Below are positions 1 through 64,000 of a stretch of 64,000 bases of DNA, piece by piece (the stretch's first letter is position 1; every line of letters begins with the position of its first letter). Source of the stretch: an uncultured Oscillospiraceae bacterium (GTDB lineage Bacteria > Bacillota > Clostridia > Oscillospirales > Oscillospiraceae). Below the pieces are notes generated by a model. That model was not told where the DNA came from. It ran no database searches and saw only the letters and a list, made by a program, of their open reading frames with translations. The stretch covers positions 1 through 64,000 of the forward strand of contig CALXDP010000010.1 in assembly GCA_944387095.1 (NCBI GenBank), read 5' to 3'. A program made the translations under genes and the position numbers.

Positions 1-129
1 CGAGAGCCACCCGGCGAAGGCACGGGCATGGCGCAGGTAGTTCTCCACCGTCCCCGCGCTCCGCTCCGCCCGGCGCAATGACTGGCTATAGGCCGTGATC
101 TGATCTGCTCCCAATCTGCGCTCACTCAT
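1..129 (-). CDS. Tyrosine recombinase/integrase, N-terminal fragment (cut by window edge)
   Basis: The 43 visible residues (MSERRLGADQITAYSQSL onward) look like the SAM-like core-binding start of a tyrosine recombinase: a helix, an RRAERSAGTVENYLRHARAF segment resembling the XerC/XerD DNA-clamp helix, then the edge of the window. The catalytic domain (R-H-R-Y) is not visible, so activity cannot be judged. The start at 129 has a CGGAGG Shine-Dalgarno 8 bases upstream. The gene reads left, away from the window, and the next 1.1 kb is rich in broken reading frames, which suggests the edge of an integrated element. Confidence 0.6.
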   Translation of the reverse strand, partial: MSERRLGADQITAYSQSLRRAERSAGTVENYLRHARAFAGWLS

Positions 130-957
130 TTTGATAGCCTCCGTTTACAAAAGTCATAAGCATATTTTACCTTATGAACACGGCTTCATCCGTAAAATAG
201 GGTATTAAGAGAACATGGAAGACGATTTTGGAGAGAAAGCGGCAAGCAGGGTAAAGCTGCTTTTCTCCGCACACGCAGGGATGATTCCCCCAATTGCTCC
301 TTACCATTTTTCCTATTTCCCTTGTAGATGACAGCCACGCAATTCCTGATGTGCCCGGCTCTGCAGAGGTAGTTGCGAAAAATTGGAGGCCACGGTGTAC
401 TTGACCATGAGGTGAGATGAATTGATCGCCTATGAGATCAAGCTCTCCATCGATAACGGTCTGACCGGAAATGTGGTGCTGGAGGTGAAAACAACAGCCC
501 TGGCAATGCATTATGAGCAGGATCTCGGTTCAGTACGGCTTGGCTTGCCGCTGCCCGATGGCTGCCCATCTTTTACTTCGTGACAGAGCCTGACTCACAC
601 CCGGAAAAAAGCGGACAGAGCCAACGAACAGAACGTACTGGAGCCCTCATCCCTTTGGAACAAAAAGAAGCGAAAAGCCCTCAACCACAACGGGTTGAAG
701 GCTCTCAATCAGTTGAAAAAATACGCGGGGGCGCCATTGGATGCATTGTCTTTTTTCGTTTTCGACAAGTAACTGCGTCAATTTCAGCTCAATGAGATAT
801 GGTTGTATCGGCTCGGTATCTGCGCTCACGATCGTAACAGGAATGCGGCGGTAAACACCTTTATCTTTAGATCTGTTCATGAGTACCAATGAATGAATTG
901 CCCTAATTTCCGCAGTTCGGAAAACAATGCAAAACCCAAATATTTTGCAGAAAAAGA
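130..957. other. Gene-poor stretch with possible mobile-element remnants
   Basis: No intact gene can be supported here. On the plus strand about 422-582 reads open as a peptide with LIAYEIKLSIDN and VVLEVKTTALAMHYEQD before a stop, which looks like the end of a real protein without a start. On the minus strand an 80-codon frame (647-889) starts MVLMNRSKDKGVYRRIP and ends over a hairpin. Neither is recognised. Position next to a recombinase suggests scars of an integrated element. Confidence 0.35.
676..703 (-). terminator. Imperfect hairpin with T-rich tail on minus strand
   Basis: Arms 676-686 and 693-703 pair at ten positions with one mismatch; the loop is about six bases. Reading the minus strand, the hairpin is followed by GGCTTTTCGCTTCTTTTT, so it could end a minus-strand transcript crossing the unassigned 80-codon frame. 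Confidence 0.45.
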
Positions 958-959
958 TA

Positions 960-988
960 TTGACTTAATCCTCAATTTATGGTATTTT
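960..988 (+). promoter_or_regulatory. Sigma-A-type promoter upstream of a hairpin leader
   Basis: TTGACT (960-965) and TATTTT (983-988) are separated by 17 bases in an AT-rich stretch. Transcription would begin around 995 and immediately run into the inverted repeat at 1014-1065. Confidence 0.55.
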
Positions 989-1013
989 GTCAGTGAATTA
1001 TGTTTCTGCCGAG

Positions 1014-1074
1014 AAACGCTTATTTTTGCTCCATTAGGCCATTGAAGGAGCAAAAATAAGCGTTTATTTTTTTA
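1014..1074 (+). terminator. 19-bp perfect hairpin plus T-run: leader terminator/attenuator
   Basis: Arms 1014-1032 and 1047-1065 are perfect complements around a 14-base loop and are followed by ATTTTTTTA. The hairpin lies about 20 bases after a promoter and just before a truncated coding fragment, so it is an attenuator of a transcript starting near 995 rather than the end of a gene. Confidence 0.7.
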
Positions 1075-1085
1075 TGGAGATCTAT

Positions 1086-1205
1086 ATGGTGTTTCGAAAG
1101 ATGAGAAGAAAAAAGCAGGCACTATCGCAACAAGAGGTTGCGGATATTCTGTATAAGGGGACATCTGGTATGCTTGCCCTCTTAGGCGGCAATGATGATC
1201 TGTAA
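1086..1205 (+). pseudogene. Truncated PNPOx-like (NimA/FMN-binding) protein, N-terminal fragment
   Basis: Thirty-nine residues beginning MVFRKMRRKKQALSQQEVAD and continuing ILYKGTSGMLALLGGNDD match the start of the pyridoxamine-5'-phosphate-oxidase-like flavin-binding family (NimA type), which normally has about 150 residues and continues with a YPYAVPLSY-type segment. Here TAA follows directly after GNDDL, so the flavin-binding barrel is absent. The fragment sits behind a promoter and strong attenuator hairpin and could act only as a leader peptide. Family assignment is from remembered motif resemblance. Confidence 0.5.
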
Positions 1206-1270
1206 ATAAAATCAGCCCGCCGGGGTTTTATTGTGTAGTAGGCCAGCGTTACACAAACGCTGGCCTATTT
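1206..1270 (+). terminator. Two stacked hairpins before the membrane-protein gene
   Basis: ATAAAATC and GGTTTTAT (about 1206-1232) form one stem. A second, perfect 12-bp stem is made by 1239-1250 and 1256-1267 with a 5-base loop followed by TTT. Both lie between the truncated fragment and the next gene, 22 bases from its start, so they may terminate the leader transcript or control readthrough into that gene. Confidence 0.5.
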
Positions 1271-1291
1271 GTATGTAAGGAGTGAAAGAAT

Positions 1292-1987
1292 ATGTGGCTT
1301 TTATTAGGTACTACATTAACAGCAAGTTTTTTTGACAGTTTGAATCCGTCTGCTATTGCCCAGCAGATGTTACTTCAAGCTATGGTAAAAAAGAACCGCC
1401 ATATTTGGTTTTTTATTTCTGGTATTGGAGCAGCAAATTTGATGATGGGCTTAGCCATTTACTATGGAATTGCTACATGGATATCAAAATTTCTTACGAA
1501 AATTGTTAATGCGTATCCGCTGTATGTGTATGGGGCGGCGGCAATAGGCGGTATCGTCCTTTTGACCGTTGGAATCCGGCTTATCATCAAGACAAGACAA
1601 AGCAACGCTGGAAAAAACGACAATGGATGTGAGGAAACCGACAATGTTAAAGCCCCTGCCCAACTTTCCCCCGTATCTTTGTTTATCATGGGAGCAGCTT
1701 TTTGTATGGTAGAATTGACGAGTGCATTTCCGTATTTTGGTTTTTTAGCGCTCTTGACAAGCTATCATTTGATCTTTCCATTGGCGCTGTTATTTATGAT
1801 GATTTATAACTTTATGTATATGCTACCACTTATCCTGCTCTATTTTGGATATAACAAATTGCAAGGAACAACTACAATTAAAAAATTAGAAAGTGTGTTG
1901 GATAAAGTATCAGCGTACATTGTACCAGTTGTGATAAGTTTGGCGAGTATTTTTTTAGTTTACTATGGCACTACAGCTTTGCTTTAA
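1292..1987 (+). CDS. Polytopic membrane protein, GAP/LysE-like
   Basis: A 231-residue protein with about six hydrophobic segments (roughly residues 5-25, 38-62, 75-97, 128-150, 155-185, 205-228) and one charged central loop (residues 100-122, KTRQSNAGKNDNG). The first helix carries SFFDSLNPSAIAQQ, like the D-x-L-N-P-x-A signature of GAP/LysE/CcdA-related membrane proteins, and the second half repeats a similar topology, as expected for an inverted-repeat exporter fold. Substrate is unknown. The start follows AAGGAG by 8 bases. Base composition is much more AT-rich than the downstream operons, and it adjoins a recombinase and gene remnants, so recent acquisition is likely. Confidence 0.6.
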   Translation: MWLLLGTTLTASFFDSLNPSAIAQQMLLQAMVKKNRHIWFFISGIGAANLMMGLAIYYGIATWISKFLTKIVNAYPLYVYGAAAIGGIVLLTVGIRLIIKTRQSNAGKNDNGCEETDNVKAPAQLSPVSLFIMGAAFCMVELTSAFPYFGFLALLTSYHLIFPLALLFMMIYNFMYMLPLILLYFGYNKLQGTTTIKKLESVLDKVSAYIVPVVISLASIFLVYYGTTALL

Positions 1988-2073
1988 GGCAATGGAAGTA
2001 AAACAATTTTAGGGAGGCTTTATATTCCCATGTGTTCCAGATCGCTCTGTGGTTGAAAATGTGGTCAAAAATT

Positions 2074-2124
2074 CTCCCGCCCTTTACAGATTACAGCTTA
2101 TCGGCAAAGGGCGGGAGGTATTTT
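2074..2124. terminator. Rho-independent terminator, 12-bp stem
   Basis: CTCCCGCCCTTT (2074-2085) and AAAGGGCGGGAG (2106-2117) are perfectly complementary with a 20-base loop; GTATTTTCT follows on the plus strand. It ends the membrane-protein transcript and lies between it and the convergent LysR gene. Confidence 0.7.
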
Positions 2125-2225
2125 CTGCCTCCGCTCCTTACAGGGAACTCTCATGAAAAGAAGCAGGCAAGTTATTTTGACTTTACATGCAATTCAAAAT
2201 TTAAGGGGCTGTAAACAACTAAAAG

Positions 2226-3077
2226 TCAATCTGTCGGAAGTGTTTTGAGAAAAGCACTCAAATCATTCCGCCCGTATGCCTTATATAAACAATAATAAGT
2301 CACATTTGCCTCATCATCCAAAATCGGGATATTGACCCGGTTCACAGCATTTCCCTCCCGGCGAAGGACCACATCTGTTGCAAAGCTGGGAAGCGCGGAG
2401 GATTTTACCAGTTCTTCAAAGGCCACATCCTCCTGCTCCAGAAACCGGGTGTCAGGCATTTTTTGATCGGTCACATCCCGCCAAAAACCGAGACGGTTCC
2501 GCAGAAGCATCGTCTCACCGTTGAGATCCTTCATATAGAGTCCCTTGCTTCCAGAGAGCGGATGTGCCGGCGGCAGGGAGAAATACAGGTGTTCCTCCCC
2601 ATATTTTACACAGGAAATTCCAGGCTCCTCTACCGGATACGGCAGGATGATTAGCTGATAGACGTTATCCCGCAGGCCTTGGAGGAGCACGTCGTTTTCC
2701 CGCATCTCTGAAGAAATCGTCATATCGGGATACAGATCAGACAGAAGCGGAGGGATTTCCCAAAGAGGGGCCGGAGCGCAGGCCCCAACCAAGATCGTAT
2801 GCTGGCTGCGATCAAAGGCTTGGACGCGGCTGATCATGTCCTGGCACCTCTCCATAACCTGCCGCGCGTATTCCGCCGCCATGCGGCCGTTTTCGTTAAA
2901 CTCGATTTTGTTCTTCTGCCGGTCGAACAGCGGGACCTGGAGCTCTGCTTCCAGCCGCTGCATGGAGCGGCTGAGGGCTGGCTGGGACAGGTGCAGGTGC
3001 TCCGCCGCGCCGGACAGGGTCCCACACTCTGCGAAGGCCAAAAGCTGCTCCAGCTGGTAGATCTCAAACACAATCAT
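2226..3077 (-). CDS. LysR-family transcriptional regulator
   Basis: A 283-residue LysR-type regulator. Residues 1-60 hold the winged helix-turn-helix (FAECGTLSGAAEHLHLSQPA, then LSRSMQRLEAEL and PLFDR), followed by the linker helix and a periplasmic-binding-like effector domain from about residue 88 (ILVGACAPAP). The ATG at 3077 is preferred over the GTG one codon earlier because AAGG lies upstream at good distance. It is divergent from an aldo/keto reductase operon across a 159-base gap, the usual arrangement for a LysR protein controlling its neighbour, so it probably senses the substrate or product of those reductases. The effector cannot be deduced. Confidence 0.88.
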   Translation of the reverse strand: MIVFEIYQLEQLLAFAECGTLSGAAEHLHLSQPALSRSMQRLEAELQVPLFDRQKNKIEFNENGRMAAEYARQVMERCQDMISRVQAFDRSQHTILVGACAPAPLWEIPPLLSDLYPDMTISSEMRENDVLLQGLRDNVYQLIILPYPVEEPGISCVKYGEEHLYFSLPPAHPLSGSKGLYMKDLNGETMLLRNRLGFWRDVTDQKMPDTRFLEQEDVAFEELVKSSALPSFATDVVLRREGNAVNRVNIPILDDEANVTYYCLYKAYGRNDLSAFLKTLPTD

Positions 3078-3236
3078 CACCGCCTTGCGACTATTGTAAC
3101 AGTCGACCCAGCTAATTGCAAGGGACAGTATGCATTTCAGTTAGAGCACTCTGCAGAATCGGCACTGTACTTTGTGGAAAAATAGGCCTACAATGTGTTC
3201 ATCCGGAAGAACTCAGGCAAAAGGAGGCTTGACACC

Positions 3237-4088
3237 ATGCAGCACAGAACGCTCTCCAATGGGGTGGAGATGCCTATGATCGGCTATGGCACATTCCAAA
3301 TCAAAGACGCTGTACAGTGTGAGCAATGTGTGTCACAGGCGCTGGAGACTGGCTATCGTCTGTTCGATACTGCCGCATCCTATGAAAATGAGGCTGCTAT
3401 CGGCGCAGCCCTCCGCAGCTCCGGGCTGCCCCGGGGCACGTGGTTCGTCACCACCAAGCTGTGGGTCCAGGATGCAGGGTATGACGGCACCCTGCGGGCC
3501 TTCGACGCATCCTTGAAACGGCTCGGGCTGGACGTTCTGGACCTGTACCTCATCCACCAGCCCTTCGGTGACTACTATGGCGCCTGGCGGGCCATGGAGC
3601 GGCTGTACCGGGAGGGTGCGGTCCGGGCCATCGGGGTGAGCAACTTCACCCCGGATCGTCTGGTGGATCTGTGTATGAACCAGGAGGTCAAGCCCATGGT
3701 CAACCAAATCGAGATCCACCCGTTCTTCCAGCAGAACACCGCCCTGCGGGTCATGGAGGACTATGGAGTCGTCCCCCAGGCGTGGGGCCCCTTCTCTGAG
3801 GCGCAGAAAGATATTTTCAACCATAAGACGCTGGCTAAGATTGCCGACAGGCATGGCAAAACCACGGCCCAGGTTATCCTCCGCTGGCACCTCCAGCGGA
3901 ATATCCCCATCATTCCCAAGACAGTCCACAAGGAACGGATGATAGAAAATCTGGATGTCTTTGATTTTGAACTGTCGGAGAAAGAACTGGAGAGCATCGC
4001 CGGCATGGACATCGGACACAGTGAGATCATTGACTACCATTGTTTTTCTACCGCAAGACAACTGAACAGTGTCAAAATTCACGGATAA
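3237..4088 (+). CDS. Aldo/keto reductase
   Basis: A 283-residue NAD(P)H-dependent aldo/keto reductase, the usual length for bacterial AKR5-type enzymes. The catalytic tetrad is visible as D44 and Y49 (FDTAASY), K74 (TTKLWV) and H107 (LIHQP); the cofactor-phosphate segment IPKTVHKERMIEN is near residue 230. The start at 3237 was chosen because AAGGAGG precedes it by about 8 bases; an upstream in-frame ATG at 3195 lacks such a site. It is the first gene of a same-strand run of oxidoreductases and is clearly paralogous to the gene at 7301. It reduces an aldehyde or ketone; the physiological substrate is unknown. Confidence 0.9.
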   Translation: MQHRTLSNGVEMPMIGYGTFQIKDAVQCEQCVSQALETGYRLFDTAASYENEAAIGAALRSSGLPRGTWFVTTKLWVQDAGYDGTLRAFDASLKRLGLDVLDLYLIHQPFGDYYGAWRAMERLYREGAVRAIGVSNFTPDRLVDLCMNQEVKPMVNQIEIHPFFQQNTALRVMEDYGVVPQAWGPFSEAQKDIFNHKTLAKIADRHGKTTAQVILRWHLQRNIPIIPKTVHKERMIENLDVFDFELSEKELESIAGMDIGHSEIIDYHCFSTARQLNSVKIHG

Positions 4089-4141
4089 CAACCGTCCCTC
4101 ATAGCGCTAAAGCATATTTACGAGATTAAGGAGGAATTTCT

Positions 4142-5326
4142 ATGTTTACCTTTTCCATTCCCACGATTGCTTTATTTGGCGCAGGCAAGCTGGATGAACT
4201 GCACGACCAAATCAATACCCCTATGGGCGCCGTCCATGGGAAAAAGGCACTGGTGGTCATCTCCAACGGCAAGTCCACCCGCACCAACGGCTATCTGGAC
4301 CGGCTGGAAGATCAGCTGAAGCAGGCCAGCGTGGAATATGTGGTGTTCGATCAGGTTTCCGCCAACCCCACCAAGCCCGTCGTCGAGGAAGGCGGTCGGT
4401 TTGCCCGGGAGAATGGCTGTGATTTCATCGTGGCCCTGGGCGGCGGCAGCGTCATCGACGCGGCCAAGGCCATGGGCTTGATGGCGGCCAATGGCGGCGA
4501 TCTGTGGGACTATGTGCTGTTCGGCTCCGGTAAAAAGCAGTGGCCCCAGAAGCCCGGCCTGCCCATCGTGGCCATCCCCACCACCGCCGGCACCGGCTCG
4601 GAGACCGACGGCGGCGCGGTGATCACCAACCCGGAGACCAACGAAAAGACCGGCGTATTCGGCCCCGGAACCACCCCGGTGCTGGCTATCGTGGACCCGG
4701 AGCTGATGAAGAGCGTCCCCTCCAAGTTCAAGGCCTATCAGGGCTTCGATGCGTTGTTCCACTCCACCGAGGGGTATATCTCCGCCAGCCGCAACGAGTT
4801 CAGCAAGATGGTGGCCGCCGAGGCCATCCGAAACGTGGCCCGGAATCTGGAAACTTCCATTCGGAAGCCGGAGAACATGGAGGCCATGTCCGCCGTGGCC
4901 CTGGGCAGCTACCTCTCCGGCATCCAGATGGCCATTGGCTCGTGCACCAGCGCCCATCCTCTGGAGCACGCCCTGTCCGCTTACCATGAGAAACTGCCCC
5001 ACGGGGCCAGCCTCATCATGATCTCCAAGGCCTACTACAGTCACTTTTTGGAGCGGCACGCCTGCGACGACCGCTTCATCGAGATGGCAAAGCTCATGGG
5101 CACGGAGGATGCCAGCAAGCCGGAGGATTTCATCACCGCTCTGGTCAAGCTTCAGGAGGATTGCGGCGTGGCCGGCCTGAAGATGTCCGACTACGGCATC
5201 GACCCTGCCGAGTTCCCCAAGATGATGCAGAACGCCCGGGACACTCTGGCCCCCAACTTTCTCAACGACCCCTGCCCACTGTCTGACGAGGACTGCGTGA
5301 ACATCTATCAGAAGTCCTACCGCTGA
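4142..5326 (+). CDS. Iron-containing alcohol dehydrogenase
   Basis: A 394-residue group III Fe-dependent alcohol dehydrogenase (BdhA/YqhD-like). The N-terminal Rossmann-type domain has GGGSVIDAAKAMG near residue 100 and the PTTAGTGSE segment near 150. The C-terminal helical domain supplies the metal ligands, visible as an Asp and His in QGFDALFHSTEG and two His in HPLEHALSAYHEKLPHG. The start has TTAAGGAGG upstream. It lies 53 bases after the aldo/keto reductase, probably in the same transcript, and would interconvert an alcohol and aldehyde/ketone with NAD(P)H. Substrate chain length is not readable from sequence. Confidence 0.92.
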   Translation: MFTFSIPTIALFGAGKLDELHDQINTPMGAVHGKKALVVISNGKSTRTNGYLDRLEDQLKQASVEYVVFDQVSANPTKPVVEEGGRFARENGCDFIVALGGGSVIDAAKAMGLMAANGGDLWDYVLFGSGKKQWPQKPGLPIVAIPTTAGTGSETDGGAVITNPETNEKTGVFGPGTTPVLAIVDPELMKSVPSKFKAYQGFDALFHSTEGYISASRNEFSKMVAAEAIRNVARNLETSIRKPENMEAMSAVALGSYLSGIQMAIGSCTSAHPLEHALSAYHEKLPHGASLIMISKAYYSHFLERHACDDRFIEMAKLMGTEDASKPEDFITALVKLQEDCGVAGLKMSDYGIDPAEFPKMMQNARDTLAPNFLNDPCPLSDEDCVNIYQKSYR

Positions 5327-5362
5327 GTTTCAAGCAACCACTTCGATGGGAGGAGGACCCGC

Positions 5363-6465
5363 ATAATTTACAAACAGTTTCAGGATCTCCAGCTTTCCCG
5401 TTTGGGTATGGGCAACATGCGCCTGCCGGTGCACCGGGGCAAAATCGACCAGAAAAAGGCCCAGGAGATCATCGACTACGCCATGGAGCAGGATATCAAC
5501 TACTATGACACTGCCTATGTCTACCACTCGGGGGAGTCGGAGTCCTTTCTGGGTGAGGCCCTGCGCAAATACCCCCGGGACAGCTACTATCTGGCCACCA
5601 AGTTCTATGTGATGGCCAACCCCGACATCGAGCAGGTCTTTGCGGAGCAGCTTCGCAAGCTCCGCACCGACTACATCGACTTCTATCTGCTCCACTGTGT
5701 CAATGAGGAGACCATCGATGCCTACATGGCAAAGAACCGGCACTACATGGACTTCCTGCTGGAGCAGAAGGTCAAGGGCCGCATCCGCCACATTGGCTTT
5801 TCCTCCCATGGAAAGCCGGAGACCCTGGAGAAGTTCCTGAACTGGTCGGATGCCTTGAATTCGCCCAGATCCAGCTGAACTATCTGGACTGGACCATGCA
5901 GGACGCCAAGCGGCAGTATGAGATCATCGCCCAGCACGGCCTGCCCGTCTGGGTCATGGAATCAGTGCGAGGTGGCCGCTTGGCCTCCCTGGGAGAGAGG
6001 TATGACGCCATGCTGAAGCAGGCGAAGCCCGACTGGTCTATCCCCTCCTGGGCCTTCCGCTGGCTGATGGGCCTGCCCAATGTGACCATGATCCTCAGTG
6101 GCATGACCACCATGGAGCAGATCCGGGACAACGTGGCCACCTTCCAGAAGGGAGAGGCGCTGACGCAGGAGCAGCAGATGCTGCTGACCAATGTGGCTGC
6201 CGGCTACCAGTCCCGTCTGGCGGTGCCCTGCACAGCCTGCCGGTACTGCTGCGACGGCTGCCCGGAGCACATCGACATCCCCCGATGGATAAACCTCTAC
6301 AACGAGCTGCACCTGACCCATGACAAAGGGGCCTGGGAGAGGGCCATGGAGGAGGCCATCAATCCCACCGCCTGCATCGGCTGCGGCCAGTGTACCTCCC
6401 ACTGCCCCCAGAGCATCGACGTGCCCGGGTATCTCAGCAAGCTGTCCGCCTGGCCAGTAAGTTGA
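5363..6465 (+). pseudogene. Aldo/keto reductase with C-terminal [4Fe-4S] domain, frameshifted
   Basis: The frame reads IIYKQFQDLQLSRLGMGNMR from 5363, the family N-terminus normally beginning M-I-Y-K, but the first codon is ATA rather than ATG although GGGAGGAGG is correctly placed upstream. At about 5855-5857 one T appears to be missing: GATGCCTTGAATTC would read D-A-F-E-F-A-Q with a third T, restoring LNYLDWTMQDA in the other frame. The C-terminal part has two ferredoxin-type clusters, CTACRYCCDGCPE and CIGCGQCTSHCPQ. Intact homologues are about 370-residue flavin-independent reductases with Fe-S clusters. Either a recent pseudogene or a base-calling error; the altered start codon argues for real decay. 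Confidence 0.85.
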
Positions 6466-6507
6466 TATATAAAGTTTTACGATTTCGAGAAAAGGAGCGT
6501 CAATATT

Positions 6508-7245
6508 ATGGAAAAACTGCATGAAAAAGTAGCGATTGTCACCGGCGGCGGCTCCGGCATCGGCCGGGCCATCGCCCAGCGGTTTGCCCGGGAGGGCGCC
6601 TATGTGGTCATTGCCGGCCGGAAGGAGCAGCCCCTTCAGGAGACTGCCGCATCGGATGAGAAGATCTCCTATGTGGTGGGCGACGTCACCAAGACGGAAA
6701 CCATTGAAGAAATCATCAACGCCGTCAAGGAAAAGTACGGTAGGCTGGACATCCTGGTAAACAACGCAGGCTGGTGCCCGGTGCAGCCCATCACGGAGGT
6801 AACCATTGAGGACTACGACCAGGCCTTTGATTTGGACGTGCGGGCGGTAGTCAACTTGACCATCCACGCCCTGCCCCTGATTCTCCAGTCCAAGGGCACC
6901 ATCCTCAACCTGTCCAGCACGGGCGCCACCCATCCGGCGGCCAACCTGTCCATGTATGTAGGCGCAAAAGCCGCCATTGAAAACTTCACCAAGTCCTGGG
7001 CCATCGAGCTGGCCCCCAAAGGCGTCCGGGTCAACGCCCTCGCCCCCGGAGCCATCCGCACCAACATCTGGAATGTGACGGATCTGTCCCCGGAGGCGGC
7101 CAAGGCCCATGAGGACGGCATCGCCGCGGGCATTCCCATGGGACGGTTCGGCAGGCCGGAAGAGGTCGCCAATGTAGCCCTCTTCCTGGTGTCCGACGAG
7201 GCCAGCTATGTCAGCGGCGCTGTATACAGCATCACCGGCGGTTGA
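6508..7245 (+). CDS. Short-chain dehydrogenase/reductase (SDR)
   Basis: A 245-residue classical SDR with TGGGSGIG at residues 12-19 for NAD(P) binding, NNAG near 87, the catalytic serine in NLSSTGA near 137 and the YVGAK (Y-x3-K) active site near 152-156, ending in the usual SYVSGAVYSITGG. AAAAGGAG precedes the ATG. It is embedded among aldo/keto reductases, so a multi-step reductive route for a hydroxylated or keto substrate is plausible. FabG-like sequences look similar, but the absence of any acyl-carrier or fatty acid gene nearby argues against a fatty acid role. Confidence 0.88.
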   Translation: MEKLHEKVAIVTGGGSGIGRAIAQRFAREGAYVVIAGRKEQPLQETAASDEKISYVVGDVTKTETIEEIINAVKEKYGRLDILVNNAGWCPVQPITEVTIEDYDQAFDLDVRAVVNLTIHALPLILQSKGTILNLSSTGATHPAANLSMYVGAKAAIENFTKSWAIELAPKGVRVNALAPGAIRTNIWNVTDLSPEAAKAHEDGIAAGIPMGRFGRPEEVANVALFLVSDEASYVSGAVYSITGG

Positions 7246-7300
7246 GCTGCCCGAATACAATGCACACAACCAAAATAGACGTTTTAGGAGGAAGCAAATC

Positions 7301-8161
7301 ATGAACAAGATCGAAACTGTCAAGCTGAACAACGGCGTGGAGATGCCCCTGGAGGGCTTTGGGGTGTTCCAGGTACCCGACCCCGCGGTCTGCGAGCAGG
7401 CGGTGCTGGACGCCATTGCCACCGGCTACCGCCTCATCGACACGGCGGCGGCCTATATGAACGAGGAGGCCGTGGGCAAGGCCATCGCCAAGTGCGGCGT
7501 GCCCCGGGAGGAGCTGTTCATCACCACCAAGCTGTGGGTCCAGGATGCCAGCTATGAGGGTGCCAAGAAGGCCATTGAAACGTCCCTGAACAAGCTGGGG
7601 CTGGACTATATCGACCTGTACCTGATCCACCAGCCCATGGGGGACTATATCGGCGCCTACCACGCGATGGAAGAAGCATATAAAGCCGGCAAACTGCGCG
7701 CCATCGGCGTGTGTAACTGCTATCCCCACGTTCTGGCCGACATCTGCGAGACCGTGGAGATCAAGCCCGCCGTGGACCAGGTGGAACTGCACCCCTTCTT
7801 CCAGCAGGAGAACGCCCTGGCCCTGATGAAGGAGTACGGTGTCCACCCCGAGGCATGGGGCCCCTTTGCCGAGGGCAACCACAACATCTTCACCCACCCC
7901 GTGCTGACCAAGATTGGAGAGAAGTACGGCAAGAGCGCCGCTCAGGTGGCCCTGCGGTGGAACATCCAGCGGGGCGTCACCGTCATCCCGAAGTCCGTCC
8001 ACAAGGAGCGGATGGAGCAGAACATCGACATCTGGGACTTCCAGCTCAGCGACGAGGATATGGCGGAGATCGCCAAGCTGGACATCGGTCACAGCGAGAT
8101 CGTAGACCACAGCGACCCCAAGTTTGTCCAGATGCTCCACCAGATGAAGATTCACGAATAA
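7301..8161 (+). CDS. Aldo/keto reductase (second copy)
   Basis: A 286-residue aldo/keto reductase closely resembling the protein at 3237 (shared TTKLWVQDA, LDLYLIHQP-like and EAWGPF segments and the C-terminal LDIGHSEI/IDIGHSEI motif). Active-site residues are D47, Y52, K77 and H110. The start at 7301 follows AGGAGGAAGC; an earlier in-frame start at 7208 would overlap the SDR and is rejected. The two paralogues flanking the dehydrogenases suggest duplication followed by specialisation on related substrates. Confidence 0.9.
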   Translation: MNKIETVKLNNGVEMPLEGFGVFQVPDPAVCEQAVLDAIATGYRLIDTAAAYMNEEAVGKAIAKCGVPREELFITTKLWVQDASYEGAKKAIETSLNKLGLDYIDLYLIHQPMGDYIGAYHAMEEAYKAGKLRAIGVCNCYPHVLADICETVEIKPAVDQVELHPFFQQENALALMKEYGVHPEAWGPFAEGNHNIFTHPVLTKIGEKYGKSAAQVALRWNIQRGVTVIPKSVHKERMEQNIDIWDFQLSDEDMAEIAKLDIGHSEIVDHSDPKFVQMLHQMKIHE

Positions 8162-8275
8162 GGATGCCCCTGGAAGCGGCGGGCAGGGCCGGCACGGTGC
8201 CGGTCCTGCCCGCCGGCCATTTTATGATGCATAAGCGGCCCCTGTTTTGCACCGGGATATGGGAGGATACCCAGT

Positions 8276-8553
8276 ATGATCTTCTATTTTTCAGCCACAG
8301 GCAACACCCCAGTATGCCGCCCAGCGCATTGCGGAGGCCACCGGAGACTATACCATTTCCATCCGGCATGGCTGATGGGCGGCGCTCCTTCACGCTGAAG
8401 GAGCATGAGAACTTCGAAATCGTCATGCCCGCCTATTTTCAGGGAATAACCCTGTTTTTACAGGAGTTTCTCGAAACACTCACCCTGACTGTGGCGGAAA
8501 GTGACCATTACGCCTTCGCCCTGATCTGTCGCCCCGGTGTCCAAACCGCCTGA
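8276..8553 (+). pseudogene. Decayed flavodoxin-type protein
   Basis: Begins MIFYFSATGN, the phosphate-binding loop of EFR1-type flavodoxins. An extra C in the run near 8307-8310 breaks the frame; the continuation QYAAQRIAEATGDYTISI is in the next frame. A second shift near 8364-8368 leads to MADGRRSFTLKEHENF and MPAYFQGITLFLQEFLETL, which aligns to the middle of the same fold, before TGA at 8551. At least two frame disruptions make it non-functional. It would have been an electron carrier for the reductases upstream. Confidence 0.75.
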
Positions 8554-8983
8554 GAGGACCTGGCCCGGGCCATCGGCTTTCTCCATGAGAATGCAGAGGA
8601 ATTGGACATCGACATGATGGACTACTCCCTGTGGGGTCGCTCCGCCGAGGCTCGGATGGCGGCGTGGCTGGGTACCTATAGCACGGAAGAATTTGGGGAG
8701 CTGACCTATCCCCGCCCGGCGGCAGTCATCATGCAGGATACCGGATTGTCCGGGGTGACGGGAGACGAGCCGCCCACCTACTGCTGTGTGGGCACCAGCG
8801 ACGGCATCGCCCCCCTACCGCGTCATGGAGGAGCGGGTGCATCGCATCCAGGCCAACGGCACGGACACGGAAATCGAAGTGTTTGAGGGCCTGCCCCACG
8901 GTTTCGGCCTGGGAGAAGGGACGGTGGCCGAGGGCTGGATCGACCACGCCATCTCCTTTTGGGAGCGGCAGATGACAGCGTGA
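8554..8983 (+). pseudogene. Alpha/beta hydrolase (esterase-like), C-terminal remnant
   Basis: Reads EDLARAIGFLHENAEELDID and YSLWGRSAEARMAAW: the nucleophile elbow G-x-S-x-G has become GRSAE. After an extra C in the run at 8810-8815 the frame shifts and continues YRVMEERVHRIQANGTDTEI and EVFEGLPHGFGLGEG, where the His of the catalytic triad would lie in PHGFG, ending WIDHAISFWERQMTA. The N-terminal half is missing. The remnant is in frame with the tail of the flavodoxin remnant, separated only by its stop codon, so a deletion joined the two genes. Confidence 0.75.
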
Positions 8984-9017
8984 GATGGATACAGCCTTCT
9001 GGCGAGAACGGTATGGT

Positions 9018-9290
9018 ATGAGAATCAGGCATCCACGTTTGCAAGTGCTTCTTCCCAGCATGTCTGTTGTCCTGCTGGCCGGATGCGCTGGGCGTATCAT
9101 GCCCAGCGCATCTGCCAGCAGCTCACCCCCCGAGGAACCACAGAAAAGTGCCCCGCAGACAAATTCTGACGCTCCGGCGACTGCCGAGCAGGGTATTTTC
9201 TCCGCTGGCGGCACAGTCATTTCCTTGGACGGCACCTTCGACGTGTCCAACTACATTGAGCGATTTGTACTGCCCGTAGCCCTGGGGTAG
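9018..9290 (+). CDS. Small putative lipoprotein, probably truncated
   Basis: Ninety residues from ATG 9018: a short basic start (MRIRHPRLQ), a hydrophobic stretch and the lipobox LLAGC at about residues 16-20, then a Ser/Pro-rich linker (SASASSSPPEEPQK) and a short folded-looking end (GGTVISLDGTFDVSNYIERF). No convincing ribosome-binding site and a terminus soon after the linker suggest a truncated gene at the end of a decaying region. No family recognised. Confidence 0.4.
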   Translation: MRIRHPRLQVLLPSMSVVLLAGCAGRIMPSASASSSPPEEPQKSAPQTNSDAPATAEQGIFSAGGTVISLDGTFDVSNYIERFVLPVALG

Positions 9291-9419
9291 TTCCAGACAT
9301 CCAGGATACTTTATTGTCACGCCCCGCTTTGACTGACCCTCTTCAGCGCGGCTGGAGACCGTTTCAGATAAAAGCACCCTCAAGGGCGAGACCGGTATCT
9401 GCCTCCTGACAAAGTAGTT

Positions 9420-10847
9420 TCAGATTGCCGCATTCCTGTGAAAAAACTGCTTTACCAGTCCTTTATTGCCCTGGTGCAAGATATTGCCGTTTTCCAGCCA
9501 CAATACCCGGTCGCATAGAGCGGTGGCACACCGGAAGTCGTGGGTGATGGTGACCATGGTATTGCACTGCTCCCGGTGGACGGCGTTGAGCACCTCCACC
9601 AGCTGGTGAAGCCCGGCGTAGTCCTGACCCACTGTAGGTTCGTCCAACAGCAACAGTTTGGGCTTCTGAGCCAGGATTGCAGCGATGGTTACCCGGCGCT
9701 TCTGCCCCTCAGACAGAGAGTGGGGGTGTCGCTCCAGCAGATCGGTCAGACCGAAACGCATGGCCAGGTCCAGGGCATAGTCCCGGCTGGCGGCGGCAAA
9801 GGTAAGTTCGTCGGCCACCGAGGGCATGAATAGCTGGTAGTTGGGGTTCTGGTACACCACTCCTACCGCCTGGAACCAGCGCCTGTCCGCCTTTTCCCTC
9901 AGAGCGGGGTCCAGAAACTGCTCCACCGTGCCCCCGTCCGCCTTGAGAAGCCGGGCCAGGAGGGAGAGCAGGGTGGACTTGCCGCAGCCGTTCTCCCCCA
10001 GTAAGAGCAGCCGCTCCCCGGCCATCAGGTCAAAGGACAGCCCGTCCAGCACCGCGCGCCCCTCAAAGCCCTTGGTGAGTCGGGATACCCGCAGGGCGAG
10101 GGAGGGGGCAGCCAGACAGTCGGCCGGGGTGTCCTGGATGACATTCACCTGGCTGCCCAGGTAGGCGGCCTTATCAGGCACCAGATGGGCACTGCCCTCC
10201 CGCAGCTCCCACACCACGTCCACATAGGGGAGCACCACGTCCAGCCGGTGCTCCACCAACAGCACCGCCTTGCCCTGGCCGGCCAGGGCACGCAACAGGG
10301 TCAGCAGCTCGTGAGCCCCTTGTTGGTCCAAGTTGGCCAGGGGCTCATCAAAGATGAGGATGTCAGCCCCCATGGCCAGGGTGGAGGCAGTGACCAGCCG
10401 CTGCTTCTGTCCCCCTGACAGGGTGCGGGTGGCCCAACCCCGCTCCAGGTCCAACAGGGTACAGCTGTGGTCGATGCACCGGTCAATCTCAGCGGGATCC
10501 ACCCCAAAGTTCTCGCAGCCGAAGGCGATTTCGTCCTCCACGCTTTGGTGGATGATCTGAGATTCGGCGTTTTGTAACACCGAGCCTACCTTCCGGGAGA
10601 TCTGACTCATGGTATGCCCCGCCATATCCTCCCCGTCCACCAGGATGCGTCCGTCCAGTTTCCCGCCGGTCATCCGGGGGATGACTCCGTTGATGAGGGA
10701 GAGCAGGGTGGACTTGCCGCAGCCGGACAGGCCGGAGAGCAGGGTAACCTGGCCGTAGTCCATGTAAAAGTCCACATCCCGGAGCACCGGGGACTGGCAA
10801 CCGTCATAAGTGAAGGTGCGCACCTCCACCTGCACTGCCCAGCTCAT
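9420..10847 (-). CDS. ECF transporter double ATPase (EcfA1-EcfA2 fusion)
   Basis: A 475-residue protein with two ABC ATPase domains: Walker A GLSGCGKST near residue 36, signature LSGGQKQR and Walker B ILIFDEPLANLD in the first half; Walker A GENGCGKST near 285, LSEGQKRR and LLLLDEPTVGQD in the second. It powers an energy-coupling-factor importer at the inner face of the membrane. Its ATG overlaps the stop of ecfT by four bases (ATGA), so translation is coupled. Fused ATPases of this kind serve dedicated ECF modules rather than shared ones. Confidence 0.9.
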   Translation of the reverse strand: MSWAVQVEVRTFTYDGCQSPVLRDVDFYMDYGQVTLLSGLSGCGKSTLLSLINGVIPRMTGGKLDGRILVDGEDMAGHTMSQISRKVGSVLQNAESQIIHQSVEDEIAFGCENFGVDPAEIDRCIDHSCTLLDLERGWATRTLSGGQKQRLVTASTLAMGADILIFDEPLANLDQQGAHELLTLLRALAGQGKAVLLVEHRLDVVLPYVDVVWELREGSAHLVPDKAAYLGSQVNVIQDTPADCLAAPSLALRVSRLTKGFEGRAVLDGLSFDLMAGERLLLLGENGCGKSTLLSLLARLLKADGGTVEQFLDPALREKADRRWFQAVGVVYQNPNYQLFMPSVADELTFAAASRDYALDLAMRFGLTDLLERHPHSLSEGQKRRVTIAAILAQKPKLLLLDEPTVGQDYAGLHQLVEVLNAVHREQCNTMVTITHDFRCATALCDRVLWLENGNILHQGNKGLVKQFFHRNAAI

Positions 10848-11566
10848 GCCAGCACCCCCTGCACCGGGGCGGCCAGCCCCAAGGCGGGCGCGGCCACTCC
10901 CAGCGCCAGGACAACCAAGAACAGCCCGGCAAAGCACAGGTCCTTCCCGATGAGCCGGACGGGGTGGTATACCGTATAGCCCCCGCTGTTCCCCACAAAG
11001 CCCCGGGTCTCCACCGACAGAGCCAGGGTATCTGAGATGTTCACCAGCCGCACCAGCAGGGGAATAAGAAAGGCCCGGTAAAAGGCGGCCGGGTTCCAGA
11101 TGGAGGTGATCCCCCGGGTGCGCATGGCGGCGCGGACCTGGCGCACCTCTCCGGAGAGCACCGGGACAAAGCTGGTGGTGATAAGCATTCCCAAGGTAAG
11201 CAGCCGGGGACAGCCCAGAGCGGTGAGGCACCTGGTGAGGTGGACCGGGGGCATGGCCAGCCCGGGCAGCACCGCCACCCCCACCCCAGCCAGCCGGTTG
11301 GCCATCTGCCAGGCAAACACTCCGTTGCCTCCGCTGGCCAGGTAAAAAATCAGGCTGAACCCCCCTACATAGAGGAGGAGAATGGGTAGAACCTTTCGGC
11401 AGATGGAGGCGTATCCAAACAGGCACAACAGCACAAAGACTGCTGCCACAAACACAGTGCCCCACACACTCCTGGCCAGGGCCAGCGCCCCGATGAGGGT
11501 GAGCAAGGCGGCCAGGATGCTCACAATAGGGTAGAGGGGACGGCGCACGTAAAACCGGTCAGTCAT
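10844..11566 (-). CDS. ECF transporter transmembrane coupling protein EcfT
   Basis: A 240-residue CbiQ/EcfT-type membrane protein: N-terminal hydrophobic segments (residues 12-85), then the coupling helices with the Ala-Arg-Gly-type motifs visible as RAAMRTRGI near residue 147 and ALSVETRGFVG near 193, then a final membrane segment. These motifs dock onto the two ATPase domains encoded downstream. It overlaps both neighbours by ATGA, so the S component, EcfT and EcfA are one translational unit. Confidence 0.88.
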   Translation of the reverse strand: MTDRFYVRRPLYPIVSILAALLTLIGALALARSVWGTVFVAAVFVLLCLFGYASICRKVLPILLLYVGGFSLIFYLASGGNGVFAWQMANRLAGVGVAVLPGLAMPPVHLTRCLTALGCPRLLTLGMLITTSFVPVLSGEVRQVRAAMRTRGITSIWNPAAFYRAFLIPLLVRLVNISDTLALSVETRGFVGNSGGYTVYHPVRLIGKDLCFAGLFLVVLALGVAAPALGLAAPVQGVLA

Positions 11567-12123
11567 CGCTTCAGAACCCCCGCCTTTTGCAGTTCCCGGG
11601 AGATTTTTATACCCAGGAAGGCTCCCAGGGCGCTCACCGCAATGGCCGCCAACACGCAGGCGACGGCGGCAATCTGGAGCCCCTGGCCAAAGAACTGCTG
11701 GAACATGTCCCCGGCAAAATAGACGTAATAGAGATAGTTGAAGGGCAGGGTGAGCGGGATGAACAGCCAGGCGGAGAAGAACACCGCCTTGTCGCTCTGA
11801 TAGCCCTTAAAAATCAGTACCGCCAGCACCTCGAGGGCCAGACCGGTGAGCAGGCTGGAGAAGAACATCACCGGGGCCATAAACAGCTCCACGATGCCGG
11901 TAAACACAGCGAAGAATAGGATGGATCCCACCTTGCGCACCTTCATCAGGGCCACGGCGGGGAACAGGGAGAACTGTAGTGCGGTGACCAGCTGGGCCAG
12001 GCCGAAGATATGGATTTGGGATACCACCGCCATCACCGCAGCGGTGCAGGTGGCCACGGCAGACAGGATGGCCAGAAACACCATGTCCTTCACGGTCATT
12101 TTTTGAAATACCTCTGTTTTCAT
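11563..12123 (-). CDS. ECF substrate-binding (S) component, MptD-like
   Basis: A 186-residue membrane protein with five or six helices, beginning MKTEVFQKMTVKDMVFLAIL and resembling the MptD/Trep_Strep group of putative ECF S components. Specificity of this group is not established from sequence. It is encoded directly before EcfT (ATGA overlap) and directly after two permease-ATPase ABC proteins (4-base gap), so the complete importer and the ABC pair share a transcript. The context favours uptake of a metal chelate or similar cofactor rather than a common vitamin, but that is inference. Confidence 0.75.
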   Translation of the reverse strand: MKTEVFQKMTVKDMVFLAILSAVATCTAAVMAVVSQIHIFGLAQLVTALQFSLFPAVALMKVRKVGSILFFAVFTGIVELFMAPVMFFSSLLTGLALEVLAVLIFKGYQSDKAVFFSAWLFIPLTLPFNYLYYVYFAGDMFQQFFGQGLQIAAVACVLAAIAVSALGAFLGIKISRELQKAGVLKR

Positions 12124-12127
12124 CGCG

Positions 12128-13810
12128 TTACCTCTCTTGCTCCATGATTCCCTCCCGGATGGCGTACACCCGGTCGGCGATGGCCATAGTGGACGCCCGG
12201 TGAGACACTAATATGATGCACTTATCCCTCTTCTGCCGGGCGATGGCCCGAAGGATGATGCCTTCGTTGATGCTGTCCACATTGCTGGTGGGCTCGTCTA
12301 AGAGGATGACCGGGCTGTCGTGGAGAAATGCCCGGGCCAGGCCCAGCCGCTGGCGCTCCCCGGCAGACAGGTTGTCCCCCAGCGCCCCCACCCGGGTCTG
12401 ATACCCGTCGGGCAGGGTGCGGATGAAGTCGTGGATGGAGGCCTTGCGGCAGGCCTCCTCCAACTCCTCCCGTGTGGCGTCCGGCTTGGCCATACGCAGG
12501 TTGTCCTCAATGGTCTCGTCAAAGAGATAGGTGCTCTGGCTGACCATGGTGACATTGTCCAGCAGGCTCTTGGAGTTGACGGCGGCCACGTCGGCACCGT
12601 TGTAGAGGATTTCTCCCCCATCCTTCTCCCAGAACCGAAGCAGCAGCTTGAGCAAGGTGGACTTGCCGCACCCCGAGGGGCCCACCAGCCCCACAATCTC
12701 CCCCCGCCGGGCGGTGAGGAACACCCCCCGGAGCACCGGCTCCCTGTCATAGGAGAAGGTGAGATTCCGCACCTCCAGATGATCGAAATCAAAGTCCACC
12801 CCATCGGTCACCGGAGTGACCGATGGCTGTTCCTCCAACAGGTCCAGCACCCGGTCGCCGCTGGCGAAGGTCTGGGTCAGGTTGCCCGGCAGGGCAGAGA
12901 TGGCAATGACCGGGCCAAAAGAGCCAAAGATGGCCACCACCCCCACAATCATCTTTCCCAGGGACAGCCCCCCGGACAGGTGCAACCCCACTCCGGCCAG
13001 CAGGGCAATCAGGATGAACAGGGACACGCACAGCTCGGTGACACCGGAAGCCAGAGCGGTGGCGCGGCGGGCGATCGCAGTCTGCTCCTGGAGCTTCTCC
13101 GACCGGCGGTCTACCTCGGCGGCCCGGGCGGGTCCGGCGTTGTTCAGCACGATGTCCTTCACCCCTTTGACGCTGTCCAGAAAGTAGCCATTGAAGGAGG
13201 CGAATTCCTTCCGGTAGGCCACCCCAGAGGGGCGCAGCCTGACGCTGGAGACCAGGGGCAGCACGATACCAATGACCAGAGAGCCCGCCAGGGCCGCCAG
13301 GGCCAGATACCAGCTGACGTAAAAGCCCACAAAGAGCAACACCGTCAGCGAGACCAGCACTGCGATGCAGATGGGAGAAATGGTGTGGGCATAGAACACC
13401 TCCAGCGTCTCAATGTCGGCGGTGAGCATGGCGATGATGGCCCCCTTCTGCTTGCTCTCCAGCTTGGCGGGGCACAGCACCCGCAGGGCTTTGAAGATTT
13501 TGTCCCGGATCACCGCTAGCAGCTTGAAGGCGATATAGTGGTTGCTATATTGCTCCCACAGGCGGAGCACCCCCCGCAGCACCCCGCAGAGGATGGCACA
13601 GGCCATGATCTGGCCGTAGCTCAGGGCCACCACCTCCCCCAGCAGCTTGGCGACACCCAGGGCTCCGAAAACCATCACCCCCATGGCGCACAAAAAGCCC
13701 AGCGCACCGCCGATGACCGCCAGGATAATCACCCAGGCCAGGGGGCCCACCAGGGCGATGAGCCGGGCCATGATGACGATGCCAGGGCGTCGCTCTCTTG
13801 TCTTAGCCAT
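12128..13810 (-). CDS. ABC transporter, fused permease-ATPase (half-transporter 2)
   Basis: A 560-residue type IV ABC half-transporter: six membrane helices in residues 1-310, then an ATPase domain with GPSGCGKST near residue 365, signature LSAGERQRLG and Walker B VILLDEPTSNVD with the switch His in LVSHRAST. The start at 13810 is preferred because GGAGGTG lies 7 bases upstream; it overlaps the preceding gene by 8 bases. Paired with the 571-residue protein upstream it should form a heterodimer. In YbtP/YbtQ and IrtA/IrtB such exporter-like proteins import siderophores, and the adjoining ECF module makes import plausible here. Confidence 0.88.
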   Translation of the reverse strand: MAKTRERRPGIVIMARLIALVGPLAWVIILAVIGGALGFLCAMGVMVFGALGVAKLLGEVVALSYGQIMACAILCGVLRGVLRLWEQYSNHYIAFKLLAVIRDKIFKALRVLCPAKLESKQKGAIIAMLTADIETLEVFYAHTISPICIAVLVSLTVLLFVGFYVSWYLALAALAGSLVIGIVLPLVSSVRLRPSGVAYRKEFASFNGYFLDSVKGVKDIVLNNAGPARAAEVDRRSEKLQEQTAIARRATALASGVTELCVSLFILIALLAGVGLHLSGGLSLGKMIVGVVAIFGSFGPVIAISALPGNLTQTFASGDRVLDLLEEQPSVTPVTDGVDFDFDHLEVRNLTFSYDREPVLRGVFLTARRGEIVGLVGPSGCGKSTLLKLLLRFWEKDGGEILYNGADVAAVNSKSLLDNVTMVSQSTYLFDETIEDNLRMAKPDATREELEEACRKASIHDFIRTLPDGYQTRVGALGDNLSAGERQRLGLARAFLHDSPVILLDEPTSNVDSINEGIILRAIARQKRDKCIILVSHRASTMAIADRVYAIREGIMEQER

Positions 13811-15518
13811 GGACATTCACCTCCTCCAGTTCCCTTTGGGCCCGGTACATCCGGGCGTACACGCCGCCGCGCTCCATCAGTTCCCCATGGGTACCCGACT
13901 CGGCCACGGCTCCGTCGGCCAGCATATAGATGCATCCGGCGTCCACCACGTTGGCCAGCCGGTGAGAGATGAGGATGACCGTCTTTTCCCGGGCCAGTTT
14001 GGCCACATTGTCCATGATAACCCCTTCGCTGTCCACATCGATGTTGCTGGTGGCCTCGTCAAAGAGGTAGATATCCCGGTCGGCGGCCAGGGCAATGGCC
14101 AGGGCCAGGCGCTGTTTCTGCCCGCCGGAGATGTTGGCCCCGTCCTCGCTGATGATTTTGTCCAATCCCCCGGCCTGACGGATGAAGCCGTCCAGCCGCA
14201 CCCGGGCCAAGGCGTCCCAGATCGCCTCCTCACCCACCTGGGGGCAGGCCAGCTGGAAGTTGGCCCGGACGGTGTCATTGAAAATGTAGGTGTTATAGCT
14301 CACCACCGCCAGGCGACGGTAGTAGCCCTCCCGGCTCAGGGTGTCCACCGGGGCGTCCCCCAGCAGCACCCGGCCGGTCCCGGCCCGCAGGCCACCGGAC
14401 AGCAGGGACACCACAGTGGACTTGCCCGCGCCGCTCTCCCCCACGATGGCGGTGAGGGTTTTGGGCGGGAAGACCATGGACACATCGGTGAGAACCCGCC
14501 GCTGGCCGTCATAGGAGAAGGTGACGTGATCCAGGGCCAGCGAACCGCTTTCCGGCTCTCGATCCCCCCACTCCGGCTCCTCCTGGTTGAGCAGCTGGAT
14601 AATCTTCTGCCCGGCGGAGGCGCCGTTCATGGCCACGTGGAAGGCGCTGCCCAGGGCTCGGAGGGGGAGGAAGAACTCCACTGCCACTAAGATAAGGAAC
14701 AGGCACACAGCCGGATTCGTCCCGTGCAGGGCGGCCCGAATGGCCAGGCACACCCCCAGCCCGGCGCCTCCGTAGGCGATCAGATCCATGATGGTGGTGC
14801 TGGCCAGCTGCATCACCAGCACCTTCATGGTGATCCGGCGGAAATCCTCCGCCTGCCCGTTCATCCGGTCGTTCCGCGCCGCGTCCGCCTGGAAGATCTT
14901 CAACTCCTTCAGGCCCTGGACGCTGTCCAGGAAGCCGTCCCCCATGGAGGTGTACTTACCCCAGTACTTGGCAAAGATTTTCTTGGCGTACTTGGATACC
15001 GCCACGATGGACAGCGGGATCAGGGGCACGCAGCACAGCAGCACCAGGGCGGTGGGCCAGTCCAACCAGACGCAGATCAGAAATAGCACCACCGGGGCGA
15101 TCATGGCGTAGAAAAACTGGGGCAGGTAGGTGGAGTAGTAGAGGTCCAGCTGCTCGATACCCTCCATGGTCACCTGGGTCAGACCGGCCATGGACATCTC
15201 CCCGGTGGAGCGCACCCCTAAGCGCAGGATCTTGTCGTAAGTCCGGCGGCGCAGGTCGGCCTTCACTGCGCTGCCCAGCCGGGTTTTCAACCCCCCCGCC
15301 TTCACGGTGAGGACAAAGCGGGCGGCGATGCCCACAGCCATGAGAATCAGCGGCTGCCACAGCCGGGCCACGTCCCCGGCGATAACCTGGCTGAAAATCC
15401 AGCAGATGCCGGCGGTGATGGCCAGGTTGGCCAGCAGCCCGGCCAGGTTGAGCAACACGGTATAGACGATGTAGATTCGCTGTCCCTGGATCAGGGCCAG
15501 CAGCTTCTTATCCAGCAT
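13803..15518 (-). CDS. ABC transporter, fused permease-ATPase (half-transporter 1)
   Basis: A 571-residue ABC half-transporter starting MLDKKLLALIQGQRIY, with six membrane helices in residues 1-310 and an ATPase domain: Walker A GESGAGKST near residue 365, signature ISGGQKQRLA and Walker B IYLFDEATSNID, then SHRLANV. Length and order are those of CydC/CydD/YbtQ-type proteins. The ATG at 15518 lies 11 bases inside the end of the YgbA-like gene. An upstream in-frame start (15557) would overlap that gene much further and lacks support. Confidence 0.88.
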   Translation of the reverse strand: MLDKKLLALIQGQRIYIVYTVLLNLAGLLANLAITAGICWIFSQVIAGDVARLWQPLILMAVGIAARFVLTVKAGGLKTRLGSAVKADLRRRTYDKILRLGVRSTGEMSMAGLTQVTMEGIEQLDLYYSTYLPQFFYAMIAPVVLFLICVWLDWPTALVLLCCVPLIPLSIVAVSKYAKKIFAKYWGKYTSMGDGFLDSVQGLKELKIFQADAARNDRMNGQAEDFRRITMKVLVMQLASTTIMDLIAYGGAGLGVCLAIRAALHGTNPAVCLFLILVAVEFFLPLRALGSAFHVAMNGASAGQKIIQLLNQEEPEWGDREPESGSLALDHVTFSYDGQRRVLTDVSMVFPPKTLTAIVGESGAGKSTVVSLLSGGLRAGTGRVLLGDAPVDTLSREGYYRRLAVVSYNTYIFNDTVRANFQLACPQVGEEAIWDALARVRLDGFIRQAGGLDKIISEDGANISGGQKQRLALAIALAADRDIYLFDEATSNIDVDSEGVIMDNVAKLAREKTVILISHRLANVVDAGCIYMLADGAVAESGTHGELMERGGVYARMYRAQRELEEVNVHG

Positions 15519-15834
15519 GAACCCGCCCGCCTTTCTCCCGGCGCATCTCCACCACATGACGGATGGCGATCACCGGGTGGTGCAACAGCATCCGGGGTCC
15601 GGCGTACCGCATCACCTGCCGGATTTTCTCCTTCATCTCCGGTTTATAGCAGTGGATGGTGCAGTTGCTGCAAAAGGGTTTGGCATCCCCGTGGGGACAC
15701 CTGGACAGCCGCAGCCGGGCGTAGTCCAGCAGTGCCTGACAGTCCGGGCACAGCGTCCTGCCGCCCCCGTGGTTGCCTCGGCAGTAGACCTCAATCATGC
15801 AGGCCACCGTCCGGGTCTCCTTCTCCCGTTCCAT
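15508..15834 (-). CDS. YgbA-like nitrous-oxide-stimulated-promoter family protein
   Basis: A 108-residue cysteine-rich protein of the YgbA family. Visible pairs of cysteines are MIEVYCRGNHGGGRTLCPDC near residues 13-32 and SRCPHGDAKPFCSNCTIHCY near 45-63, an arrangement that could hold a metal or Fe-S centre, followed by a basic helix (KEKIRQVMRYAGPRM). Enterobacterial homologues are induced by nitrosative stress; the biochemical role is unsettled. It is the first gene of the ABC-ECF operon, with AAGGAGG before its ATG and a palindromic operator-like site over the promoter. Confidence 0.8.
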   Translation of the reverse strand: MEREKETRTVACMIEVYCRGNHGGGRTLCPDCQALLDYARLRLSRCPHGDAKPFCSNCTIHCYKPEMKEKIRQVMRYAGPRMLLHHPVIAIRHVVEMRREKGGRVHAG

Positions 15835-15864
15835 GATGATTTCCTCCTTGTTGTCTACGGCTAA

Positions 15865-15895
15865 TTAGCATACACTAACTCCGAGCAGAAAGAAA
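15865..15895 (-). promoter_or_regulatory. Promoter with TTAG-N6-CTAA palindrome over the -10
   Basis: On the minus strand TTTCTT (15895-15890) and TATGCT (15872-15867) are 17 bases apart, about 30 bases before the ygbA-like start. The palindrome TTAG-N6-CTAA (15865-15878) covers the -10 box, as a repressor operator would. It loosely resembles DtxR/MntR-family metal-repressor sites, but the identity is a guess. Confidence 0.45.
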
Positions 15896-16207
15896 TGCGC
15901 GCCGGCAGAGCGCGCAGTTAGCCACTGCTTATTATAGGGAAGGAGTACGGAAATGTCAATCCCTAGATGGACAAGAGGATCTAGCTGAATCGGGAAAAAC
16001 CGGGCCGTTCCGCTGAACTGAGGGTTGTCGAAACCATCACACAATACAGAGGAGGGCCCCTTCCTTGTTGCCAAGCGTAAGCGAAGCAATGCGCGGCTTT
16101 CATTCAGGTGATGCGGGAGGCCTTTATGCAAGGAGCAGCCACTCGTAAGACGGGAAAACCAGCAGAAGTTTTGGGCAGGTGTATGATGGGTGCTCTTTCC
16201 TTCCGCT
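15896..16207. other. Non-coding stretch between the ABC-ECF operon and the sigK fragment
   Basis: No gene is supported. Reading frames on either strand overlap each other and lack ribosome-binding sites. The stretch lies directly downstream of the break in sigK, where the remainder of that gene would be expected, and no frame here encodes a sigma-70 region 2.3 or later. Confidence 0.5.
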
Positions 16208-16414
16208 TTATCTGTTCTTGATGATGTGGGCCACCAGTCTCAAATTGTGCTCGATGAGCTGATCCCGAGCGTCGGCGTCCCCCTGGGCCATCCGTTTGAG
16301 GCACGCCTCTTCCTCCTCCCTGCTCAGGGCCTTGGGAAACGACCCCGTACTCCCTGCCAACCTCAGGGTGAAAAACAGCCCGTTGAGCATCAGCAGCAGC
16401 CATGCCGTCCACAT
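16208..16414 (-). pseudogene. sigK: Sporulation sigma factor SigK, N-terminal segment only
   Basis: Sixty-eight residues that match the start of pro-sigma-K: a hydrophobic pro-sequence ([15 protein letters not shown]), then [34 protein letters not shown] and RLVAHIIK. Pro-sigma-K is normally about 230-240 residues; here N-R-stop follows HIIK, and none of the three frames downstream encodes the expected EDLISIGTIGLIKG segment. The start at 16414 is secure: GGAGGTGA lies 5 bases upstream and a mother-cell -10 element further up. In Bacillus subtilis and Clostridioides difficile sigK is split by the skin element and rebuilt by excision; this fragment could be one side of such a split, or a genuine remnant. 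Confidence 0.85.
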
Positions 16415-16433
16415 GACGATCACCTCCGAGGAA

Positions 16434-16441
16434 AGTGTATG
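16434..16441 (-). promoter_or_regulatory. Mother-cell sigma-E/K -10 element before sigK fragment
   Basis: On the minus strand this reads CATACACT, a full match to the sigma-E -10 consensus (CATACA-A/C-T), 20 bases before the start codon. The -35 half is less clear (a GATAATA-like stretch is further up at about 17 bases). Confidence 0.5.
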
Positions 16442-16600
16442 CGCCCGGTGCGTGTCCCTATTATCGGCACAATACGTCTACCGCCGCCAAAAATTCCCCG
16501 GAACCATGGGACTGTAATCCACTCTTCCCTTTTTCGCAGTTTTCTGCTATACTGTTAAAAGCCTTACGCTTTATCCCTTTAGAGCATTGGAGGAATGTTC

Positions 16601-17551
16601 ATGGATCTTCTGCTGTCCTTTTTTAACTCCCTACCCAACGCGGTGGGTCAGGGTCTGATCTGGGGCATCATGGCCATTGGGGTGTACATCACCTACCGCA
16701 TTCTGGACGTCGCCGACCTGACGGTGGACGGCTCCCTCACCACCGGCGGCGCGGTGTGCGCGGTGTGTATCACCATGGGTTGGAACCCCTGGCTGTCCCT
16801 GCTGGCGGCGGTCCTTGCCGGCATGCTGGCCGGGCTGGTCACCGGCCTGCTCCACACCGCCTGCGGCATCCCCGCCATCCTGGCCGGCATCCTCACCCAG
16901 CTGGCTCTGTACTCCCTCAACCTGCGCATCATGGCCATTGGGGATCCCAATGCCGCTACCAAGGCCACCCTTGCCCTGAGCGTGGACAATGACCAGCTGC
17001 TCCTTTCCTCCCGGTACATCCGGTATACCACCCTGGAAAACCCCCTAGTCCTTTTGATCCCTGTCACCCTGTTGGTCATCGCCCTGCTGTACTGGTTCTT
17101 CGGCACCGAGCTGGGCAGCGCCCTGCGGGCCACCGGCGCCAACCAGGCCATGGCCCGGGCCCAGGGCATCAACACCAGCTTCGGCAAGGTGCTGGGCCTG
17201 GTGGTGTCCAACGGGCTGGTGGCCCTGTCCGGGGCCCTGCTGGCCCAGTATCAGGGCAGCGCTACCAACGACATGGGTCGGGGTGCCATCGTCATCGGCC
17301 TGGCTGCGGTCATCATCGGCGAGGTGCTGCTCAGCCGCGTATTCCGAAACTTCGCCCTGAAGCTGCTGTCCGCCGTCATCGGCGCCATCATCTACTATGC
17401 GGTCATTACCCTGGTGCTCCGGCTGGGCCTGGAGTCCACCGACCTGAAGCTGCTCACCGCCCTGGTCGTGGCCATCTTCTTGGCCATCCCCTATTGGAAG
17501 GGCAGATACTTTTCCAAGCATTTCCGGAGAGGAGGGGCCAGCCATGCTTGA
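16601..17551 (+). CDS. ABC transporter permease (TrpY-like / COG4120)
   Basis: A 316-residue inner-membrane permease with eight to ten helices, beginning MDLLLSFFNSLPNAVGQGLI and carrying the ADLTVDGSLTTGGAV segment typical of the COG4120 permeases related to branched-chain amino acid and sugar (BPL/CUT2-like) importers. GGAGG lies 7 bases before the ATG at 16601. It overlaps the ATPase gene by 8 bases. With the ATPase and the lipoprotein encoded convergently at 18666 it forms the three-part importer; some members of this group import tryptophan or tyrosine, but the ligand cannot be fixed here. Confidence 0.88.
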   Translation: MDLLLSFFNSLPNAVGQGLIWGIMAIGVYITYRILDVADLTVDGSLTTGGAVCAVCITMGWNPWLSLLAAVLAGMLAGLVTGLLHTACGIPAILAGILTQLALYSLNLRIMAIGDPNAATKATLALSVDNDQLLLSSRYIRYTTLENPLVLLIPVTLLVIALLYWFFGTELGSALRATGANQAMARAQGINTSFGKVLGLVVSNGLVALSGALLAQYQGSATNDMGRGAIVIGLAAVIIGEVLLSRVFRNFALKLLSAVIGAIIYYAVITLVLRLGLESTDLKLLTALVVAIFLAIPYWKGRYFSKHFRRGGASHA

Positions 17552-18338
17552 CATCAAAGGGGTCAGCAAGACCTTCAACCCGGGCACCATCAATGAAAAA
17601 GCCGCTCTGCGCAGCGTCTCCCTCCATCTGGAGGACGGGGACTTTGTCACCGTCATCGGGGGCAACGGCGCGGGCAAGTCCACCCTGCTCAACACCGTGG
17701 CCGGCACCTACTTCCCCGACGCGGGCACCATCACCATCGGGGGGGTAGACGTAACCCGGCTTCCGGAACACAAGCGGGCCAAATACATCGGCCGGGTGTT
17801 CCAGGACCCCATGACCGGCACCGCCGCCACCATGCAGATTGAGGAAAACCTAGCTCTGGCCCGGCGGCGGGGGGCCTCCCGCACCCTCCGCCCTGGCATT
17901 ACCCGGGCGGAACGGGGGGAGTACCGGGAGCTGTTGAAGACGCTGGACCTGGGCCTGGAGGACCGGCTCACCGCCAAAGTGGGGCTGCTCTCCGGCGGCC
18001 AGCGCCAGGCCCTCACCCTGCTCATGGCCAGCCTGGTCAAGCCCAAACTGCTGTTGCTGGATGAACACACTGCAGCCCTGGATCCCAAGACCGCTGCCAA
18101 GGTGCTGGACGCCACGGAGAAGATCGTCCAGCGGGACCATCTGACCACATTGATGATCACCCATAACATGCGGGACGCCATCGTCCACGGCAACCGTCTG
18201 ATCATGATGTATGAGGGCCGGATCGCGCTGGACATCTCCGGCGAGGAGAAAAAGAAGCTCACTGTGGAGGACCTGCTTGCCAAGTTCGGCCAGGCCACCG
18301 GCTCCGATGAGGCGGACGACAAGCTGCTTTTGGGGTAA
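17544..18338 (+). CDS. ABC transporter ATP-binding protein (COG1101)
   Basis: A 264-residue ATPase: Walker A GGNGAGKST near residue 38, Q-loop FQDPMTG, signature LSGGQRQALT and Walker B LLLLDEHTAALDP, then MITHNMRDA. The His in place of Pro in DEHTAALD is normal for COG1101 ATPases that pair with COG4120 permeases and COG2984 binding proteins. Its ATG overlaps the permease stop (8 bases), giving coupled translation. Confidence 0.9.
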   Translation: MLDIKGVSKTFNPGTINEKAALRSVSLHLEDGDFVTVIGGNGAGKSTLLNTVAGTYFPDAGTITIGGVDVTRLPEHKRAKYIGRVFQDPMTGTAATMQIEENLALARRRGASRTLRPGITRAERGEYRELLKTLDLGLEDRLTAKVGLLSGGQRQALTLLMASLVKPKLLLLDEHTAALDPKTAAKVLDATEKIVQRDHLTTLMITHNMRDAIVHGNRLIMMYEGRIALDISGEEKKKLTVEDLLAKFGQATGSDEADDKLLLG

Positions 18339-18363
18339 CACCCGGCGGCCCGGAATGGACAGA

Positions 18364-18397
18364 AACATGCCCCGGCTCGGTCGAGCCGGGGCATGTT
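18364..18397 (+). terminator. Perfect 16-bp hairpin ending the permease-ATPase operon
   Basis: Arms 18364-18379 and 18382-18397 are fully complementary around a two-base loop, 26 bases after the ATPase stop codon. Pairs at the base are A-T, so the hairpin brings its own short T end. Confidence 0.75.
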
Positions 18398-18479
18398 CGG
18401 CCATCAAAAAAGGCAACCCCTTTTCCAATGGGGAGGTTGCGGCCTGCCGCAGCGCACTCGAGGTCCGAAAAGGACGGAT

Positions 18480-18593
18480 AGCTCGTATGTTTGCAGGCTG
18501 AGCAATGTTTTTCCCGACGCACATGTCGCTGGGAAAAACAGATCGCATTTGATTGGCGCTTGCGGGGGCGAACTCTGCAAGGCTTTTTTGAGA
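18480..18593 (+). repeat. Structured repeat element, copy A
   Basis: A non-coding block with hairpin GTTTTTCCC/GGGAAAAAC (18507-18515 with 18531-18539; inner CGAC/GTCG), a small second stem around GGCGCTTGCGGGGGCG, then AACTCTGCAAGGCTT (18571-18585), then a terminator-like hairpin. The same order of parts occurs at 23760-23870 with different bases in the stem. Together they look like two members of a dispersed repeat or small-RNA family. Orientation is chosen because the terminator-like hairpin follows on the plus strand. Confidence 0.55.
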
Positions 18594-18635
18594 AGCAGCA
18601 ACTCCCCGGCCCGCTTGGGCCGGGGAGTTGCTGCT
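18594..18635. terminator. Perfect 19-bp hairpin between convergent genes
   Basis: Arms 18594-18612 and 18617-18635 pair completely around GCTT. It follows repeat copy A on the plus strand and lies 31 bases beyond the stop codon of the convergent binding-protein gene, so it can serve both strands. Confidence 0.75.
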
Positions 18636-18665
18636 CATTTGAATCGGAAACCTCGTGTAATGATT

Positions 18666-19658
18666 TTACTCGATGGGCTGGTAGCCTTCGGGCACGGTCA
18701 GGCCCAGGGCTTCGCAGTTGGCGGCGTTGTACAGCTTATCCAGGGTGGTATCGTACTCAATCTCCATTTCGGACACGTCCTCCTCGCCGGTGAGGATGCG
18801 CACGGCCATCTCCCCGGTGATCTGGCCCAACTCATAGTAGTCGATGGACAGAGTGGCCACCCCGCAGCCGGCGCAGATGCCCGACTCTCCGGCCACCACG
18901 GGCACGCCGGCGGGAAGAACCACGTTGGCGATGACCTCGGTGTTGTTGGCGGCGGTGTTATCGGTGGGGATATAGATGACGTCAGAGCCGTCACAGGCGG
19001 TCTGGGTCACGGCGGGCAGGTCGTTGGCATCGTTGAAGGCGTACTGGGTGCAGGTATACCCCATCTCCTCCAGATAGCTCTGGATGGTGGTCACCTGGTA
19101 GACGGAGTTGGGCTCGCCAGAGCAATAGAGCAGGCCAACGTTTTGGGCGTCGGGGAACAGCTCCTGGATCATGGCCGCCTGTTCGTCCAGGGGGGCCAGG
19201 TCAGAGGTGCCCGAGACATTGTCTCCCACGGTGCCCAGGGCGGTCTCGTAGTTGGTCACAGAGGTGCCCAGAATGGGAATGTCCGAGGTGGCGGAGGCGG
19301 CCGCCTGCAGGGGATAGGTGGCGTTAGCCAGGATCAGGTCCACACCCTCGGCAATAAATCCGTCCACAATGGTACCGCAGTTGGCAAACTCACCGGCGGC
19401 GTTTTCCAGCGCAAATCGCACGCCGTCCTCGCCAAAGGCCTCGATCAGCGCGTCCTGGAATCCCTGGGTGGCGGCGTCCAGGGCGTCGTGGGTGGACTGC
19501 TGGCAGATGCCCACCACATAGGCCTCCCCTTCCCCGCCGGCGGCGGAGCTGTCCGCACCAGGATCGCTGGTTTCACCAGTTTCATTTGAGCAGGCCGCCA
19601 GGGCAAACACCATGGCCAGGGCCAGGAGCATGGCGGACAAACGCTTCCTTGTCTTCAT
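18666..19658 (-). CDS. ABC transporter substrate-binding lipoprotein (COG2984)
   Basis: A 330-residue exported lipoprotein: basic start MKTRKRLSAM, hydrophobic core, lipobox LAAC (Cys near residue 23), an acidic Gly/Ser linker, then a periplasmic-binding fold of the COG2984 type (VVGICQQSTHDALDAATQGF, ILANATYPLQAAASATSDIP, VIYIPTDNTAANN). The ATG at 19658 has GGAGG 8 bases upstream; the nearer ATG at 19664 would be only two bases from it. It is the extracellular partner of the permease/ATPase at 16601-18338, unusually encoded in a separate, convergent transcript. Confidence 0.88.
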   Translation of the reverse strand: MKTRKRLSAMLLALAMVFALAACSNETGETSDPGADSSAAGGEGEAYVVGICQQSTHDALDAATQGFQDALIEAFGEDGVRFALENAAGEFANCGTIVDGFIAEGVDLILANATYPLQAAASATSDIPILGTSVTNYETALGTVGDNVSGTSDLAPLDEQAAMIQELFPDAQNVGLLYCSGEPNSVYQVTTIQSYLEEMGYTCTQYAFNDANDLPAVTQTACDGSDVIYIPTDNTAANNTEVIANVVLPAGVPVVAGESGICAGCGVATLSIDYYELGQITGEMAVRILTGEEDVSEMEIEYDTTLDKLYNAANCEALGLTVPEGYQPIE

Positions 19659-19690
19659 TCTCATTTCCTCCAAACACTTTGAACTGTCAC

Positions 19691-19728
19691 TTTATCGCTT
19701 TCATGCAAAAAAGCAAGGAGGCGATAAA
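19691..19728 (-). promoter_or_regulatory. Inverted repeat in the leader of the binding-protein gene
   Basis: TTTATCGC (19691-19698) and GCGATAAA (19721-19728) form a perfect 8-bp dyad around 22 bases, 33 bases before the start codon. A GAGCCC/GGGCTC stem lies just upstream in the transcript. Could be an operator or a leader hairpin; no known riboswitch or T-box core was recognised. Confidence 0.4.
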
Positions 19729-19754
19729 GAGGAGCCCCTTGGGCTCTTTTTGAG

Positions 19755-19783
19755 AGTATACCCTTTTCCACTTCGCCTGTCAA
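19755..19783 (-). promoter_or_regulatory. Strong sigma-A promoter for the binding-protein gene
   Basis: On the minus strand TTGACA (19783-19778) and TATACT (19760-19755) are 17 bases apart, about 100 bases before the start codon, giving a leader of roughly 90 bases. Confidence 0.7.
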
Positions 19784-19808
19784 GGGTTTTATCGCCCCTT
19801 CCTCTGCC

Positions 19809-19832
19809 CCGCCGCCAGATGGCGGCGGGGAC
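19809..19832 (-). terminator. Short GC hairpin after the fliB-like gene
   Basis: CCCCGCCGCC and GGCGGCGGGG (about 19809-19832) form a 10-bp stem with a four-base loop 9 bases past the stop codon of the minus-strand gene. It has no clear T-run. Confidence 0.5.
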
Positions 19833-19840
19833 AGGACAGC

Positions 19841-20956
19841 TCAGCGCTCTGGCTGCCCGGCAAAGGCGGAAAGAAAGGGCCACCGCTCCACATCGCAGAA
19901 CGCCTGGATCAGGGCGGTCAGATTCTCCTCCAGGTGCTCCACCTCCCGGCTGAAGGCGGCCAGCAGGGCAATCTCCCTCGCCCGGTCTGCCCCGCCCGTC
20001 TCCATCCAATCCAGCAGCCGCAGATGATAGATCAGCAGACATCCCGCCCCCGCCATGGCCGCCCGGCCGTAGAGCAGGTCGTCGTTCACCGCCTTGTGCC
20101 AGTGGCGGAACACCAGGTAGCCGGCCAGGTTGGCCAAATGGCGCTCCCACTCCGGGCTTTCCCGCTCAAATCCGGCCCGGGCGGACTGATAGTCCCCCTC
20201 GTCCAACCCCTCCAGCTCCTCCTTCCTCCGGCGCAGCAGCGACCGCCAGGCCGGGCGCAGGGGCTCCAGCTGGGCGCAGGTCTCCATCAGGGCGGCGCAC
20301 AGGGCCTTGAGGGAAACCCTCTCTTCCGTCTCCACCGGCTCCGGAGCGCACCGGACCAGTTCCCCATACAGGGCCAAATCCACGAAGCCCTGGCCCCAGT
20401 CCGCCAGCTCCAGCAGCCCGGCCAGCCTCCGCCACAGAGAGATTGCCCCATTCCCCAGCAGCGCCAATGCCCGTGCCCGGGTGGCCTCCAGGCCCGCCAG
20501 CAGCTCCGGATCCACCCCGTCGAAGGGGGGATCATCTTCCCCGTCGTCCGACTCCTCCAGGACAAATTCCTCCGATTCCAGCAGCAGTCGGGCCGCCTCC
20601 GGACAGGAGACCGCCAGGGCGGTCTCCGTCAGGCAGCCATACTCCTCGGTGAAGCGGGGATAGGCGGCGCAATGGGCGCACAGGTGACTCTCCCCCCAGT
20701 CCCGCTGGATGGCGCACAATCCCTCCGGGGTGAGCAGGGCGCACCGGCCGTCCCCCCGGAGGGCAAAGCAGACCTCCCCGTCCTCTCCCAGCCGCAGCCC
20801 CGCCTCCAGCGTCTCCCGCAGCGGCCGGGGGGCATGCCGGTAGTCCTCTAGCGCCCGCGCGTCCACCACAATCTCCCAGTCCCGGCAGCAGGTGTCCGGG
20901 CAGTCTCCTCCCACACACCGGAACTTTTGGTTGTAGCTGGGCTGTCTGTATATCAT
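19841..20956 (-). CDS. Flagellin lysine-N-methylase-like protein (FliB family)
   Basis: A 371-residue cysteine-rich protein. The N-terminal half carries CVGGDCPDTCC near residues 13-23, GDGRCALLTPEGLCAI near 70-85 and SHLCAHCAAYPRF near 92-104, a cysteine pattern like the Fe-S-binding FliB family, some members of which methylate lysines of flagellin using S-adenosylmethionine. No flagellin or flagellar gene lies in the window, and most Oscillospiraceae homologues are stand-alone genes, so another target is possible. The start at 20956 was chosen over an earlier one because the conserved MIYRQPSYNQ begins there. Confidence 0.75.
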   Translation of the reverse strand: MIYRQPSYNQKFRCVGGDCPDTCCRDWEIVVDARALEDYRHAPRPLRETLEAGLRLGEDGEVCFALRGDGRCALLTPEGLCAIQRDWGESHLCAHCAAYPRFTEEYGCLTETALAVSCPEAARLLLESEEFVLEESDDGEDDPPFDGVDPELLAGLEATRARALALLGNGAISLWRRLAGLLELADWGQGFVDLALYGELVRCAPEPVETEERVSLKALCAALMETCAQLEPLRPAWRSLLRRRKEELEGLDEGDYQSARAGFERESPEWERHLANLAGYLVFRHWHKAVNDDLLYGRAAMAGAGCLLIYHLRLLDWMETGGADRAREIALLAAFSREVEHLEENLTALIQAFCDVERWPFLSAFAGQPER

Positions 20957-21002
20957 GGGAATCCCCCCCATTCTCTTGATTCCATGCGCCTCACTATGTC
21001 CC

Positions 21003-21030
21003 ATTATACCCTTTTTCCCCTCTATGGCAA
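21003..21030 (-). promoter_or_regulatory. Promoter of the fliB-like gene
   Basis: Minus-strand TTGCCA (21030-21025) and TATAAT (21008-21003) with a 16-base spacer, 47 bases from the start codon. It is back-to-back with the plus-strand promoter at 21044. Confidence 0.6.
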
Positions 21031-21043
21031 GTGGGATTTCTGA

Positions 21044-21071
21044 TTGCATTTCCCACAAAAAGTGGTATAAT
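21044..21071 (+). promoter_or_regulatory. Promoter of the CobW GTPase pair
   Basis: TTGCAT (21044-21049) and TATAAT (21066-21071) with a 16-base spacer, 57 bases before the ATG at 21128. No zinc-repressor-type palindrome was recognised around it. Confidence 0.6.
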
Positions 21072-21127
21072 ACCGTCAAATCACAGTTACGGGCCCTGTC
21101 CCGGCGAAAAGAGGTATTCCATCCACT

Positions 21128-22288
21128 ATGACCAAAATCGATATCATCTCCGGCTTTCTAGGGGCCGGCAAAACCACGCTCATCAAAAAGCTGCTGGCCG
21201 AGGCCTATCCCGGCCAGCGCCTGGCCCTCATCGAAAACGAGTTCGGCGAAATCAGCGTCGACGGGGGCTTCCTGAAAGACTCCGGCGTGCAGATCTCCGA
21301 GATGTCCTCCGGATGCATCTGCTGCTCCCTGGTGGGCGACTTCACCCAGGCCCTGCAGGAGGTGCAGGAGCTGTTTCACCCCGACCGCATCCTCATCGAG
21401 CCCTCCGGGGTGGGCAAGCTGTCCGACGTAGTGGCCGCGGTGGAGAACACCGCCGCCCAGGTCCCGGAGCTGGAGCTCAACTGCTCCGTCGCCGTGGTGG
21501 ACGCCACCAAAGTGCAGACCTACCTGAAGAACTTTGGCGAGTTTTACGCCGACCAGGTGCGCACCGCCGGGGCCATCCTCCTCTCCCGCACCCAGAAGCT
21601 CTCCCAGGAGAAGCTGGACCAGGCGGTGGCCCTGCTGCGCGGCGAGAACCCAAAGGCCCCCATCCTCACCACCCCCTGGGAGGAGCTGGATGGTCATACC
21701 ATCCTGGCAGCCATGGAGAACTCCGCCTCCCTGGAGGAGGAACTGCTGGCCGAGCTGCGGGTCCGGCGGAAGGAGGACCACGAGCACTGCTGCCATCACG
21801 GCCAGGAGCATAGCCACGGATGCTGTCATGACCATGGGCACGAGCATCCCCACGACCACAGCCATGAGCGCGGTCACGAACATGGGCATGAGTGCCATCA
21901 TGATCCTGACCACGGCCATGGGTGCGGCTATGACCATGGGCACCACCCGCGCCATGAGCACGAATGCTGCCGCGGCCATCATCACGGGCACAGCCATAAG
22001 GGACACCACCACGCCGACGAGGTGTTTGTCAGCTGGGGCCGGGAGACCGCCCACCCCTTTACCGCCGCCCAGCTGGAGGACATCCTCTCCGCCCTGGACA
22101 CCGGGGAATACGGTGCGGTGCTCCGGGCCAAGGGCATCCTGCCCCAGGCCGGCGGCGGCTGGCTCCACTTTGACTATGTGCCGGAGGAGCACAGCGTCCG
22201 CCCGGGCAACCCGGACTTCACCGGCCGGCTGTGCGTCATCGGCGCCCAGCTGAAGGGGGACCGTCTGGCCCAGCTCTTCGGCCTGTAA
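21128..22288 (+). CDS. CobW/COG0523-type GTPase with long His-rich segment
   Basis: A 386-residue G3E-family P-loop GTPase. Visible are the Walker A SGFLGAGKTT (residues 8-17), the metal-binding CICC motif (C63, C65, C66), the IEPSGVG switch segment near 97, then an exceptional His/Cys-rich stretch around residues 217-297 with repeats such as HGHEHGHE and HHHGHSHKGHHH, followed by a CobW C-terminal domain (RLCVIGAQLKGDRLAQLF). Proteins of this family deliver zinc, nickel or cobalt to client enzymes. The His tract could store metal. It is followed by a second CobW-like GTPase after 13 bases. Confidence 0.9.
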   Translation: MTKIDIISGFLGAGKTTLIKKLLAEAYPGQRLALIENEFGEISVDGGFLKDSGVQISEMSSGCICCSLVGDFTQALQEVQELFHPDRILIEPSGVGKLSDVVAAVENTAAQVPELELNCSVAVVDATKVQTYLKNFGEFYADQVRTAGAILLSRTQKLSQEKLDQAVALLRGENPKAPILTTPWEELDGHTILAAMENSASLEEELLAELRVRRKEDHEHCCHHGQEHSHGCCHDHGHEHPHDHSHERGHEHGHECHHDPDHGHGCGYDHGHHPRHEHECCRGHHHGHSHKGHHHADEVFVSWGRETAHPFTAAQLEDILSALDTGEYGAVLRAKGILPQAGGGWLHFDYVPEEHSVRPGNPDFTGRLCVIGAQLKGDRLAQLFGL

Positions 22289-22301
22289 GGGGGTGCGTCC
22301 C

Positions 22302-23237
22302 ATGCAGGAAATCCCCGTCTATCTCTTCACCGGTTTTCTGGACTCGGGTAAGACCACCTTCCTCAACGGCATCCTGGAGGACGGCTTCGCCAAGGACACG
22401 CCCACCCTGCTGCTGTGCTGTGAGGAGGGGGAGGCGGAATACGATCCCCGGTTCCTGGACAACGTGACGGTGGTCACCATAGACAGCCGAGAGGACCTCA
22501 AGTGTTCCCTGCTCAAGGAGCTGGAGCGGAAGCACCGCCCTGCCCAGGTGGTCATCGAGTACAACGGCATGTGGCCCCTGGCCGACCTGGAGCAGGAGAT
22601 CCTCCCCTCCAACTGGATTCTGTACCAGGTGATGACCACCATCGATGCGGCCACCTTTGACGTGTACGCCAAAAACATGGGGCAGATCATGATGGAAAAA
22701 CTCACCGGCGCGGACATGATCGTCTTCAACCGCTGCACCCCGGCCCTGCGGGACGCCCTGCGAAAGCGCAACCTGCGCATGGTCAACCGCCGGGCGGATA
22801 TCTTCCTGGAGAACACCGACGGCTCCGCCGAGCCCTACCTCACCGGGGACGAGTGCCCCTTCGACCTGAGCCAGGCCGTCATCCACATTCCCGACGACGA
22901 CTTCGGCGTGTGGTACGTGGACGCCATGGAGCATCCAAACCGGTACGCCGGCAAGGACATCCACGCCAAGCTGGTCATGTGCCATGTGCCTCAGTACCCC
23001 GACGTGGCCATCCCGGGGCGGTTCGCCATGGTGTGCTGCGAGAACGACGTCACCTTCCTGGGGGTGGTCGCCAAGGGCAAGGTGTTGAACCAGTTTCCCA
23101 ACCGGGCCTGGGTGGAGCTCACCGCCCGGGTGGAGCTGGGCAGGCACCCCGCCTACGGCGGGGAGGAGGGCCCCATTCTGGCCGTCACCTCCATCGCTCC
23201 CTGTGAGAGAGCACCCCGGGAGGTCCTCACCTTCTGA
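22302..23237 (+). CDS. Second CobW-like GTPase
   Basis: A 311-residue P-loop protein starting MQEIPVYLFTGFLDSGKTTF with Walker A GFLDSGKTT. Unlike its neighbour it has CCEEGE in the position of the CxCC motif, with no obvious CxCC, and no His-rich tail, so its metal chemistry may differ. The C-terminal part (HAKLVMCHVPQYPDVAIPGRF, then FAMVCCENDVTFLG) has a Cys pair. The ATG at 22302 is preferred over a GTG-containing extension because AAGGGGG lies 9 bases upstream. It probably acts with the upstream GTPase in metal allocation. Confidence 0.8.
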   Translation: MQEIPVYLFTGFLDSGKTTFLNGILEDGFAKDTPTLLLCCEEGEAEYDPRFLDNVTVVTIDSREDLKCSLLKELERKHRPAQVVIEYNGMWPLADLEQEILPSNWILYQVMTTIDAATFDVYAKNMGQIMMEKLTGADMIVFNRCTPALRDALRKRNLRMVNRRADIFLENTDGSAEPYLTGDECPFDLSQAVIHIPDDDFGVWYVDAMEHPNRYAGKDIHAKLVMCHVPQYPDVAIPGRFAMVCCENDVTFLGVVAKGKVLNQFPNRAWVELTARVELGRHPAYGGEEGPILAVTSIAPCERAPREVLTF

Positions 23238-23383
23238 TAAACAGAAGAATCCGGTGATTTTCTTCCCTTCCCCCCTTCCCTTGCTTCCTCCAATGTGGTA
23301 TGATGGGGGCGTGAAATCTGTCTTTCTTTTGACGGGCCGCCCCATCCGCCGCCATATTGCGCGCCGAAACAGGAGGAATCGAA

Positions 23384-23734
23384 ATGACGCTGAGAGAGAT
23401 CCGGGACATTCTGGAGGCCGAGGTGCTGTGCGGCGGGGATCTGCTGGACACCCATGTCCTGTCCGCCTGCGGCAGCGATTTCATGAGCGATGTGCTGGCC
23501 TATGTAAAAAACCAAGCGATGCTCCTCACCGGCCTGGTCAATCCCCAGGTGGTGCGCACCGCTGACATGATGGACATGAAGTGCATCGTCTTTGTCCGGG
23601 GCAAGCGCCCGGACGAGGCCATCCTGGCGCTGGCCAGAGAGCGGGACATGGTGGTTATGGCCACCCATCTGCCCATGTACCCCGCCTGCGGCAAGCTGTA
23701 TTTGGCCGGCCTGCGGGGCGAGTCCGAAACTTGA
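23384..23734 (+). CDS. DRTGG-domain protein
   Basis: A 116-residue single-domain protein with the fold-defining run MTLREIRDILEAEVLCGG near the start, ACGSDFMSDVLAYVKNQ near 32-48, and GLVNPQVVRTADMMDMKCIV near 56-75, typical of free-standing DRTGG domains. In anaerobic Firmicutes such proteins often occur beside hydrogenase and PHP genes; here it is alone. GGAGG lies 8 bases before ATG 23384, and an earlier in-frame start lacks one. Likely a small ligand-binding regulator; ligand unknown. Confidence 0.8.
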   Translation: MTLREIRDILEAEVLCGGDLLDTHVLSACGSDFMSDVLAYVKNQAMLLTGLVNPQVVRTADMMDMKCIVFVRGKRPDEAILALARERDMVVMATHLPMYPACGKLYLAGLRGESET

Positions 23735-23759
23735 TCCTCCTGCGCCAGACAGGGCCAGC

Positions 23760-23867
23760 CGGCAAGGTGGGCCGAGAAGTGTTTTCGGCCAGGTACACGC
23801 CCTGGGCGAAAACGGACTTTACCTCCTTCGCGCCTATGGGCGCAAACTCTGCAAGGCTTCCTGACAA
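23760..23867 (+). repeat. Structured repeat element, copy B
   Basis: Hairpin GTTTTCG/CGAAAAC (23781-23787 with 23807-23813) extended by CCAGG/CCTGG with one G-G mismatch, then GCGCC/GGCGC (second stem near 23830-23844), then AAACTCTGCAAGGCTT and a terminator hairpin. Parts, order and spacing match copy A at 18480-18593, yet the long stem differs in sequence while remaining paired. It follows the DRTGG gene. Confidence 0.55.
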
Positions 23868-23872
23868 GCTCA

Positions 23873-23903
23873 AGGGCCGCCCCGGTTCAGGGCGGCCCTT
23901 GTT
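23873..23903. terminator. GC hairpin after copy B and the convergent riboflavin genes
   Basis: AAGGGCCGCCC (about 23873-23883) pairs with GGGCGGCCCTT (about 23891-23901) around a CGGTTCA loop; T-rich sequence follows on the plus strand. It lies 16 bases beyond the stop of the minus-strand transporter gene and so serves both directions. Confidence 0.65.
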
Positions 23904-23918
23904 CGCTTTCAAACGTTT

Positions 23919-24506
23919 TCAGTGAGCGGCTTCCGGCTTCTTCTCCTTTTCCACGGCAAAGGGATCGCCGTGGATCAGGTAGCGGGACACCGTCTTATAC
24001 ACCACAAAGGTGACGGCGGAGTTGATGCCCGCCTTGAGCAGGTTGAAGGGCAGGATGCCGGGGATAAGCAGCGCGTCCACCTGCGCCACCGGCCAGCCGG
24101 TGAACGCGGGGGTGATGAAGTGATTGGCGGGCATCATCACCAGCCCCATGGCCAGGGTACCCAGCACCAGCCCCAGTACGCCGCCCATACGGGTATGGCG
24201 CAGGCGGTATACCCCGCCGGCCACCAGCACCAGAGTGGAGGTGGCAATGATGTGCATGATGATGCCATAGGCCCCGCTGCCGGCGCTGACCGTGACGCCC
24301 TGGATGATACTCACCACCACTGTCAGAAACACCCCTGCCACAGGACCGTAGGCCAGGGAGGCAATGAGGATGGGGACGTCGGCAGGGTCGTACTCCAAAA
24401 AGGACACCACCGGGATCAGCGGCACATGAACCGCCCACACCAGCACCACCGAAATGGCCGCCAGCATGGCCATGACCACCAGTTTCTTCAGTCGCTCGTT
24501 TTTCAT
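23919..24506 (-). CDS. ECF S component, RibU-like (second gene of riboswitch operon)
   Basis: A 195-residue membrane protein with five to six helices starting MKNERLKKLVVMAMLAAISV. The motif FLEYDPADVPILIASLAYGP near residues 36-55 is the riboflavin-transporter (RibU/FmnP) signature region, where FLKFDxSDVP is usual. It lies 19 bases after another RibU-like gene, in the same transcript controlled by the FMN riboswitch. Two tandem S components may differ in ligand (riboflavin, FMN or lumichrome-like compounds) or could be a duplication. Confidence 0.8.
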   Translation of the reverse strand: MKNERLKKLVVMAMLAAISVVLVWAVHVPLIPVVSFLEYDPADVPILIASLAYGPVAGVFLTVVVSIIQGVTVSAGSGAYGIIMHIIATSTLVLVAGGVYRLRHTRMGGVLGLVLGTLAMGLVMMPANHFITPAFTGWPVAQVDALLIPGILPFNLLKAGINSAVTFVVYKTVSRYLIHGDPFAVEKEKKPEAAH

Positions 24507-24525
24507 CTCAATCGCCCCTTTCCGC

Positions 24526-25164
24526 TCATCTTTTCCGCCCGTGGAGAATGGGCGAGAGAGGCTTGTAGATCAGGAAGCACAGCAAGGCACACAGCAGTCC
24601 CTTGACGATGGTAAAGGGCAGATTGAAGATGAGCAGGCACTCCAATAGACCATCCACACTGGGCAGAATGATTTGATAAGCCTGGATGATCGGGTCCATC
24701 CCTCCAAAGGCGGTGGCATAGGCCGGGTAAACCAGGAAATAGTTCAGCGGGACGGAAAACAGCCCCATGGCCGCCGCGCCCACCAGGGCGCCCGCCACGG
24801 CCCCTTTACGGGTCTTGTGGGCCTTGTAGATCAGCCCGGCGGTAATGGCGTACACGGCGTTGAGGCCGAAGTTACACAGCTCACCTACACCGGCCGTAGT
24901 GGTTCCCTCAATGAGAAGGTTGAGCAAGTTCTTCGCCAGGGCGATGACCGCGCCGGCCACCGGCCCCAGGGAGAAGGCCCCCAGCAAGGAGGGCAGGTCG
25001 GACACATCCAGCTTGACGAAGTCCGGGATCAGCGCCGGGATAGGCACCTCCACAAACATCAGGGCGGCGGCCACGGCGGACAGCATGGCGGTAACCGCAA
25101 GGTAGCGCACGGACAGTTTGCGGCCGGACTTGGGCAGCACCGCCGCATGAGTTTTAAGGGACAT
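24526..25164 (-). CDS. ribU: Riboflavin ECF transporter S component RibU
   Basis: A 212-residue S component with six helices. Residues 40-62 (IPDFVKLDVSDLPSLLGAFSLGP) show the flavin-binding D-x-S-D-x-P region of RibU, followed by AGAVIALAKNLLNLL. The start at 25164 follows AGGAGG; upstream in-frame codons run into the riboswitch and are rejected. With EcfT and EcfA supplied from elsewhere it would import riboflavin. Its leader carries an FMN riboswitch, which directly supports flavin uptake. Confidence 0.92.
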   Translation of the reverse strand: MSLKTHAAVLPKSGRKLSVRYLAVTAMLSAVAAALMFVEVPIPALIPDFVKLDVSDLPSLLGAFSLGPVAGAVIALAKNLLNLLIEGTTTAGVGELCNFGLNAVYAITAGLIYKAHKTRKGAVAGALVGAAAMGLFSVPLNYFLVYPAYATAFGGMDPIIQAYQIILPSVDGLLECLLIFNLPFTIVKGLLCALLCFLIYKPLSPILHGRKR

Positions 25165-25243
25165 AACAAAACCTCCTATGAAATTGTGAAACACCGGAAA
25201 TAGGTCTTCCAGGCGCCACAACATACATGGGAGGAGCTGCGCG

Positions 25244-25362
25244 CATCTTCTTCCATCCGGACTATACCGTTGGTCCCGGAGTTTCACCGAGTCAGCCGCG
25301 CATACGCGCGGGTCGCGGACTTTACCGCCAGTGGGGAATTCCACCCCGCCCTGAAGACGTCT
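25244..25362 (-). ncRNA. FMN riboswitch (RFN element)
   Basis: Reading the minus strand from about 25362: TCTTCAGGGCGGGGTGGAA, CCCCACTGGCGGTAAAG, CCGCGACCCGCG, GACTCGGTGAAACTCCGGG and CGACGGTATAGTCCGGATGG-like segments appear in order, ending GGAAGAAGA. These are the conserved pieces of the RFN element. It lies about 80 bases before ribU and should switch the two RibU-like genes off when FMN is plentiful. Confidence 0.95.
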
Positions 25363-25382
25363 ATTTGGTTGTTTCCGATCCC

Positions 25383-25410
25383 ATTATAGCAGAGAAAACA
25401 GAAAATGCAA
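25383..25410 (-). promoter_or_regulatory. Promoter driving the FMN riboswitch
   Basis: Minus-strand TTGCAT (25410-25405) and TATAAT (25388-25383) with a 16-base spacer, placing the transcript start just before the riboswitch. Confidence 0.65.
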
Positions 25411-25499
25411 GAGTATTTTTCTCGAACTTTTGTTCTATCCCTCTTGACGCGGCCACTGCCATCAGGTAAAATACTCCAAACGGGAAAGGAGGCGCGCCC

Positions 25500-26033
25500 A
25501 TGACTGCGGATTGCACCTGCTGCTTCACTGGCCACCGCCCCAGCAAACTGCCCTGGGGCGTCAACGAGACGGATCCCCGGTGCGCCGCCCTGAAGGGCAG
25601 CATCGCCCGGGAGCTGGAGGGGCTGTACCGGCGGGGCTTCCGCCACTTCATCTCCGGCATGGCCCAGGGCTGCGACCTCTACTTTGCCGAGGGGGTACTG
25701 GCCCTGCGGTCGTCCCATCCGGACGTCACCCTGGAGGGGGCAGTCCCCTGCCCCGGCCAGGCTGACCGCTGGCCGGAGGAGGAGCGGCGGCGGTGGCGGG
25801 CCATCCTGGATGCCTGCGACGTGGAGACGGTGGTGCAGCAGCGCTATGACCGCTTCTGCATGCACCGCCGGGACCGGTACATGGTGGACCGCTCCCAGTG
25901 CGTCCTGGCCGTCTTCGACGGATCCCCCGGCGGCACCAGGTATACACTGCACTACGCCATGGACCGGGGGCTGGACATCCTGCTCCTGGACCTGAACCGG
26001 CCCCAGGCCCCCGCCGTCCGGCTGGAGCTGTAG
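25500..26033 (+). CDS. SLOG-family protein (DUF1273/YpsA-like)
   Basis: A 177-residue Rossmann-like SLOG protein. CTCCFTGHRPSKLPWG near residues 6-21 is the characteristic nucleotide-binding start; GFRHFISGMAQGCDLYFAE near 46-64 and VLAVFDGSPGGTRYTLHYA near 136-154 complete the family's ligand pocket. YpsA in bacilli affects cell division and glucose response; SLOG domains generally bind nucleotides such as ADP-ribose derivatives. AAAGGAGG precedes the ATG. It stands alone between the riboswitch promoter and infC. Confidence 0.85.
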   Translation: MTADCTCCFTGHRPSKLPWGVNETDPRCAALKGSIARELEGLYRRGFRHFISGMAQGCDLYFAEGVLALRSSHPDVTLEGAVPCPGQADRWPEEERRRWRAILDACDVETVVQQRYDRFCMHRRDRYMVDRSQCVLAVFDGSPGGTRYTLHYAMDRGLDILLLDLNRPQAPAVRLEL

Positions 26034-26074
26034 CCGCGGCGCCCCAGACTTTCCGGCTTTTTGCGAAATACCGC

Positions 26075-26103
26075 TTGACAGCGGCTAGGTGCTCTGATAT
26101 ACT
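26075..26103 (+). promoter_or_regulatory. Near-consensus promoter of infC-rpmI-rplT
   Basis: TTGACA (26075-26080), a 17-base spacer and TATACT (26098-26103). The start would lie near 26110, giving a leader of about 155 bases before infC. Confidence 0.8.
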
Positions 26104-26170
26104 GTCAGGGCAAAACAAAGCAGGAATGGTGCCGCCGTCCTCACCTCCAGCCCCGGGCGAAGAGGTCAAC

Positions 26171-26272
26171 ATGGAAAATGCCGCGCTGGTACAGTGCGTT
26201 ATTTTGATGTGGACGTGGGCGCCGTTGCGCTCACGTTTTTCTTTTATTCAGGAGGTGCTTTGCCATAGCTAA
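26171..26272 (+). CDS. Possible 33-residue leader peptide of infC
   Basis: ATG 26171 with AGAGG nearby opens a 33-codon frame (MENAALVQCVILMWTW and onward) that runs through the attenuator hairpin and ends at TAA just inside infC. Translating ribosomes would prevent the hairpin forming, so it might tune attenuation and couple to infC. No homology evidence; it could be fortuitous. Confidence 0.3.
   Translation: MENAALVQCVILMWTWAPLRSRFSFIQEVLCHS
26213..26245 (+). terminator. Attenuator hairpin in the infC leader
   Basis: ACGTGGGCGC (26213-26222) pairs with GCGCTCACGT (26227-26236), loop CGTT, followed by a T-rich run (TTTTTCTTTT overlapping the stem end). Placed between promoter and infC it matches the L20-controlled leader terminator known upstream of infC-rpmI-rplT in Firmicutes. 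Confidence 0.75.
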
Positions 26273-26792
26273 CGCGACCCATCAAATCAATGAAGAGATC
26301 CGCGACCGAGAGGTTCGTCTGATCGGCGCCGACGGCAGCCAGCTGGGCATCATGTCCGCTGCCGAGGCCCAGCGCCGCGCCGATGAGGAGGGGCTGGATC
26401 TGGTGAAGATCTCCCCCAATGCCGTCCCCCCCGTGTGCAAGCTCATGGACTACGGCAAGTTCAAGTTCGAGCAGGCCAAGCGGGAGAAGGAGGCCAGAAA
26501 AAACCAGCACGTGGTGGAGATCAAGGAGATCCGCATGTCCCCGGGCATCGACATCGGCGACTTCAACACCAAGCTGCGCAACGCCCAGAAGTTCCTGGCC
26601 GACGGCAACCGGGTCAAGGTCACGGTGCGCTTCCGGGGCCGTGAGATGGCCCACACCGATATCGGCCGGGACCTGCTGCTGGACTTCGCCCAGCAGTGCT
26701 CCGAGCTGGCCGCCCTGGATAAAGACCCCAAGCTGGAGGGCCGGCACATGAGCATCTTCCTGTCCGCCAAAACCGGCAAGGCAAAAGCGTAA
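26265..26792 (+). CDS. infC: Translation initiation factor IF-3, apparent AUA start
   Basis: A 175-residue IF-3. The N-domain begins IANATHQINEEIRDREVRLI, the linker follows KFEQAKREKEARKNQ, and the C-domain contains EIRMSPGIDIGDFNTKLRNA and VTVRFRGREM. No ATG, GTG or TTG occurs upstream in frame near the Shine-Dalgarno; AGGAGG (26250-26255) is 9 bases before ATA (26265). IF-3 genes commonly start with the rare AUU, which lets IF-3 repress its own translation by rejecting the codon; AUA would serve the same purpose. An internal ATG at 26352 would lose the conserved N-domain and is rejected. Confidence 0.93.
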   Translation: MANATHQINEEIRDREVRLIGADGSQLGIMSAAEAQRRADEEGLDLVKISPNAVPPVCKLMDYGKFKFEQAKREKEARKNQHVVEIKEIRMSPGIDIGDFNTKLRNAQKFLADGNRVKVTVRFRGREMAHTDIGRDLLLDFAQQCSELAALDKDPKLEGRHMSIFLSAKTGKAKA

Positions 26793-26840
26793 CCCCGCGG
26801 CGTTTGCCGCCCCCATCACACTGTAAAGGAGCTAACCACC

Positions 26841-27044
26841 ATGCCTAAGATCAAAACCCACAGCGGCGCCAAGAAGCGCTTCTCGCTGACCAAGACCGGC
26901 CGCGTCAAGCGGGCCCACGCCAATAAGCGCCATCTGCTCAACGGCCACGGCAAGACCACCAAGCTCAAGAGAGGCCTCCGCAAGGGCGCCTACGCCGACG
27001 TGACCAACGAGGCGACCGTCAAGCGCCTGATCCCCTACAAATAA
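26841..27044 (+). CDS. rpmI: Ribosomal protein L35
   Basis: A 67-residue basic protein, [20 protein letters not shown] then [19 protein letters not shown], the complete and typical L35 of the large subunit. AAAGGAG precedes the ATG. It lies between infC and rplT in the conserved order, translated from the same attenuated transcript. Confidence 0.97.
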
Positions 27045-27079
27045 GTTTACTTTTACCCAATATAGGAGGCTGAACTACC

Positions 27080-27436
27080 ATGGCAAGAGTCAAGGGCGCG
27101 ATGATGACGCGCAAGAGAAGAAGTAAGATCCTCAAGCTGGCCAAGGGCTACTGGGGCGCCAAGAGCAAGCATTTCAAGATGGCCAACGAGCAGGTGATGA
27201 AGTCCCTGCAGTACGCCTATACCGGCCGCCGGCTGAAGAAGCGCGATTTCCGCCAGCTGTGGATCGCCCGCATCAGCGCCGCCTGCAAGATGAACGGGAT
27301 GAACTACTCCACCTTCATGCACGGGCTGAAGCTGGCCAATGTGGAGATCAACCGCAAGATGCTCTCCGAGCTGGCCGTCAACGACAAGGCCGCCTTCACC
27401 CAGCTGGCTGAACTGGCCAAGGCGAAGCTGGCTTAA
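27080..27436 (+). CDS. rplT: Ribosomal protein L20
   Basis: A 118-residue L20 with the basic N-terminal extension ([20 protein letters not shown]) that threads into 23S rRNA and the globular C-domain ([20 protein letters not shown]). In Firmicutes L20 binds the leader of this operon and represses it, matching the hairpin at 26213. AGGAGG lies ahead of the ATG; a terminator follows 9 bases after the stop. Confidence 0.97.
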
Positions 27437-27445
27437 CAACTATCA

Positions 27446-27484
27446 CACAATGGGGAAGGCGCCGCCTTCCCCATTGTGCTTTAT
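27446..27484 (+). terminator. Terminator of the infC operon
   Basis: Perfect 15-bp stem, arms 27446-27460 and 27464-27478, three-base loop, followed by CTTTAT. Confidence 0.75.
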
Positions 27485-27606
27485 ATTGACCCATTATGAC
27501 AATCACAATGTAATTACAAAGGGAACCTTCCTACCGTGGCTGGATGTGTTGGTATGAGGTTTCCCTTGTCCGCTGAACCCTTACTTCTCCATATATCTAC
27601 TTGTAG

Positions 27607-28134
27607 ATGCGCCAACCAGCAGTTCTACATTTTCTGTTTCAGTTCCTAAGCTGCTTTGATGAGGTACATCGTAATGAAGCAAAGACCCTTCTCTTATTTT
27701 TATGCATTATCTTCGCCATAGTAACTTTGCTTCTATATGTAAAGCAATCCACGCGGGAAGCTGCGTTAAATACACAGCTCCTCGCCTCATATTCTGAGGT
27801 GATTTCCAGTTTAGAATCCATTCACCAAAGCAAGCAGTTGACTGTATCCGATGTGCAAATGTTAAAAGCAAGTGTTGACCAATTCTGTGGGCAGTTGGAA
27901 TTGTATGTGGACTGTTCTCCCTATGTTTCCAAACAAATCAATTTTGACGTTGCAACAGTTTACCATGGATTCCTTCGTCTCTCTGCTGGTTTGTACGATG
28001 ATATAAACAGCATTCAGGAAAGTCCGTCTGTTCTTGTCACACTGAAAGAAAAATTAGATGGGATATATACGGAAATAAGTAATATGGACAACATAGAATC
28101 TGCCGCTAAGCGCATTCGAAACAACTGGAATTGA
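27607..28134 (+). CDS. Unrecognised membrane-anchored protein in AT-rich island
   Basis: A 175-residue protein with one clear membrane helix (residues 25-46, KTLLLFLCIIFAIVTLLLYV) and a mostly helical remainder with coiled-coil tendency (YSEVISSLESIHQSKQ and TLKEKLDGIYTEISNM). No family recognised. There is no good Shine-Dalgarno before ATG 27607, so the true start may be a little different. Base composition is markedly AT-rich compared with rplT and corA on either side, pointing to transfer. No partner gene lies next to it. Confidence 0.5.
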   Translation: MRQPAVLHFLFQFLSCFDEVHRNEAKTLLLFLCIIFAIVTLLLYVKQSTREAALNTQLLASYSEVISSLESIHQSKQLTVSDVQMLKASVDQFCGQLELYVDCSPYVSKQINFDVATVYHGFLRLSAGLYDDINSIQESPSVLVTLKEKLDGIYTEISNMDNIESAAKRIRNNWN

Positions 28135-28202
28135 GTATCTCAAGATAGCAAATTTGCAGCAAAGTCGGGGTCAGCCAGTGAACTTCATCGAAACGGAAAA
28201 AT

Positions 28203-28231
28203 TCCCCGCCCGGGAAACTCCCAGGCGGGAA
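28203..28231 (-). terminator. Terminator of corA
   Basis: On the minus strand CCCGCCTGGGA pairs with TCCCGGGCGGG and is followed by GAATTTTTCC, 12 bases past the corA stop. Confidence 0.7.
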
Positions 28232-28242
28232 ATGGGTGTGGC

Positions 28243-29169
28243 TCAGAACAGATCCTTCTTTTTCAAAATGATAGCCGCCAGCACAATGACCGCCACCGTC
28301 ACCAGTAGTGGGAACCACCAGAAGTGGTCCATGGGCAGCCCGGCCACGTTCATACCGTAGAAGCCGAAGATGATGTTGGGGATGGCCAGCAGGATGGTGA
28401 TGGAGCTGAGCACCTTCATGGTGACGTTCAGGTTGTTGGAGATGACCGAGGCGAAGGCGTCCATCATCCCCGAGATGATGGACGAGTAGATCTGTGCCAT
28501 CTCGATGGCCTGGCGCACCTCGATGAGCACGTCCTCCAGCAGGTCGTGATCCTCCTCGTACAGGGTGACGATGCGACCCCGGAGGATTTTCTCCAGGGTG
28601 ACCTCGTTGGCCTTCAGGGAGGTGTTGAAGTACACCAGGGACTTCTCCAGGTCCAGCAGCTGGATCAGCTCCTTGTTCCGCTGGGACTTGTACAGCTGCC
28701 GCTCCATATAGTTATAGGTCTTGTCAATCTGCTTCAGGTATTGCAGGTAGCGCTTGGCCACCAGCAGCAGGATGTTTAGGATGAACCGGGTGCGCTGCTG
28801 GGTGCGCACGTCCTTCACCAGCCCGTCCTGGAGATCCCGGACCACCGAGGTCTCCTTCAGGCAGACGGTGACGATATGCTTACCCGTCACCAGAATGCCC
28901 AGGGGGAGGGTGGAGTAGACCATGCCGGTCTCGTCCTTCTCCATGGCGGGGGTGTCCACGATGATGAGGGTCTGGCCGTCCTCGCTGTCAATCCGGGAAG
29001 TCTCCTCTTCGTCCAGGGCAGCCCGCAGGAAGGCGGGTTCCACCCCCAGGGCGGTGGAGACGGTTTTCAGCTCGTCCTCGCTGGGATAGACCAGGTTGAC
29101 CCAGCAGCCCTCCTCCACAGCGTCCAGCTGGGTGATCTTTCCATCCACAGTTTTATAGATATTCAGCAT
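28243..29169 (-). CDS. corA: CorA-type divalent cation (Mg/Co) channel
   Basis: A 308-residue CorA protein: a long cytoplasmic N-terminal part with the funnel helices (residues 1-240), the gate helix, then two C-terminal membrane helices with the selectivity motif GMN in FGFYGMNVAGLPMDHFWWFP near residues 272-291, and the basic tail KKKDLF. The start at 29169 (MLNIYKTVDGKITQL) is the family's usual beginning; an upstream in-frame extension is rejected. It forms a pentameric Mg2+/Co2+ channel. Confidence 0.92.
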   Translation of the reverse strand: MLNIYKTVDGKITQLDAVEEGCWVNLVYPSEDELKTVSTALGVEPAFLRAALDEEETSRIDSEDGQTLIIVDTPAMEKDETGMVYSTLPLGILVTGKHIVTVCLKETSVVRDLQDGLVKDVRTQQRTRFILNILLLVAKRYLQYLKQIDKTYNYMERQLYKSQRNKELIQLLDLEKSLVYFNTSLKANEVTLEKILRGRIVTLYEEDHDLLEDVLIEVRQAIEMAQIYSSIISGMMDAFASVISNNLNVTMKVLSSITILLAIPNIIFGFYGMNVAGLPMDHFWWFPLLVTVAVIVLAAIILKKKDLF

Positions 29170-29614
29170 TGCCTTCACGCCTTTCCCGAAACCGGCAAAA
29201 GGGCAAAAAAAGCCCGTGCGGTTCCGCTTTTTTTCGCCCCAAAGAGGCATGGGTCAGCGGGCGCACGGGTGGCAGGCATGATGCCGCTCAGCGGGTGCGC
29301 CGCGCCAGGGATGTATAACTTCGACCTATGGGATCGCCTGTCACGACGCATTCCACTTCCTTTCCAGTCCGTCTCCGGCCAGGGGTGCCTTTCCCAGCCT
29401 GTCCTATTATTATATGCCTTAGCCGGGCGCTTTGCAAGTGCAAACCCGTGTAAAAGCTGTGAAAATTCCCTGCCTCGCCCTCCTTGCGCACCTTCTGCCA
29501 GAACGCTATAAGGGAGATCGGCAGGCCGGCACCGGTAAATACCGCATAAGAGTCCATAACCTTCAGCGCCCATTTCCCAAATCGCATGCTTCGTTTTCCC
29601 GCACCCGGCCCTTC
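29170..29614. other. Unassigned stretch
   Basis: No gene is supported. Two overlapping minus-strand frames (one starting near 29587 with MRFGKWALKVMDSYAVF, another near 29657) are open for 100-160 codons but have no recognised motif or good ribosome-binding site, and one overlaps the next gene. They might be a decayed gene; equally they may be chance. Confidence 0.4.
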
Positions 29615-30424
29615 TCACGGCTGGCCCACATTGCGCCGATTTGGAAACGACAGGCATCCGAGCGTCACCGTCAAAACGTCGGTTAAAGTGCGGAGGATCA
29701 GGTCGGGGATGTCGGCGTCAAACACCAACGGCATAAAGAAGTTGAAGAGGAACAGATCCACCCCGAAGAGCAGACAGCCCAGCATCATGGCCCGCCTTCC
29801 CCGATTCCCATTGCCGATATGGAAGTTCAGCCATGCCGTCACGCAGGAAATTACAATCCCTGCCAGCAGACACCACAGCACCGTTTCCCACGGCTTCTCC
29901 TCAAAGGAGGAATAAATGCCCATGGCGCGGTATTGTATCATACGCCCGGCGAAAAAGCAGGCGGTCACGGTCAGCACCGGCAGAACGGGGAACGCCGTTT
30001 CCTTCCGGCCTGCCGAACCTTTGGATTCCCCCAACAGCCACCCAAGCAGCAGGCCCATCACAATCAAGGCCAAACTGTCCGCCACCGGGTAGGTAATCCG
30101 GTCCAGGGCCGCCACATGGGGCAGGGGCTCTAACAGGTATACGATCCACACGGCGCAGCAGGAAAGGCCATATTTCAATCCCTGTAAAATCCGATTCCCG
30201 CCCAACCGGCTTCGGATGAGCAGGAACAGCGAGGCGATCAGGGCGTAAGCAAGTATTCCATAGACCGTAAAAGCCAGCGGCATGGTGCCGTTTTGCGCGA
30301 AGACGCTGGGCGCCAGAACCGTCTGCGCTCCGGCCGGGATGGAAAGCTGCCCGATGATGCGCACGATGGTGGTGGCAAGCCCGATGAGAAGAATTTTCAG
30401 GATAATTTTCACAACGCTGTTCAT
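29615..30424 (-). CDS. Polytopic membrane protein of unknown function
   Basis: A 269-residue protein with about seven hydrophobic segments (first at residues 5-28, KIILKILLIGLATTIVRIIG). No family recognised. Its ATG overlaps the stop of the flavodoxin gene (ATGA), so the two are translationally coupled, a pairing seen in clostridia where a flavodoxin-domain protein and a membrane protein are co-expressed. A role in a membrane redox step is possible but not shown by any motif here. Confidence 0.6.
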   Translation of the reverse strand: MNSVVKIILKILLIGLATTIVRIIGQLSIPAGAQTVLAPSVFAQNGTMPLAFTVYGILAYALIASLFLLIRSRLGGNRILQGLKYGLSCCAVWIVYLLEPLPHVAALDRITYPVADSLALIVMGLLLGWLLGESKGSAGRKETAFPVLPVLTVTACFFAGRMIQYRAMGIYSSFEEKPWETVLWCLLAGIVISCVTAWLNFHIGNGNRGRRAMMLGCLLFGVDLFLFNFFMPLVFDADIPDLILRTLTDVLTVTLGCLSFPNRRNVGQP

Positions 30425-30963
30425 ATTGTTTCCCTCTGTATCTCCCAAATAATCGGTTCCAACGCACCGAAATCTGTGAAATCCACCTGTTTCCCATAGG
30501 TTTCCATGAGCGCCCGGTCCTCCGCCGTTTGTTTTTCCGGGGGCGTTCTGCGCAGGGACTGGTATAGCAGCTTCATCATCGTCCGGTGTCCGAGAGAGAG
30601 CTTTTGATAATCGATCCCGCCGCGAAGATGAAATATCTTCGCCTGGCTCAGCAGCTCCGGGGAAAGCTGCCTTTGCAGATAAGCGCGGATGTTGTCCCGG
30701 TTCTCCGGTTCGTTGGGGTCAGCCAGCCCCACGGTAACAAGGAGCAGTTTTTGCCCATCCTGAAAAGAAAAGCTCCGCAGGGTTTTTGCAAGGCCCAGGA
30801 CGCCGCCAGCATACAATCCCCCCAGACAGATGATCGTCTTTTTATCTGAAAGAACCGGGGCGTCTTTGCAATTGATCGCGGGAATGCCGGTTTGTTCGGA
30901 CAGCTTTTCCGCATATCGGCGTGTGCTTCCATACCGGCTGCCGTAGACAATGATGTGTTCCAT
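30421..30963 (-). CDS. Flavodoxin-domain protein (HemG/flavodoxin_5-like)
   Basis: A 180-residue flavodoxin-like protein: MEHIIVYGSRYGSTRRYAEKL contains the FMN-phosphate loop (GSRYGSTRRYA), with the second flavin loop in LGGLYAGGVLGLAKTL near residues 47-62. The C-terminal KQTAEDRALMETYGKQVDFT resembles stand-alone clostridial flavodoxin_5 proteins. GGAGGG precedes ATG 30963. It carries electrons or, as in HemG, oxidises a ring compound; the partner is unknown. Confidence 0.82.
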   Translation of the reverse strand: MEHIIVYGSRYGSTRRYAEKLSEQTGIPAINCKDAPVLSDKKTIICLGGLYAGGVLGLAKTLRSFSFQDGQKLLLVTVGLADPNEPENRDNIRAYLQRQLSPELLSQAKIFHLRGGIDYQKLSLGHRTMMKLLYQSLRRTPPEKQTAEDRALMETYGKQVDFTDFGALEPIIWEIQRETI

Positions 30964-31583
30964 GACCGCCCTCCTATTCACTCTGCCATTTATCTCATTT
31001 CAAACGTGCGAAAAAACTGCCTTGAACGAGAGCAGATAAAATCATAAACATGTCCGCGATTGGGGTAAGCAGACAAGAGGATACCGTGATCCGCGCAAAT
31101 TGGCCGGCCAATCCTCGCTGCCTGCAAGCACCCGGCAAAGATGATTTTTACCGTATCCTTCCGTTTGGATGAAAAGTTCCAACACACGGGATGAGAACCC
31201 CAGAAAAGCGTGCTGCGTGTTTCAGTCCATCATGAATACACCAATCCATTTTGATTCTATACCATTCAGCATAGCACGGCTATCCGTTTTCTGTGAAGCC
31301 TGTGTAAAGAAAATATATATGGCGCTTTGTCTGGCAGAAAACAGGGATTGCCAGACGGATACAGGTGGAGCGCGGAACCCGAAAGGGGACGCAACGGCAG
31401 ACAGCCATTGCCGCGCCACCGATCAACGCGCGGTCCGCCTGCGGGAGGTTCCACGGCGGGCAGCTGGTTTCTGAAGCTACAGGCCGCTCCATCGTTTTGT
31501 CCAAAGAAATCGGAAAGAACGCTCCCGCTGGTCTGGTGATCCTATGCATCGACGCTTCCTGTTTCCTACGAGGCTGCAAAAGC
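30964..31583. other. Gene-poor stretch upstream of the flavodoxin gene
   Basis: No supported gene. A 65-codon minus-strand frame (30990-31187) and several plus-strand frames around 31169-31540 lack ribosome-binding sites and recognisable motifs. The stretch may contain the promoter of the flavodoxin pair, but no confident -35/-10 pair was found. Confidence 0.45.
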
Positions 31584-31619
31584 CTTTGGGGCACCTTCCT
31601 TACAGAGGGTGCCCCAAAG
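31584..31619 (-). terminator. Terminator of dpaA-dpaB
   Basis: Perfect 12-bp stem, CTTTGGGGCACC (31584-31595) and GGTGCCCCAAAG (31608-31619); on the minus strand GGCTTTTG follows. It lies 11 bases past the dpaB stop. Confidence 0.8.
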
Positions 31620-31630
31620 AAGATCATTTT

Positions 31631-32218
31631 TCATTTGGCCCCCAGCAGCAGAGGCTGTATTTGCTCCCCTTGCCGGGCGGCCTCCAGTGTCTGGGGCACC
31701 AGGGAGAAGTCGGCCACCAGAGAGGTGGGCTTTCCCCTGCAATCATCCTGCCGGAAGGGCACGAAGTAGACGTTCTTCCGCGCCAGCAGAATTCCGATGT
31801 TGGGGGCCGCCGCGCTCAGCCCGTCGTTGGTGGCCACGGCAATCACCAATGGTTTCCCGTTGCGCAGGTGGGCCTTGGCCGCCATGGTCACACTGCTGTC
31901 CGTCACCCCATGGGCCAGTTTGGCAAGGGTGTTGCCCGTGCAGGGGCAGATCACCAGCACGTCCAGCAGCCCCTTGGGGCCAATGGGCTCCGCCTGTTCC
32001 ACAGTGGCAATGACCCGCCGGCCACAGATGCGCTCCATCTCCCGCATAAAGTCGTGGGCGTTTCCAAACCGGGTGTCGGTGGCAGCCACCCGTTCAGAGA
32101 CGATGGGCACCAGGTGGGTGTACCGGGCAGCCACCTCCTCCAGAGCGTCCAGTCCCCGGCTCAGGGTGCAAAAGGATCCGCAAAAGGCGAATCCTACCTT
32201 CAGCTGTTCCATGCTCAC
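31631..32218 (-). CDS. dpaB: Dipicolinate synthase subunit B (SpoVFB)
   Basis: A 195-residue flavoprotein-fold protein (MEQLKVGFAFCGSFCTLSRG; PCTGNTLAKLAHGVTDSSVT; NIGILLARKNVYFVPFRQDD), the B subunit of dipicolinate synthase. With DpaA it makes dipicolinic acid from a diaminopimelate-pathway intermediate in the mother cell, for loading into the spore core. Its start overlaps the dpaA stop (ATGA; 32215-32218). Two more residues precede the quoted motif (start MSMEQL at 32218). Confidence 0.93.
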   Translation of the reverse strand: MSMEQLKVGFAFCGSFCTLSRGLDALEEVAARYTHLVPIVSERVAATDTRFGNAHDFMREMERICGRRVIATVEQAEPIGPKGLLDVLVICPCTGNTLAKLAHGVTDSSVTMAAKAHLRNGKPLVIAVATNDGLSAAAPNIGILLARKNVYFVPFRQDDCRGKPTSLVADFSLVPQTLEAARQGEQIQPLLLGAK

Positions 32219-33078
32219 ACTCCTAACTCTTCCATGATATGATAGACGGTATCCTTAATGTACCGGCCCGAGGTGACGGGAGCCACCTTGCCCGGCAGGG
32301 ACAGCGCCCAGATCACCCGCACCCCCAGGGCGGCCGCCACCGGCAGGTCTACGCCCCCCGGCCGGGAGGCCAGGTCGATGACCAGCGCTCCCTCCTTCAA
32401 CGCGGCCAGCTCCTCCACACCTAAGATGGGGGCGGGCACAGTGTTTATCACCAAATCGAAGCTGCAAAGCCACTCCCGCAGCCGCTCCAGCCCCTCGGCC
32501 TCCACCCCCGCGCCCTCGGCCATGGCCCGCTGGGCGTAGCTGCGGGCTGCCACCCAGACGCGGGCCCCCAGGGCCCGCAGCCGGGGAGCCAGCGCCCGGC
32601 CCAGGCGGCCAAACCCCACCACCAGTACCCGTGCGTCGTGGAGGGTAACAGGCAGTTCCTCCAGGGCGATCTGGATGGCCCCCTCCGCCGTGGGAATGGC
32701 GTTGAGCACCGCCAATTCCTCCCGGGCGAAATAGTCCCGCAAAATCAGCCTATGTCCCTCCGCCAGCTCCTTCAGGCCGGTCCCGGCCATTCCCGCGCAC
32801 AAAAGCTGCCCGGGCCGCATGGCCTCCAGAATCTCCCCCAGTTCGTAAGTCCCGGCGGACAGCGGCGTGTTCAGCCGCCCCTCCCCGTCCACGGCGGGCA
32901 GGGGCAGAATGACGCAGTCGGCCAGTCCTATCCCTTCCAATGTCTTTTCACAGGCCAATCCCTCCCCCTGCTCCAGGGCAAAGGTATGTACCCCATGTCC
33001 ATCGTCGGCCAGCAGCCCCGCCAGCGCCGCCTGACGGGGATCCCCTCCGATAACCCAGAAATTTTTTGTCCGCAGCAT
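32215..33078 (-). CDS. dpaA: Dipicolinate synthase subunit A (SpoVFA)
   Basis: A 287-residue DpaA: MLRTKNFWVIGGDPRQAALA at the start is the family's N-terminal nucleotide-fold, and VLVVGFGRLGRALAPRLRAL near residues 147-166 is the NAD(P)-binding loop. ATG 33078 follows AGGGAGG. Dipicolinate is spore-specific, so expression should be under mother-cell sigma factors; AATACACT at 33137-33130 resembles their -10 element, about 50 bases before the start. Confirms an endospore former. Confidence 0.93.
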   Translation of the reverse strand: MLRTKNFWVIGGDPRQAALAGLLADDGHGVHTFALEQGEGLACEKTLEGIGLADCVILPLPAVDGEGRLNTPLSAGTYELGEILEAMRPGQLLCAGMAGTGLKELAEGHRLILRDYFAREELAVLNAIPTAEGAIQIALEELPVTLHDARVLVVGFGRLGRALAPRLRALGARVWVAARSYAQRAMAEGAGVEAEGLERLREWLCSFDLVINTVPAPILGVEELAALKEGALVIDLASRPGGVDLPVAAALGVRVIWALSLPGKVAPVTSGRYIKDTVYHIMEELGV

Positions 33079-33269
33079 AAAAACCTCCCTGTCAGACGGT
33101 GGAATGGACCCCATCCGGGCCCTCAAGCCAGTGTATTCCCTCCTGGAAAAAAAGTTCCCCCCTGCCTTGCCCGGCCGATCTGCCAGGGGCGGGCGTTCTG
33201 GGCAAAGCCGCCCCCCCTGCTTCTGGGCGGCACCACTTCGTCCGCCAGATCCGCGCCCCCCTTACTGTT

Positions 33270-33316
33270 AAAAGGCGCAGGCCGCCGCGGAAATCCGCGG
33301 CGGCCTGCGCCTTTTT
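33270..33316. terminator. Perfect 22-bp hairpin between divergent dpaA and pncB
   Basis: Arms 33270-33291 and 33294-33315 are completely complementary around AA, with T-runs on both strands. It is upstream of both flanking genes, so it terminates no annotated transcript; it ends three bases before the pncB -35 box and may block transcription arriving from outside. Confidence 0.75.
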
Positions 33317-33318
33317 GC

Positions 33319-33347
33319 TTGCTTTTCCTTCCAAGTCAGCATATAAT
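33319..33347 (+). promoter_or_regulatory. Promoter of pncB-pfs-luxS
   Basis: TTGCTT (33319-33324), 17-base spacer, TATAAT (33342-33347), 30 bases before the GTG start. Confidence 0.65.
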
Positions 33348-33377
33348 ATGCCTTAATATTGTAAAGGGGGCATCCCT

Positions 33378-34808
33378 GTGAAACACGACGTAAACTACAC
33401 CATGCTGGCCGACTTCTATGAGCTGACCATGGGGAACGGCTACTTTCAGACCGGGCTGAAGGATCGGATCTGCTACTTTGACGTATTCTTCCGCAACGTC
33501 CCCGACGGGGGCGGCTTCGCCATCGCCGCGGGACTGGAACAGGTCATTGCATACATTGAAACGCTGCGCTTTGACCCCGAGGACGTAGACTTTCTGCGCA
33601 CCAAGGGGCTGTTCAGCGAGGAGTTTTTGCAGTTCCTGCTGGACTTCCGATTCACCGGGGACATCTGGGCGGTGCCCGAGGGCACCCCCATCTTCCCCCG
33701 GGAGCCCATCCTCACCGTCCGGGCCCCCGCCATCCAGGCCCAGTTCATCGAGACCTACCTGCTGTTGGCCTTGAACCACCAGTCGCTGATTGCCACCAAA
33801 TCCAACCGCATCGTCCGGGCCGCGGAGGGCCGGTCGGTGTCCGAGTTCGGCTCCCGCCGGGCCCAGGGGGCGGACGGGGCCCTTCTGGGGGCCCGGGCCA
33901 GCTATATCGCCGGGTGCTCCGGCACCGCCTGCGCCATGGCCGACCAGATGTTCCACACCCCCGCCACCGGAACCATGGCCCACTCCTGGGTGCAGATGTT
34001 CCCCGACGAGTACACCGCCTTCAAAACCTACTGTCAGGTGTATCCCAACTCCCCCACTCTGCTGGTGGACACCTACAGCGTGCTCCACTCCGGTGTGCCC
34101 AACGTGATCCGGGTATTTCGGGAACTGGGCATTTCCAAAGGGGCTATCCGCATTGACTCGGGGGATCTGGCCTACCTGTCCCGGAAGGCCCGGAAGCTGC
34201 TGGATGACGCGGGTCTGACCGGGGTGAAAATCATCGCCTCCAACTCCCTGGACGAGTATCTCATCCGGGACCTGATCACCCAAGGGGCCCGGATCGATGG
34301 CTTTGGCGTGGGGGAGCGGCTGATCACCTCCAAGAGCGAGCCTGTGTTCGGCGGGGTCTATAAGCTGGCCGCCATTGAGGACGGGGACGGACAAATCATC
34401 CCCAAGATCAAGATCAGCGAAAATCCCGCCAAAGTGACCATCCCCCATTTTAAAAAGGTCTACCGCTTGTTTGAGAACGCCACCGGCAAAGCCATGGCCG
34501 ACTATGTGTGCCTGTTTGAGGAACAGCCTGATTTTACCCAGCCCTTGGAGCTGTTTGATCCGGAGGCCACCTGGAAACGCAAGACGGTAAGCGACTTCAC
34601 CGCCGTTCCCCTGCTGGTGCCCATTTTCCAGAAGGGACGGCTGGTGTACCAAAAGCCGTCCATCGACGACATCCGGGCCTACTGCGTGCGCCAGGTGGAC
34701 ACCCTCTGGGACGAGGTCAAGCGGTTTGAAAACCCCCACAACTACTACGTGGACCTGTCCCAGAAGCTGTGGGATGTGCGCGCCCAGCTGCTGGCCCCCC
34801 GCCGCTGA
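33378..34808 (+). CDS. pncB: Nicotinate phosphoribosyltransferase
   Basis: A 476-residue enzyme converting nicotinate and PRPP to nicotinate mononucleotide (NAD salvage). It begins VKHDVNYTMLADFYELTMGN with the TDxY-like substrate region; SEFGSRRAQGADGALLGARA near residues 154-173 and RIDSGDLAYLSRKARKLLDD near 255-274 hold the PRPP/ribose-binding and catalytic segments, and GFGVGERLITSKSEP near 310 the phosphate loop. The start is GTG at 33378 with AAAGGGGG upstream. First of three genes with pfs and luxS close behind. Confidence 0.95.
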   Translation: MKHDVNYTMLADFYELTMGNGYFQTGLKDRICYFDVFFRNVPDGGGFAIAAGLEQVIAYIETLRFDPEDVDFLRTKGLFSEEFLQFLLDFRFTGDIWAVPEGTPIFPREPILTVRAPAIQAQFIETYLLLALNHQSLIATKSNRIVRAAEGRSVSEFGSRRAQGADGALLGARASYIAGCSGTACAMADQMFHTPATGTMAHSWVQMFPDEYTAFKTYCQVYPNSPTLLVDTYSVLHSGVPNVIRVFRELGISKGAIRIDSGDLAYLSRKARKLLDDAGLTGVKIIASNSLDEYLIRDLITQGARIDGFGVGERLITSKSEPVFGGVYKLAAIEDGDGQIIPKIKISENPAKVTIPHFKKVYRLFENATGKAMADYVCLFEEQPDFTQPLELFDPEATWKRKTVSDFTAVPLLVPIFQKGRLVYQKPSIDDIRAYCVRQVDTLWDEVKRFENPHNYYVDLSQKLWDVRAQLLAPRR

Positions 34809-34815
34809 TGCGCCC

Positions 34816-35475
34816 ATGAGAGCTTTACTCTTCGCCATGCATAAGGAGGTTGCGCCCCCCTTTACCGGCGGCCGGCCGGTGGAAAACCGGGCGGGGCTCA
34901 CCCTGCGCCGGGTCAGGGAAGATCTGCTGGTGTGCATCTCCGGGGTGGGCAAGGTGAACGCCGCCCTGGCCGCCCAACTGCTCATCGACCAGTTTCAGGT
35001 TCAGGCGCTGTGGAATGCCGGGGTGGCCGGCTGCTTTCAGCCCCTACCGGTGGGCACGCTGATCTCCGCCACCGCCTGCGTGCAGCATGATCTGGATATA
35101 TTTGGCGATCCTCCAGGGCAGGTTCCCGTCTTGGATCAGGTCTTCCTGCCCTGTGCCGCCCCGGAAGAGGCCGCCGCCCGGCTGGAGGTGGCAGGCCTGC
35201 CCTGCGCCACCGGCGTGGTGGCCACCGGGGACTGGTTCGGCCGGGATTTCCAGCGGGCGCGGCACATCCGGGAGCAGTTTGGCGCCCTGGTGTGCGACAT
35301 GGAGGCGGGGGCCGCCGCCCAGGTATGTCTGCGCAGCCAGGTTCCCTTTCACTGCCTGAAGGTGGTGTCCGACCACTTGGATCACCCCACCCAGTACGAT
35401 CAATACCAAAACAATCTTCCGGCCGCGGTGGCAGGGCTGAACCGGGCGCTGGAAGTTCTCTTGCGGGAGGTATAA
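34816..35475 (+). CDS. 5'-methylthioadenosine/S-adenosylhomocysteine nucleosidase
   Basis: A 219-residue MTAN (Pfs) enzyme: MRALLFAMHKEV is the family start; ISGVGKVNAALAAQLLID the nucleoside-binding loop; ATGDWFGRD and VCDMEAGAAAQVC (catalytic Met-Glu) are near residues 136-170; VVSDHLD supplies the catalytic Asp. It cleaves adenine from SAH and MTA, giving S-ribosylhomocysteine for LuxS encoded next. The start at 34816 lies 7 bases after pncB; the earlier in-frame start inside pncB is rejected. Shorter than the E. coli enzyme (232) but with all key residues. Confidence 0.9.
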   Translation: MRALLFAMHKEVAPPFTGGRPVENRAGLTLRRVREDLLVCISGVGKVNAALAAQLLIDQFQVQALWNAGVAGCFQPLPVGTLISATACVQHDLDIFGDPPGQVPVLDQVFLPCAAPEEAAARLEVAGLPCATGVVATGDWFGRDFQRARHIREQFGALVCDMEAGAAAQVCLRSQVPFHCLKVVSDHLDHPTQYDQYQNNLPAAVAGLNRALEVLLREV

Positions 35476-35478
35476 TGC

Positions 35479-35937
35479 ATGGATCCCATTGCCAGTTTTC
35501 AGGTGGATCACCGCACCCTGCGCCCTGGGCTGTACCTGTCCCGGCGGGACGGCAGCGTGATCACCTTTGACCTTCGCTTCAAGGCCCCCAACACGGGAGA
35601 TCTGCTCTCCAACGCCCAGATGCACTCGGTGGAGCATATCGTCGCCACTCTGCTGCGCAACAGTCCTCAGAAGGACGCAGTGGTCTACTTCGGCCCCATG
35701 GGCTGTCAGACCGGGTTCTATTTCCTGTTTGACGGGGACAAGCTGTCTCTGGCGCAGGCCGTGGCGCTTTTGCAGGACATTTTTTCCGCCGGTGCCGACT
35801 GGCAGGGGGAGATGCCCGGAAAGAGCGCGGCCGAGTGCGGCAACTACCGCAACCTCAGCATGGCGCTGGCCCGGGAGCAGTGCGGCCAGTACGCCCGGCT
35901 GATCCGAGGCTGGAGTGTGGAGCAGCTGTCCTATTGA
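35479..35937 (+). CDS. luxS: S-ribosylhomocysteine lyase (AI-2 synthase)
   Basis: A 152-residue LuxS. The metal ligands are in HSVEHIVATLLR (H-x3-E-H) and the catalytic Cys in GPMGCQTGFYF near residue 76. It splits S-ribosylhomocysteine to homocysteine and DPD, the precursor of autoinducer-2. It starts three bases after pfs, so the two steps of SAH detoxification are made together. Confidence 0.95.
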   Translation: MDPIASFQVDHRTLRPGLYLSRRDGSVITFDLRFKAPNTGDLLSNAQMHSVEHIVATLLRNSPQKDAVVYFGPMGCQTGFYFLFDGDKLSLAQAVALLQDIFSAGADWQGEMPGKSAAECGNYRNLSMALAREQCGQYARLIRGWSVEQLSY

Positions 35938-35960
35938 GCCGTTTTTTCCGCTAAGGAAAG

Positions 35961-36009
35961 CCATGAACGGCTGCTTTCTGTCTGGCAGCCGTTCATGGTC
36001 TCTTTTTCC
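35961..36009 (+). terminator. Terminator of the pncB-pfs-luxS operon
   Basis: Perfect 14-bp stem (35961-35974 and 35985-35998) with a ten-base loop followed by TCTCTTTTTCC. It also lies before the convergent spo0A stop. Confidence 0.85.
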
Positions 36010-36031
36010 TTTTTGCGCTATGGCGCAGAGC

Positions 36032-36793
36032 TCAGCCCGCCTTCTTGCTGCGCTCCAGGGAGATGCGGTCGGCAATCATGGCGATGAACTCGCTGTTGGT
36101 TGGCTTGCCTTTCGCGTTGGAGACGGTGTAGCCAAAATACTTTTGCAGTGTCTCCAGGTCCCCTCGGTCCCAGGCCACCTCAATGGCGTGGCGAATCGCC
36201 CGCTCCACCCGGCTGGCGGTGGTGCCGTATTTCTTGGCTACCGCCGGGTACAATACCTTGGTCACGGCATTGATTACATCCATGTCCGCCACCGCCAGTC
36301 CAATGGCCTCCCGGAGGTACTGGTAGCCTTTGATGTGGGCAGGTACGCCGATGTCGTGGATGATGGCCGTCACCCGGCGCTCCAGCTCCCGGTCATCCCC
36401 GTCCCCAGAATGATCCTGGACAGCCTGACCATGGGCCAGCTGCCGCACCCGCTCGGCCACCGCGGACAGCCGGCAGGGCTTGAGCATGCAGTAGTCACCA
36501 CCCCGGGCGGCCACCTCCTCGGCCAGGGAAGGGGTCGCAAAGGCGGAGAGCACCAGCACCCGGGGCCGCTCTTTACCCAAACGCTCCAATACCTCCAGGC
36601 CGTCCACTCCGGTGAGCAGCAGATCCATCACCAACACATCCGGCCGGAGCTGTTGGACCAGACGCAGCAGCTGCTCTCCGTCCCCGGTCTGTCCCACCAT
36701 TGTCAAATCCGATTCCCCGTCCACCATATCTTGAAACATCCCGCGAAACTCCTCGGATGCGTCTGCCAGCACAACCTTGATTTGCTCGTCCAT
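36032..36793 (-). CDS. spo0A: Sporulation master regulator Spo0A
   Basis: A 253-residue response regulator. Receiver: D11 in VVLADASE, phospho-acceptor D57 in DVLVMDLLL, conserved Lys in YCMLKPC near residue 105. After a linker, the Spo0A C-terminal DNA-binding domain ([57 protein letters not shown]). The start at 36793 is preferred to the ATG two codons earlier because AAAGGG is at better distance. A promoter and 0A box upstream support autoregulation. Downstream of spoIVB in the conserved order. Confidence 0.97.
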
Positions 36794-36852
36794 TACCATA
36801 ACCCTTTCCGGTCATCGACCTGTGATATTTTCCAGTTTTTTACTGTATTTCT

Positions 36853-36881
36853 AAAATACCACAAGATGTTCCACCTGACAA
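36853..36881 (-). promoter_or_regulatory. Sigma-A-like promoter of spo0A
   Basis: Minus-strand TTGTCA (36881-36876) and TATTTT (36858-36853) with a 17-base spacer, about 60 bases before the start codon. Confidence 0.55.
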
Positions 36882-36911
36882 GGTCATTTTACCAATTTCT
36901 AGTAATTATTT

Positions 36912-36918
36912 TTCGACA
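36912..36918 (-). promoter_or_regulatory. 0A box (Spo0A binding site)
   Basis: Minus-strand TGTCGAA, the core of the Spo0A recognition sequence, 31 bases upstream of the spo0A -35 box; a related TGTCGGAA lies next to it on the other strand (36923-36930). Fits autoactivation of spo0A. Confidence 0.6.
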
Positions 36919-36958
36919 CCCCTGTCGGAAAATGGCCTCTACTGGGCCATCGTGCCAC

Positions 36959-37975
36959 TTACAGCGCCCCGCATTCTTGGAGCATCCGCCCGGCATAGAT
37001 GCCGTAGCCACTGGTGGGGTCGTCCACCATGACATGGGTCACCGCCCCCACCAATTTTCCATCTTGCAGGATGGGGCTTCCACTCATCCCCTGGACAATG
37101 CCGCCGGTGGCTTCCAGCAGCCGCTGGTCTGTCACCTGGATGAGAAAGTCCCGGCAGTCGCTCTCACTCTCGGGGTAGACTTTGACAATCTGGATGGAGT
37201 ACTCCTCCACCGCGTCACCGGAGATGTTGCTCAAAATGGTGGCCGCGCCCGCCTTCACCTCGTTGCGGGGGGCCACCTCCACCTCCTGCCCGGTCCATGG
37301 GCTGCCGCCGGACAGAGTTCCAAACACTCCGTTGTCGGTGTTCACCGCCAGCTGGCCCAGGGTGACGGAGGTGTCAAAGATCCCCTTGAGCTGCCCCGGC
37401 GTTCCCGCCTTGCCCGGCTCCACGCCGCTGACACTGGCCGGCAGGATGGAGCCGCTCTCCAGAGGCATGAGCAGGGCGGTATCCACGTCGCTGATGCCGT
37501 GGCCCAGCGCGCCAAAGGCTCCGGTGTCAGGGCAGTAGAAGGTCACGGTGCCGATACCCGCCATGGAGTCCCGGATCCAGGCCCCCAGCTTATAGGCCCC
37601 ATCAGAGGCACACAGCGCCGCCTGGGCGGTCAGCTGCACCTGTTTGTCGTCCCGGATCGCCCGGATGCGCATAGACTGCCCTTCCAGCTGCTGGAGCAGG
37701 GCGGACACTTCTTCAATGGTATCCACCTCGGTGGAGTTGATGTGGGTGATCACATCTCCTTCCTTCAGCCCGCAGTCCTTGGCCGGGTTGACCAGGCCGT
37801 TTTGGGTGTCGATCTCCGAAGTGCCCACCACCACAACGCCATCGGAGAACAGCTTGATACCCACGGCACGGCCCACTGGCACCACGGTAAGCGCGTCGGC
37901 TCGGGCCGTTAGCGGCCACAGGAGCATCAGCCCCAGAAGTCCCAGCAGAACCACCCGGAGCAGCGCCATGCCCAT
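36959..37975 (-). CDS. spoIVB: SpoIVB peptidase
   Basis: A 338-residue secreted serine peptidase (S55). A membrane/signal helix (ALLRVVLLGLLGLMLLWPL) is followed by a PDZ domain (GLVNPAKDCGLKEGDVITHI near residues 60-85) and the peptidase domain with the His in GALGHGISD and the catalytic Ser in VQGMSGSPIL. In the intermembrane space it triggers the SpoIVFA/SpoIVFB complex that processes pro-sigma-K. ATG 37975 has AAGGA upstream; a TTG eight codons earlier (37999) is an alternative. Note that its pathway target, sigK, is broken at 16.2 kb. Confidence 0.95.
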   Translation of the reverse strand: MGMALLRVVLLGLLGLMLLWPLTARADALTVVPVGRAVGIKLFSDGVVVVGTSEIDTQNGLVNPAKDCGLKEGDVITHINSTEVDTIEEVSALLQQLEGQSMRIRAIRDDKQVQLTAQAALCASDGAYKLGAWIRDSMAGIGTVTFYCPDTGAFGALGHGISDVDTALLMPLESGSILPASVSGVEPGKAGTPGQLKGIFDTSVTLGQLAVNTDNGVFGTLSGGSPWTGQEVEVAPRNEVKAGAATILSNISGDAVEEYSIQIVKVYPESESDCRDFLIQVTDQRLLEATGGIVQGMSGSPILQDGKLVGAVTHVMVDDPTSGYGIYAGRMLQECGAL

Positions 37976-38309
37976 CCAGGTCCTTGTCTCGTCGTTCAAT
38001 CACAATCACCGCCTTTCCCAAAAAATCGCGGGACTTGCCCCGCATGGTTAATATGCCGGGGAAGCGGCTCTTCCACCGTGGCAAAGTCAGGGGCAGCTGG
38101 CAAGGGGAGATTTCCAGCGCACCCGCTTTCGCGTCGTTGGAGTTTTATGCTGGGAAAGATATGGTTTCCATCCTATTTTTTCTTCTTTCCATTTGAGAAC
38201 GTCCGCCCGGTATGCATAGCCTGCCCAATCCGCCGCATAAACTGATCCTGTAAACAGGATGCAATGTTTCCCGGCGGCCAGCGGCCGCTTCATTTTCGGA
38301 GGTGGCGCT
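37976..38309. other. Intergenic region between spoIVB and the next gene
   Basis: No gene supported. It should contain the forespore promoter of spoIVB; a CATATTA sequence on the minus strand (38055-38049) resembles a sigma-G -10 but has no matching -35. A short dyad ATCCTG/CAGGAT (near 38244-38260) precedes the plus-strand gene. Confidence 0.4.
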
Positions 38310-38831
38310 GTGAAAAAAATTTCATGGAACTTGTGGATCACGTTTTTTGCCGCCCTCGCCCTGGGGGTGCTGCTTCATTTTCTGTACCAGTGGTTCCCCA
38401 ATCCCCTCACCGCCCTGCTCTCTCCGGTGCGGGAAAGCCTGTGGGAGCATGAGAAAATTCTGTTTTACCCCCTGTTGGCCGCCGCCCTGTTGCTCACCCG
38501 GGGCCAGCCCGCCCTGCGGACCGCCCGGCTGCTGGCCATGCTGCTGGTATGCGCCCTCATGCTGGCCGTTGGCTGGGTGTACCACATCGTCCTGCGGGGG
38601 GAGGCCATGACCTTTGACCTAGCCCTCTACGGCTTTCTCATGGCCCTGGCCTTCCTGCTGCCCCGGCTGCTGTGGCCGCTAGGGGAGCGGGCCTGGATGC
38701 GGCGGGCAGTCAGCTTGCTCACCGCGCTGCTGTGGGTGCTCCTGGTGTGGTTCACCTTCTTCCCCCCGGATCACCCTCTGTTCGCGGATCTGCATGGCGC
38801 GGTACGTACATTTTTTACCATTCCAGTGTAA
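38310..38831 (+). CDS. Small polytopic membrane protein (DUF6512-like)
   Basis: A 173-residue membrane protein with about five helices (KKISWNLWITFFAALALGVL; FYPLLAAALLLTRG; LLAMLLVCALMLAVGWVYHI; YGFLMALAFLLPRLL; LLTALLWVLLVWFTFFPP) and a conserved-looking ESLWEHEKILFYP loop near residue 42. It starts with GTG 38310, 5 bases after GGAGGTGG; an upstream ATG lacks support. Similar small proteins are common and uncharacterised in clostridia. It stands alone. Confidence 0.7.
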   Translation: MKKISWNLWITFFAALALGVLLHFLYQWFPNPLTALLSPVRESLWEHEKILFYPLLAAALLLTRGQPALRTARLLAMLLVCALMLAVGWVYHIVLRGEAMTFDLALYGFLMALAFLLPRLLWPLGERAWMRRAVSLLTALLWVLLVWFTFFPPDHPLFADLHGAVRTFFTIPV

Positions 38832-38842
38832 AAAGACAGGAG

Positions 38843-38879
38843 ACACGGGCCGCCCGGCAAACAGCCGGGCGGCCCGTGT
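38843..38879. terminator. Bidirectional terminator, perfect 16-bp stem
   Basis: ACACGGGCCGCCCGGC (38843-38858) and its complement 38864-38879, five-base loop, between two convergent stop codons (38831 and 38887). Confidence 0.75.
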
Positions 38880-38886
38880 TCAGCTT

Positions 38887-39771
38887 TTACGGCAATACCC
38901 CTGTCAGGTCAAAGGCGGGGATGAAGCCCTCCCCCGCCGAGGACTGCTCCTGGACGTATCCGGGCAGACCCAGGTTTTCCATGTACGCCCGGGCGGCGCG
39001 CAGCTCGGAAGGACGCAGGGTGCGGCTGAGCTCGGGGCAGTTCTTCAGCTCCCCCACGGGGGTGTACTGGGCCATGAGGGAGAACAGTACCGTCCCCCGG
39101 GAAAAGGTCTCCGACACCCAATCCATCACCCGCTTGGCCTCCGACACCTGCCCGGGGAGGATGAGGTGGCGGATGATCACCCCGCTCTTCAAAAGCCCAC
39201 CCTCCAGGCGTACCGGCCCCCGCTGGCGGACCATCTCCGTGATGGCGGCCATGGCCGCCCGGGGGTAGTCCGCCGCTCCGGAGTACCGCTTTGCCAGCTC
39301 CGGGGTCACATATTTCAGGTCGGGCAGATACACATCCACCTTGCCCTCCAGGGCCCGAAGGGTTTCCACCCGCTCATACCCTCCGCTGTTCCACACCACC
39401 GGCAGGCCGCCGGGGGTTGGCCTGCCCAGCACCCGAGCCAGGATGTGGCTGTACTGGGTGGGGGTGACCAGCTCGATGTTGTGGGCCCCCTGGTCCGCCA
39501 GGCGCTGGAAAATATCCAGCAGACCGTCCTCGCTCACCGGTTCGCCGAAGTTCCCGTGGCTGATGGGGCCGTTCTGGCAGAACACACAGCCCAGAGTACA
39601 CCCGGAGAAAAACACGGTGCCCGCCCCCCGGGTTCCCGAAATGCAGGGCTCCTCCCAGTGGTGCAGGGCCGCCCGGGCAATCCGCAGGCCCTCGGGCAGG
39701 CGGCACCAGCCCGCCGCCCCAACCTCATCCCGCAACGCCCTGCATTTTCTGGGACAGAGCGCGCAGATCAT
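38887..39771 (-). CDS. Radical SAM protein (PflA-like, COG1313)
   Basis: A 294-residue radical SAM enzyme. N-terminal cysteines MICALCPRKC and GWCRLPEG precede the [4Fe-4S]-SAM motif SGCTLGCVFCQN (C-x3-C-x2-C) near residues 54-65. The rest shows the barrel segments NIELVTPTQYSHIL, VVWNSGGYERVETL and YLPDLKYVTP. COG1313 members resemble pyruvate-formate-lyase activases, but their targets are unknown. Its ATG overlaps the tdk stop (ATGA), an arrangement that couples it to thymidine kinase and perhaps to mutY. Confidence 0.88.
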   Translation of the reverse strand: MICALCPRKCRALRDEVGAAGWCRLPEGLRIARAALHHWEEPCISGTRGAGTVFFSGCTLGCVFCQNGPISHGNFGEPVSEDGLLDIFQRLADQGAHNIELVTPTQYSHILARVLGRPTPGGLPVVWNSGGYERVETLRALEGKVDVYLPDLKYVTPELAKRYSGAADYPRAAMAAITEMVRQRGPVRLEGGLLKSGVIIRHLILPGQVSEAKRVMDWVSETFSRGTVLFSLMAQYTPVGELKNCPELSRTLRPSELRAARAYMENLGLPGYVQEQSSAGEGFIPAFDLTGVLP

Positions 39772-40355
39772 GCCTTCCGCTCCGGCCCGTCCGGCCCCAG
39801 GTCCCCCGCCTTCCAGTGCTTCCGGCACAGGCCGATGTAACAGTCGTTGGCCCCCAGCACCACCTGAGCGCCCTCCTTAAGCACCACGCCGTGCTCGTCG
39901 AACCGGGCGTTGCAGGTGGCCTTCTTGCCGCACCAGCAGATGGTCTTGACCTCCTCGATCACATCCGCCCAGGCCAACAGCGCCTCTGATCCGGGGAACA
40001 GATCCCCCTTAAAGTCCGCCCGCAGGCCGTAGCAGATGACGGGCACGTTCATACCGTCCACAATATCCGTCAGGTACTTCACCTGCTCCCGCGTAAGGAA
40101 CTGGGCCTCGTCCACGATGACGCACTGATAGGAGCAGATCTCCTCCCGGCTCATCTGCTCCAATTCCTCAAACCACACACAGGGGTAGCGCAGGCCGATG
40201 CGGGAATTGACAATCTGCTCCCCCTCCCGCTGGTCCAGCATGGGCTTGACCATCAGGGCCCGCTGGCCCCGCTCCTCGTAATTATAGCGCACCATCAGGG
40301 CGTTGGCCGACTTGCTGGAGCCCATCACCCCGTAACGAAAATACAACTTTGCCAT
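39768..40355 (-). CDS. tdk: Thymidine kinase
   Basis: A 195-residue type II thymidine kinase: P-loop FRYGVMGSSKSANAL (residues 6-20), VIVDEAQFL near 84-92, the zinc-binding pairs CWCGKKATCNARF near 140-152 and the His/Cys near the C-terminus (CYIGLCRKHW). It phosphorylates thymidine for salvage. It lies 3 bases after mutY in a three-gene minus-strand run. Confidence 0.95.
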   Translation of the reverse strand: MAKLYFRYGVMGSSKSANALMVRYNYEERGQRALMVKPMLDQREGEQIVNSRIGLRYPCVWFEELEQMSREEICSYQCVIVDEAQFLTREQVKYLTDIVDGMNVPVICYGLRADFKGDLFPGSEALLAWADVIEEVKTICWCGKKATCNARFDEHGVVLKEGAQVVLGANDCYIGLCRKHWKAGDLGPDGPERKA

Positions 40356-40358
40356 CTC

Positions 40359-41417
40359 TCACGCTCTCCCTCTGTGTCCCATTTTCAACCGCTCCTCCAC
40401 CAGCGCTGCCCCGCTTTGAAAAGCATTGGGGATGGCGTAGCGGCCTTGCCAATCCTCCAAATCGGCCCACACCCAGCCCTGGGGCAGGGGTTGCGTTTTT
40501 GTCTCCACCTTATGGTAGGCAAGGCGCCACTCCACATGGGTGAAGATGTGCTTCCCCTGTCCGCCATATTCCATGGACAGGGGTTCGATGCCCCACGCCG
40601 GGGGAAGGGAGCTGTCCCCCAGCTCATTGGGGTACTCCCACAGCCCAGCCAGCAGTCCCTTCTCCGGGCGGCGGCGCAGGGCCACCAGATTCTCCCGGAA
40701 GATGAGCCACACGGTGCGCGCCTCCACCCGGCGCTCCTTTTTGGGCGCCTTCACCGGAAGCTCCGCCGTGCACCCTTCCAGATGGGCTACACAGAAATCC
40801 CTGGCGGGGCATTTTTCGCACAATGGCGCGCCGTTGGGCAGGCACACCGTAGCCCCCAGCTCCATCATGGCCTGGGTAAAGCTCCCTGGGGCCTGGAGCG
40901 GGATCACCCGCTCCAGCGCTTGGGTCACCCGCCGCTTGGTGGCCGGAGCGGTGATGTCCCCGGTATCTCCCGTCAGGCGGGCCACCACCCGCAGCACATT
41001 GCCGTCCACCGCCGCCCGTGGCTGCCCAAAGGCGATGGAGCAGATGGCTCCGGCAGTGTAGTCCCCCACTCCCTTCAGCGCCCGGACACTGTCATAGTCC
41101 GAGGGAAATACCCCGCCGTGCTCTTCCATGATCTGCCGGGCGGCTCCCTGGAGGTTCCGGGCCCGGTTGTAGTAGCCCAGCCCCTGCCACAGTTTCATCA
41201 GACGTTCCTCACTCAGGGCAGCCAGCGCCGCCACATCGGGCACTTCAGCCAGGAAGCGCCTGTAGTAGCCCAGCACGGCGGCCACCCGGGTCTGCTGGAG
41301 CATGATCTCAGACACCCACACATGGTAAGGGGTGGGATCCTCCCGCCAGGGCAGGGTGCGGGCATTGTCCCGGTACCACTCCAGCAGGGGGATGGGCAGT
41401 TGTTCCAGCTCCGTCAT
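40359..41417 (-). CDS. mutY: A/G-specific adenine glycosylase MutY
   Basis: A 352-residue MutY. The catalytic Glu is E37 (WVSEIMLQQTRV), the helix-hairpin-helix is LKGVGDYTAGAICSIAF with the catalytic Asp in AAVDGNVLRV, and the Fe-S cluster ligands are in CLPNGAPLCEKCPARDFC (C-x6-C-x2-C-x5-C). A NUDIX-like 8-oxoG-recognition domain follows (LAGLWEYPNEL). It removes adenine mispaired with 8-oxoguanine. Confidence 0.95.
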   Translation of the reverse strand: MTELEQLPIPLLEWYRDNARTLPWREDPTPYHVWVSEIMLQQTRVAAVLGYYRRFLAEVPDVAALAALSEERLMKLWQGLGYYNRARNLQGAARQIMEEHGGVFPSDYDSVRALKGVGDYTAGAICSIAFGQPRAAVDGNVLRVVARLTGDTGDITAPATKRRVTQALERVIPLQAPGSFTQAMMELGATVCLPNGAPLCEKCPARDFCVAHLEGCTAELPVKAPKKERRVEARTVWLIFRENLVALRRRPEKGLLAGLWEYPNELGDSSLPPAWGIEPLSMEYGGQGKHIFTHVEWRLAYHKVETKTQPLPQGWVWADLEDWQGRYAIPNAFQSGAALVEERLKMGHRGRA

Positions 41418-41622
41418 AGGTCACCTCCCGGCGATACTCCGGCGTGGCTTCCCCCGCCGGGCATTGCAGTCATGGTACCACATTTCCCCCGGTTTTGCAA
41501 TCGTGGTGCCTCTGCCCCCTTCCCCCCCAAGGCGTGTTTTTTTCATTCCTTCCCCGGGTTTCAGCAAAATTTTCCCATGGGCCGGTATATAATCCGCTCA
41601 AACCAACTCAGGAGGACAAGCC

Positions 41623-41928
41623 ATGCCCATCACAGTGAACAGCCAGGCCGGCAGCGCCACCATCGCCCTGTCCGGCGAGATCGACCACCACGGCGCCCGG
41701 ACCATGATGGGGCAGCTGGAGGACGCCATCGCCCAGATTTTGCCCATGCGCCTGACTCTGGACTTGTCCGGCGTCACCTTTATGGACAGCTCTGGCATCG
41801 CCGTGCTGCTGCGGGCCCTGCGGCAGATGCAGCAGCTGGGGGGCTCCCTGCGGGTGACCGCCATTCCTGTCCAGGCCCGCCGGGTACTGGACGCGGCCGG
41901 CGTGGGCCGGCTCATCCCATTGGAATAA
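41623..41928 (+). CDS. spoIIAA: Anti-sigma-F factor antagonist SpoIIAA
   Basis: A 101-residue STAS-domain protein; the regulatory phosphoserine is S57 in VTFMDSSGIAVLL. Dephosphorylated SpoIIAA frees sigma-F from SpoIIAB in the forespore. AGGAGG precedes the ATG. First gene of the spoIIA operon; an AT-rich TATAAT at 41588-41593 lies upstream, but the sigma-H promoter expected from other species was not clear. Confidence 0.95.
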   Translation: MPITVNSQAGSATIALSGEIDHHGARTMMGQLEDAIAQILPMRLTLDLSGVTFMDSSGIAVLLRALRQMQQLGGSLRVTAIPVQARRVLDAAGVGRLIPLE

Positions 41929-41941
41929 GGAGGGCTACATA

Positions 41942-42385
41942 GTGAAAGCCATTGATCAGACCACCATTGTCTTTTCCTCCCGCTCGGCCAACGAGGGGTT
42001 TGCCCGCTCCTGTGCCGCCTGCTTCGCCGCCCAGCTGGACCCCACTCTGGACGAGGTGGCGGACATCAAAACCGCGGTGAGCGAGGCGGTGACCAACTCC
42101 ATTGTCCACGCCTACCCCGACCGCCTGGGCCGCATCACCCTGCGCCTCCGGCTGCTGGAGGGCAATGTACTGGAGGTACAGGTCAAAGACTCCGGCGTGG
42201 GCATCCCCGACGTGGAGCGGGCCCGCACCCCCCTGTTCACCACCGGCAGCGAGGAGCGCTCGGGCATGGGTTTTACCATCATGGAGAGTTTTATGGACAG
42301 CCTGAAGGTGCGCTCCGCCATTGGCAAGGGCACCACCGTCACCATGCGCAAACGCATCGCCCGGCGCACGGGCGGGGCACGGTGA
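41942..42385 (+). CDS. spoIIAB: Anti-sigma-F factor SpoIIAB
   Basis: A 147-residue GHKL-type kinase and anti-sigma factor: ATP-binding helix DIKTAVSEAVTNSIVHAYPD (N-box) near residues 40-60, VKDSGVGIPD (G1) near 82 and ERSGMGFTIMESFMDS (G2) near 102. It phosphorylates SpoIIAA and holds sigma-F. GTG start at 41942 with GGAGGG upstream; four-base overlap with sigF. Confidence 0.95.
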   Translation: MKAIDQTTIVFSSRSANEGFARSCAACFAAQLDPTLDEVADIKTAVSEAVTNSIVHAYPDRLGRITLRLRLLEGNVLEVQVKDSGVGIPDVERARTPLFTTGSEERSGMGFTIMESFMDSLKVRSAIGKGTTVTMRKRIARRTGGAR

Positions 42386-43110
42386 AGGGGCTGGACACCC
42401 CCTCCCTACTGGAGGCGGCCCAGGCGGGCGACAACGACGCCTGCGAGCGGCTGCTCATCGATAACAGCGGCCTGATCTGGTCGGTGGCCCGGCGCTACTA
42501 CGGCAGGGGGGTGGACCCGGAGGATTTGTACCAGCTGGGCTGCCTGGGCTTTCTCAAGGCGGTGCGGGGATTTGACTTAAACTACGGCACCCAGTTCTCC
42601 ACCTACGCCGTACCAAAGATCGCCGGGGAGATCCGCCGGTTTCTCCGAGACGACGGGATGGTGAAGGTCAGCCGGGGGATTAAAGAGCGCTCCGCCGCCC
42701 TGCGGCAGGCCCGGCAGGATTTGAGCCAGCGCCTGGGCCGGGAGCCCACCCTTTCCGAGCTGGGCGCCGCCACCGGGCTGGAGCCGGAGGATATCGCCGC
42801 GGCGGACACCGCCGCCCTCACCGTGGCCTCCCTCCAGAGCGAGACGGGCGAGGACGGCTTCACCCTGGAGTCGGTGCTGGGCTCGGACGGCATGGAGGAG
42901 GAAGTGGTGGAGCGGCTCACCCTGCGCGCGGCCATCGACGCGCTGCCCGAGCGGGAGCGGAAGGTCATTTTGTTGCGTTTTTACAAAAATCTCACCCAGG
43001 ACCGGGTGTCCCGGGTGCTGGGTGTGAGCCAGGTACAGGTGTCTCGCATCGAGCGCCGGGCCATCGGCCGGTTGAGGGAGGCGTTGTCGGAGAAACAGGA
43101 GACTGGATAG
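42382..43110 (+). CDS. sigF: Forespore sigma factor SigF
   Basis: A 242-residue sigma-70 family factor: region 2 (LIDNSGLIWSVARRYYGRGV; DPEDLYQLGCLGFLKAVRGF), region 3 (VSRGIKERSAALRQARQDLS) and region 4 (ALPERERKVILLRFYKNLTQ; RVLGVSQVQVSRIERRAIGR). It starts with GTG 42382, overlapping spoIIAB. It is the first compartment-specific sigma factor of sporulation. Confidence 0.95.
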   Translation: MKGLDTPSLLEAAQAGDNDACERLLIDNSGLIWSVARRYYGRGVDPEDLYQLGCLGFLKAVRGFDLNYGTQFSTYAVPKIAGEIRRFLRDDGMVKVSRGIKERSAALRQARQDLSQRLGREPTLSELGAATGLEPEDIAAADTAALTVASLQSETGEDGFTLESVLGSDGMEEEVVERLTLRAAIDALPERERKVILLRFYKNLTQDRVSRVLGVSQVQVSRIERRAIGRLREALSEKQETG

Positions 43111-43152
43111 CCGGGCGGCGGAAAGGGCGCGCTTTCCGCCGCCCGGCTTTTT
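43110..43152 (+). terminator. Terminator of the spoIIA operon
   Basis: Perfect 16-bp stem (43110-43125 and 43132-43147), six-base loop, TTTTTCC after it; the stem begins inside the sigF stop codon. Confidence 0.85.
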
Positions 43153-43189
43153 CCGGATTTCATTTATTTGTGTAATTTCCCTGATTTTG

Positions 43190-43218
43190 TTGACATGAAA
43201 CAGGTTTTGCTGTATAAT
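43190..43218 (+). promoter_or_regulatory. Perfect-consensus sigma-A promoter
   Basis: TTGACA (43190-43195), exactly 17 bases, TATAAT (43213-43218). It is the closest to consensus of all promoters seen in the window and marks the beginning of an AT-rich island. Confidence 0.85.
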
Positions 43219-43279
43219 ATTTTTGTAAGCTTTTAGATTTTCATATATGGTAAAACCGGTTGCAAAGGAGAGGGTTCCA

Positions 43280-43312
43280 ATGGCTTATTCTCATTCTTCC
43301 TTTATGTACTAA
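43280..43312 (+). CDS. Ten-codon micro-ORF in the leader of the caspase-like gene
   Basis: ATG 43280, preceded 8 bases upstream by AAAGGAGAGG, encodes MAYSHSSFMY then TAA. The same frame continues after TAA as PNHYGCD to a TAG at 43334, just before the AAGGAGG of the next gene. An in-frame ATG at 43247 could add eleven residues. It may be a leader peptide, a secretion-independent signal, a decayed peptide precursor, or chance; the strong promoter and ribosome-binding site argue for translation. Confidence 0.35.
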   Translation: MAYSHSSFMY

Positions 43313-43351
43313 CCCAACCATTACGGCTGCGACTAGTAAGGAGGGCGCCAT

Positions 43352-44647
43352 ATGAAATCATCACGAAAAGGCTTTCGAATTTTTGTTCTGGCAATAACCC
43401 TTTTCCTATGTATTGGGCTAAACTTCGCATCCGCAACCTCTGGTACATTGACATTTCCTTACTCTACATCTCTATCTGCAAGCGCCGCATCTTCTTCGCT
43501 GTTTCAAGTAAGACTTTTGGGTATCGTAGATCCGGATGGAGGTGACCGTACCTCTTGGCAATCATCAGCTTCTAGCTATTTACGTAATATAAATAATTCC
43601 TCAATTTCTCGCTATACTGCTTTCACTGCAAGTCAGTTCTTAACTTATCTAAAATCCTCCGATTTTTTTGTTGTGCATACACACGGCAATCAAACTGAAC
43701 TAAAAGCTGTTGCTTCAAACGGAAATATATCTACCGTACGGCTTTCTGACATCACTTCATTGAGTAACAGTTCACTTGACGATTTGGATGTGGCTTTTAT
43801 CGCCGCTTGCTTATGCGGCAAAGGTGGTAGTTCCGCAAGCAACATAATAAACGCTATTTTTCAGAAAGGTGCTAGATGTGTAATTGGTTATAAAGACAGT
43901 GTCTATACCAACGCTAATTACATTATGATAAAGTCATTCTGTCAAGCGATCGGCTCTGGGTATACGATAAGTGCAGCCCTTGCTTTTGGTGATACAATGG
44001 TATTATCACAATATGGTTCAAGTGGGAAAACTAATGACCGCCTTGTGCGTGGTGATACAAGCACAAGTTTCGTTGACCGCTCTGTTATTCTCGGTCTAAC
44101 GAGCGACACGGTTTCCGATGTGATTTATCTGACCGATTCCGCTGGTGACACTGTTGGCTTCTTTGATCCTTCAAAACTATCAGCTACCTCTGATGCCCCC
44201 AAAGTCAATGTTGCTTCAGAATTCCCAGGGAATCATGCTCAATCGTCTATCATTTATCCATTTAATCAAGATAAATATGCTTTAGTTGAAAATTATTATA
44301 CTGCTGATACTGGGCTGTGGACAAAAATTTATAATTATAGCATCAATGGCATAAAAACCAGTGATTCCGTTATCTTTGTTCAGAATAGTAGCGGTGATAT
44401 TGTATCCTATATGCATAACAATGCAGGAGCATTTGATGACATTTCTATTGACAATATTGCTGTCGATGCAGCAATTTCCCAACTTGAACAACAACTATCC
44501 AGTGCCGAAATGAGTGGTTACTCCATTGCAGATATTCGGCTTGTCATTCAGAATGAGGCCCCTGCATTTCGTTTTTCTATTCAAACTAGTTCCACGGCTG
44601 AAATTCAAGATTACTACGTTCCCCTGACAGGAGGTTCTACGCTATGA
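43352..44647 (+). CDS. Secreted caspase/CHAT-like (clan CD) protein
   Basis: A 431-residue exported protein. A signal peptide (residues 1-29, FRIFVLAITLFLCIGLNFAS) is followed from about residue 50 by a caspase-like fold: the His of the dyad in VVHTHGN (H111) and the Cys in VAFIAACLCGKG (C153), then GARCVIGYKDSVYTNANYIM and AISAALAFG-like helices, as in CHAT/gingipain proteins. Residues 250-431 are unassigned; their end (AVDAAISQLEQQLSSAEMSG, FRFSIQTSSTAEI) vaguely resembles a PepSY inhibitor domain. AAGGAGG precedes ATG 43352. The gene is far more AT-rich than its neighbours. Overlaps the next gene by ATGA. Confidence 0.7.
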   Translation: MKSSRKGFRIFVLAITLFLCIGLNFASATSGTLTFPYSTSLSASAASSSLFQVRLLGIVDPDGGDRTSWQSSASSYLRNINNSSISRYTAFTASQFLTYLKSSDFFVVHTHGNQTELKAVASNGNISTVRLSDITSLSNSSLDDLDVAFIAACLCGKGGSSASNIINAIFQKGARCVIGYKDSVYTNANYIMIKSFCQAIGSGYTISAALAFGDTMVLSQYGSSGKTNDRLVRGDTSTSFVDRSVILGLTSDTVSDVIYLTDSAGDTVGFFDPSKLSATSDAPKVNVASEFPGNHAQSSIIYPFNQDKYALVENYYTADTGLWTKIYNYSINGIKTSDSVIFVQNSSGDIVSYMHNNAGAFDDISIDNIAVDAAISQLEQQLSSAEMSGYSIADIRLVIQNEAPAFRFSIQTSSTAEIQDYYVPLTGGSTL

Positions 44648-45105
44648 AACGGACCCGATTTCTGGCTATTTTGACCGGCTTCGTCCTGCTGGCGGGATGC
44701 ACCTCCCCCGCCCCTACCGGTTCTGGGCCTCCCGCCCTTGCAGACAATCCGCTTTTTGAGAACGCTGAAGAAGACGTCCGCACCTTCTCTGTAACCCGGC
44801 TGGCTGGCAGCCTCATCCCAGATGAATATCTAGAAGGGGAAGTGGAGCTCTACGCCACCCAGGACGCCGCCCTGGTCCGGGAGCTGATGGCCATGTTCAA
44901 CGGCTGGAACCCGGAGGACCACGATGATTTCGGCGGGGTTGACGGGCCTCCCAGCCACGCCGTCCATTTTGGAAATGAAGTGACGATCCTATATTTCTAC
45001 CATGCGGGGGAGCCTTACCCCTGCATCATAGACGGCACATACTACTGTCTTCCCCAGGCGTTTGGGCGGTATTTAGACAATCTTTTGGCCGAGTATGAGC
45101 TATGA
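44644..45105 (+). CDS. Small lipoprotein coupled to the caspase-like gene
   Basis: A 153-residue protein with a lipoprotein signal (MKRTRFLAILTGFVLLAGCT; lipidated Cys near 19), a Pro/Thr-rich linker and a compact domain (VELYATQDAALVRELMAMF; EVTILYFYHAGEPYPCIIDG). No family recognised. Its ATG overlaps the upstream stop (ATGA), so it is made with the caspase-like protein and would sit on the outer face of the membrane beside it. Base composition returns to the GC-rich level of the chromosome, unlike the upstream gene. Confidence 0.65.
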   Translation: MKRTRFLAILTGFVLLAGCTSPAPTGSGPPALADNPLFENAEEDVRTFSVTRLAGSLIPDEYLEGEVELYATQDAALVRELMAMFNGWNPEDHDDFGGVDGPPSHAVHFGNEVTILYFYHAGEPYPCIIDGTYYCLPQAFGRYLDNLLAEYEL

Positions 45106-45149
45106 CCTATAACCTATGACCATGGAAAAACTGCCTGAACAGGAATCTC

Positions 45150-45178
45150 TTTCAAATTCCTCCATTCCGTACTATGAT
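45150..45178 (+). promoter_or_regulatory. Promoter, first copy of a duplicated promoter-leader module
   Basis: TTTCAA (45150-45155), 17 bases, TATGAT (45173-45178). The spacer end CCGTAC, the -10 and the following hairpin match the module at 47440. Confidence 0.55.
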
Positions 45179-45184
45179 GTTGAT

Positions 45185-45341
45185 ACCGGGCGGAGAGGGG
45201 CGACCTTCCGGCCCTCTCCCCCGCCCAGTTCCCGGCCTCAGAGGAAGAGGAAAAGAGCCCGTTGCAACAAAAATTGCAAAAAACAGGCCAAAGAAAAAGC
45301 TGCTGAGAAACCGTCGTTTTGGCGGTTCTTAGCAGCTTTTT
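45185..45341 (+). ncRNA. Candidate small RNA of about 155 bases
   Basis: From the inferred start of the promoter at 45150-45178 the transcript would form a GC hairpin (GGGCGG, AGAGGG with CCCTCT, CCGCCC; about 45197-45236) and end at a terminator with AAAAGCTGCT/AGCAGCTTTT (about 45296-45340) followed by TATG. No gene with a ribosome-binding site lies between. The 3' hairpin also ends the convergent histidine kinase gene. Confidence 0.4.
45296..45341. terminator. Terminator hairpin between the lipoprotein region and the kinase gene
   Basis: AAAAGCTGCTGAGAA pairs, with a bulge, with TTCTTAGCAGCTTTT. T-runs are present on both strands, and it is 6 bases from the stop of the minus-strand kinase gene. 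Confidence 0.7.
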
Positions 45342-45346
45342 ATGCG

Positions 45347-46612
45347 TCAATTTTTTGCTTGAGTCAGAAAACTGCATTTTGCAACAGGTTCTTCTGTCTC
45401 CTCCGGCGCAACCGTCTGGGGCGGCGGCTGCTCCTCCTGCTCCTGCCGGCCGGTCTCCTCCTCCAGAGGCAGGAACACCGCAAAGGTAGTTTCCCGGTCT
45501 GCGCTCAGAGCCTGGATGGCGCCTCCGTGGAGTCGAATGATCTCCTGGGCAATGGCCAGCCCCAGCCCCGCCCCGCCGGTGCCGGTCCCCCTGGCCTCAT
45601 CCCCCCGGTAGAACTTTTCAAAGATAGCCTCCAGCTTTTCCCGGGGGATGGTGGGCCCCTGGTTGCGGATGGTAACCACCGCCTTGTCCCCCTGCCGCTC
45701 AGCGGAAATCACGATCTGTGTGTCCGGATCGCTGTAAGACGCGGCGTTCTTCAACAGGTTGTTGAACACCCGGGCCAGCTTGTCTCCATCGCCCCACACC
45801 GCCAGCTCATCCCGAAGGTTCAGCACGGCGGTGTTCCCCCGCTGGGACAGCAGGGGATAGAACTCATCGGCCATCTGCACCAGTAGATAGCTCAGGTCCA
45901 CCCGCCCCTTGCTGAGCTGGATCTGCTGCAGGTTGTAGCGGGTGATCTCAAAGAATTCGTCCACCAGATGCTCCAGCCGTTCTGCCTTATTCAGGGCGAT
46001 GCCGGTGTACTTCTCTCTCTGGACCGCCGGCATATCCGCCGCCTCGCCCAACAGGCTGAGGTAACCGATCACCGAGGTCAGTGGCGTCTTCAGGTCGTGG
46101 GCCAGGTAGGTGATCAGATCGCTCTTCCTGCGCTCCTCCTCCCGCAGCCGCTTCTCCTGGAGCACCGCCTTGGTCTTCAGTTCGGCCACCTGGACCCCGA
46201 TCTCCCCGTACTCCTCCCGAAAGATGTCTGAGGCCTCCCGGTCGGAGGCAAGGTACTCCCGGATCTTCTCCCCCAGCTCCTGGACGGTTTCCCGCAGCTG
46301 CCTTCGTCGGGCCCGCCGGGCGGCCAGAAAGCAGAAGATCACCCAGCTCACGCACACAGCGGCCAGAGCCGCCAGCAGCAGGTATTTGATCTGCGTCCAG
46401 TCCGGCCGAACTATCACATATTCCCTGCCGCCCGGGCCCGAATAGTCCAGCGTGAGCATGAAGTTATCGTAGAACCAGTTGGACACCGCGCCCGACAGGT
46501 CCATGCCGTCCACAACAGCGAACAGGATTGCGCACATCAGCACCACAACGATCACCACCATGCGCAGATCATATGCCCGTTTTCTCTCTTTATCCTTCAA
46601 TTTTATATCCAC
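45347..46612 (-). CDS. VanS-like sensor histidine kinase
   Basis: A 421-residue membrane sensor: helix 1 at about residues 18-38 (VVIVVVLMCAILFAVVDGM), a roughly 40-residue outside loop, helix 2 near 79-102, then the dimerisation/phosphorylation helix (LITYLAHDLKTPLTSVIGYL, phospho-His in AHDLKTP), N-box FNNLLKNAASYSD and glycine-rich GAGLGLAIAQEI boxes. The start is taken as GTG 46612, 22 bases inside the regulator gene; TTG 46600 or ATG 46561 are possible. A long Pro/Gln/Glu-rich tail is unusual. Pairs with the regulator upstream; probably senses the cell envelope. Confidence 0.85.
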   Translation of the reverse strand: MDIKLKDKERKRAYDLRMVVIVVVLMCAILFAVVDGMDLSGAVSNWFYDNFMLTLDYSGPGGREYVIVRPDWTQIKYLLLAALAAVCVSWVIFCFLAARRARRRQLRETVQELGEKIREYLASDREASDIFREEYGEIGVQVAELKTKAVLQEKRLREEERRKSDLITYLAHDLKTPLTSVIGYLSLLGEAADMPAVQREKYTGIALNKAERLEHLVDEFFEITRYNLQQIQLSKGRVDLSYLLVQMADEFYPLLSQRGNTAVLNLRDELAVWGDGDKLARVFNNLLKNAASYSDPDTQIVISAERQGDKAVVTIRNQGPTIPREKLEAIFEKFYRGDEARGTGTGGAGLGLAIAQEIIRLHGGAIQALSADRETTFAVFLPLEEETGRQEQEEQPPPQTVAPEETEEPVAKCSFLTQAKN

Positions 46613-47290
46613 ACCCCCATACGGTTTTGATGTATTTGGGCTGTTCAAAGCTGTCCCCCATCTTCTCCCGGAGATGGCGCACATGCACTGTGATGGTGCT
46701 GCTGTTCTTGGCATAGTACACGTCCCCCCAGATGGCCCGGAACAGCGCCTCGGCGTTCACCACCTCCCCCTTGTGCTCCAGCAGGATGCGCAGGATGGTA
46801 AACTCCGTAGGGGTCAGGTTCAGCTCCCGGTCCCCCAGCAGGCACTGGTGCGCCCGCGGGTCCAGCTCCAGCTCCCCGCAGGCCAGCAGCCCGTCGGGCT
46901 GCTGTGTCTGGGCGGGATTGTAGCGTTTGTACCGCCGCAGCTGGGCTTTACCCGTGCCACCAGCTCCAGGGGGCGGAAGGGTTTGGTGACGTAGTCGTCC
47001 GCCCCTAAGGTGAGCCCTGTGATCTTGTCCATCTCCCCGTCCTTGGCGGTGAGCATGATCACGGGGTAGTTTCCCCCCAGCTCCCGCAGGCTGCGGCACA
47101 GGGCAAAGCCGTCCATACCGGGCAGCATCAGATCCAGGATAGCCAGGTCCAAAGGCGTGCTCTGGATGCAGTCCCAGGCCTCCTGCGCCGTATAGAACTT
47201 GCACACCTCAAAGCCCTCGTTTTTCAGGTACACCTCCACCAGGTCGGAGATCTCCCTCTCGTCGTCCACAATCAGAATCCTGTCCGCCAT
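46590..47290 (-). pseudogene. VanR-like response regulator with a frameshift
   Basis: The receiver domain is complete (MADRILIVDDEREISDLVEV; phospho-Asp in LAILDLMLPGMDG; Lys in YVTKPFRPLEL) and the OmpR-type winged helix is complete (LNLTPTEFTILRILLEHKGE; SSTITVHVRHLREKMG; TVWGCGYKIEG), but they are in different frames. At 46945-46947 one base appears to be missing (GTAAAGCCCAG for GTAAAGGCCCAG), changing VKAQLRRYKRY into VKPSCGG. With the base restored the protein would be about 233 residues, normal for VanR. The shift alone separates them, so sequencing error is as likely as mutation. Confidence 0.88.
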
Positions 47291-47439
47291 CCACGCCCTC
47301 CTTTCTCCGGGGTCTTCCCCGGGACAACCGGTTGTACCTATACTATATCAGAATACCGCTCCCATGTCCTTGCTTTTTTCCTGTTTTCCCCTTAAGATTC
47401 TCCTAAGAGCCCCCCTCCCCCGTCCCGGAAAGAATCCTC

Positions 47440-47468
47440 TTGCAAATCCTGCCTCTTCGTACTATGAT
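47440..47468 (+). promoter_or_regulatory. Promoter of the GT2-GtrA pair (second copy of the module)
   Basis: TTGCAA (47440-47445), 17 bases, TATGAT (47463-47468), followed by GGCGGAGAGGGCCG and CGGCCCGCTCCGC (about 47478-47510), a hairpin just before the ribosome-binding site region. Matches the module at 45150-45236 in spacing and most bases. Confidence 0.65.
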
Positions 47469-47540
47469 AATGGTACTGGCGGAGAGGGCCGTCTTTCCGG
47501 CCCGCTCCGCACTTCTTTGCGCTGTGACGGAGAGAACGAC

Positions 47541-48509
47541 ATGGACAATGTGCTTTATATCGTCGTGCCCTGCTACAATGAGGAGGAGGTTTTGCCCGAG
47601 ACCTCCAAACGCTTGAAGGAAAAGCTGGAGCGGCTCATGGCCTCCGGCAAAATCAGCCCCAAAAGCCGGGTGCTGTTTGTCAACGACGGCTCCAAGGACC
47701 GCACCTGGGAGCTGATCTGTCAGCTGCACCGGCAGTCCCACCTGCTTTGCGGGGTGGATCTGAGCCGGAACCGGGGCCATCAGAACGCGCTGCTGGCGGG
47801 ACTGATGACCGCCAGGGAGAGGGCGGACATGGTCATCTCTATGGACGCCGACCTCCAGGACGACGTGGAGGCCGTAGACAAGATGGTGGACAAGTTCCTG
47901 GAGGGGGTGGACATCGTCTACGGGGTGCGCTCCTCCCGGAAACGGGACAGCTTCTTCAAGCGTACCACTGCCGAGGGTTTTTACCGCCTGATGAACGCCA
48001 TGGGGGCGGATACGGTGTTCAATCACGCCGACTACCGGCTGATGTCCCGCCGGGCGCTGGACGGTCTGGCCCAGTTCCAGGAGGTCAATCTGTTCCTGCG
48101 GGGCATCGTACCCCTGATTGGCTACCGCACCGACGTGGTGGAGTACGAGCGGGGAGATCGGTTTGCCGGGGAGAGCAAGTACCCTTTGAAAAAAATGCTG
48201 GCCTTCGCCCTGGAGGGTATCACCTCCTTGTCAGTCAAGCCCCTGCGGATGATCACCGCCCTGGGCTTTCTGGTCTTTCTGATCTCCCTGGTGATGATCG
48301 CCTACAACATTGTCCGCTGGATCGGCGGCAACACCATCACCGGCTGGGCCAGCCTGGCCTGCTCCATCTGGCTCATCGGAGGGCTGATCCTGCTGGCCCT
48401 GGGGGTAATCGGCGAATATATGGGCAAGCTGTACCTGGAGAGCAAGCACCGGCCCAGGTTTCTCATCCGGCAGGTGCTGGAGGATGACGGGGATGAAAAA
48501 GCTGTTTGA
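47541..48509 (+). CDS. Membrane-anchored glycosyltransferase family 2 (GtrB-like)
   Basis: A 322-residue GT2 enzyme: YIVVPCYNEEEVLPETSKRL at the start, FVNDGSKDRTW, the metal-binding DADLQDD near residue 105, and the GtrB-like VYGVRSSRKRDSFFKRT, ending in two membrane helices (ALGFLVFLISLVMIAYNIV and ACSIWLIGGLILLALGVIGE). It loads a sugar onto undecaprenyl phosphate at the inner membrane face. Followed by a GtrA-type protein with overlapping start, the standard pair for moving the lipid-linked sugar outwards. GAGAGAAC precedes ATG 47541, a weak ribosome-binding site. Confidence 0.9.
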   Translation: MDNVLYIVVPCYNEEEVLPETSKRLKEKLERLMASGKISPKSRVLFVNDGSKDRTWELICQLHRQSHLLCGVDLSRNRGHQNALLAGLMTARERADMVISMDADLQDDVEAVDKMVDKFLEGVDIVYGVRSSRKRDSFFKRTTAEGFYRLMNAMGADTVFNHADYRLMSRRALDGLAQFQEVNLFLRGIVPLIGYRTDVVEYERGDRFAGESKYPLKKMLAFALEGITSLSVKPLRMITALGFLVFLISLVMIAYNIVRWIGGNTITGWASLACSIWLIGGLILLALGVIGEYMGKLYLESKHRPRFLIRQVLEDDGDEKAV

Positions 48510-48906
48510 CGCCACAGTGTGGAAGTTTTTGCTGGTGGGGGCGGCCAACACCCTGGTGGGCTCCGGGGTCATGTTTTTGCTGTACAACCTGGCCCATGTG
48601 AACTATTGGGTGGCGGTATGCGCCAACTATGTGGCGGGGGGCATTCTGAGCTTTTTCCTCAATAAGTATTTCACCTTCCGGAATCAGGAGCGCTCCGCCG
48701 CCCAGGTGCTGCGCTTTATCCTGACGGTGGCCGTGTGCGCCGCTATCGCCTATGGCCTGGCCCGGCCCGCGGTGCGCTGGGCCCTGGCGGGGTATGGCTC
48801 CACCATCCAGGAAAACGTGGCCATGCTGGCGGGTATGGTGCTGTACACCGGTCTGAACTACTTTGGCCAGCGGTTCTTCGCCTTCCGGGAGAGCGGCGAA
48901 TCTTAA
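48493..48906 (+). CDS. GtrA-like membrane protein
   Basis: A 137-residue four-helix membrane protein of the GtrA family (KFLLVGAANTLVGSGVMFLL; NYVAGGILSFFLNKYFTFRN; GMVLYTGLNYFGQRFFAFR). The NKYFTF and QRFFAF motifs following helices 2 and 4 are diagnostic. It is thought to flip undecaprenyl-phosphate-linked sugars. ATG 48493 has GGAGG 9 bases upstream; an alternative ATG at 48484 lies directly on it. The gene overlaps the glycosyltransferase by 17 bases. Confidence 0.9.
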   Translation: MKKLFDATVWKFLLVGAANTLVGSGVMFLLYNLAHVNYWVAVCANYVAGGILSFFLNKYFTFRNQERSAAQVLRFILTVAVCAAIAYGLARPAVRWALAGYGSTIQENVAMLAGMVLYTGLNYFGQRFFAFRESGES

Positions 48907-49021
48907 CGGTTTGTGAATTCTCCCCGCCTACCCCTTGCAATTTCCCCTTTGCCAGCATAAAATGTGTGCAAGGATCCACGTAAAACACTCCCCCACAAGA
49001 CATGATAAGGAGGCTGTCAAT

Positions 49022-49417
49022 ATGAGCATTGATTTTGACCGTTTGAAGGAGCGGGCCGGCGAGTTGGCCCAGGCCGGGGTGGCCAAGGCCAAGGAGATCA
49101 CTGACGCCGGTATGGCCAAAGCCAAGCAGCTGACCGAGATCGGCAAGCTGAAGGTGCAGAATTCCAGCGAGCGGGATTCCATCCGCCGGGCCTATCTGGA
49201 GCTGGGCAAGCTGTACTACGCCGAGCGGGGCTCCGCCCCTGAGCCTGGCTATGCCGACCTGTGCCAGAAGGTGACCAGCGCCATGGCCAAGATCGAGTAC
49301 AACAACGAGCGCATTGCCGACATCAAGGCCGCCGGCCACCTCACTGACCAGGAGGTGGAGGACGCCTCCTACGAGGAAACGGAGGACGGCCAGGCCGAGA
49401 ATGACGGCCAAGAGTAA
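49022..49417 (+). CDS. Small helical cytoplasmic protein of unknown function
   Basis: A 131-residue, highly charged, Ala/Lys-rich helical protein (MSIDFDRLKERAGELAQAG, repeated AKAKEITDAGMAKAKQL) with likely coiled coil over residues 5-40 and a middle segment RRAYLELGKLYYAERG, then an acidic tail. No signal peptide. It resembles small unnamed proteins often seen in Oscillospiraceae; no function is known to me. AAGGAGG precedes ATG 49022, and a strong terminator follows, so it is a monocistronic gene. Confidence 0.75.
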   Translation: MSIDFDRLKERAGELAQAGVAKAKEITDAGMAKAKQLTEIGKLKVQNSSERDSIRRAYLELGKLYYAERGSAPEPGYADLCQKVTSAMAKIEYNNERIADIKAAGHLTDQEVEDASYEETEDGQAENDGQE

Positions 49418-49430
49418 GCAGAAAAACGAG

Positions 49431-49475
49431 AAAGGCCCCCGCGCTCTCCCATCTGGGAGAGCGCGGGCCTTTTGT
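49431..49475. terminator. Strong terminator between convergent genes
   Basis: AAAGGCC..GCGCTCTCCC (49431-49450) pairs with GGGAGAGCGC..GGCCTTTT (49455-49474) with small bulges and an ATCT loop; TTTT follows on the plus strand. Confidence 0.8.
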
Positions 49476-49493
49476 CCCTGAGTCAGACTGTTT

Positions 49494-49841
49494 TCAGGCA
49501 AAAAACTTCCCCTTGAAAAAATTTTCGTTCCCCAAAGGTCTGGCCGTCAGCCGGAACAGGACGCATCCATCGGGGCACACGATATCCTTGATATACCTCC
49601 CGCTGCCGCCGATTCTCTCCAAGTCGCCGCCGCTGCGCACCGCCTCCATGATGGGATAGAGCAGCATCATGGTCTTGGAGCAGATGCCATACCCCTGGGC
49701 GTTGACCGGGCAGCCGTAGGTGCAGGTATACCGGTCTCCCACCTCTTCGCCGTTGCGGCAGCAGCGCTCCGTGCGCTCTCCCCGGAGAAAGCCGGTTACC
49801 TCAATCTCAAACTCATATTCCTCGTCATACCACTTTTTCAT
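49494..49841 (-). CDS. TIGR04076-family small protein
   Basis: A 115-residue protein, MKKWYDEEYEFEIEVTGFLR at the start, with cysteines in ERCCRNGEEVGDRYTCTYGC and VCPDGCVLFRLTA near residues 28-50 and 89-102. It matches small TIGR04076-like proteins, a family of unknown function, some of which are fused to redox enzymes. The start at 49841 follows GGAGGAGAACC. It lies 40 bases downstream of recR on the same strand. Confidence 0.75.
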   Translation of the reverse strand: MKKWYDEEYEFEIEVTGFLRGERTERCCRNGEEVGDRYTCTYGCPVNAQGYGICSKTMMLLYPIMEAVRSGGDLERIGGSGRYIKDIVCPDGCVLFRLTARPLGNENFFKGKFFA

Positions 49842-49881
49842 GGTTCTCCTCCCCTCAGGCCCCACCTTTCTGTATGGGTCC

Positions 49882-50484
49882 TCACATCTCCCGGCGGCCC
49901 TCCAGCGCCCGGGTTAGGGTGGCGTCGTCGGCAAACTCCAAGTGACTGCCCACCGGGATACCGTAGGCCAGCCGGGTCACCTTCACCCCGAAGGGCTTGA
50001 GCAGGCGGGACAGATACATGGCCGTGGTCTCCCCCTCGGTGTCCGGGTTGGTGGCCATGATGACCTCCTGGACGTCTCCGGCGGACAAGCGCTCCACCAG
50101 CTGGGGGATGCGCAGATCGTCCGGGCCCACATGGTTCATGGGAGAAATCACCCCGTGGAGCACGTGGTACACCCCCTGGTACTCCCGGGATCGCTCCAGG
50201 GCCACCACGTCCTTGGGGTCGGCCACCACGCAGATCACACCGTGGTCCCGCCGGGGGGAGGCACAGATGGGACAGGGCCCCTCCCCCTGCGTCAGGTTCT
50301 GGCATACGGGGCAGCAGGAGATGCCGGCCTTGGCCTGCAAAATGGCGTCGGCGAAGGCCTTGGCCGCCTCCTCCGGCTGGTTGAGCAGGTAGAAGGCCAG
50401 GCGCTGGGCGCTCTTGCGGCCTACGCCGGGCAGCTTGGCAAACTGCTCCACCAGGTTTTCAAGGGCAGGGGGAAAATAGTCCAT
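49882..50484 (-). CDS. recR: Recombination mediator RecR
   Basis: A 200-residue RecR: N-terminal helix-hairpin-helix (LVEQFAKLPGVGRKSAQRLA), the C4 zinc finger (CCPVCQNLTQGEGPCPIC) near residues 57-74, and the Toprim domain (VICVVADPKDVVALERS; VIMATNPDTEGETTAMYLSR). It works with RecF/RecO in loading RecA on gapped DNA. The start at 50484 follows GGAGG; four extra upstream codons are rejected. Confidence 0.96.
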   Translation of the reverse strand: MDYFPPALENLVEQFAKLPGVGRKSAQRLAFYLLNQPEEAAKAFADAILQAKAGISCCPVCQNLTQGEGPCPICASPRRDHGVICVVADPKDVVALERSREYQGVYHVLHGVISPMNHVGPDDLRIPQLVERLSAGDVQEVIMATNPDTEGETTAMYLSRLLKPFGVKVTRLAYGIPVGSHLEFADDATLTRALEGRREM

Positions 50485-50521
50485 GGGAACCTCCAAAGGT
50501 GTGAAAATTCAAGCGTGACAA

Positions 50522-51184
50522 TCAGGGATTGGAGTCCGGGCCACCCCGCAGAATCTGGATGGCCAGATCAATATCCGGCGCGCCGTACACCGACGAGCCG
50601 GCCACCAACACGCTGGCCCCCGCCTCCACCGCCCGGCGGGCGGTGACAGGGTTGATCCCCCCGTCCACCTCCAGCTCACAGGCGGGGTTGTACTGGTCGA
50701 TCAGCTGCCGCACCCGGCGGATGGTGTCCAGCTGGTGTTCCAAAAACGCCTGGCCGCCAAAGCCGGGCTCCACCGTCATCACCAGCACCATATCCAGCTG
50801 TTCCAGGTAGGGCAGCACTGCCTCCGGGGCAGTGATGGGCCGCAGGGCCACCGCCTTTTTCACCCCGCACTCCCCCATAATTTCCAGCGCCCGGGCGATG
50901 CGGGTGGGGTGGTCGGCCTCCAGATGGACGCTGAGCAGGTCTGCCCCCGCCTGGGCAAAGGCCCTGACGTACCGCTCCGGTTTGTCAATCATCAGGTGGA
51001 CGTCCAGAAACATATCCGTGTGGCTGCGGATGGACTTTACCACCGGCACCCCGACGGTGAGGTTGGGCACAAAGGCCCCGTCCATCACGTCCACATGGAC
51101 CCAGTCGGCGGTGCGGACCCGGTAGATCTCCTGCGCTAAATTGCAAAAATCCGCCGACAGGATGGAAGGCGCGATCTTAACCAT
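50522..51184 (-). CDS. rpe: Ribulose-phosphate 3-epimerase
   Basis: A 220-residue TIM-barrel enzyme: MVKIAPSILSADFCNLAQEI, WVHVDVMDGAFVPNLTVG (catalytic Asp and metal His), FLDVHLMIDKPERY, VMTVEPGFGGQAF and LEVDGGINPVTA with phosphate-binding VAGSSVYGA. It interconverts ribulose-5-P and xylulose-5-P in the pentose phosphate pathway. GGAAG lies upstream of ATG 51184; an upstream extension of 74 residues is Gly/Pro/Arg-rich read-through and rejected. Confidence 0.95.
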   Translation of the reverse strand: MVKIAPSILSADFCNLAQEIYRVRTADWVHVDVMDGAFVPNLTVGVPVVKSIRSHTDMFLDVHLMIDKPERYVRAFAQAGADLLSVHLEADHPTRIARALEIMGECGVKKAVALRPITAPEAVLPYLEQLDMVLVMTVEPGFGGQAFLEHQLDTIRRVRQLIDQYNPACELEVDGGINPVTARRAVEAGASVLVAGSSVYGAPDIDLAIQILRGGPDSNP

Positions 51185-51444
51185 GTGATTTTCTTCCTTT
51201 CCGCCCCAAAGGGGGTCTTTCGCTGGCCGGGCGGCGGGCCGGACGGCGCACCGTCCCGCCCCGAGGCACATAGGATACACCGAGCGGAAGTCGCCGCCGG
51301 CAGGCCGGGGGGCTTCCCACCTCTCCCGCTCGCCCCCGGCACTGGCCGCCAGGCGTGCCGCACCGAAATAGCCGTCCGGCAGGGTCTCAGCCCTGCCGGG
51401 CGGCACTGTGATATTTCAGGCAGGGCTCACCAGGCTCTCTCCGC

Positions 51445-52665
51445 TCAGGAGAACGTCCCGGTGTAGGCCACTTCCCGCACATCGTAGCCCGCATCCCGCA
51501 GACTGCCCAGGATCTCCTCCTTGTGGGCCTTTCCAAAGGCCTCCAGGGTCACCTTCAGCTCCACGCCGGACTGGCGGTTGATATTGACAAACTGATTATG
51601 GTCCAACTTGATGATATTGCCGCTCTGCCGGGCCACCAGCTCGGCCACCCGCAGCAGCTCACCGGGCCGGTCTGGCAGTTGCACCGAGAAGGTAAAGATG
51701 CGGCTGCGGTTGATCAGCCCGTGCTGCACCAGGGAGGAGATGGTGATCACGTCCATATTGCCCCCCGACAGGACAGGCACTACGTTGCACCCCTTGCAGT
51801 CCAGATGGTACAGCGCCGCCATGGGCAACAGCCCGGCGTTCTCCACAATCATCTTGTGCCGCTCCATCACGTCCAGGAAGGCGTCCACCAACTCATCGTC
51901 CTCAATGGTGAGAATGTCGTCCACATTCTGCTGGATGTAGGGAAACACCTTCTCCCCCGGAGTCTTCACCGCCACGCCGTCGGCAATGGTCTCCACCCGG
52001 GGCAGGGTGACCACATGGCCCGCCTCCAGGCTGGCCTTCATGGAGGCCGCCCCCGCCGGCTCCACCCCGATCACCTTCACATGGGGGTTGAGCAGCTTGG
52101 CCAGGGTGGCCACCCCGGAGGCCAGCCCACCGCCCCCGATGGGCACCAGGATCACATCCACATCAGGCAGGTCCTTGAAGATCTCATAGGCGATGGTGCC
52201 CTGCCCCGTGGCCACGGTGAGATCGTCAAAGGGATGGACGTAGGTCAGTCCCTCCTGCTCGCTCAGCTGGGCGGCCAGGGCGGCCGCGTCGTCAAAGGTC
52301 TCCCCCTGTAGGATGACCCGGGCGCCGTAGTCCTTGGTGTTGTTCACCTTCACCAGGGGGGTGGTGGTGGGCATGACCACAGTGGCGGGGATGCCCGCGG
52401 CCTGGGCTGCGTAGGCCACCCCCTGGGCGTGGTTGCCGGCGGAGGCGGTGATCAGGCCCCTGGCCTTTTCCTCGTCGGTGAGGGTGGAGCATTTGAAGTA
52501 GGCCCCCCGGATCTTATAGGCCCCGGTGACCTGCATATTTTCCGGCTTGATGTACACGTTATTCCCTGTTGCCTTGGAGAAAAAAGGGCTGTATATCAGG
52601 TCGGTGGTGTGCAGCACCCCGTCCAACACCCGACGGGCCGCTTTAAAATCTTCCAATGCCATCAT
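51445..52665 (-). CDS. ilvA: Threonine ammonia-lyase (threonine dehydratase)
   Basis: A 406-residue PLP enzyme of the catabolic/short form (TdcB-like, with one C-terminal ACT domain). The PLP lysine is K51 in TGAYKIRGAYF; ASAGNHAQGVAYAAQ and PIGGGGLASGVATL are the substrate and phosphate loops; the ACT domain runs from about residue 325 (FSVQLPDRPGELLRVAELVA). It deaminates threonine to 2-oxobutanoate. AGGAGG lies 10 bases before ATG 52665, with a second ATG directly after. Confidence 0.92.
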   Translation of the reverse strand: MMALEDFKAARRVLDGVLHTTDLIYSPFFSKATGNNVYIKPENMQVTGAYKIRGAYFKCSTLTDEEKARGLITASAGNHAQGVAYAAQAAGIPATVVMPTTTPLVKVNNTKDYGARVILQGETFDDAAALAAQLSEQEGLTYVHPFDDLTVATGQGTIAYEIFKDLPDVDVILVPIGGGGLASGVATLAKLLNPHVKVIGVEPAGAASMKASLEAGHVVTLPRVETIADGVAVKTPGEKVFPYIQQNVDDILTIEDDELVDAFLDVMERHKMIVENAGLLPMAALYHLDCKGCNVVPVLSGGNMDVITISSLVQHGLINRSRIFTFSVQLPDRPGELLRVAELVARQSGNIIKLDHNQFVNINRQSGVELKVTLEAFGKAHKEEILGSLRDAGYDVREVAYTGTFS

Positions 52666-52775
52666 GGCAACCAGGCCTCCTCGCCCATCGGCGGCCCAGT
52701 CCCCTGAGCGCTGATGAAAGCAAAATAAATGCTGGTTTGTATTTTAACCCAACGCAGGATAGAAGTCAATGCCGT

Positions 52776-52825
52776 GGGGCCGGCTCCTTCCCCGGCCGGG
52801 GAAGGAGCCGGCCCCCGCCCTTTTT
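52776..52825. terminator. 40-base perfect palindrome in a divergent promoter region
   Basis: Arms 52776-52795 and 52796-52815 are exact complements (GGGGCCGGCTCCTTCCCCGG and its reverse) followed by CGCCCTTTTTC. It lies upstream of both ilvA and the XpaC-like gene, and 11 bases before the TTGACA of the latter, so like the hairpin at 33270 it terminates no annotated transcript. Confidence 0.75.
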
Positions 52826-52826
52826 C

Positions 52827-52856
52827 TTGACAGCGCGTGCCCCGCTGGGGTACAAT
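52827..52856 (+). promoter_or_regulatory. Promoter of the xpaC-telA cluster
   Basis: TTGACA (52827-52832), 18 bases, TACAAT (52851-52856); the first start codon is 71 bases on. Confidence 0.6.
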
Positions 52857-52926
52857 AAGTGCAATGAAAAACACTGTCCTGGGCTGTCAGCCCCCTGCAC
52901 TTTTCATTCGGGAGGGATTCCATCGC

Positions 52927-53646
52927 ATGGCTTATGTGCGGAAAAAGAGCGTATTGCCCATCTATTTCGTGGGCTTTGTGTGGCTTTTGTGGGCCGTCTT
53001 CGGCTCTCTGCGCCGCCCCGCTGACTATATCATGGCCGCCCTGGTGTCTATCATCGCCTACCTCTTGGGCAAGCTGATCTTCCCTGACCGGGGATACGCT
53101 CTGCCCGACGAGGATGAGGAACGGGACGCACCTCCCCATCCGGAGGCCCAGGCGGCGAAGGAGCCCCGCTCCCAGGCCCAGGCCAAACCCCAGTCCACCG
53201 GCAACCCGGAGATCGACAAGCTGATTGCCGAGCGGGATCGGGCCCTGGGCGAGATGCGCCGGCTCAACAACACCATCGAGGACGAGGTTATCTCCCAGCA
53301 GATTGACCACCTGGAGGCAGTGACAGAGAAAATCATCGGCGCGGTGATTGATAAGCCCGCCAAGCTGCCCCAACTGCGCCGCTTCCTCAACTACTATCTG
53401 CCCACCACCCTGAAGCTGCTCAACGCCTATGACCGGATGGACGCCGCTGGAGTGTCAGGTACCAACATCGACGGCACCAAAGGTAAAATCGAGAACATCA
53501 TGGGCACCATCTGCACCGCCTTTGACAAGCAGCTGGACGCCCTTTACGGCGAGGAGGCGCTGGACATCTCCACGGACATCGCCGTGCTGGAAAACCTGCT
53601 GGCCCAGGAGGGGCTGGGCGGGACAACCCTCGGTTCTCAGCCGTGA
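52927..53646 (+). CDS. XpaC-like membrane protein
   Basis: A 239-residue protein with two N-terminal membrane helices (residues 9-26, VLPIYFVGFVWLLWAVFG, and 33-53) and a cytoplasmic helical domain (IDKLIAERDRALGEMRRLNN; LDISTDIAVLENLLAQEGL), matching the XpaC family named for 5-bromo-4-chloroindolyl phosphate hydrolysis. XpaC proteins are regularly followed by TelA-type genes, as here (81-base gap). They are thought to act in envelope stress and resistance to toxic anions or lytic peptides. GGGAGGG precedes ATG 52927. Confidence 0.85.
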   Translation: MAYVRKKSVLPIYFVGFVWLLWAVFGSLRRPADYIMAALVSIIAYLLGKLIFPDRGYALPDEDEERDAPPHPEAQAAKEPRSQAQAKPQSTGNPEIDKLIAERDRALGEMRRLNNTIEDEVISQQIDHLEAVTEKIIGAVIDKPAKLPQLRRFLNYYLPTTLKLLNAYDRMDAAGVSGTNIDGTKGKIENIMGTICTAFDKQLDALYGEEALDISTDIAVLENLLAQEGLGGTTLGSQP

Positions 53647-53727
53647 CGGCCCACCCGGGCCGCAGGCTTTTCCCCATAATGAAGCACAGGATCCCGACAA
53701 CACGATCACAATGAGGAGGAAACCACC

Positions 53728-54927
53728 ATGTCCGACAAGATTGACATGACCCCGGAGCTGACCTTAGACCCCTCCGGCGCCGCTGCCCAGGCCCAGGCGC
53801 CCGCCGCCCCCGAGGCTCCCACCCTCACCCTGGAGAACAACCTGACCCCCGCCGACGTGGCCGCCGCCCAGGCCGCCCGGGACGCTCAGGCGGTGCAGCT
53901 GGACGAGAGCCAGCTGAGCGACGCGGAGCGGAAAATGGTGGACGACTTTGCCCAGAAGATTGACATTACCGACTCCACTGTGGTGCTTCAGTACGGCGCG
54001 GCGGCCCAGAAGAACATCGCCAGTTTCTCGGAGAACGCCCTGAACAACGTGCGCACCAAGGACTTGGGGGAGGTGGGCCAGGCCCTGTCCGCCCTGGTGG
54101 TGGAGCTGAAGAGCTTCGGCCAGGAGGAGAAGAGCGGCATCTTTGGCTTCTTCCAGAAAAAGAAGAACGAGGCCATGGCCCTGAAGGCCAGCTACGATAA
54201 GGCTGAGGTCAACGTGGACAAGATCGCCTCCATTTTGGAGAACCATCAGGTGACCCTGATGAAGGACATTGCCATGTTGGACCAGATGTATGACCTGAAC
54301 ACCAAGTATTACAAGGAACTGACCATGTATATCCTGGCGGGCAAAAAGGCGCTGAACAAGGCCCGGACCGAGACGCTGGAAGCCCTGCGCAAGAAAGCCG
54401 CCGAGACCAGCGCTCAGGAGGACGCCCAGGCCTATAACGACTACGCCAACCTGTGCAGCCGCTTTGAGAAGAAGATCCACGACCTAGAGCTGACCCGGAT
54501 GATCTCCATCCAAATGGGCCCCCAGACCCGGATGATCCAGAACAACGACACCCTGATGCTGGAGAAAATCCAGTCCTCCCTGGTCAACACCATCCCCCTG
54601 TGGAAGAGCCAGATGGTGCTGGCCCTGGGGCTGGAGCACTCCCGCCAGGCCACCGCCGCCCAGTCCGCGGTGACCAACATGACCAACGAGCTGCTGCAAA
54701 AGAACGCGGAAATGCTCAAGATGGGCACCATCGAGACCGCCAAGGAGGCCGAGCGGAGCGTGGTGGACATCGAGACCCTCCAGCACACCAACCAGCAACT
54801 CATCTCCACGCTGGACGAGGTCATGCAGATCCAGAAGGACGGCGCCCAAAAGCGCAAGGAGGCCGAGCTGGAGCTGGGCCGCATTGAGGGTGAGCTAAAG
54901 CAGAAGCTGCTGGAACTGAGAGGCTGA
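53728..54927 (+). CDS. Toxic anion resistance protein, TelA family
   Basis: A 399-residue helical cytoplasmic protein of the TelA/KlaA family. After an Ala/Pro-rich, disordered start (to about residue 45), the family domain runs through KMVDDFAQKIDITDSTVVLQ, FGFFQKKKNEAMALKASYDK, YDLNTKYYKELTMYILAGKK, ISIQMGPQTRMIQNNDTLML and IPLWKSQMVLALGLEHSRQA. The family is linked to tellurite and cell-wall-antibiotic tolerance. AGGAGG precedes the ATG. Co-transcribed with the XpaC-like gene. Confidence 0.92.
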   Translation: MSDKIDMTPELTLDPSGAAAQAQAPAAPEAPTLTLENNLTPADVAAAQAARDAQAVQLDESQLSDAERKMVDDFAQKIDITDSTVVLQYGAAAQKNIASFSENALNNVRTKDLGEVGQALSALVVELKSFGQEEKSGIFGFFQKKKNEAMALKASYDKAEVNVDKIASILENHQVTLMKDIAMLDQMYDLNTKYYKELTMYILAGKKALNKARTETLEALRKKAAETSAQEDAQAYNDYANLCSRFEKKIHDLELTRMISIQMGPQTRMIQNNDTLMLEKIQSSLVNTIPLWKSQMVLALGLEHSRQATAAQSAVTNMTNELLQKNAEMLKMGTIETAKEAERSVVDIETLQHTNQQLISTLDEVMQIQKDGAQKRKEAELELGRIEGELKQKLLELRG

Positions 54928-54987
54928 CTGCCGGCCAGCCCGGGCCCCGCCGCAGACGGGATGGCAGTTGATGCCGCCGTACAATTG

Positions 54988-55037
54988 TTTTGCCCAGCAA
55001 AATCTTAGCGCAAGGGCGGATGAATCCGCCCTTGCGC
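54988..55037 (+). terminator. Two hairpins after the TelA-like gene
   Basis: TTTTGC/GCAAAA (54988-55002) and a perfect 13-bp GC stem, GCGCAAGGGCGGA (55008-55020) with its complement 55025-55037 around TGAA. There is no T-run, so it may be a partial terminator or processing site before the TPM-domain gene. Confidence 0.5.
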
Positions 55038-55076
55038 AAATCAAATCCGGGTCCCTAGGGCGGAAAGGAGCACCCC

Positions 55077-55595
55077 ATGAATTTTCTCAAGAAGCAGAGC
55101 GTGGCCTGGGTCATCACCATCCTGATGATCCTGTTTTCCGTTGGCTTCGGTCTGGCCAAATCCCCGGACAACCAGCCCAGCAGCTATTCCGACGGTTCTG
55201 ACAGCTGGTACGTCTATGACGATGCCAATGTGCTCTCCGACAGCACACAGCGCGTCCTCCGGGAGCGTAACCGCCAGCTCTATGAGCGTATGGACGTGGT
55301 TATCGCCTGCGTCACCACCAATTATGGCCGGAACGATCTGGGCTCTTTCACCATGGACTACGCCGAAACTATCGGTTTGGGTTCCTATGACTTCATCGTG
55401 GTGCTGGATATTGCAGGAGAAAACTACTGGCTGACCCAAGGCAGCGGCCTGGTGGAGCTCTTCTCCGACGACGACTGCCAGGCTTACGCCTGGAACTATA
55501 TGGAGGATGCCTTCGCCCGGGGAGACTATGACTCCGCCCTGCTCGACCTGACCCAGCAGTTGGCGAACTGGTATGCCGACCACTATTTGACCTGA
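55077..55595 (+). CDS. TPM-domain membrane-anchored protein
   Basis: A 172-residue protein with an N-terminal signal or anchor helix (residues 8-27) and an extracytoplasmic TPM/YgcG-type domain (YVYDDANVLSDSTQRVLRER; GSYDFIVVLDIAGENYWLTQ, ending LADWYADHY-like). TPM domains are associated with envelope proteins and, in related proteins, with phosphatase activity. AAAGGAG precedes ATG 55077. It follows telA by 149 bases with hairpins between. Confidence 0.82.
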   Translation: MNFLKKQSVAWVITILMILFSVGFGLAKSPDNQPSSYSDGSDSWYVYDDANVLSDSTQRVLRERNRQLYERMDVVIACVTTNYGRNDLGSFTMDYAETIGLGSYDFIVVLDIAGENYWLTQGSGLVELFSDDDCQAYAWNYMEDAFARGDYDSALLDLTQQLANWYADHYLT

Positions 55596-55617
55596 CCGCA
55601 CACAAGGAGCGCTGCAT

Positions 55618-56019
55618 ATGGAAATTCTCATCATCATTCTTTTGGCCATTGTGGTAATTGCCCTGTTGGAGGGCACTCACCGCCGCCGCTATCACAACGG
55701 CTACTATGGCCCCAACTACGTATACCGTCCCTTCTTCATCTTTCGGCCCCGGCCTCCACGGCCGCCCAGACCCCGGCCCCACGGCCGGCCCTTTGGCGGC
55801 CCACGGCCCGGCCCCGGTCCACGCCCCGGGCCCAGACCCGGCAGTTTTAGCGGCAACCGCTCCTTCGGCGGTGGCGGACGCCCCTCCGGCGGCTTCGGCG
55901 CCAAGCGTCCTGGCGGTTCCTTTGGCGGCGGCCGGCGGGGCGGCAGCTTTGGCGGGGGGCGCTCCTTTGGCGGGGGCGGGCGCGCCGGCGGCGGCCCCCG
56001 GGGCGGTGGACGGCGCTGA
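55618..56019 (+). CDS. Gly/Arg/Pro-rich membrane-anchored protein
   Basis: A 133-residue protein with a single hydrophobic helix at the start (MEILIIILLAIVVIALLEG), then a proline/arginine stretch (RPRPPRPPRPRPHGRPFGGP) and a glycine-rich tail with GGGRSFGGGGRAGGG-like repeats. It is low-complexity throughout and no domain is recognised. It lies 22 bases after the TPM gene with AAGGAG before the ATG, in a pattern (XpaC, TelA, TPM, Gly-rich) resembling YgcG-type operons, where TPM proteins themselves often end in Gly-rich tails: here the tail is a separate protein. Confidence 0.6.
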   Translation: MEILIIILLAIVVIALLEGTHRRRYHNGYYGPNYVYRPFFIFRPRPPRPPRPRPHGRPFGGPRPGPGPRPGPRPGSFSGNRSFGGGGRPSGGFGAKRPGGSFGGGRRGGSFGGGRSFGGGGRAGGGPRGGGRR

Positions 56020-56161
56020 GCTCCCCTCTCCTTCCTTATTACCCCCTGCGCCGCCCCAGTCCACAAAAATACACACCGCGCCGTCAGGGACTTCCCTGGC
56101 GGCGCGGCCTGTTTCCGGCAAAATGGCGTTTCTTTCTCCCAATGGGCGGGCGTCCCCTGCC

Positions 56162-56905
56162 CTACTGGCCGCTCAACGACCTTCTCCGGTACTCCCGGGG
56201 CTTCCACTCGGGCAGAGGCAGGCGCTGCATGGCGCCAAACACATAGTCTTTCAGCCGGGGATAGGTCTTGGACAGTTCCACCACCAGCTCCTTCACCTCC
56301 TGCCGCCGGGTGGAACCGTCGGCAGGGCAGGGATTGTGGACGATGGGCAGGCGGTGGCGCAGGGCGGCGTTGCGGACCATTCCCTCCCCGCAGTACAGCA
56401 GGGGCCGGATCTGGGTGATGCCCGTCCGGTCCAGCCAGGTCACCGGCTGAAAGCAGGAGATGCGCCCCTCGTAGAACAGGGACAAAAAGAAAGTCTCCAC
56501 CGCGTCGTCAAAGTGATGGCCCAGGGCGATCTTGTTCAGCCCCAGCTCTCCCATGGCGTTGTGGATGGCCCCCCGGCGCATCTTGGCGCACAGGGAGCAG
56601 GGGTTCTTCTCCTTCCGCACATCGAAGATGATGGGAAAGATCTCAGTCTGGATCAGATGGTAGGGCACCTCCAGCTCCTCACACAGCCGGGCCACCTGGG
56701 AAAAGTCCATGTCCGGGTTGCCGGGATGCACAGTGATGGCATGCAGCTCGAAAGGCAGAGGATAAAATTTCTTGAGCTTGGCCATGGCATACAGCAGGGT
56801 GAGGGAATCCTTGCCCCCGGACACCCCCACAGCGATCCGGTCCCCCGCCTGAATCATGTCATAGTCCTCTACGCACCGGCGCAGGTGGGACAAAATCACT
56901 TCCAT
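56162..56905 (-). CDS. TtcA-type tRNA 2-thiolation ATP pyrophosphatase
   Basis: A 247-residue PP-loop protein: SGGKDS at residues 29-34 (GDRIAVGVSGGKDSLTLLYA), CSLCAKMRRGAIHNAM with the C-x2-C pair near 107-110, and GHHFDDAVETFFLSLFY. TtcA enzymes use an Fe-S cluster to thiolate cytidine 32 in tRNA; the TtuA/Ncs6 group looks similar, so the exact target is not certain. GGAGG lies 8 bases before ATG 56905. Confidence 0.85.
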   Translation of the reverse strand: MEVILSHLRRCVEDYDMIQAGDRIAVGVSGGKDSLTLLYAMAKLKKFYPLPFELHAITVHPGNPDMDFSQVARLCEELEVPYHLIQTEIFPIIFDVRKEKNPCSLCAKMRRGAIHNAMGELGLNKIALGHHFDDAVETFFLSLFYEGRISCFQPVTWLDRTGITQIRPLLYCGEGMVRNAALRHRLPIVHNPCPADGSTRRQEVKELVVELSKTYPRLKDYVFGAMQRLPLPEWKPREYRRRSLSGQ

Positions 56906-57015
56906 GAAAAGGCCTCCAAAAAAGAAAATCAAAACGAGAATTTCAGAGATTATCTGAGATATTAAGAGAATAAGCGAGGATTCTCTTCCAAATATAAAAA
57001 AAGTCGTTTTCCCCG

Positions 57016-57044
57016 TTGACAGGGTGGAACGAAGGCATTATAAT
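57016..57044 (+). promoter_or_regulatory. Perfect-consensus promoter of rplM-rpsI
   Basis: TTGACA (57016-57021), 17 bases, TATAAT (57039-57044), 82 bases before rplM. Confidence 0.85.
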
Positions 57045-57126
57045 ACATCATGCTCCGTTTTGTAAAGCGGAGCTTTCCCTATGTTTTCAAAAGAAACTAT
57101 CACATAAATAATGGAGGAACCCCATC

Positions 57127-57558
57127 ATGTCTACCTTTATGGCAAACAAGGGCAACATCCAGCGCAAGTGGTACGTGCTGGATGCCGCCGGCAAGCCTCT
57201 GGGCAAGACTGCCGCCACCGCTGCCGTGCTGCTGCGTGGCAAGCACAAGCCCGAGTACACCCCCCACGCCGACTGCGGCGACTTTGTGGTCATCATCAAT
57301 GCGGAGAAGGCCATCCTCACCGGCAAGAAGCTGGACCAGAAGTACTACCGCACCCACTCCGGCTGGGTGGGCGGCCTGAAAGAGACCAAGTACCGCACCC
57401 TGATGCAGAGCCGGCCCGAGCTGGCCATGAAGGTGGCCGTGCGCGGCATGATGCCCCGCAACATCATCACCAAGGATTCCCTGACCCGCCTGAAGGTCTA
57501 CCGTGGCGCTGAGCACAAGCACGCCGCTCAGAAACCCGAGGCCTGGACCGCGGAATAA
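57127..57558 (+). CDS. rplM: Ribosomal protein L13
   Basis: A 143-residue L13, [20 protein letters not shown] at the start, [20 protein letters not shown] and [20 protein letters not shown] in the body, and the [18 protein letters not shown] ending. AGGAGG-like sequence precedes ATG 57127. Always paired with rpsI. Confidence 0.97.
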
Positions 57559-57572
57559 GGAGGTAAGCGACC

Positions 57573-57977
57573 ATGTACAAGAGCAAGAAGCCTTATCATT
57601 ACGGCACCGGCCGCCGGAAGTCCTCCGTGGCCCGTGTCCACCTCATCCCCAACGGCACCGGCACCATCACCATCAACGGCCGGGACATTGAGGAGTACTT
57701 CGGTCTGGAGACCCTGAAGATGGTGGTTCGCCAGCCTTTGAACACCACCAGCACCATCGGCAAGGTGGACGTGGAAGCCACTGTCACCGGCGGCGGCGTC
57801 ACCGGCCAGGCCGGCGCCCTGCGCCACGGCATCGCCCGTGCTCTGCTGGAAATGGATCCTGAGTTCCGCGCCTCTCTGAAGGCCGCTGGTTTCCTCACCC
57901 GCGATCCCCGTATGAAGGAGCGTAAGAAGTACGGCCTCAAGGCTGCCCGTCGCGCGCCTCAGTTCAGCAAGCGCTGA
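57573..57977 (+). CDS. rpsI: Ribosomal protein S9
   Basis: A 134-residue S9 with [20 protein letters not shown] near the start, [20 protein letters not shown] in the middle and the basic tail [17 protein letters not shown] that reaches the ribosomal P site. GGAGG precedes ATG 57573, 14 bases after rplM. Confidence 0.97.
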
Positions 57978-57997
57978 GTCTTATCCCCATGCCCTTC

Positions 57998-58031
57998 AAA
58001 CTGCCGTCCAAATGGACGGCAGTTTTTTTAT
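57998..58031 (+). terminator. Terminator of rplM-rpsI
   Basis: Perfect 13-bp stem, 57998-58010 with 58013-58025, two-base loop and TTTTTTT. Confidence 0.85.
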
Positions 58032-58191
58032 GCTCCTTTCGGCCCCATGACAAGTGGTCCTTGAAGCGCGTCGGCGCCAATTTTTTCGTCCGCTGACGGT
58101 TCTTTTCCAGGAAAGCCAGCAGATCCCGCGCATAGAACCGGCGGAAACTTCACATGCTGAATCCAAACCCTGAGGAAAAGAGGTTTACGTC

Positions 58192-59346
58192 ATGAAACGA
58201 ATCACCGCCCTGGTGCTGGCCGCCGCCCTGCTGTGGCTGGCCCCGGCGTATGCCCACGCGGACGCCGGCGGCGCTGTGGCCATCACCGCACCCAGCGCCA
58301 TTCTGATGGAAAAGTCCACCGGCACCGTACTCTATGAGCAGGAGGCCCACGCCCAGTACGAGCCCGCCTCGGTAACCAAGGTGATGACCCTGCTGCTGGT
58401 CATGGAGGCCATCGACTCCGGCGCCCTGTCCTGGAACGACATGGTCACCGCCTCCGCCTACGCCTGCTCCATGGGCGGCTCCCAGATTTGGCTGAAAGAG
58501 AACGAGCAGATGAGCGTATCCGACATGGTCAAGGCCGTGGCGGTGGCCTCCGCCAACGACTGCGCCGTGGCCCTGGCCGAACACATCGCCGGCAGCGAGG
58601 GGGCCTTTGTGGAGCGGATGAACCAGCGGGCCCAGGAGCTGGGTATGGAGCACACGGTGTTTCTCAACTGCACCGGCCTTCCGGCAGACGGGCATGTGTC
58701 CTGCGCCTATGACATCGCCCTGATGAGCCGGGAACTCATCCTCAACCACCCGGACATCCGGCAGTACACCACCATCTGGATGGACACTCTGCGGGACGGC
58801 CAGTTTCAGCTGTCCAACACCAACCGGCTCATCTTCTACTACGAAGGGGCCACAGGGCTGAAAACCGGCTCCACCGATTCGGCCCTGTACTGCCTGTCTG
58901 CCACGGCGGAGCGGGAGGGCATGGAGCTGATCGCCGTGGTCATGCACGCGGCCACCTCCAACGACCGGTTTGAGAGCGCCAAGGCCCTTCTGAGCTACGG
59001 TTTTGCCAACTGGGCCCTCACTCCCGTCTACCCAGACCAGGCCATTCCCCCGGTGCGGGTGGCCCTGGGTCAGGCGGACACCGTCCAGCCTCTCCCCGCC
59101 CGGGAGTGCGTCATTCTGCTGGCGAAAAATCAGGCCGGAGCCGTCACCACCCAAGTGACCCTGGCCGACAGCGTGGAAGCCCCCGTGGAGACGGGTCAAA
59201 AACTGGGCGAGATCGCCGTCTTTGTGGACGGGCAGCAGGTGGACACCATTGATCTGGTGGCCCTGGAGGGCGTGGAGCGGCTCACCGTGGGCGCCATCTT
59301 CAAGGGGCTGCTGGGCCGGCTGTTCCTCCAGGGAGAGGGCAGCTGA
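58192..59346 (+). CDS. D-alanyl-D-alanine carboxypeptidase (S11, DacF/PBP5-like)
   Basis: A 384-residue exported penicillin-binding protein. Signal peptide at residues 1-24 (ITALVLAAALLWLAPAYAHA), active-site S60-V-T-K63, SAN motif in AVASANDCAVAL near 119, and KTG in GATGLKTGSTDSA near 223, followed by a C-terminal beta domain. It trims the fifth residue of cell-wall pentapeptides. DacF and DacB versions act in spore cortex formation, and the family here could be vegetative or sporulation-linked. AGAGG precedes ATG 58192. Confidence 0.92.
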   Translation: MKRITALVLAAALLWLAPAYAHADAGGAVAITAPSAILMEKSTGTVLYEQEAHAQYEPASVTKVMTLLLVMEAIDSGALSWNDMVTASAYACSMGGSQIWLKENEQMSVSDMVKAVAVASANDCAVALAEHIAGSEGAFVERMNQRAQELGMEHTVFLNCTGLPADGHVSCAYDIALMSRELILNHPDIRQYTTIWMDTLRDGQFQLSNTNRLIFYYEGATGLKTGSTDSALYCLSATAEREGMELIAVVMHAATSNDRFESAKALLSYGFANWALTPVYPDQAIPPVRVALGQADTVQPLPARECVILLAKNQAGAVTTQVTLADSVEAPVETGQKLGEIAVFVDGQQVDTIDLVALEGVERLTVGAIFKGLLGRLFLQGEGS

Positions 59347-59361
59347 ACCCACCCCCATTTT

Positions 59362-59396
59362 CCCCCCAGCCGGCCGGGTCCGGCTGGGGGGTTTTC
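59362..59396 (+). terminator. Terminator of the carboxypeptidase gene
   Basis: CCCCCCAGCCGG (59362-59373) pairs fully with CCGGCTGGGGGG (59380-59391), followed by TTTTC. Confidence 0.8.
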
Positions 59397-59442
59397 TCGC
59401 CCCGGCTCAGTCAGAAAAATTCAAAAAACTCCATTTCCCCCC

Positions 59443-59471
59443 TTGCTTTTTTCCCGTTTTTGATATATGCT
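59443..59471 (+). promoter_or_regulatory. Promoter of the SLH protein
   Basis: TTGCTT (59443-59448), 17 bases, TATGCT (59466-59471), giving an untranslated leader of about 115 bases. Confidence 0.55.
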
Positions 59472-59592
59472 TGGGATGAGCTGGAAGTAAACACCGGGCT
59501 TGGTAAAGCGGTCTTTTCCCGTATCCAATTTCCCTCTCCCTTTCCCTCTCCCTCCTGTGTGCTTCCGGCCAATTTTAAAGGAGGAGAAATAT

Positions 59593-62500
59593 ATGAAAAA
59601 ACGCATTTTGTCCTCATTGTTGGCGCTGGCCATGGTGCTGTCTCTGGTGCCATTTTCGCTGGCGGCAGATGCCACAGGGGAAAAGGGTACTGAAAGCAAC
59701 CCATATACCACTGTGGAAGAGTACAATACCGCCATTGCAGATGATAGCAAAAATGGCGAAGACGTCTACTTAACCATTGATGGGGAGGAATTCAGCAGCA
59801 CTAATCTGTTTAATCTGACCAATGTGCAGTCAAGACAAGATCCCCCAAAACTGCACCTGACGCTTACATACTGTACTTTTACTGGCAATACAGCCAATGA
59901 CAACACAAATAGTTCCTTCATGTATCTGCCCAACTGCCAGTCCCTGGTGATTGACAACTGCACCTTTGATACTGGCGATACTATATTAAAGTATGGCATT
60001 AACTGGAACCTGATTCAAATTCAGGGTGCTGAGGTGTCTATCACCAACAGCACATTCAGCGGCAATTATGAGAACAACGCCGTCAAGCTGAACCAGCGCA
60101 ACGGCGAAGATGACGCGGCGACAGATGTGAAGCCTACAGGAAATTCCGCAACACCTGCCACCATCGCTTCCGCTACCATTTCGAACTGCACCTTCAATGG
60201 TGATAGCGCCATCATTGCCCTGGGCAGCAAGGGTAAGGGCACGGATGGTGCCGCCTCCCCCTCCACCGGCGCGTTCCCTGTGACCATTACGGCCGCTGAG
60301 GGTTCCGGCGTCACAGTGAAGCTGGACTACCAGGCGGAAGAGAATGCCACAGTCCAGACCATCCAGCTGGATGCTGGCGAGACCGGTGAAAAGACGGCGA
60401 GCGGTGATTTCGGCTCTGAGGACGATTTTGTGGCCGAGATCAATGGTGAGAAGTATGTCTCCCTGCCCTATGCCGTGTCCCAGGCCGGGGATGGCGACAC
60501 CATCACCCTGCTGAAGGATGTGACGCTGGACGCTACTGGCGTTGAGAATACTACCGGCGGGGCCGTTCTGGTCATTGACAAGGGCCTCACCATCAACGGC
60601 AATGGAAATACCATTTCTGGCGCGAACTTCACTACATCTCAGGGCAATCTCAGCCTGATCAACATCCTGAATGGCGCCGACGTCACCCTGGACAATGTGA
60701 TCATCGACGGAGGAAAGAGCGGAGCTGATGACCAGGAGGTTGGCCCCCGCCACGGCTTGAATATCTGGGAAGCGGGCACGGTGACCCTGAATGATGTTAC
60801 AGTCCAGAATAACCGCTGGTACGGCGTGGTGAGCAACGGCTCTGATTTGGTGATCAATGGCCTGACCACCACCGGAAATGCCTGGGGCGTCAACGTGGAC
60901 GGCGACTCCACGGTCACCGTCAACGACGCCAATATCGGCGAGACCTCCTCCATCGTTTATGAGAACACTGGGAGTGATGGTTCTCTGACGGTGAACGACG
61001 GCACCTTCCAGAATATCGTCGTGAAGGCGGAAAATTCCGGTGACACCAACACCGGCACCATTCGCCTGACCGGCGGTACTTTCAACGGCGTCACCACTGA
61101 AGGCTCAGGCACGACCAATGTCGGCGGCAACAGCAACATCGTCACCATCACTGGCGGTACCTATACACATACCGAAGCCAACACGGAAGAGGGCACCACC
61201 TATGCTGGCATTGAAGGCCTCCTGGCCGATGGCAGCGACCTGAACGACGAGGGCACGGTCGTTCCCGCTGAAGGTTCCGTGGCCAGCATCAACGGCCAGG
61301 GCTTTGATTCCCTCCAGGAAGCGATTGCCGCTGCCCAGGACGGCAATACCATCGTTCTGATGGAGAATATCACCAATGATAATGTCGGCACTTCCACCCA
61401 AAGCGATGCTGTTTTGTCTATCGATAAGAGCATCACGATTCAGGGCAATGGCAACAGCATTACCGTGGATCTTTCTGTGCCCAATACCTTTGGAGACAGA
61501 GACCAGATCTTCAGCATCGGCGAGACCAGAGATAGCACTGCGGAAGTGACATTGGACAATGTTACGATGACTCTGACCGGCAAAGATGATGGAAAGGGCG
61601 ACATCTTTGATATGTATGGCACCCTGAACATCAACAACGGCTCCAACATCACCATCAGCAACGCCCAGAGCGCGTTCACCATGCAGGGCGGCACGAACGC
61701 CAAGGTCAACCTGAATGCGTCCACCGTCACCGCCAATGATATCACCGGCAACTTCTCCAACGGCGGCGTGTGGGAAATTAAGGATCAATCTACTCTCAGC
61801 ATCGACGGCTGCGGCAGCCACGGCCTGAGCGTGGAAACCCTGACTGTGGACAACTCCACTGTCACTGTGAATGGCGCTGCTTACTCCGGCATCGTGGCGG
61901 CGGATCTGACCCTGGCGAATGGCGCCACCGTGAACGTCACCAACAGCGGCAACCAGTTGCCCTATCCGGATGGTGGCGGCAGCCAGTGGGCTCCGGATGG
62001 CGAGAGCTACAAGAACGCCGTGGAGATCAAGGCAGACGGCAGCCTGAACGTCTCCAATTCCACTCTGTCCCTCACGGGCAACGTGGACAAAAACAACCAG
62101 GCCATCAACACCGTATATGTGGGCGAGATTCAGGATACGGATGGCGCTATCTCCATCACCAACTCCACCTTCAACGGCGAGCTGGTGTATAAGGAGGCAG
62201 ACCCCGATGCCACTGCTCCCCTGACGGTCTACTTCAAGGACAGCAATGGCCTCACTTACACCACCTTGGTGGTGAATGCTGCGGACGAGAAGTACACCTT
62301 CCAGGCGGCCGCTGGCCCCCTGAAGTCCGGGTATACCTTCCAGCACTGGGCCTATAACGGACAGACCTATGCAGAGCAGGCATCCGTCGAACTGGCAGTT
62401 GCGGATATCACCACCACCTCCATCACCTTCACCGCGGTGTGGACGTCTGGCGGCGGCACCCCCAGCGACCCCGGCACTCCCGGCGACTCCTACACCATTA

Positions 62501-63279
62501 CCGTGCCCACCCCGGTCAACGGTACCGTGACCGTCTCCCCCTCCGGCTCCGCCCAGGCGGGTACCACTGTCACCGTCACCGTCCAGCCCAACACTGGCTA
62601 CACCCTGGGCACCCTGTCCATCCGGGACAGCCAGAACAACACCGTGAATTACACCTCTCTGGGCAACAACCGCTACTCCTTCACCATGCCTGAGAGCGGC
62701 GTCACCGTGCTAGCCGTCTTTACCCAGGCCTCCCTGCCCTTCACCGATGTGGCCACTACCAACTGGTACTACGAGGCGGTGCGTTACGTCTGGGAGAACG
62801 ATCTGATGCAGGGCACCAGCAGCACCACCTTTGGTCCCAACGTCACCACCACCCGCGCTATGGTGGTCACCATCCTGTGGCGGCTGGAGGGTGAGCCCAC
62901 TGTCGACTACACCCTGAACTACAATGACGTGGCCAGCGGCGTGTGGTATACCGAGGCAGTGCGCTGGGCCACGGCAAACGACATCGTGCTGGGCTATGAC
63001 GGCGGTTTCCACCCCAGCGACTCCATCACCCGGGAGCAGATGGCCGCCATCCTGTACCGCTACGCGGACTACAAGGGCTATGACCTCACCGCCAACGGCG
63101 ATCTGTCCGGCTTCGCGGACGGCAGCCAGGTGTCCAGCTGGGCCCAGACCAATCTGGAGTGGGCCGTGGGCAAGGGCCTGCTGGTGGGCTCCGCCAATCA
63201 GGTGGATCCCCAGGGTTTTGCCACCCGCGCCCAGGTCGCCCAGATTCTGATGCGGTTCTGCGAGACCATCGTGCGCTAA
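59593..63279 (+). CDS. Large S-layer-anchored beta-helix surface protein
   Basis: A 1,228-residue exported protein. A signal peptide (MKKRILSSLLALAMVLSLVP, cleaved near residue 25) is followed by a long Asn/Thr/Gly-rich right-handed beta-helix-like region (about residues 60-890, with recurring short strands such as NCTFNGDSAI, GLTINGNGN and NGGSNIT-like turns), then a Listeria-Bacteroides-type repeat segment (FQAAAGPLKSGYTFQHWAYN), another bacterial Ig/InlB-like segment with TVTVQPNTGYTLG, and three SLH repeats from about residue 1,050 (FTDVATTNWYYEAVRYVWEN; YNDVASGVWYTEAVRWATAN; FADGSQVSSWAQTNLEWAVG). It is anchored to cell-wall polymers and displayed; ligand unknown. GGAGG precedes ATG 59593. 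Confidence 0.9.
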   Translation: MKKRILSSLLALAMVLSLVPFSLAADATGEKGTESNPYTTVEEYNTAIADDSKNGEDVYLTIDGEEFSSTNLFNLTNVQSRQDPPKLHLTLTYCTFTGNTANDNTNSSFMYLPNCQSLVIDNCTFDTGDTILKYGINWNLIQIQGAEVSITNSTFSGNYENNAVKLNQRNGEDDAATDVKPTGNSATPATIASATISNCTFNGDSAIIALGSKGKGTDGAASPSTGAFPVTITAAEGSGVTVKLDYQAEENATVQTIQLDAGETGEKTASGDFGSEDDFVAEINGEKYVSLPYAVSQAGDGDTITLLKDVTLDATGVENTTGGAVLVIDKGLTINGNGNTISGANFTTSQGNLSLINILNGADVTLDNVIIDGGKSGADDQEVGPRHGLNIWEAGTVTLNDVTVQNNRWYGVVSNGSDLVINGLTTTGNAWGVNVDGDSTVTVNDANIGETSSIVYENTGSDGSLTVNDGTFQNIVVKAENSGDTNTGTIRLTGGTFNGVTTEGSGTTNVGGNSNIVTITGGTYTHTEANTEEGTTYAGIEGLLADGSDLNDEGTVVPAEGSVASINGQGFDSLQEAIAAAQDGNTIVLMENITNDNVGTSTQSDAVLSIDKSITIQGNGNSITVDLSVPNTFGDRDQIFSIGETRDSTAEVTLDNVTMTLTGKDDGKGDIFDMYGTLNINNGSNITISNAQSAFTMQGGTNAKVNLNASTVTANDITGNFSNGGVWEIKDQSTLSIDGCGSHGLSVETLTVDNSTVTVNGAAYSGIVAADLTLANGATVNVTNSGNQLPYPDGGGSQWAPDGESYKNAVEIKADGSLNVSNSTLSLTGNVDKNNQAINTVYVGEIQDTDGAISITNSTFNGELVYKEADPDATAPLTVYFKDSNGLTYTTLVVNAADEKYTFQAAAGPLKSGYTFQHWAYNGQTYAEQASVELAVADITTTSITFTAVWTSGGGTPSDPGTPGDSYTITVPTPVNGTVTVSPSGSAQAGTTVTVTVQPNTGYTLGTLSIRDSQNNTVNYTSLGNNRYSFTMPESGVTVLAVFTQASLPFTDVATTNWYYEAVRYVWENDLMQGTSSTTFGPNVTTTRAMVVTILWRLEGEPTVDYTLNYNDVASGVWYTEAVRWATANDIVLGYDGGFHPSDSITREQMAAILYRYADYKGYDLTANGDLSGFADGSQVSSWAQTNLEWAVGKGLLVGSANQVDPQGFATRAQVAQILMRFCETIVR

Positions 63280-63309
63280 CCCTCCCCCGCGGAGAAAACA
63301 GCCGAAACT

Positions 63310-63349
63310 AAGGGCCCGCCCCGGCATTCGCCGGGGCGGGCCCTTTTCC
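63310..63349. terminator. Bidirectional terminator, perfect 16-bp stem
   Basis: AAGGGCCCGCCCCGGC (63310-63325) and complement 63330-63345 around ATTC, with TTTT next on the plus strand. Confidence 0.85.
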
Positions 63350-63368
63350 TGTCCTTTTGCGGGGAAAC

Positions 63369-64000
63369 TTACGACACCCGCTCAAACTGGCTGTTGTACA
63401 AATCCGCGTAAAAGCCGCCCTGATCCAGCAGCTGCTGGTGGGTGCCCTGCTCGATGATGTCCCCATCCTTGAGCACCAGAATCAGGTCTGCATTGCGGAT
63501 GGTGGACAACCGGTGGGCGATGACGAAGCTGGTGCGATGCTGGGTGAGCTGGTCCATGGCCTGCTGGGTGATGAGCTCAGTGCGGGTGTCCACCGAGGAG
63601 GTGGCCTCGTCCAGGATGAGCATGGGGTGATTCTGCACCATGGCCCGGGCGATGGTGAACAGCTGCTTCTGCCCGGCAGAAATGGCCACGCTGTCATCCA
63701 GCACCGTGTCAAAACCCTGGGGCAGGGTCTGGATAAAGTGATAGATGCCGCAGGCCTTGCAGGCCTCCTCCAGCTGCTGGTCGGAGACGTTGGGGTTGTT
63801 ATACACCAAGTTTTCCCGCACAGTGCCCTCAAACAGCCAGGTGTCCTGAAGCACCATGCTGAACAGGTTGTGAACGCTCTGCCGGGTCATCTGGGTGGTG
63901 GGGATTCCGTCGATCTTGATGGTTCCCGAGTTCACCTCGTAAAACCGCATGAGCAGATTGACCAGGGTGGTCTTGCCCGCGCCGGTGGGCCCAACGATGG
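63369..64000 (-). CDS. ABC exporter half-transporter, C-terminal ATPase part (cut by window edge)
   Basis: About 210 residues of a type IV ABC half-transporter. The Walker A GPTGAGKTT is visible at the right edge, followed by the Q-loop FSMVLQDTWLF, signature ISAGQKQLFT, Walker B LILDEATSSVD and switch VIAHRLST. The membrane domain lies beyond the window. Similar proteins usually come as heterodimer pairs acting in multidrug or peptide export. Start outside the window. Confidence 0.9.
   Translation of the reverse strand, partial: IVGPTGAGKTTLVNLLMRFYEVNSGTIKIDGIPTTQMTRQSVHNLFSMVLQDTWLFEGTVRENLVYNNPNVSDQQLEEACKACGIYHFIQTLPQGFDTVLDDSVAISAGQKQLFTIARAMVQNHPMLILDEATSSVDTRTELITQQAMDQLTQHRTSFVIAHRLSTIRNADLILVLKDGDIIEQGTHQQLLDQGGFYADLYNSQFERVS

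What the first reader, a model, noticed from the sequence alone, without database searches (positions are those of the whole stretch)
16208..16441. sigK is present only as its N-terminal segment, with an intact start region
The fragment keeps its mother-cell -10 (CATACACT), GGAGGTGA and 66 good codons of pro-sigma-K, then stops at N-R after HIIK; none of the three frames beyond encodes a sigma-70 region. In several endospore formers sigK is split by an excisable skin element, and integration at codon ~66 would be upstream of the B. subtilis junction. Loss of sigma-K would be hard to reconcile with complete spoIVB and dpaA/dpaB in the same window.
Basis: partly seen in the sequence, partly recalled or inferred. 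Interest (0 to 1): 0.8.

Follow-up and report, generated by a model that had tools for sequence, protein, structure and literature searches.

The report
Sporulation gene split by several elements
The late sporulation switch gene sigK of this bacterium is cut into pieces by inserted DNA elements, and relatives show that the gene has three separate insertion sites, of which two or three can be filled at once.

Summary
Window 16414..16208 (-) is the first 66 codons of sigK, and it ends at a recombination scar. The scar (16219..16195) matches the attL of the closest relative at 22 of 25 bases; 100 shuffles gave none. The same cut is read in 14 of 42 genomes of the genus. A dedicated large serine recombinase (LSR1, at least 58% identical) is in 12 of those 14 and in none of the other 28.

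Of the rest of sigK this assembly holds only the last 40 codons, on contig C6 at the collinear place. They begin at a second, different scar (site 3). In relatives site 3 carries its own elements and recombinase.

sigK here has three element sites: codon ~67, ~115 and ~210. Some genomes fill two; G141 is cut at all three. G128, one 4.3-Mb contig, holds two complete elements, and removing both on paper leaves a 230-aa SigK.

In the window's genome the middle piece (residues 70 to ~212) and LSR1 are missing, most simply in the gap between contigs C6 and C10. Loss of the gene is the main rival.

The parts
16208..16414 (-). N-terminal piece of sigK: ATG at 16414, 66 SigK codons, then N-R and stop inside the scar
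   Evidence: ORF; NCBIfam SigK; 9 synonymous and 1 nonsynonymous nucleotide differences from G051
16420..16441 (-).
   Evidence: sequence; both words also stand before sigK of G051
16195..16219 (-). Site-1 attL: core AAGAA (16219..16215) and element arm
   Evidence: one match to the G051 attL with 3 mismatches, 0 in 100 shuffles; the same arm in the other genomes cut at site 1
1..16194 (.). DNA between the scar and the contig start; inferred to be the left part of the site-1 insertion
   Evidence: in G029 the flanks on both sides meet at an intact sigK; 1-9400 has no match at E 1e-60 in G029, G025, G051 and one short one in G014. Genes unlike those of 22 other fetched element stretches
9468..15838 (-). 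6.4-kb ABC-transporter block inside that DNA
   Evidence: 77-84% identical blocks at other places in G025, G014, G029; flanks differ between G025 and G029/G014
16595..25431 (.). 5' flank of sigK, collinear with G029 (intact sigK) and, to about 20533, with G051

Best explanation
The fragment is the first piece of a sigK gene interrupted by skin-type elements. At site 1 (codon ~67) an element inserted by a dedicated large serine recombinase parts it from the rest; its scar is in the window. In this genome another element sits at site 3, within the ISRSYVSR codons of region 4.2, and parts off the last 40 codons. The middle piece (residues 70 to ~212), together with LSR1, which stands beside that piece in the closest relative G051, most likely lies in the unassembled gap between the end of contig C6 and the start of C10. 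In sporulation each recombinase, with a directionality factor, would cut out its own element at its own short core, so that active sigma-K can appear only after both excisions. Shown: both scars, collinearity with an intact locus, recombinases and complete two-element genes in relatives, open frames after joining on paper. Inferred: the content of the gap, excision and its timing, and that this organism's gene works.
For: Scar in the window. LSR1 of at least 58% identity in 12 of 14 genomes cut at site 1 and 0 of the other 28 of the genus. 30 of 30 LSR1 loci returned for the family have a sigK piece at the recombinase's 3' end. Tail of this genome at the collinear place and starting at an arm that is the inverse of the scar in G141. 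Site-3 arm pattern in 22 of 400 genomes, control 0; 20 are left ends in sigK, one is this genome's right end, one is not in sigK. Tails found behind the left end in 5 of 16 stretches. G128, G162, G043, G024 read through as SigK of 230-232 aa after joining, G128, G162 and G043 above the PRK05803 cut-off. N piece 9 synonymous to 1 nonsynonymous change from G051; the first 19 codons of the tail have no nonsynonymous change. SpoIIID present.
Against: No middle piece and no LSR1 in the assembly; no LSR3 match in the own stretches held. The genes in window 1-16187 do not resemble those of 22 other fetched element stretches. The tail as a whole has more nonsynonymous (8) than synonymous (5) changes from G051. 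No reads, no expression, no excised circle. G023, the other site-1-cut genome without LSR1, also lacks a C half, which would fit decay too.
Confidence: 0.68

Rival explanations
1. A fossil. Elements did insert at site 1 and site 3, but the recombinase and the middle piece were later deleted or replaced, so sigK is permanently lost and the organism does not finish sporulation through sigma-K.
For: Middle piece and LSR1 both absent from a 93% complete assembly. Site-1 recombinases with stops exist in G044 and G047, and the G025 C half has stops, so decay does occur in the genus. Six genus genomes, one of them 98% complete (G014), gave no N piece.
Against: One missing contig explains both absences, since LSR1 stands beside the C half in G051. 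Both contigs end inside the insertion. The N piece and the conserved part of the tail are unspoilt.
Confidence: 0.23
2. Contig C10 is chimeric or rearranged: the N piece and its scar are real, but window 1-16187 is DNA from elsewhere in the chromosome and not part of an element.
For: The contents do not resemble other site-1 elements and the ABC block stands at other places in three relatives.
Against: Similarity to G051 ends at the scar and not elsewhere; 1-9400 has no strong match in G029, G025 or G051, as expected of inserted DNA; the flanks are collinear with G029 without a rearrangement.
Confidence: 0.07
3. Plain truncated pseudogene or assembly slip at 16,215 with no mobile element involved.
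For: The frame ends after N-R and no half follows.
Against: The same cut and arm recur across genomes with a recombinase beside them.
Confidence: 0.02

Closest known systems
B. subtilis skin element (sigK-intervening, recombinase SpoIVCA)
   Same: Element in sigK, large serine recombinase, short core with inverted arms, gene readable after removal on paper
   Different: One element at one place (recalled as my site 2); here three sites, several filled at once in some genomes. Passages of PMC5025042
C. difficile skinCd (CD1231 with directionality factor CD1234)
   Same: Recombinase gene next to the 3' part of sigK, as in L034 and G051
   Different: One element; its exact codon was not determined here. 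The paper's passages say only that its site and orientation differ from B. subtilis (PMC5025042). No directionality factor was sought here
Island IV in sigK of B. cereus biovar anthracis
   Same: 22-kb insertion at nucleotide 195 from the start codon, practically my site 1, without phage genes, excised during sporulation (PMC10745906, passages)
   Different: Single element; relation of its recombinase to LSR1 not tested
Prophages in sigK of C. tetani and Alicyclobacillus
   Same: sigK as insertion target (PMC5553647, PMC13141910, passages)
   Different: Phage genomes; sites not compared with mine
Interruption elements of heterocyst-forming cyanobacteria
   Same: Several elements in one developmental gene: 10 of 87 interrupted genes, up to four in nifD (PMC4874684, passages)
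   Different: Another phylum and another development; here a sporulation sigma factor and large serine recombinases

Membership tests
sigK-intervening (skin-type) element | sits inside the sigK reading frame and parts it into pieces | tested here: met
   N piece with scar in the window; tail with another scar on C6
sigK-intervening (skin-type) element | att sites with a short shared core and inverted arms | tested here: met
   Site 1 AARAA, site 2 AAAT, site 3 CTATGT.TC; own genome has one end each of sites 1 and 3
sigK-intervening (skin-type) element | carries its own large serine recombinase | tested here: inconclusive
   Met in relatives; none found in the own assembly (LSR1 at E 1e-60; LSR3 only in the held stretches)
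sigK-intervening (skin-type) element | removal restores a complete SigK frame | tested here: inconclusive
   Met on paper in G051, G017, G019, G032, G012, G015, G007, G005, G043, G024, G128, G162; G025 keeps a stop; not testable for the window, whose middle piece is missing
sigK-intervening (skin-type) element | excision in the mother cell during sporulation | not testable with these tools
   needs sporulating cells
sigK-intervening (skin-type) element | recombination directionality factor | not tested
   not searched for
SigK (sporulation sigma factor) | profile match of the N piece and of rejoined relatives | tested here: met
   N piece E 9e-17 to PRK05803; joined G128 287, G162 256.5, G043 264 and intact G029 273.5 bits, cut-off 252. 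The stricter TIGR02846 cut-off (298.65) is reached by none of the four, intact G029 included

The most novel reading that the evidence does not exclude
sigK of this bacterial family is a general docking gene with three separate sites, each served by a recombinase family specialised on that codon. Single genes carry two or three elements at once, so that sigma-K is made only after several independent excisions: a DNA lock with several bolts on late sporulation. The window's genome holds a site-1 plus site-3 version.
Probability: 0.6. Interest if true: 0.85.

Novelty: new variant of a known kind. Interest (0 to 1): 0.74.

Why it matters
Skin elements are usually told as one element in one gene. 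Here the same regulatory gene has been entered at three conserved places, in some genomes by more than one element at a time. That makes an old question testable: do such elements stay because they time sigma-K, or because the gene is needed only in a cell that dies anyway? Genes with two or three elements can show whether excision is ordered and whether each added element costs or sharpens sporulation. It also warns annotation: a truncated or missing sigK in such genomes may be a split gene, and a missing piece may be an assembly gap.

Tried and rejected
A simple two-piece skin gene in this genome: rejected, because no half from residue 70 is in the assembly and the tail starts at another scar.

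Random decay as the origin of the 40-codon tail: I held this in notes and dropped it when the tail's upstream sequence proved to be the inverse of the G141 scar and a pattern of it hit 22 of 400 genomes against 0 for the control.

Site-3 left ends as a natural 3' end of sigK with a hairpin: rejected, because the tail lies downstream in 5 of 16 fetched stretches (G128, G197, G285, G366, G118; 5 of the 9 with at least 15 kb), close behind LSR3 in four of these. Results against: no tail within about 60 kb in G231, nor within 16-20 kb in G138, G257, G300; each of the 22 genomes gave only one pattern match, and the right-end arms that I read differ more from the pattern.

Site-3 elements in viral contigs: 24 exact hits to a 16-base pattern (15 fixed bases); none shows the sigK codons beside the match; taken as chance.

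Chromosomal rearrangement at the locus: written in a note, not needed once G029 showed both flanks collinear; not excluded.

Literature: no paper on a sigK with several elements turned up in the searches, read as listings plus passages of some; the library holds open-licence PMC papers only.

First joins cut at a wrong base: the three-piece ones and G128 and G162; corrected.

Full report
THE OBSERVATION. On the - strand, 16414..16208 encodes 66 codons of SigK and then N-R-stop, preceded by GGAGGTGA and CATACACT. The piece matches NCBIfam SigK PRK05803 at E 9e-17 over profile positions 4-68. No SigK half starting at residue 70 is in the own genome (2.03 Mb, 62 contigs, 93% complete). The window also holds sigF, spoIIAB, dpaA and dpaB, and spoIIID is on C7.

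THE CUT IS A RECOMBINATION SCAR. Of the 80 loci fetched with the N piece, 7 end sigK at the same codon: L017, L019, L020, L026, L034, L043, L072. Right of the cut most share an arm like TGAAGC(A/G)(A/G)AAGGA, and the window has it. Where the other end is held, the sequence left of the C half is mostly the inverse of that arm, with a shared core AARAA; a few ends (for example L210 and L130) fit poorly. The 25-base attL of G051, the closest relative, occurs once in the window, with 3 mismatches, at 16219..16195; 100 shuffles gave none. L034 shows a whole element of about 7.8 kb: N half, genes, and a 555-aa large serine recombinase (LSR1; Pfam PF00239, PF07508, PF13408) whose end overlaps the start of the C half.

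IN THE GENUS. The search covered 42 genomes. Junctions read show 14 cut at site 1: G000, G012, G015, G017, G019, G023 (= L017), G024, G025, G032, G043, G044, G047, G050, G051. Eighteen have an uninterrupted sigK. Two, G031 and G045, run on to site 3 and end there with the arm described below; one, G016, ends at the same place with other sequence. G022 breaks off at a contig end at site 2. Six gave no N piece (G014, G018, G033, G034, G048, G049). LSR1 of at least 58% identity is in 12 of the 14 and in none of the other 28; the two without are G000 and G023, which also lack a C half. Weaker relatives (30-54%) occur in many, the best a partial 54% match at a contig end in G045. Distances between the pieces on one contig run from about 4.6 kb (G025, whose C half has stops) to about 55 kb (G012).

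IN THE FAMILY. LSR1 (E 1e-150) is in 41 of 400 genomes, 26 of 106 genera. The tool returned 30 loci, and all 30 have a sigK piece at the recombinase's 3' end. The recombinase stands at the N side in some and at the C side in others; a tree of 15 rows needs three changes of side, of which well-supported branches force only one. Some handles are one genome reached twice (G120 and G007; G023 and G002), so counts from different calls should not be added.

TWO ELEMENTS IN ONE GENE. In some genomes the piece after site 1 is itself cut at CIEN|E, site 2, which I recall as the B. subtilis skin position. The ends in G141 read GTGAGGATAGC-AAAT and AAAT-GCTATCCTCAC. N, middle and following piece were all found in G043, G024, G334, G203, G141 and G162; in the last two they lie on one contig. 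G162 carries 8.4 and 7.7 kb of inserted DNA, each stretch with a recombinase ending at the next piece. Only the N and middle pieces were found in G050, G297 and G365 and in G008; the N piece and the piece from site 2 in G047, G004 and G006.

A THIRD SITE. The last 40 codons of this genome's sigK are at G000:C6:97918-97796 (-). They stand where G051 and G029 have the end of sigK: the 3' flank is on C6:90000-97917, the 5' flank in the window from 16188 up. The tail begins right after CGTTTACATTAGGCGCGC; in G141 sigK ends after ISRSYVSR with the inverse of that arm. A pattern of the extended arm (26 positions, up to 3 mismatches) hits 22 of 400 family genomes; the reversed control pattern hits none. 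Of the 22, 20 are left ends in sigK after ISRSYVSR (or SYVSH, SYV-stop in a few), one is this genome's right end, one (L346) is not in sigK. Thirteen of the 20 run on from the start of sigK. Three begin at site 1 (G231, G285, G437). Four begin at site 2 (G128, G257, G300, G141), and G141 is also cut at site 1; its tail was not found before the contig end. I fetched DNA beyond the left end in 16 genomes. The tail was found in 5 (G128, G197, G285, G366, G118), 5 of the 9 with at least 15 kb; it was not found in G231, G138, G257, G300. A third recombinase family lies in these elements: LSR3, 536 aa in G128, 65-83% identical in G118, G366, G285, G138 and G197, and close before the tail in G128, G118, G285 and G366.

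THE CLEANEST CASE. G128 has sigK on one contig of 4.3 Mb, practically the whole genome: piece A 1133684-1134019, 10.9 kb with LSR2, piece B 1144956-1145248, 21.8 kb with LSR3, tail from 1167004. Joined at the cores the pieces give an open 230-aa SigK of 287 bits against a cut-off of 252; intact SigK of G029 scores 273.5. None of the four proteins scored, G029 included, reaches the stricter TIGR02846 cut-off of 298.65.

WHAT IS IN THE WINDOW. In G029 the two flanks meet at an intact sigK. Here they are parted by at least 16.2 kb (window 1-16194, to the contig start) and 4.1 kb (C6:97919-102080, to the contig end). No rearrangement is required: 5' flank, N piece, site-1 insertion, gap, site-3 insertion, tail, 3' flank. 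Residues 70 to about 212 and LSR1 would lie together in the gap if LSR1 stands beside the C half as in G051. The N piece differs from G051 by 9 synonymous and 1 nonsynonymous nucleotide changes; the tail by 5 and 8, all nonsynonymous ones from its 20th codon on. I therefore think that the gene is split and probably alive, but the assembly cannot exclude a fossil. Against me: no LSR1 in the assembly, no LSR3 in the stretches held, and ten proteins of the inserted DNA (seven of the window, three of C6) without a match in 22 other element stretches except a 30% ABC-ATPase likeness in four. The 6.4-kb ABC block at 9468-15838 stands elsewhere, with other flanks, in G025 and in G029/G014.

MECHANISM (inferred). 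Each site would be opened by its own recombinase at a core of a few bases, in the mother cell. Site 1 lies in the HI[IV]KKYY codons, site 2 in CIENE, site 3 in ISRSYVSR, which I recall as part of the region-4.2 recognition helix. A gene with two elements can give sigma-K only after both have left. In C. difficile a directionality factor made in the mother cell restricts excision (PMC5025042, passages); I did not look for one here.

COMPARISON. B. subtilis and C. difficile carry one element each, at different sites (PMC5025042, passages). B. cereus biovar anthracis has a 22-kb island at nucleotide 195 of sigK (PMC10745906, passages), practically site 1, so site 1 is not new as a place. Prophages in sigK are known in C. 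tetani and Alicyclobacillus (PMC5553647, PMC13141910, passages). Several elements in one developmental gene are known from cyanobacteria, up to four in nifD (PMC4874684, passages). I found no report of several elements in one sporulation gene, nor of site 3, in the searches, which cover open-licence PMC papers only. Hence: a new variant of a known kind.

Noticed in passing
window 9468-15838: A 6.4-kb ABC-transporter block with a 'nitrous oxide-stimulated promoter' family gene (15511-15834, -) stands as a unit at other places and with other flanks in G025 and in G029/G014: perhaps a mobile cassette.
   Followed up: partly
L034:1021-6830: The complete site-1 element of L034 also carries a reverse-transcriptase gene (RVT_1), an AAA_14/DUF4143 gene and a tyrosine integrase.
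   Followed up: no
L325-L345 and L131:7921-7980: Just inside most site-3 ends lies a strong hairpin (GCCCGGAAAGCCTTG..CAAGGCTTTCCGGGC), also at this genome's right end: a terminator insulating the element, or part of the att site.
   Followed up: no
G025 (L194:11246) and G016 (L187): sigK of these two genomes breaks at the same ISRSYV codons but with other sequences beyond: perhaps further element families at site 3, or decay.
   Followed up: no
G014: A 98% complete genome, about 93% identical to G029 over one 14-kb stretch, gave no sigK N piece, while G029 has an intact sigK.
   Followed up: no
window 43352-44644: The ORF after sigF, where spoIVB might be expected, has only a weak CHAT-domain match and a signal-like start.
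   Followed up: partly
window 18489-18589 and 23769-23858, L132:9750-9850, L020:1709-1807: A repeated stretch of about 90-100 bp between genes, also in another species' contig.
   Followed up: no
G000:C6:98148-102080 (L131:8149-12081): The DNA next to the tail codes for DUF2971, an HTH-DUF3990 protein and a metallophosphatase, genes that look accessory.
   Followed up: partly
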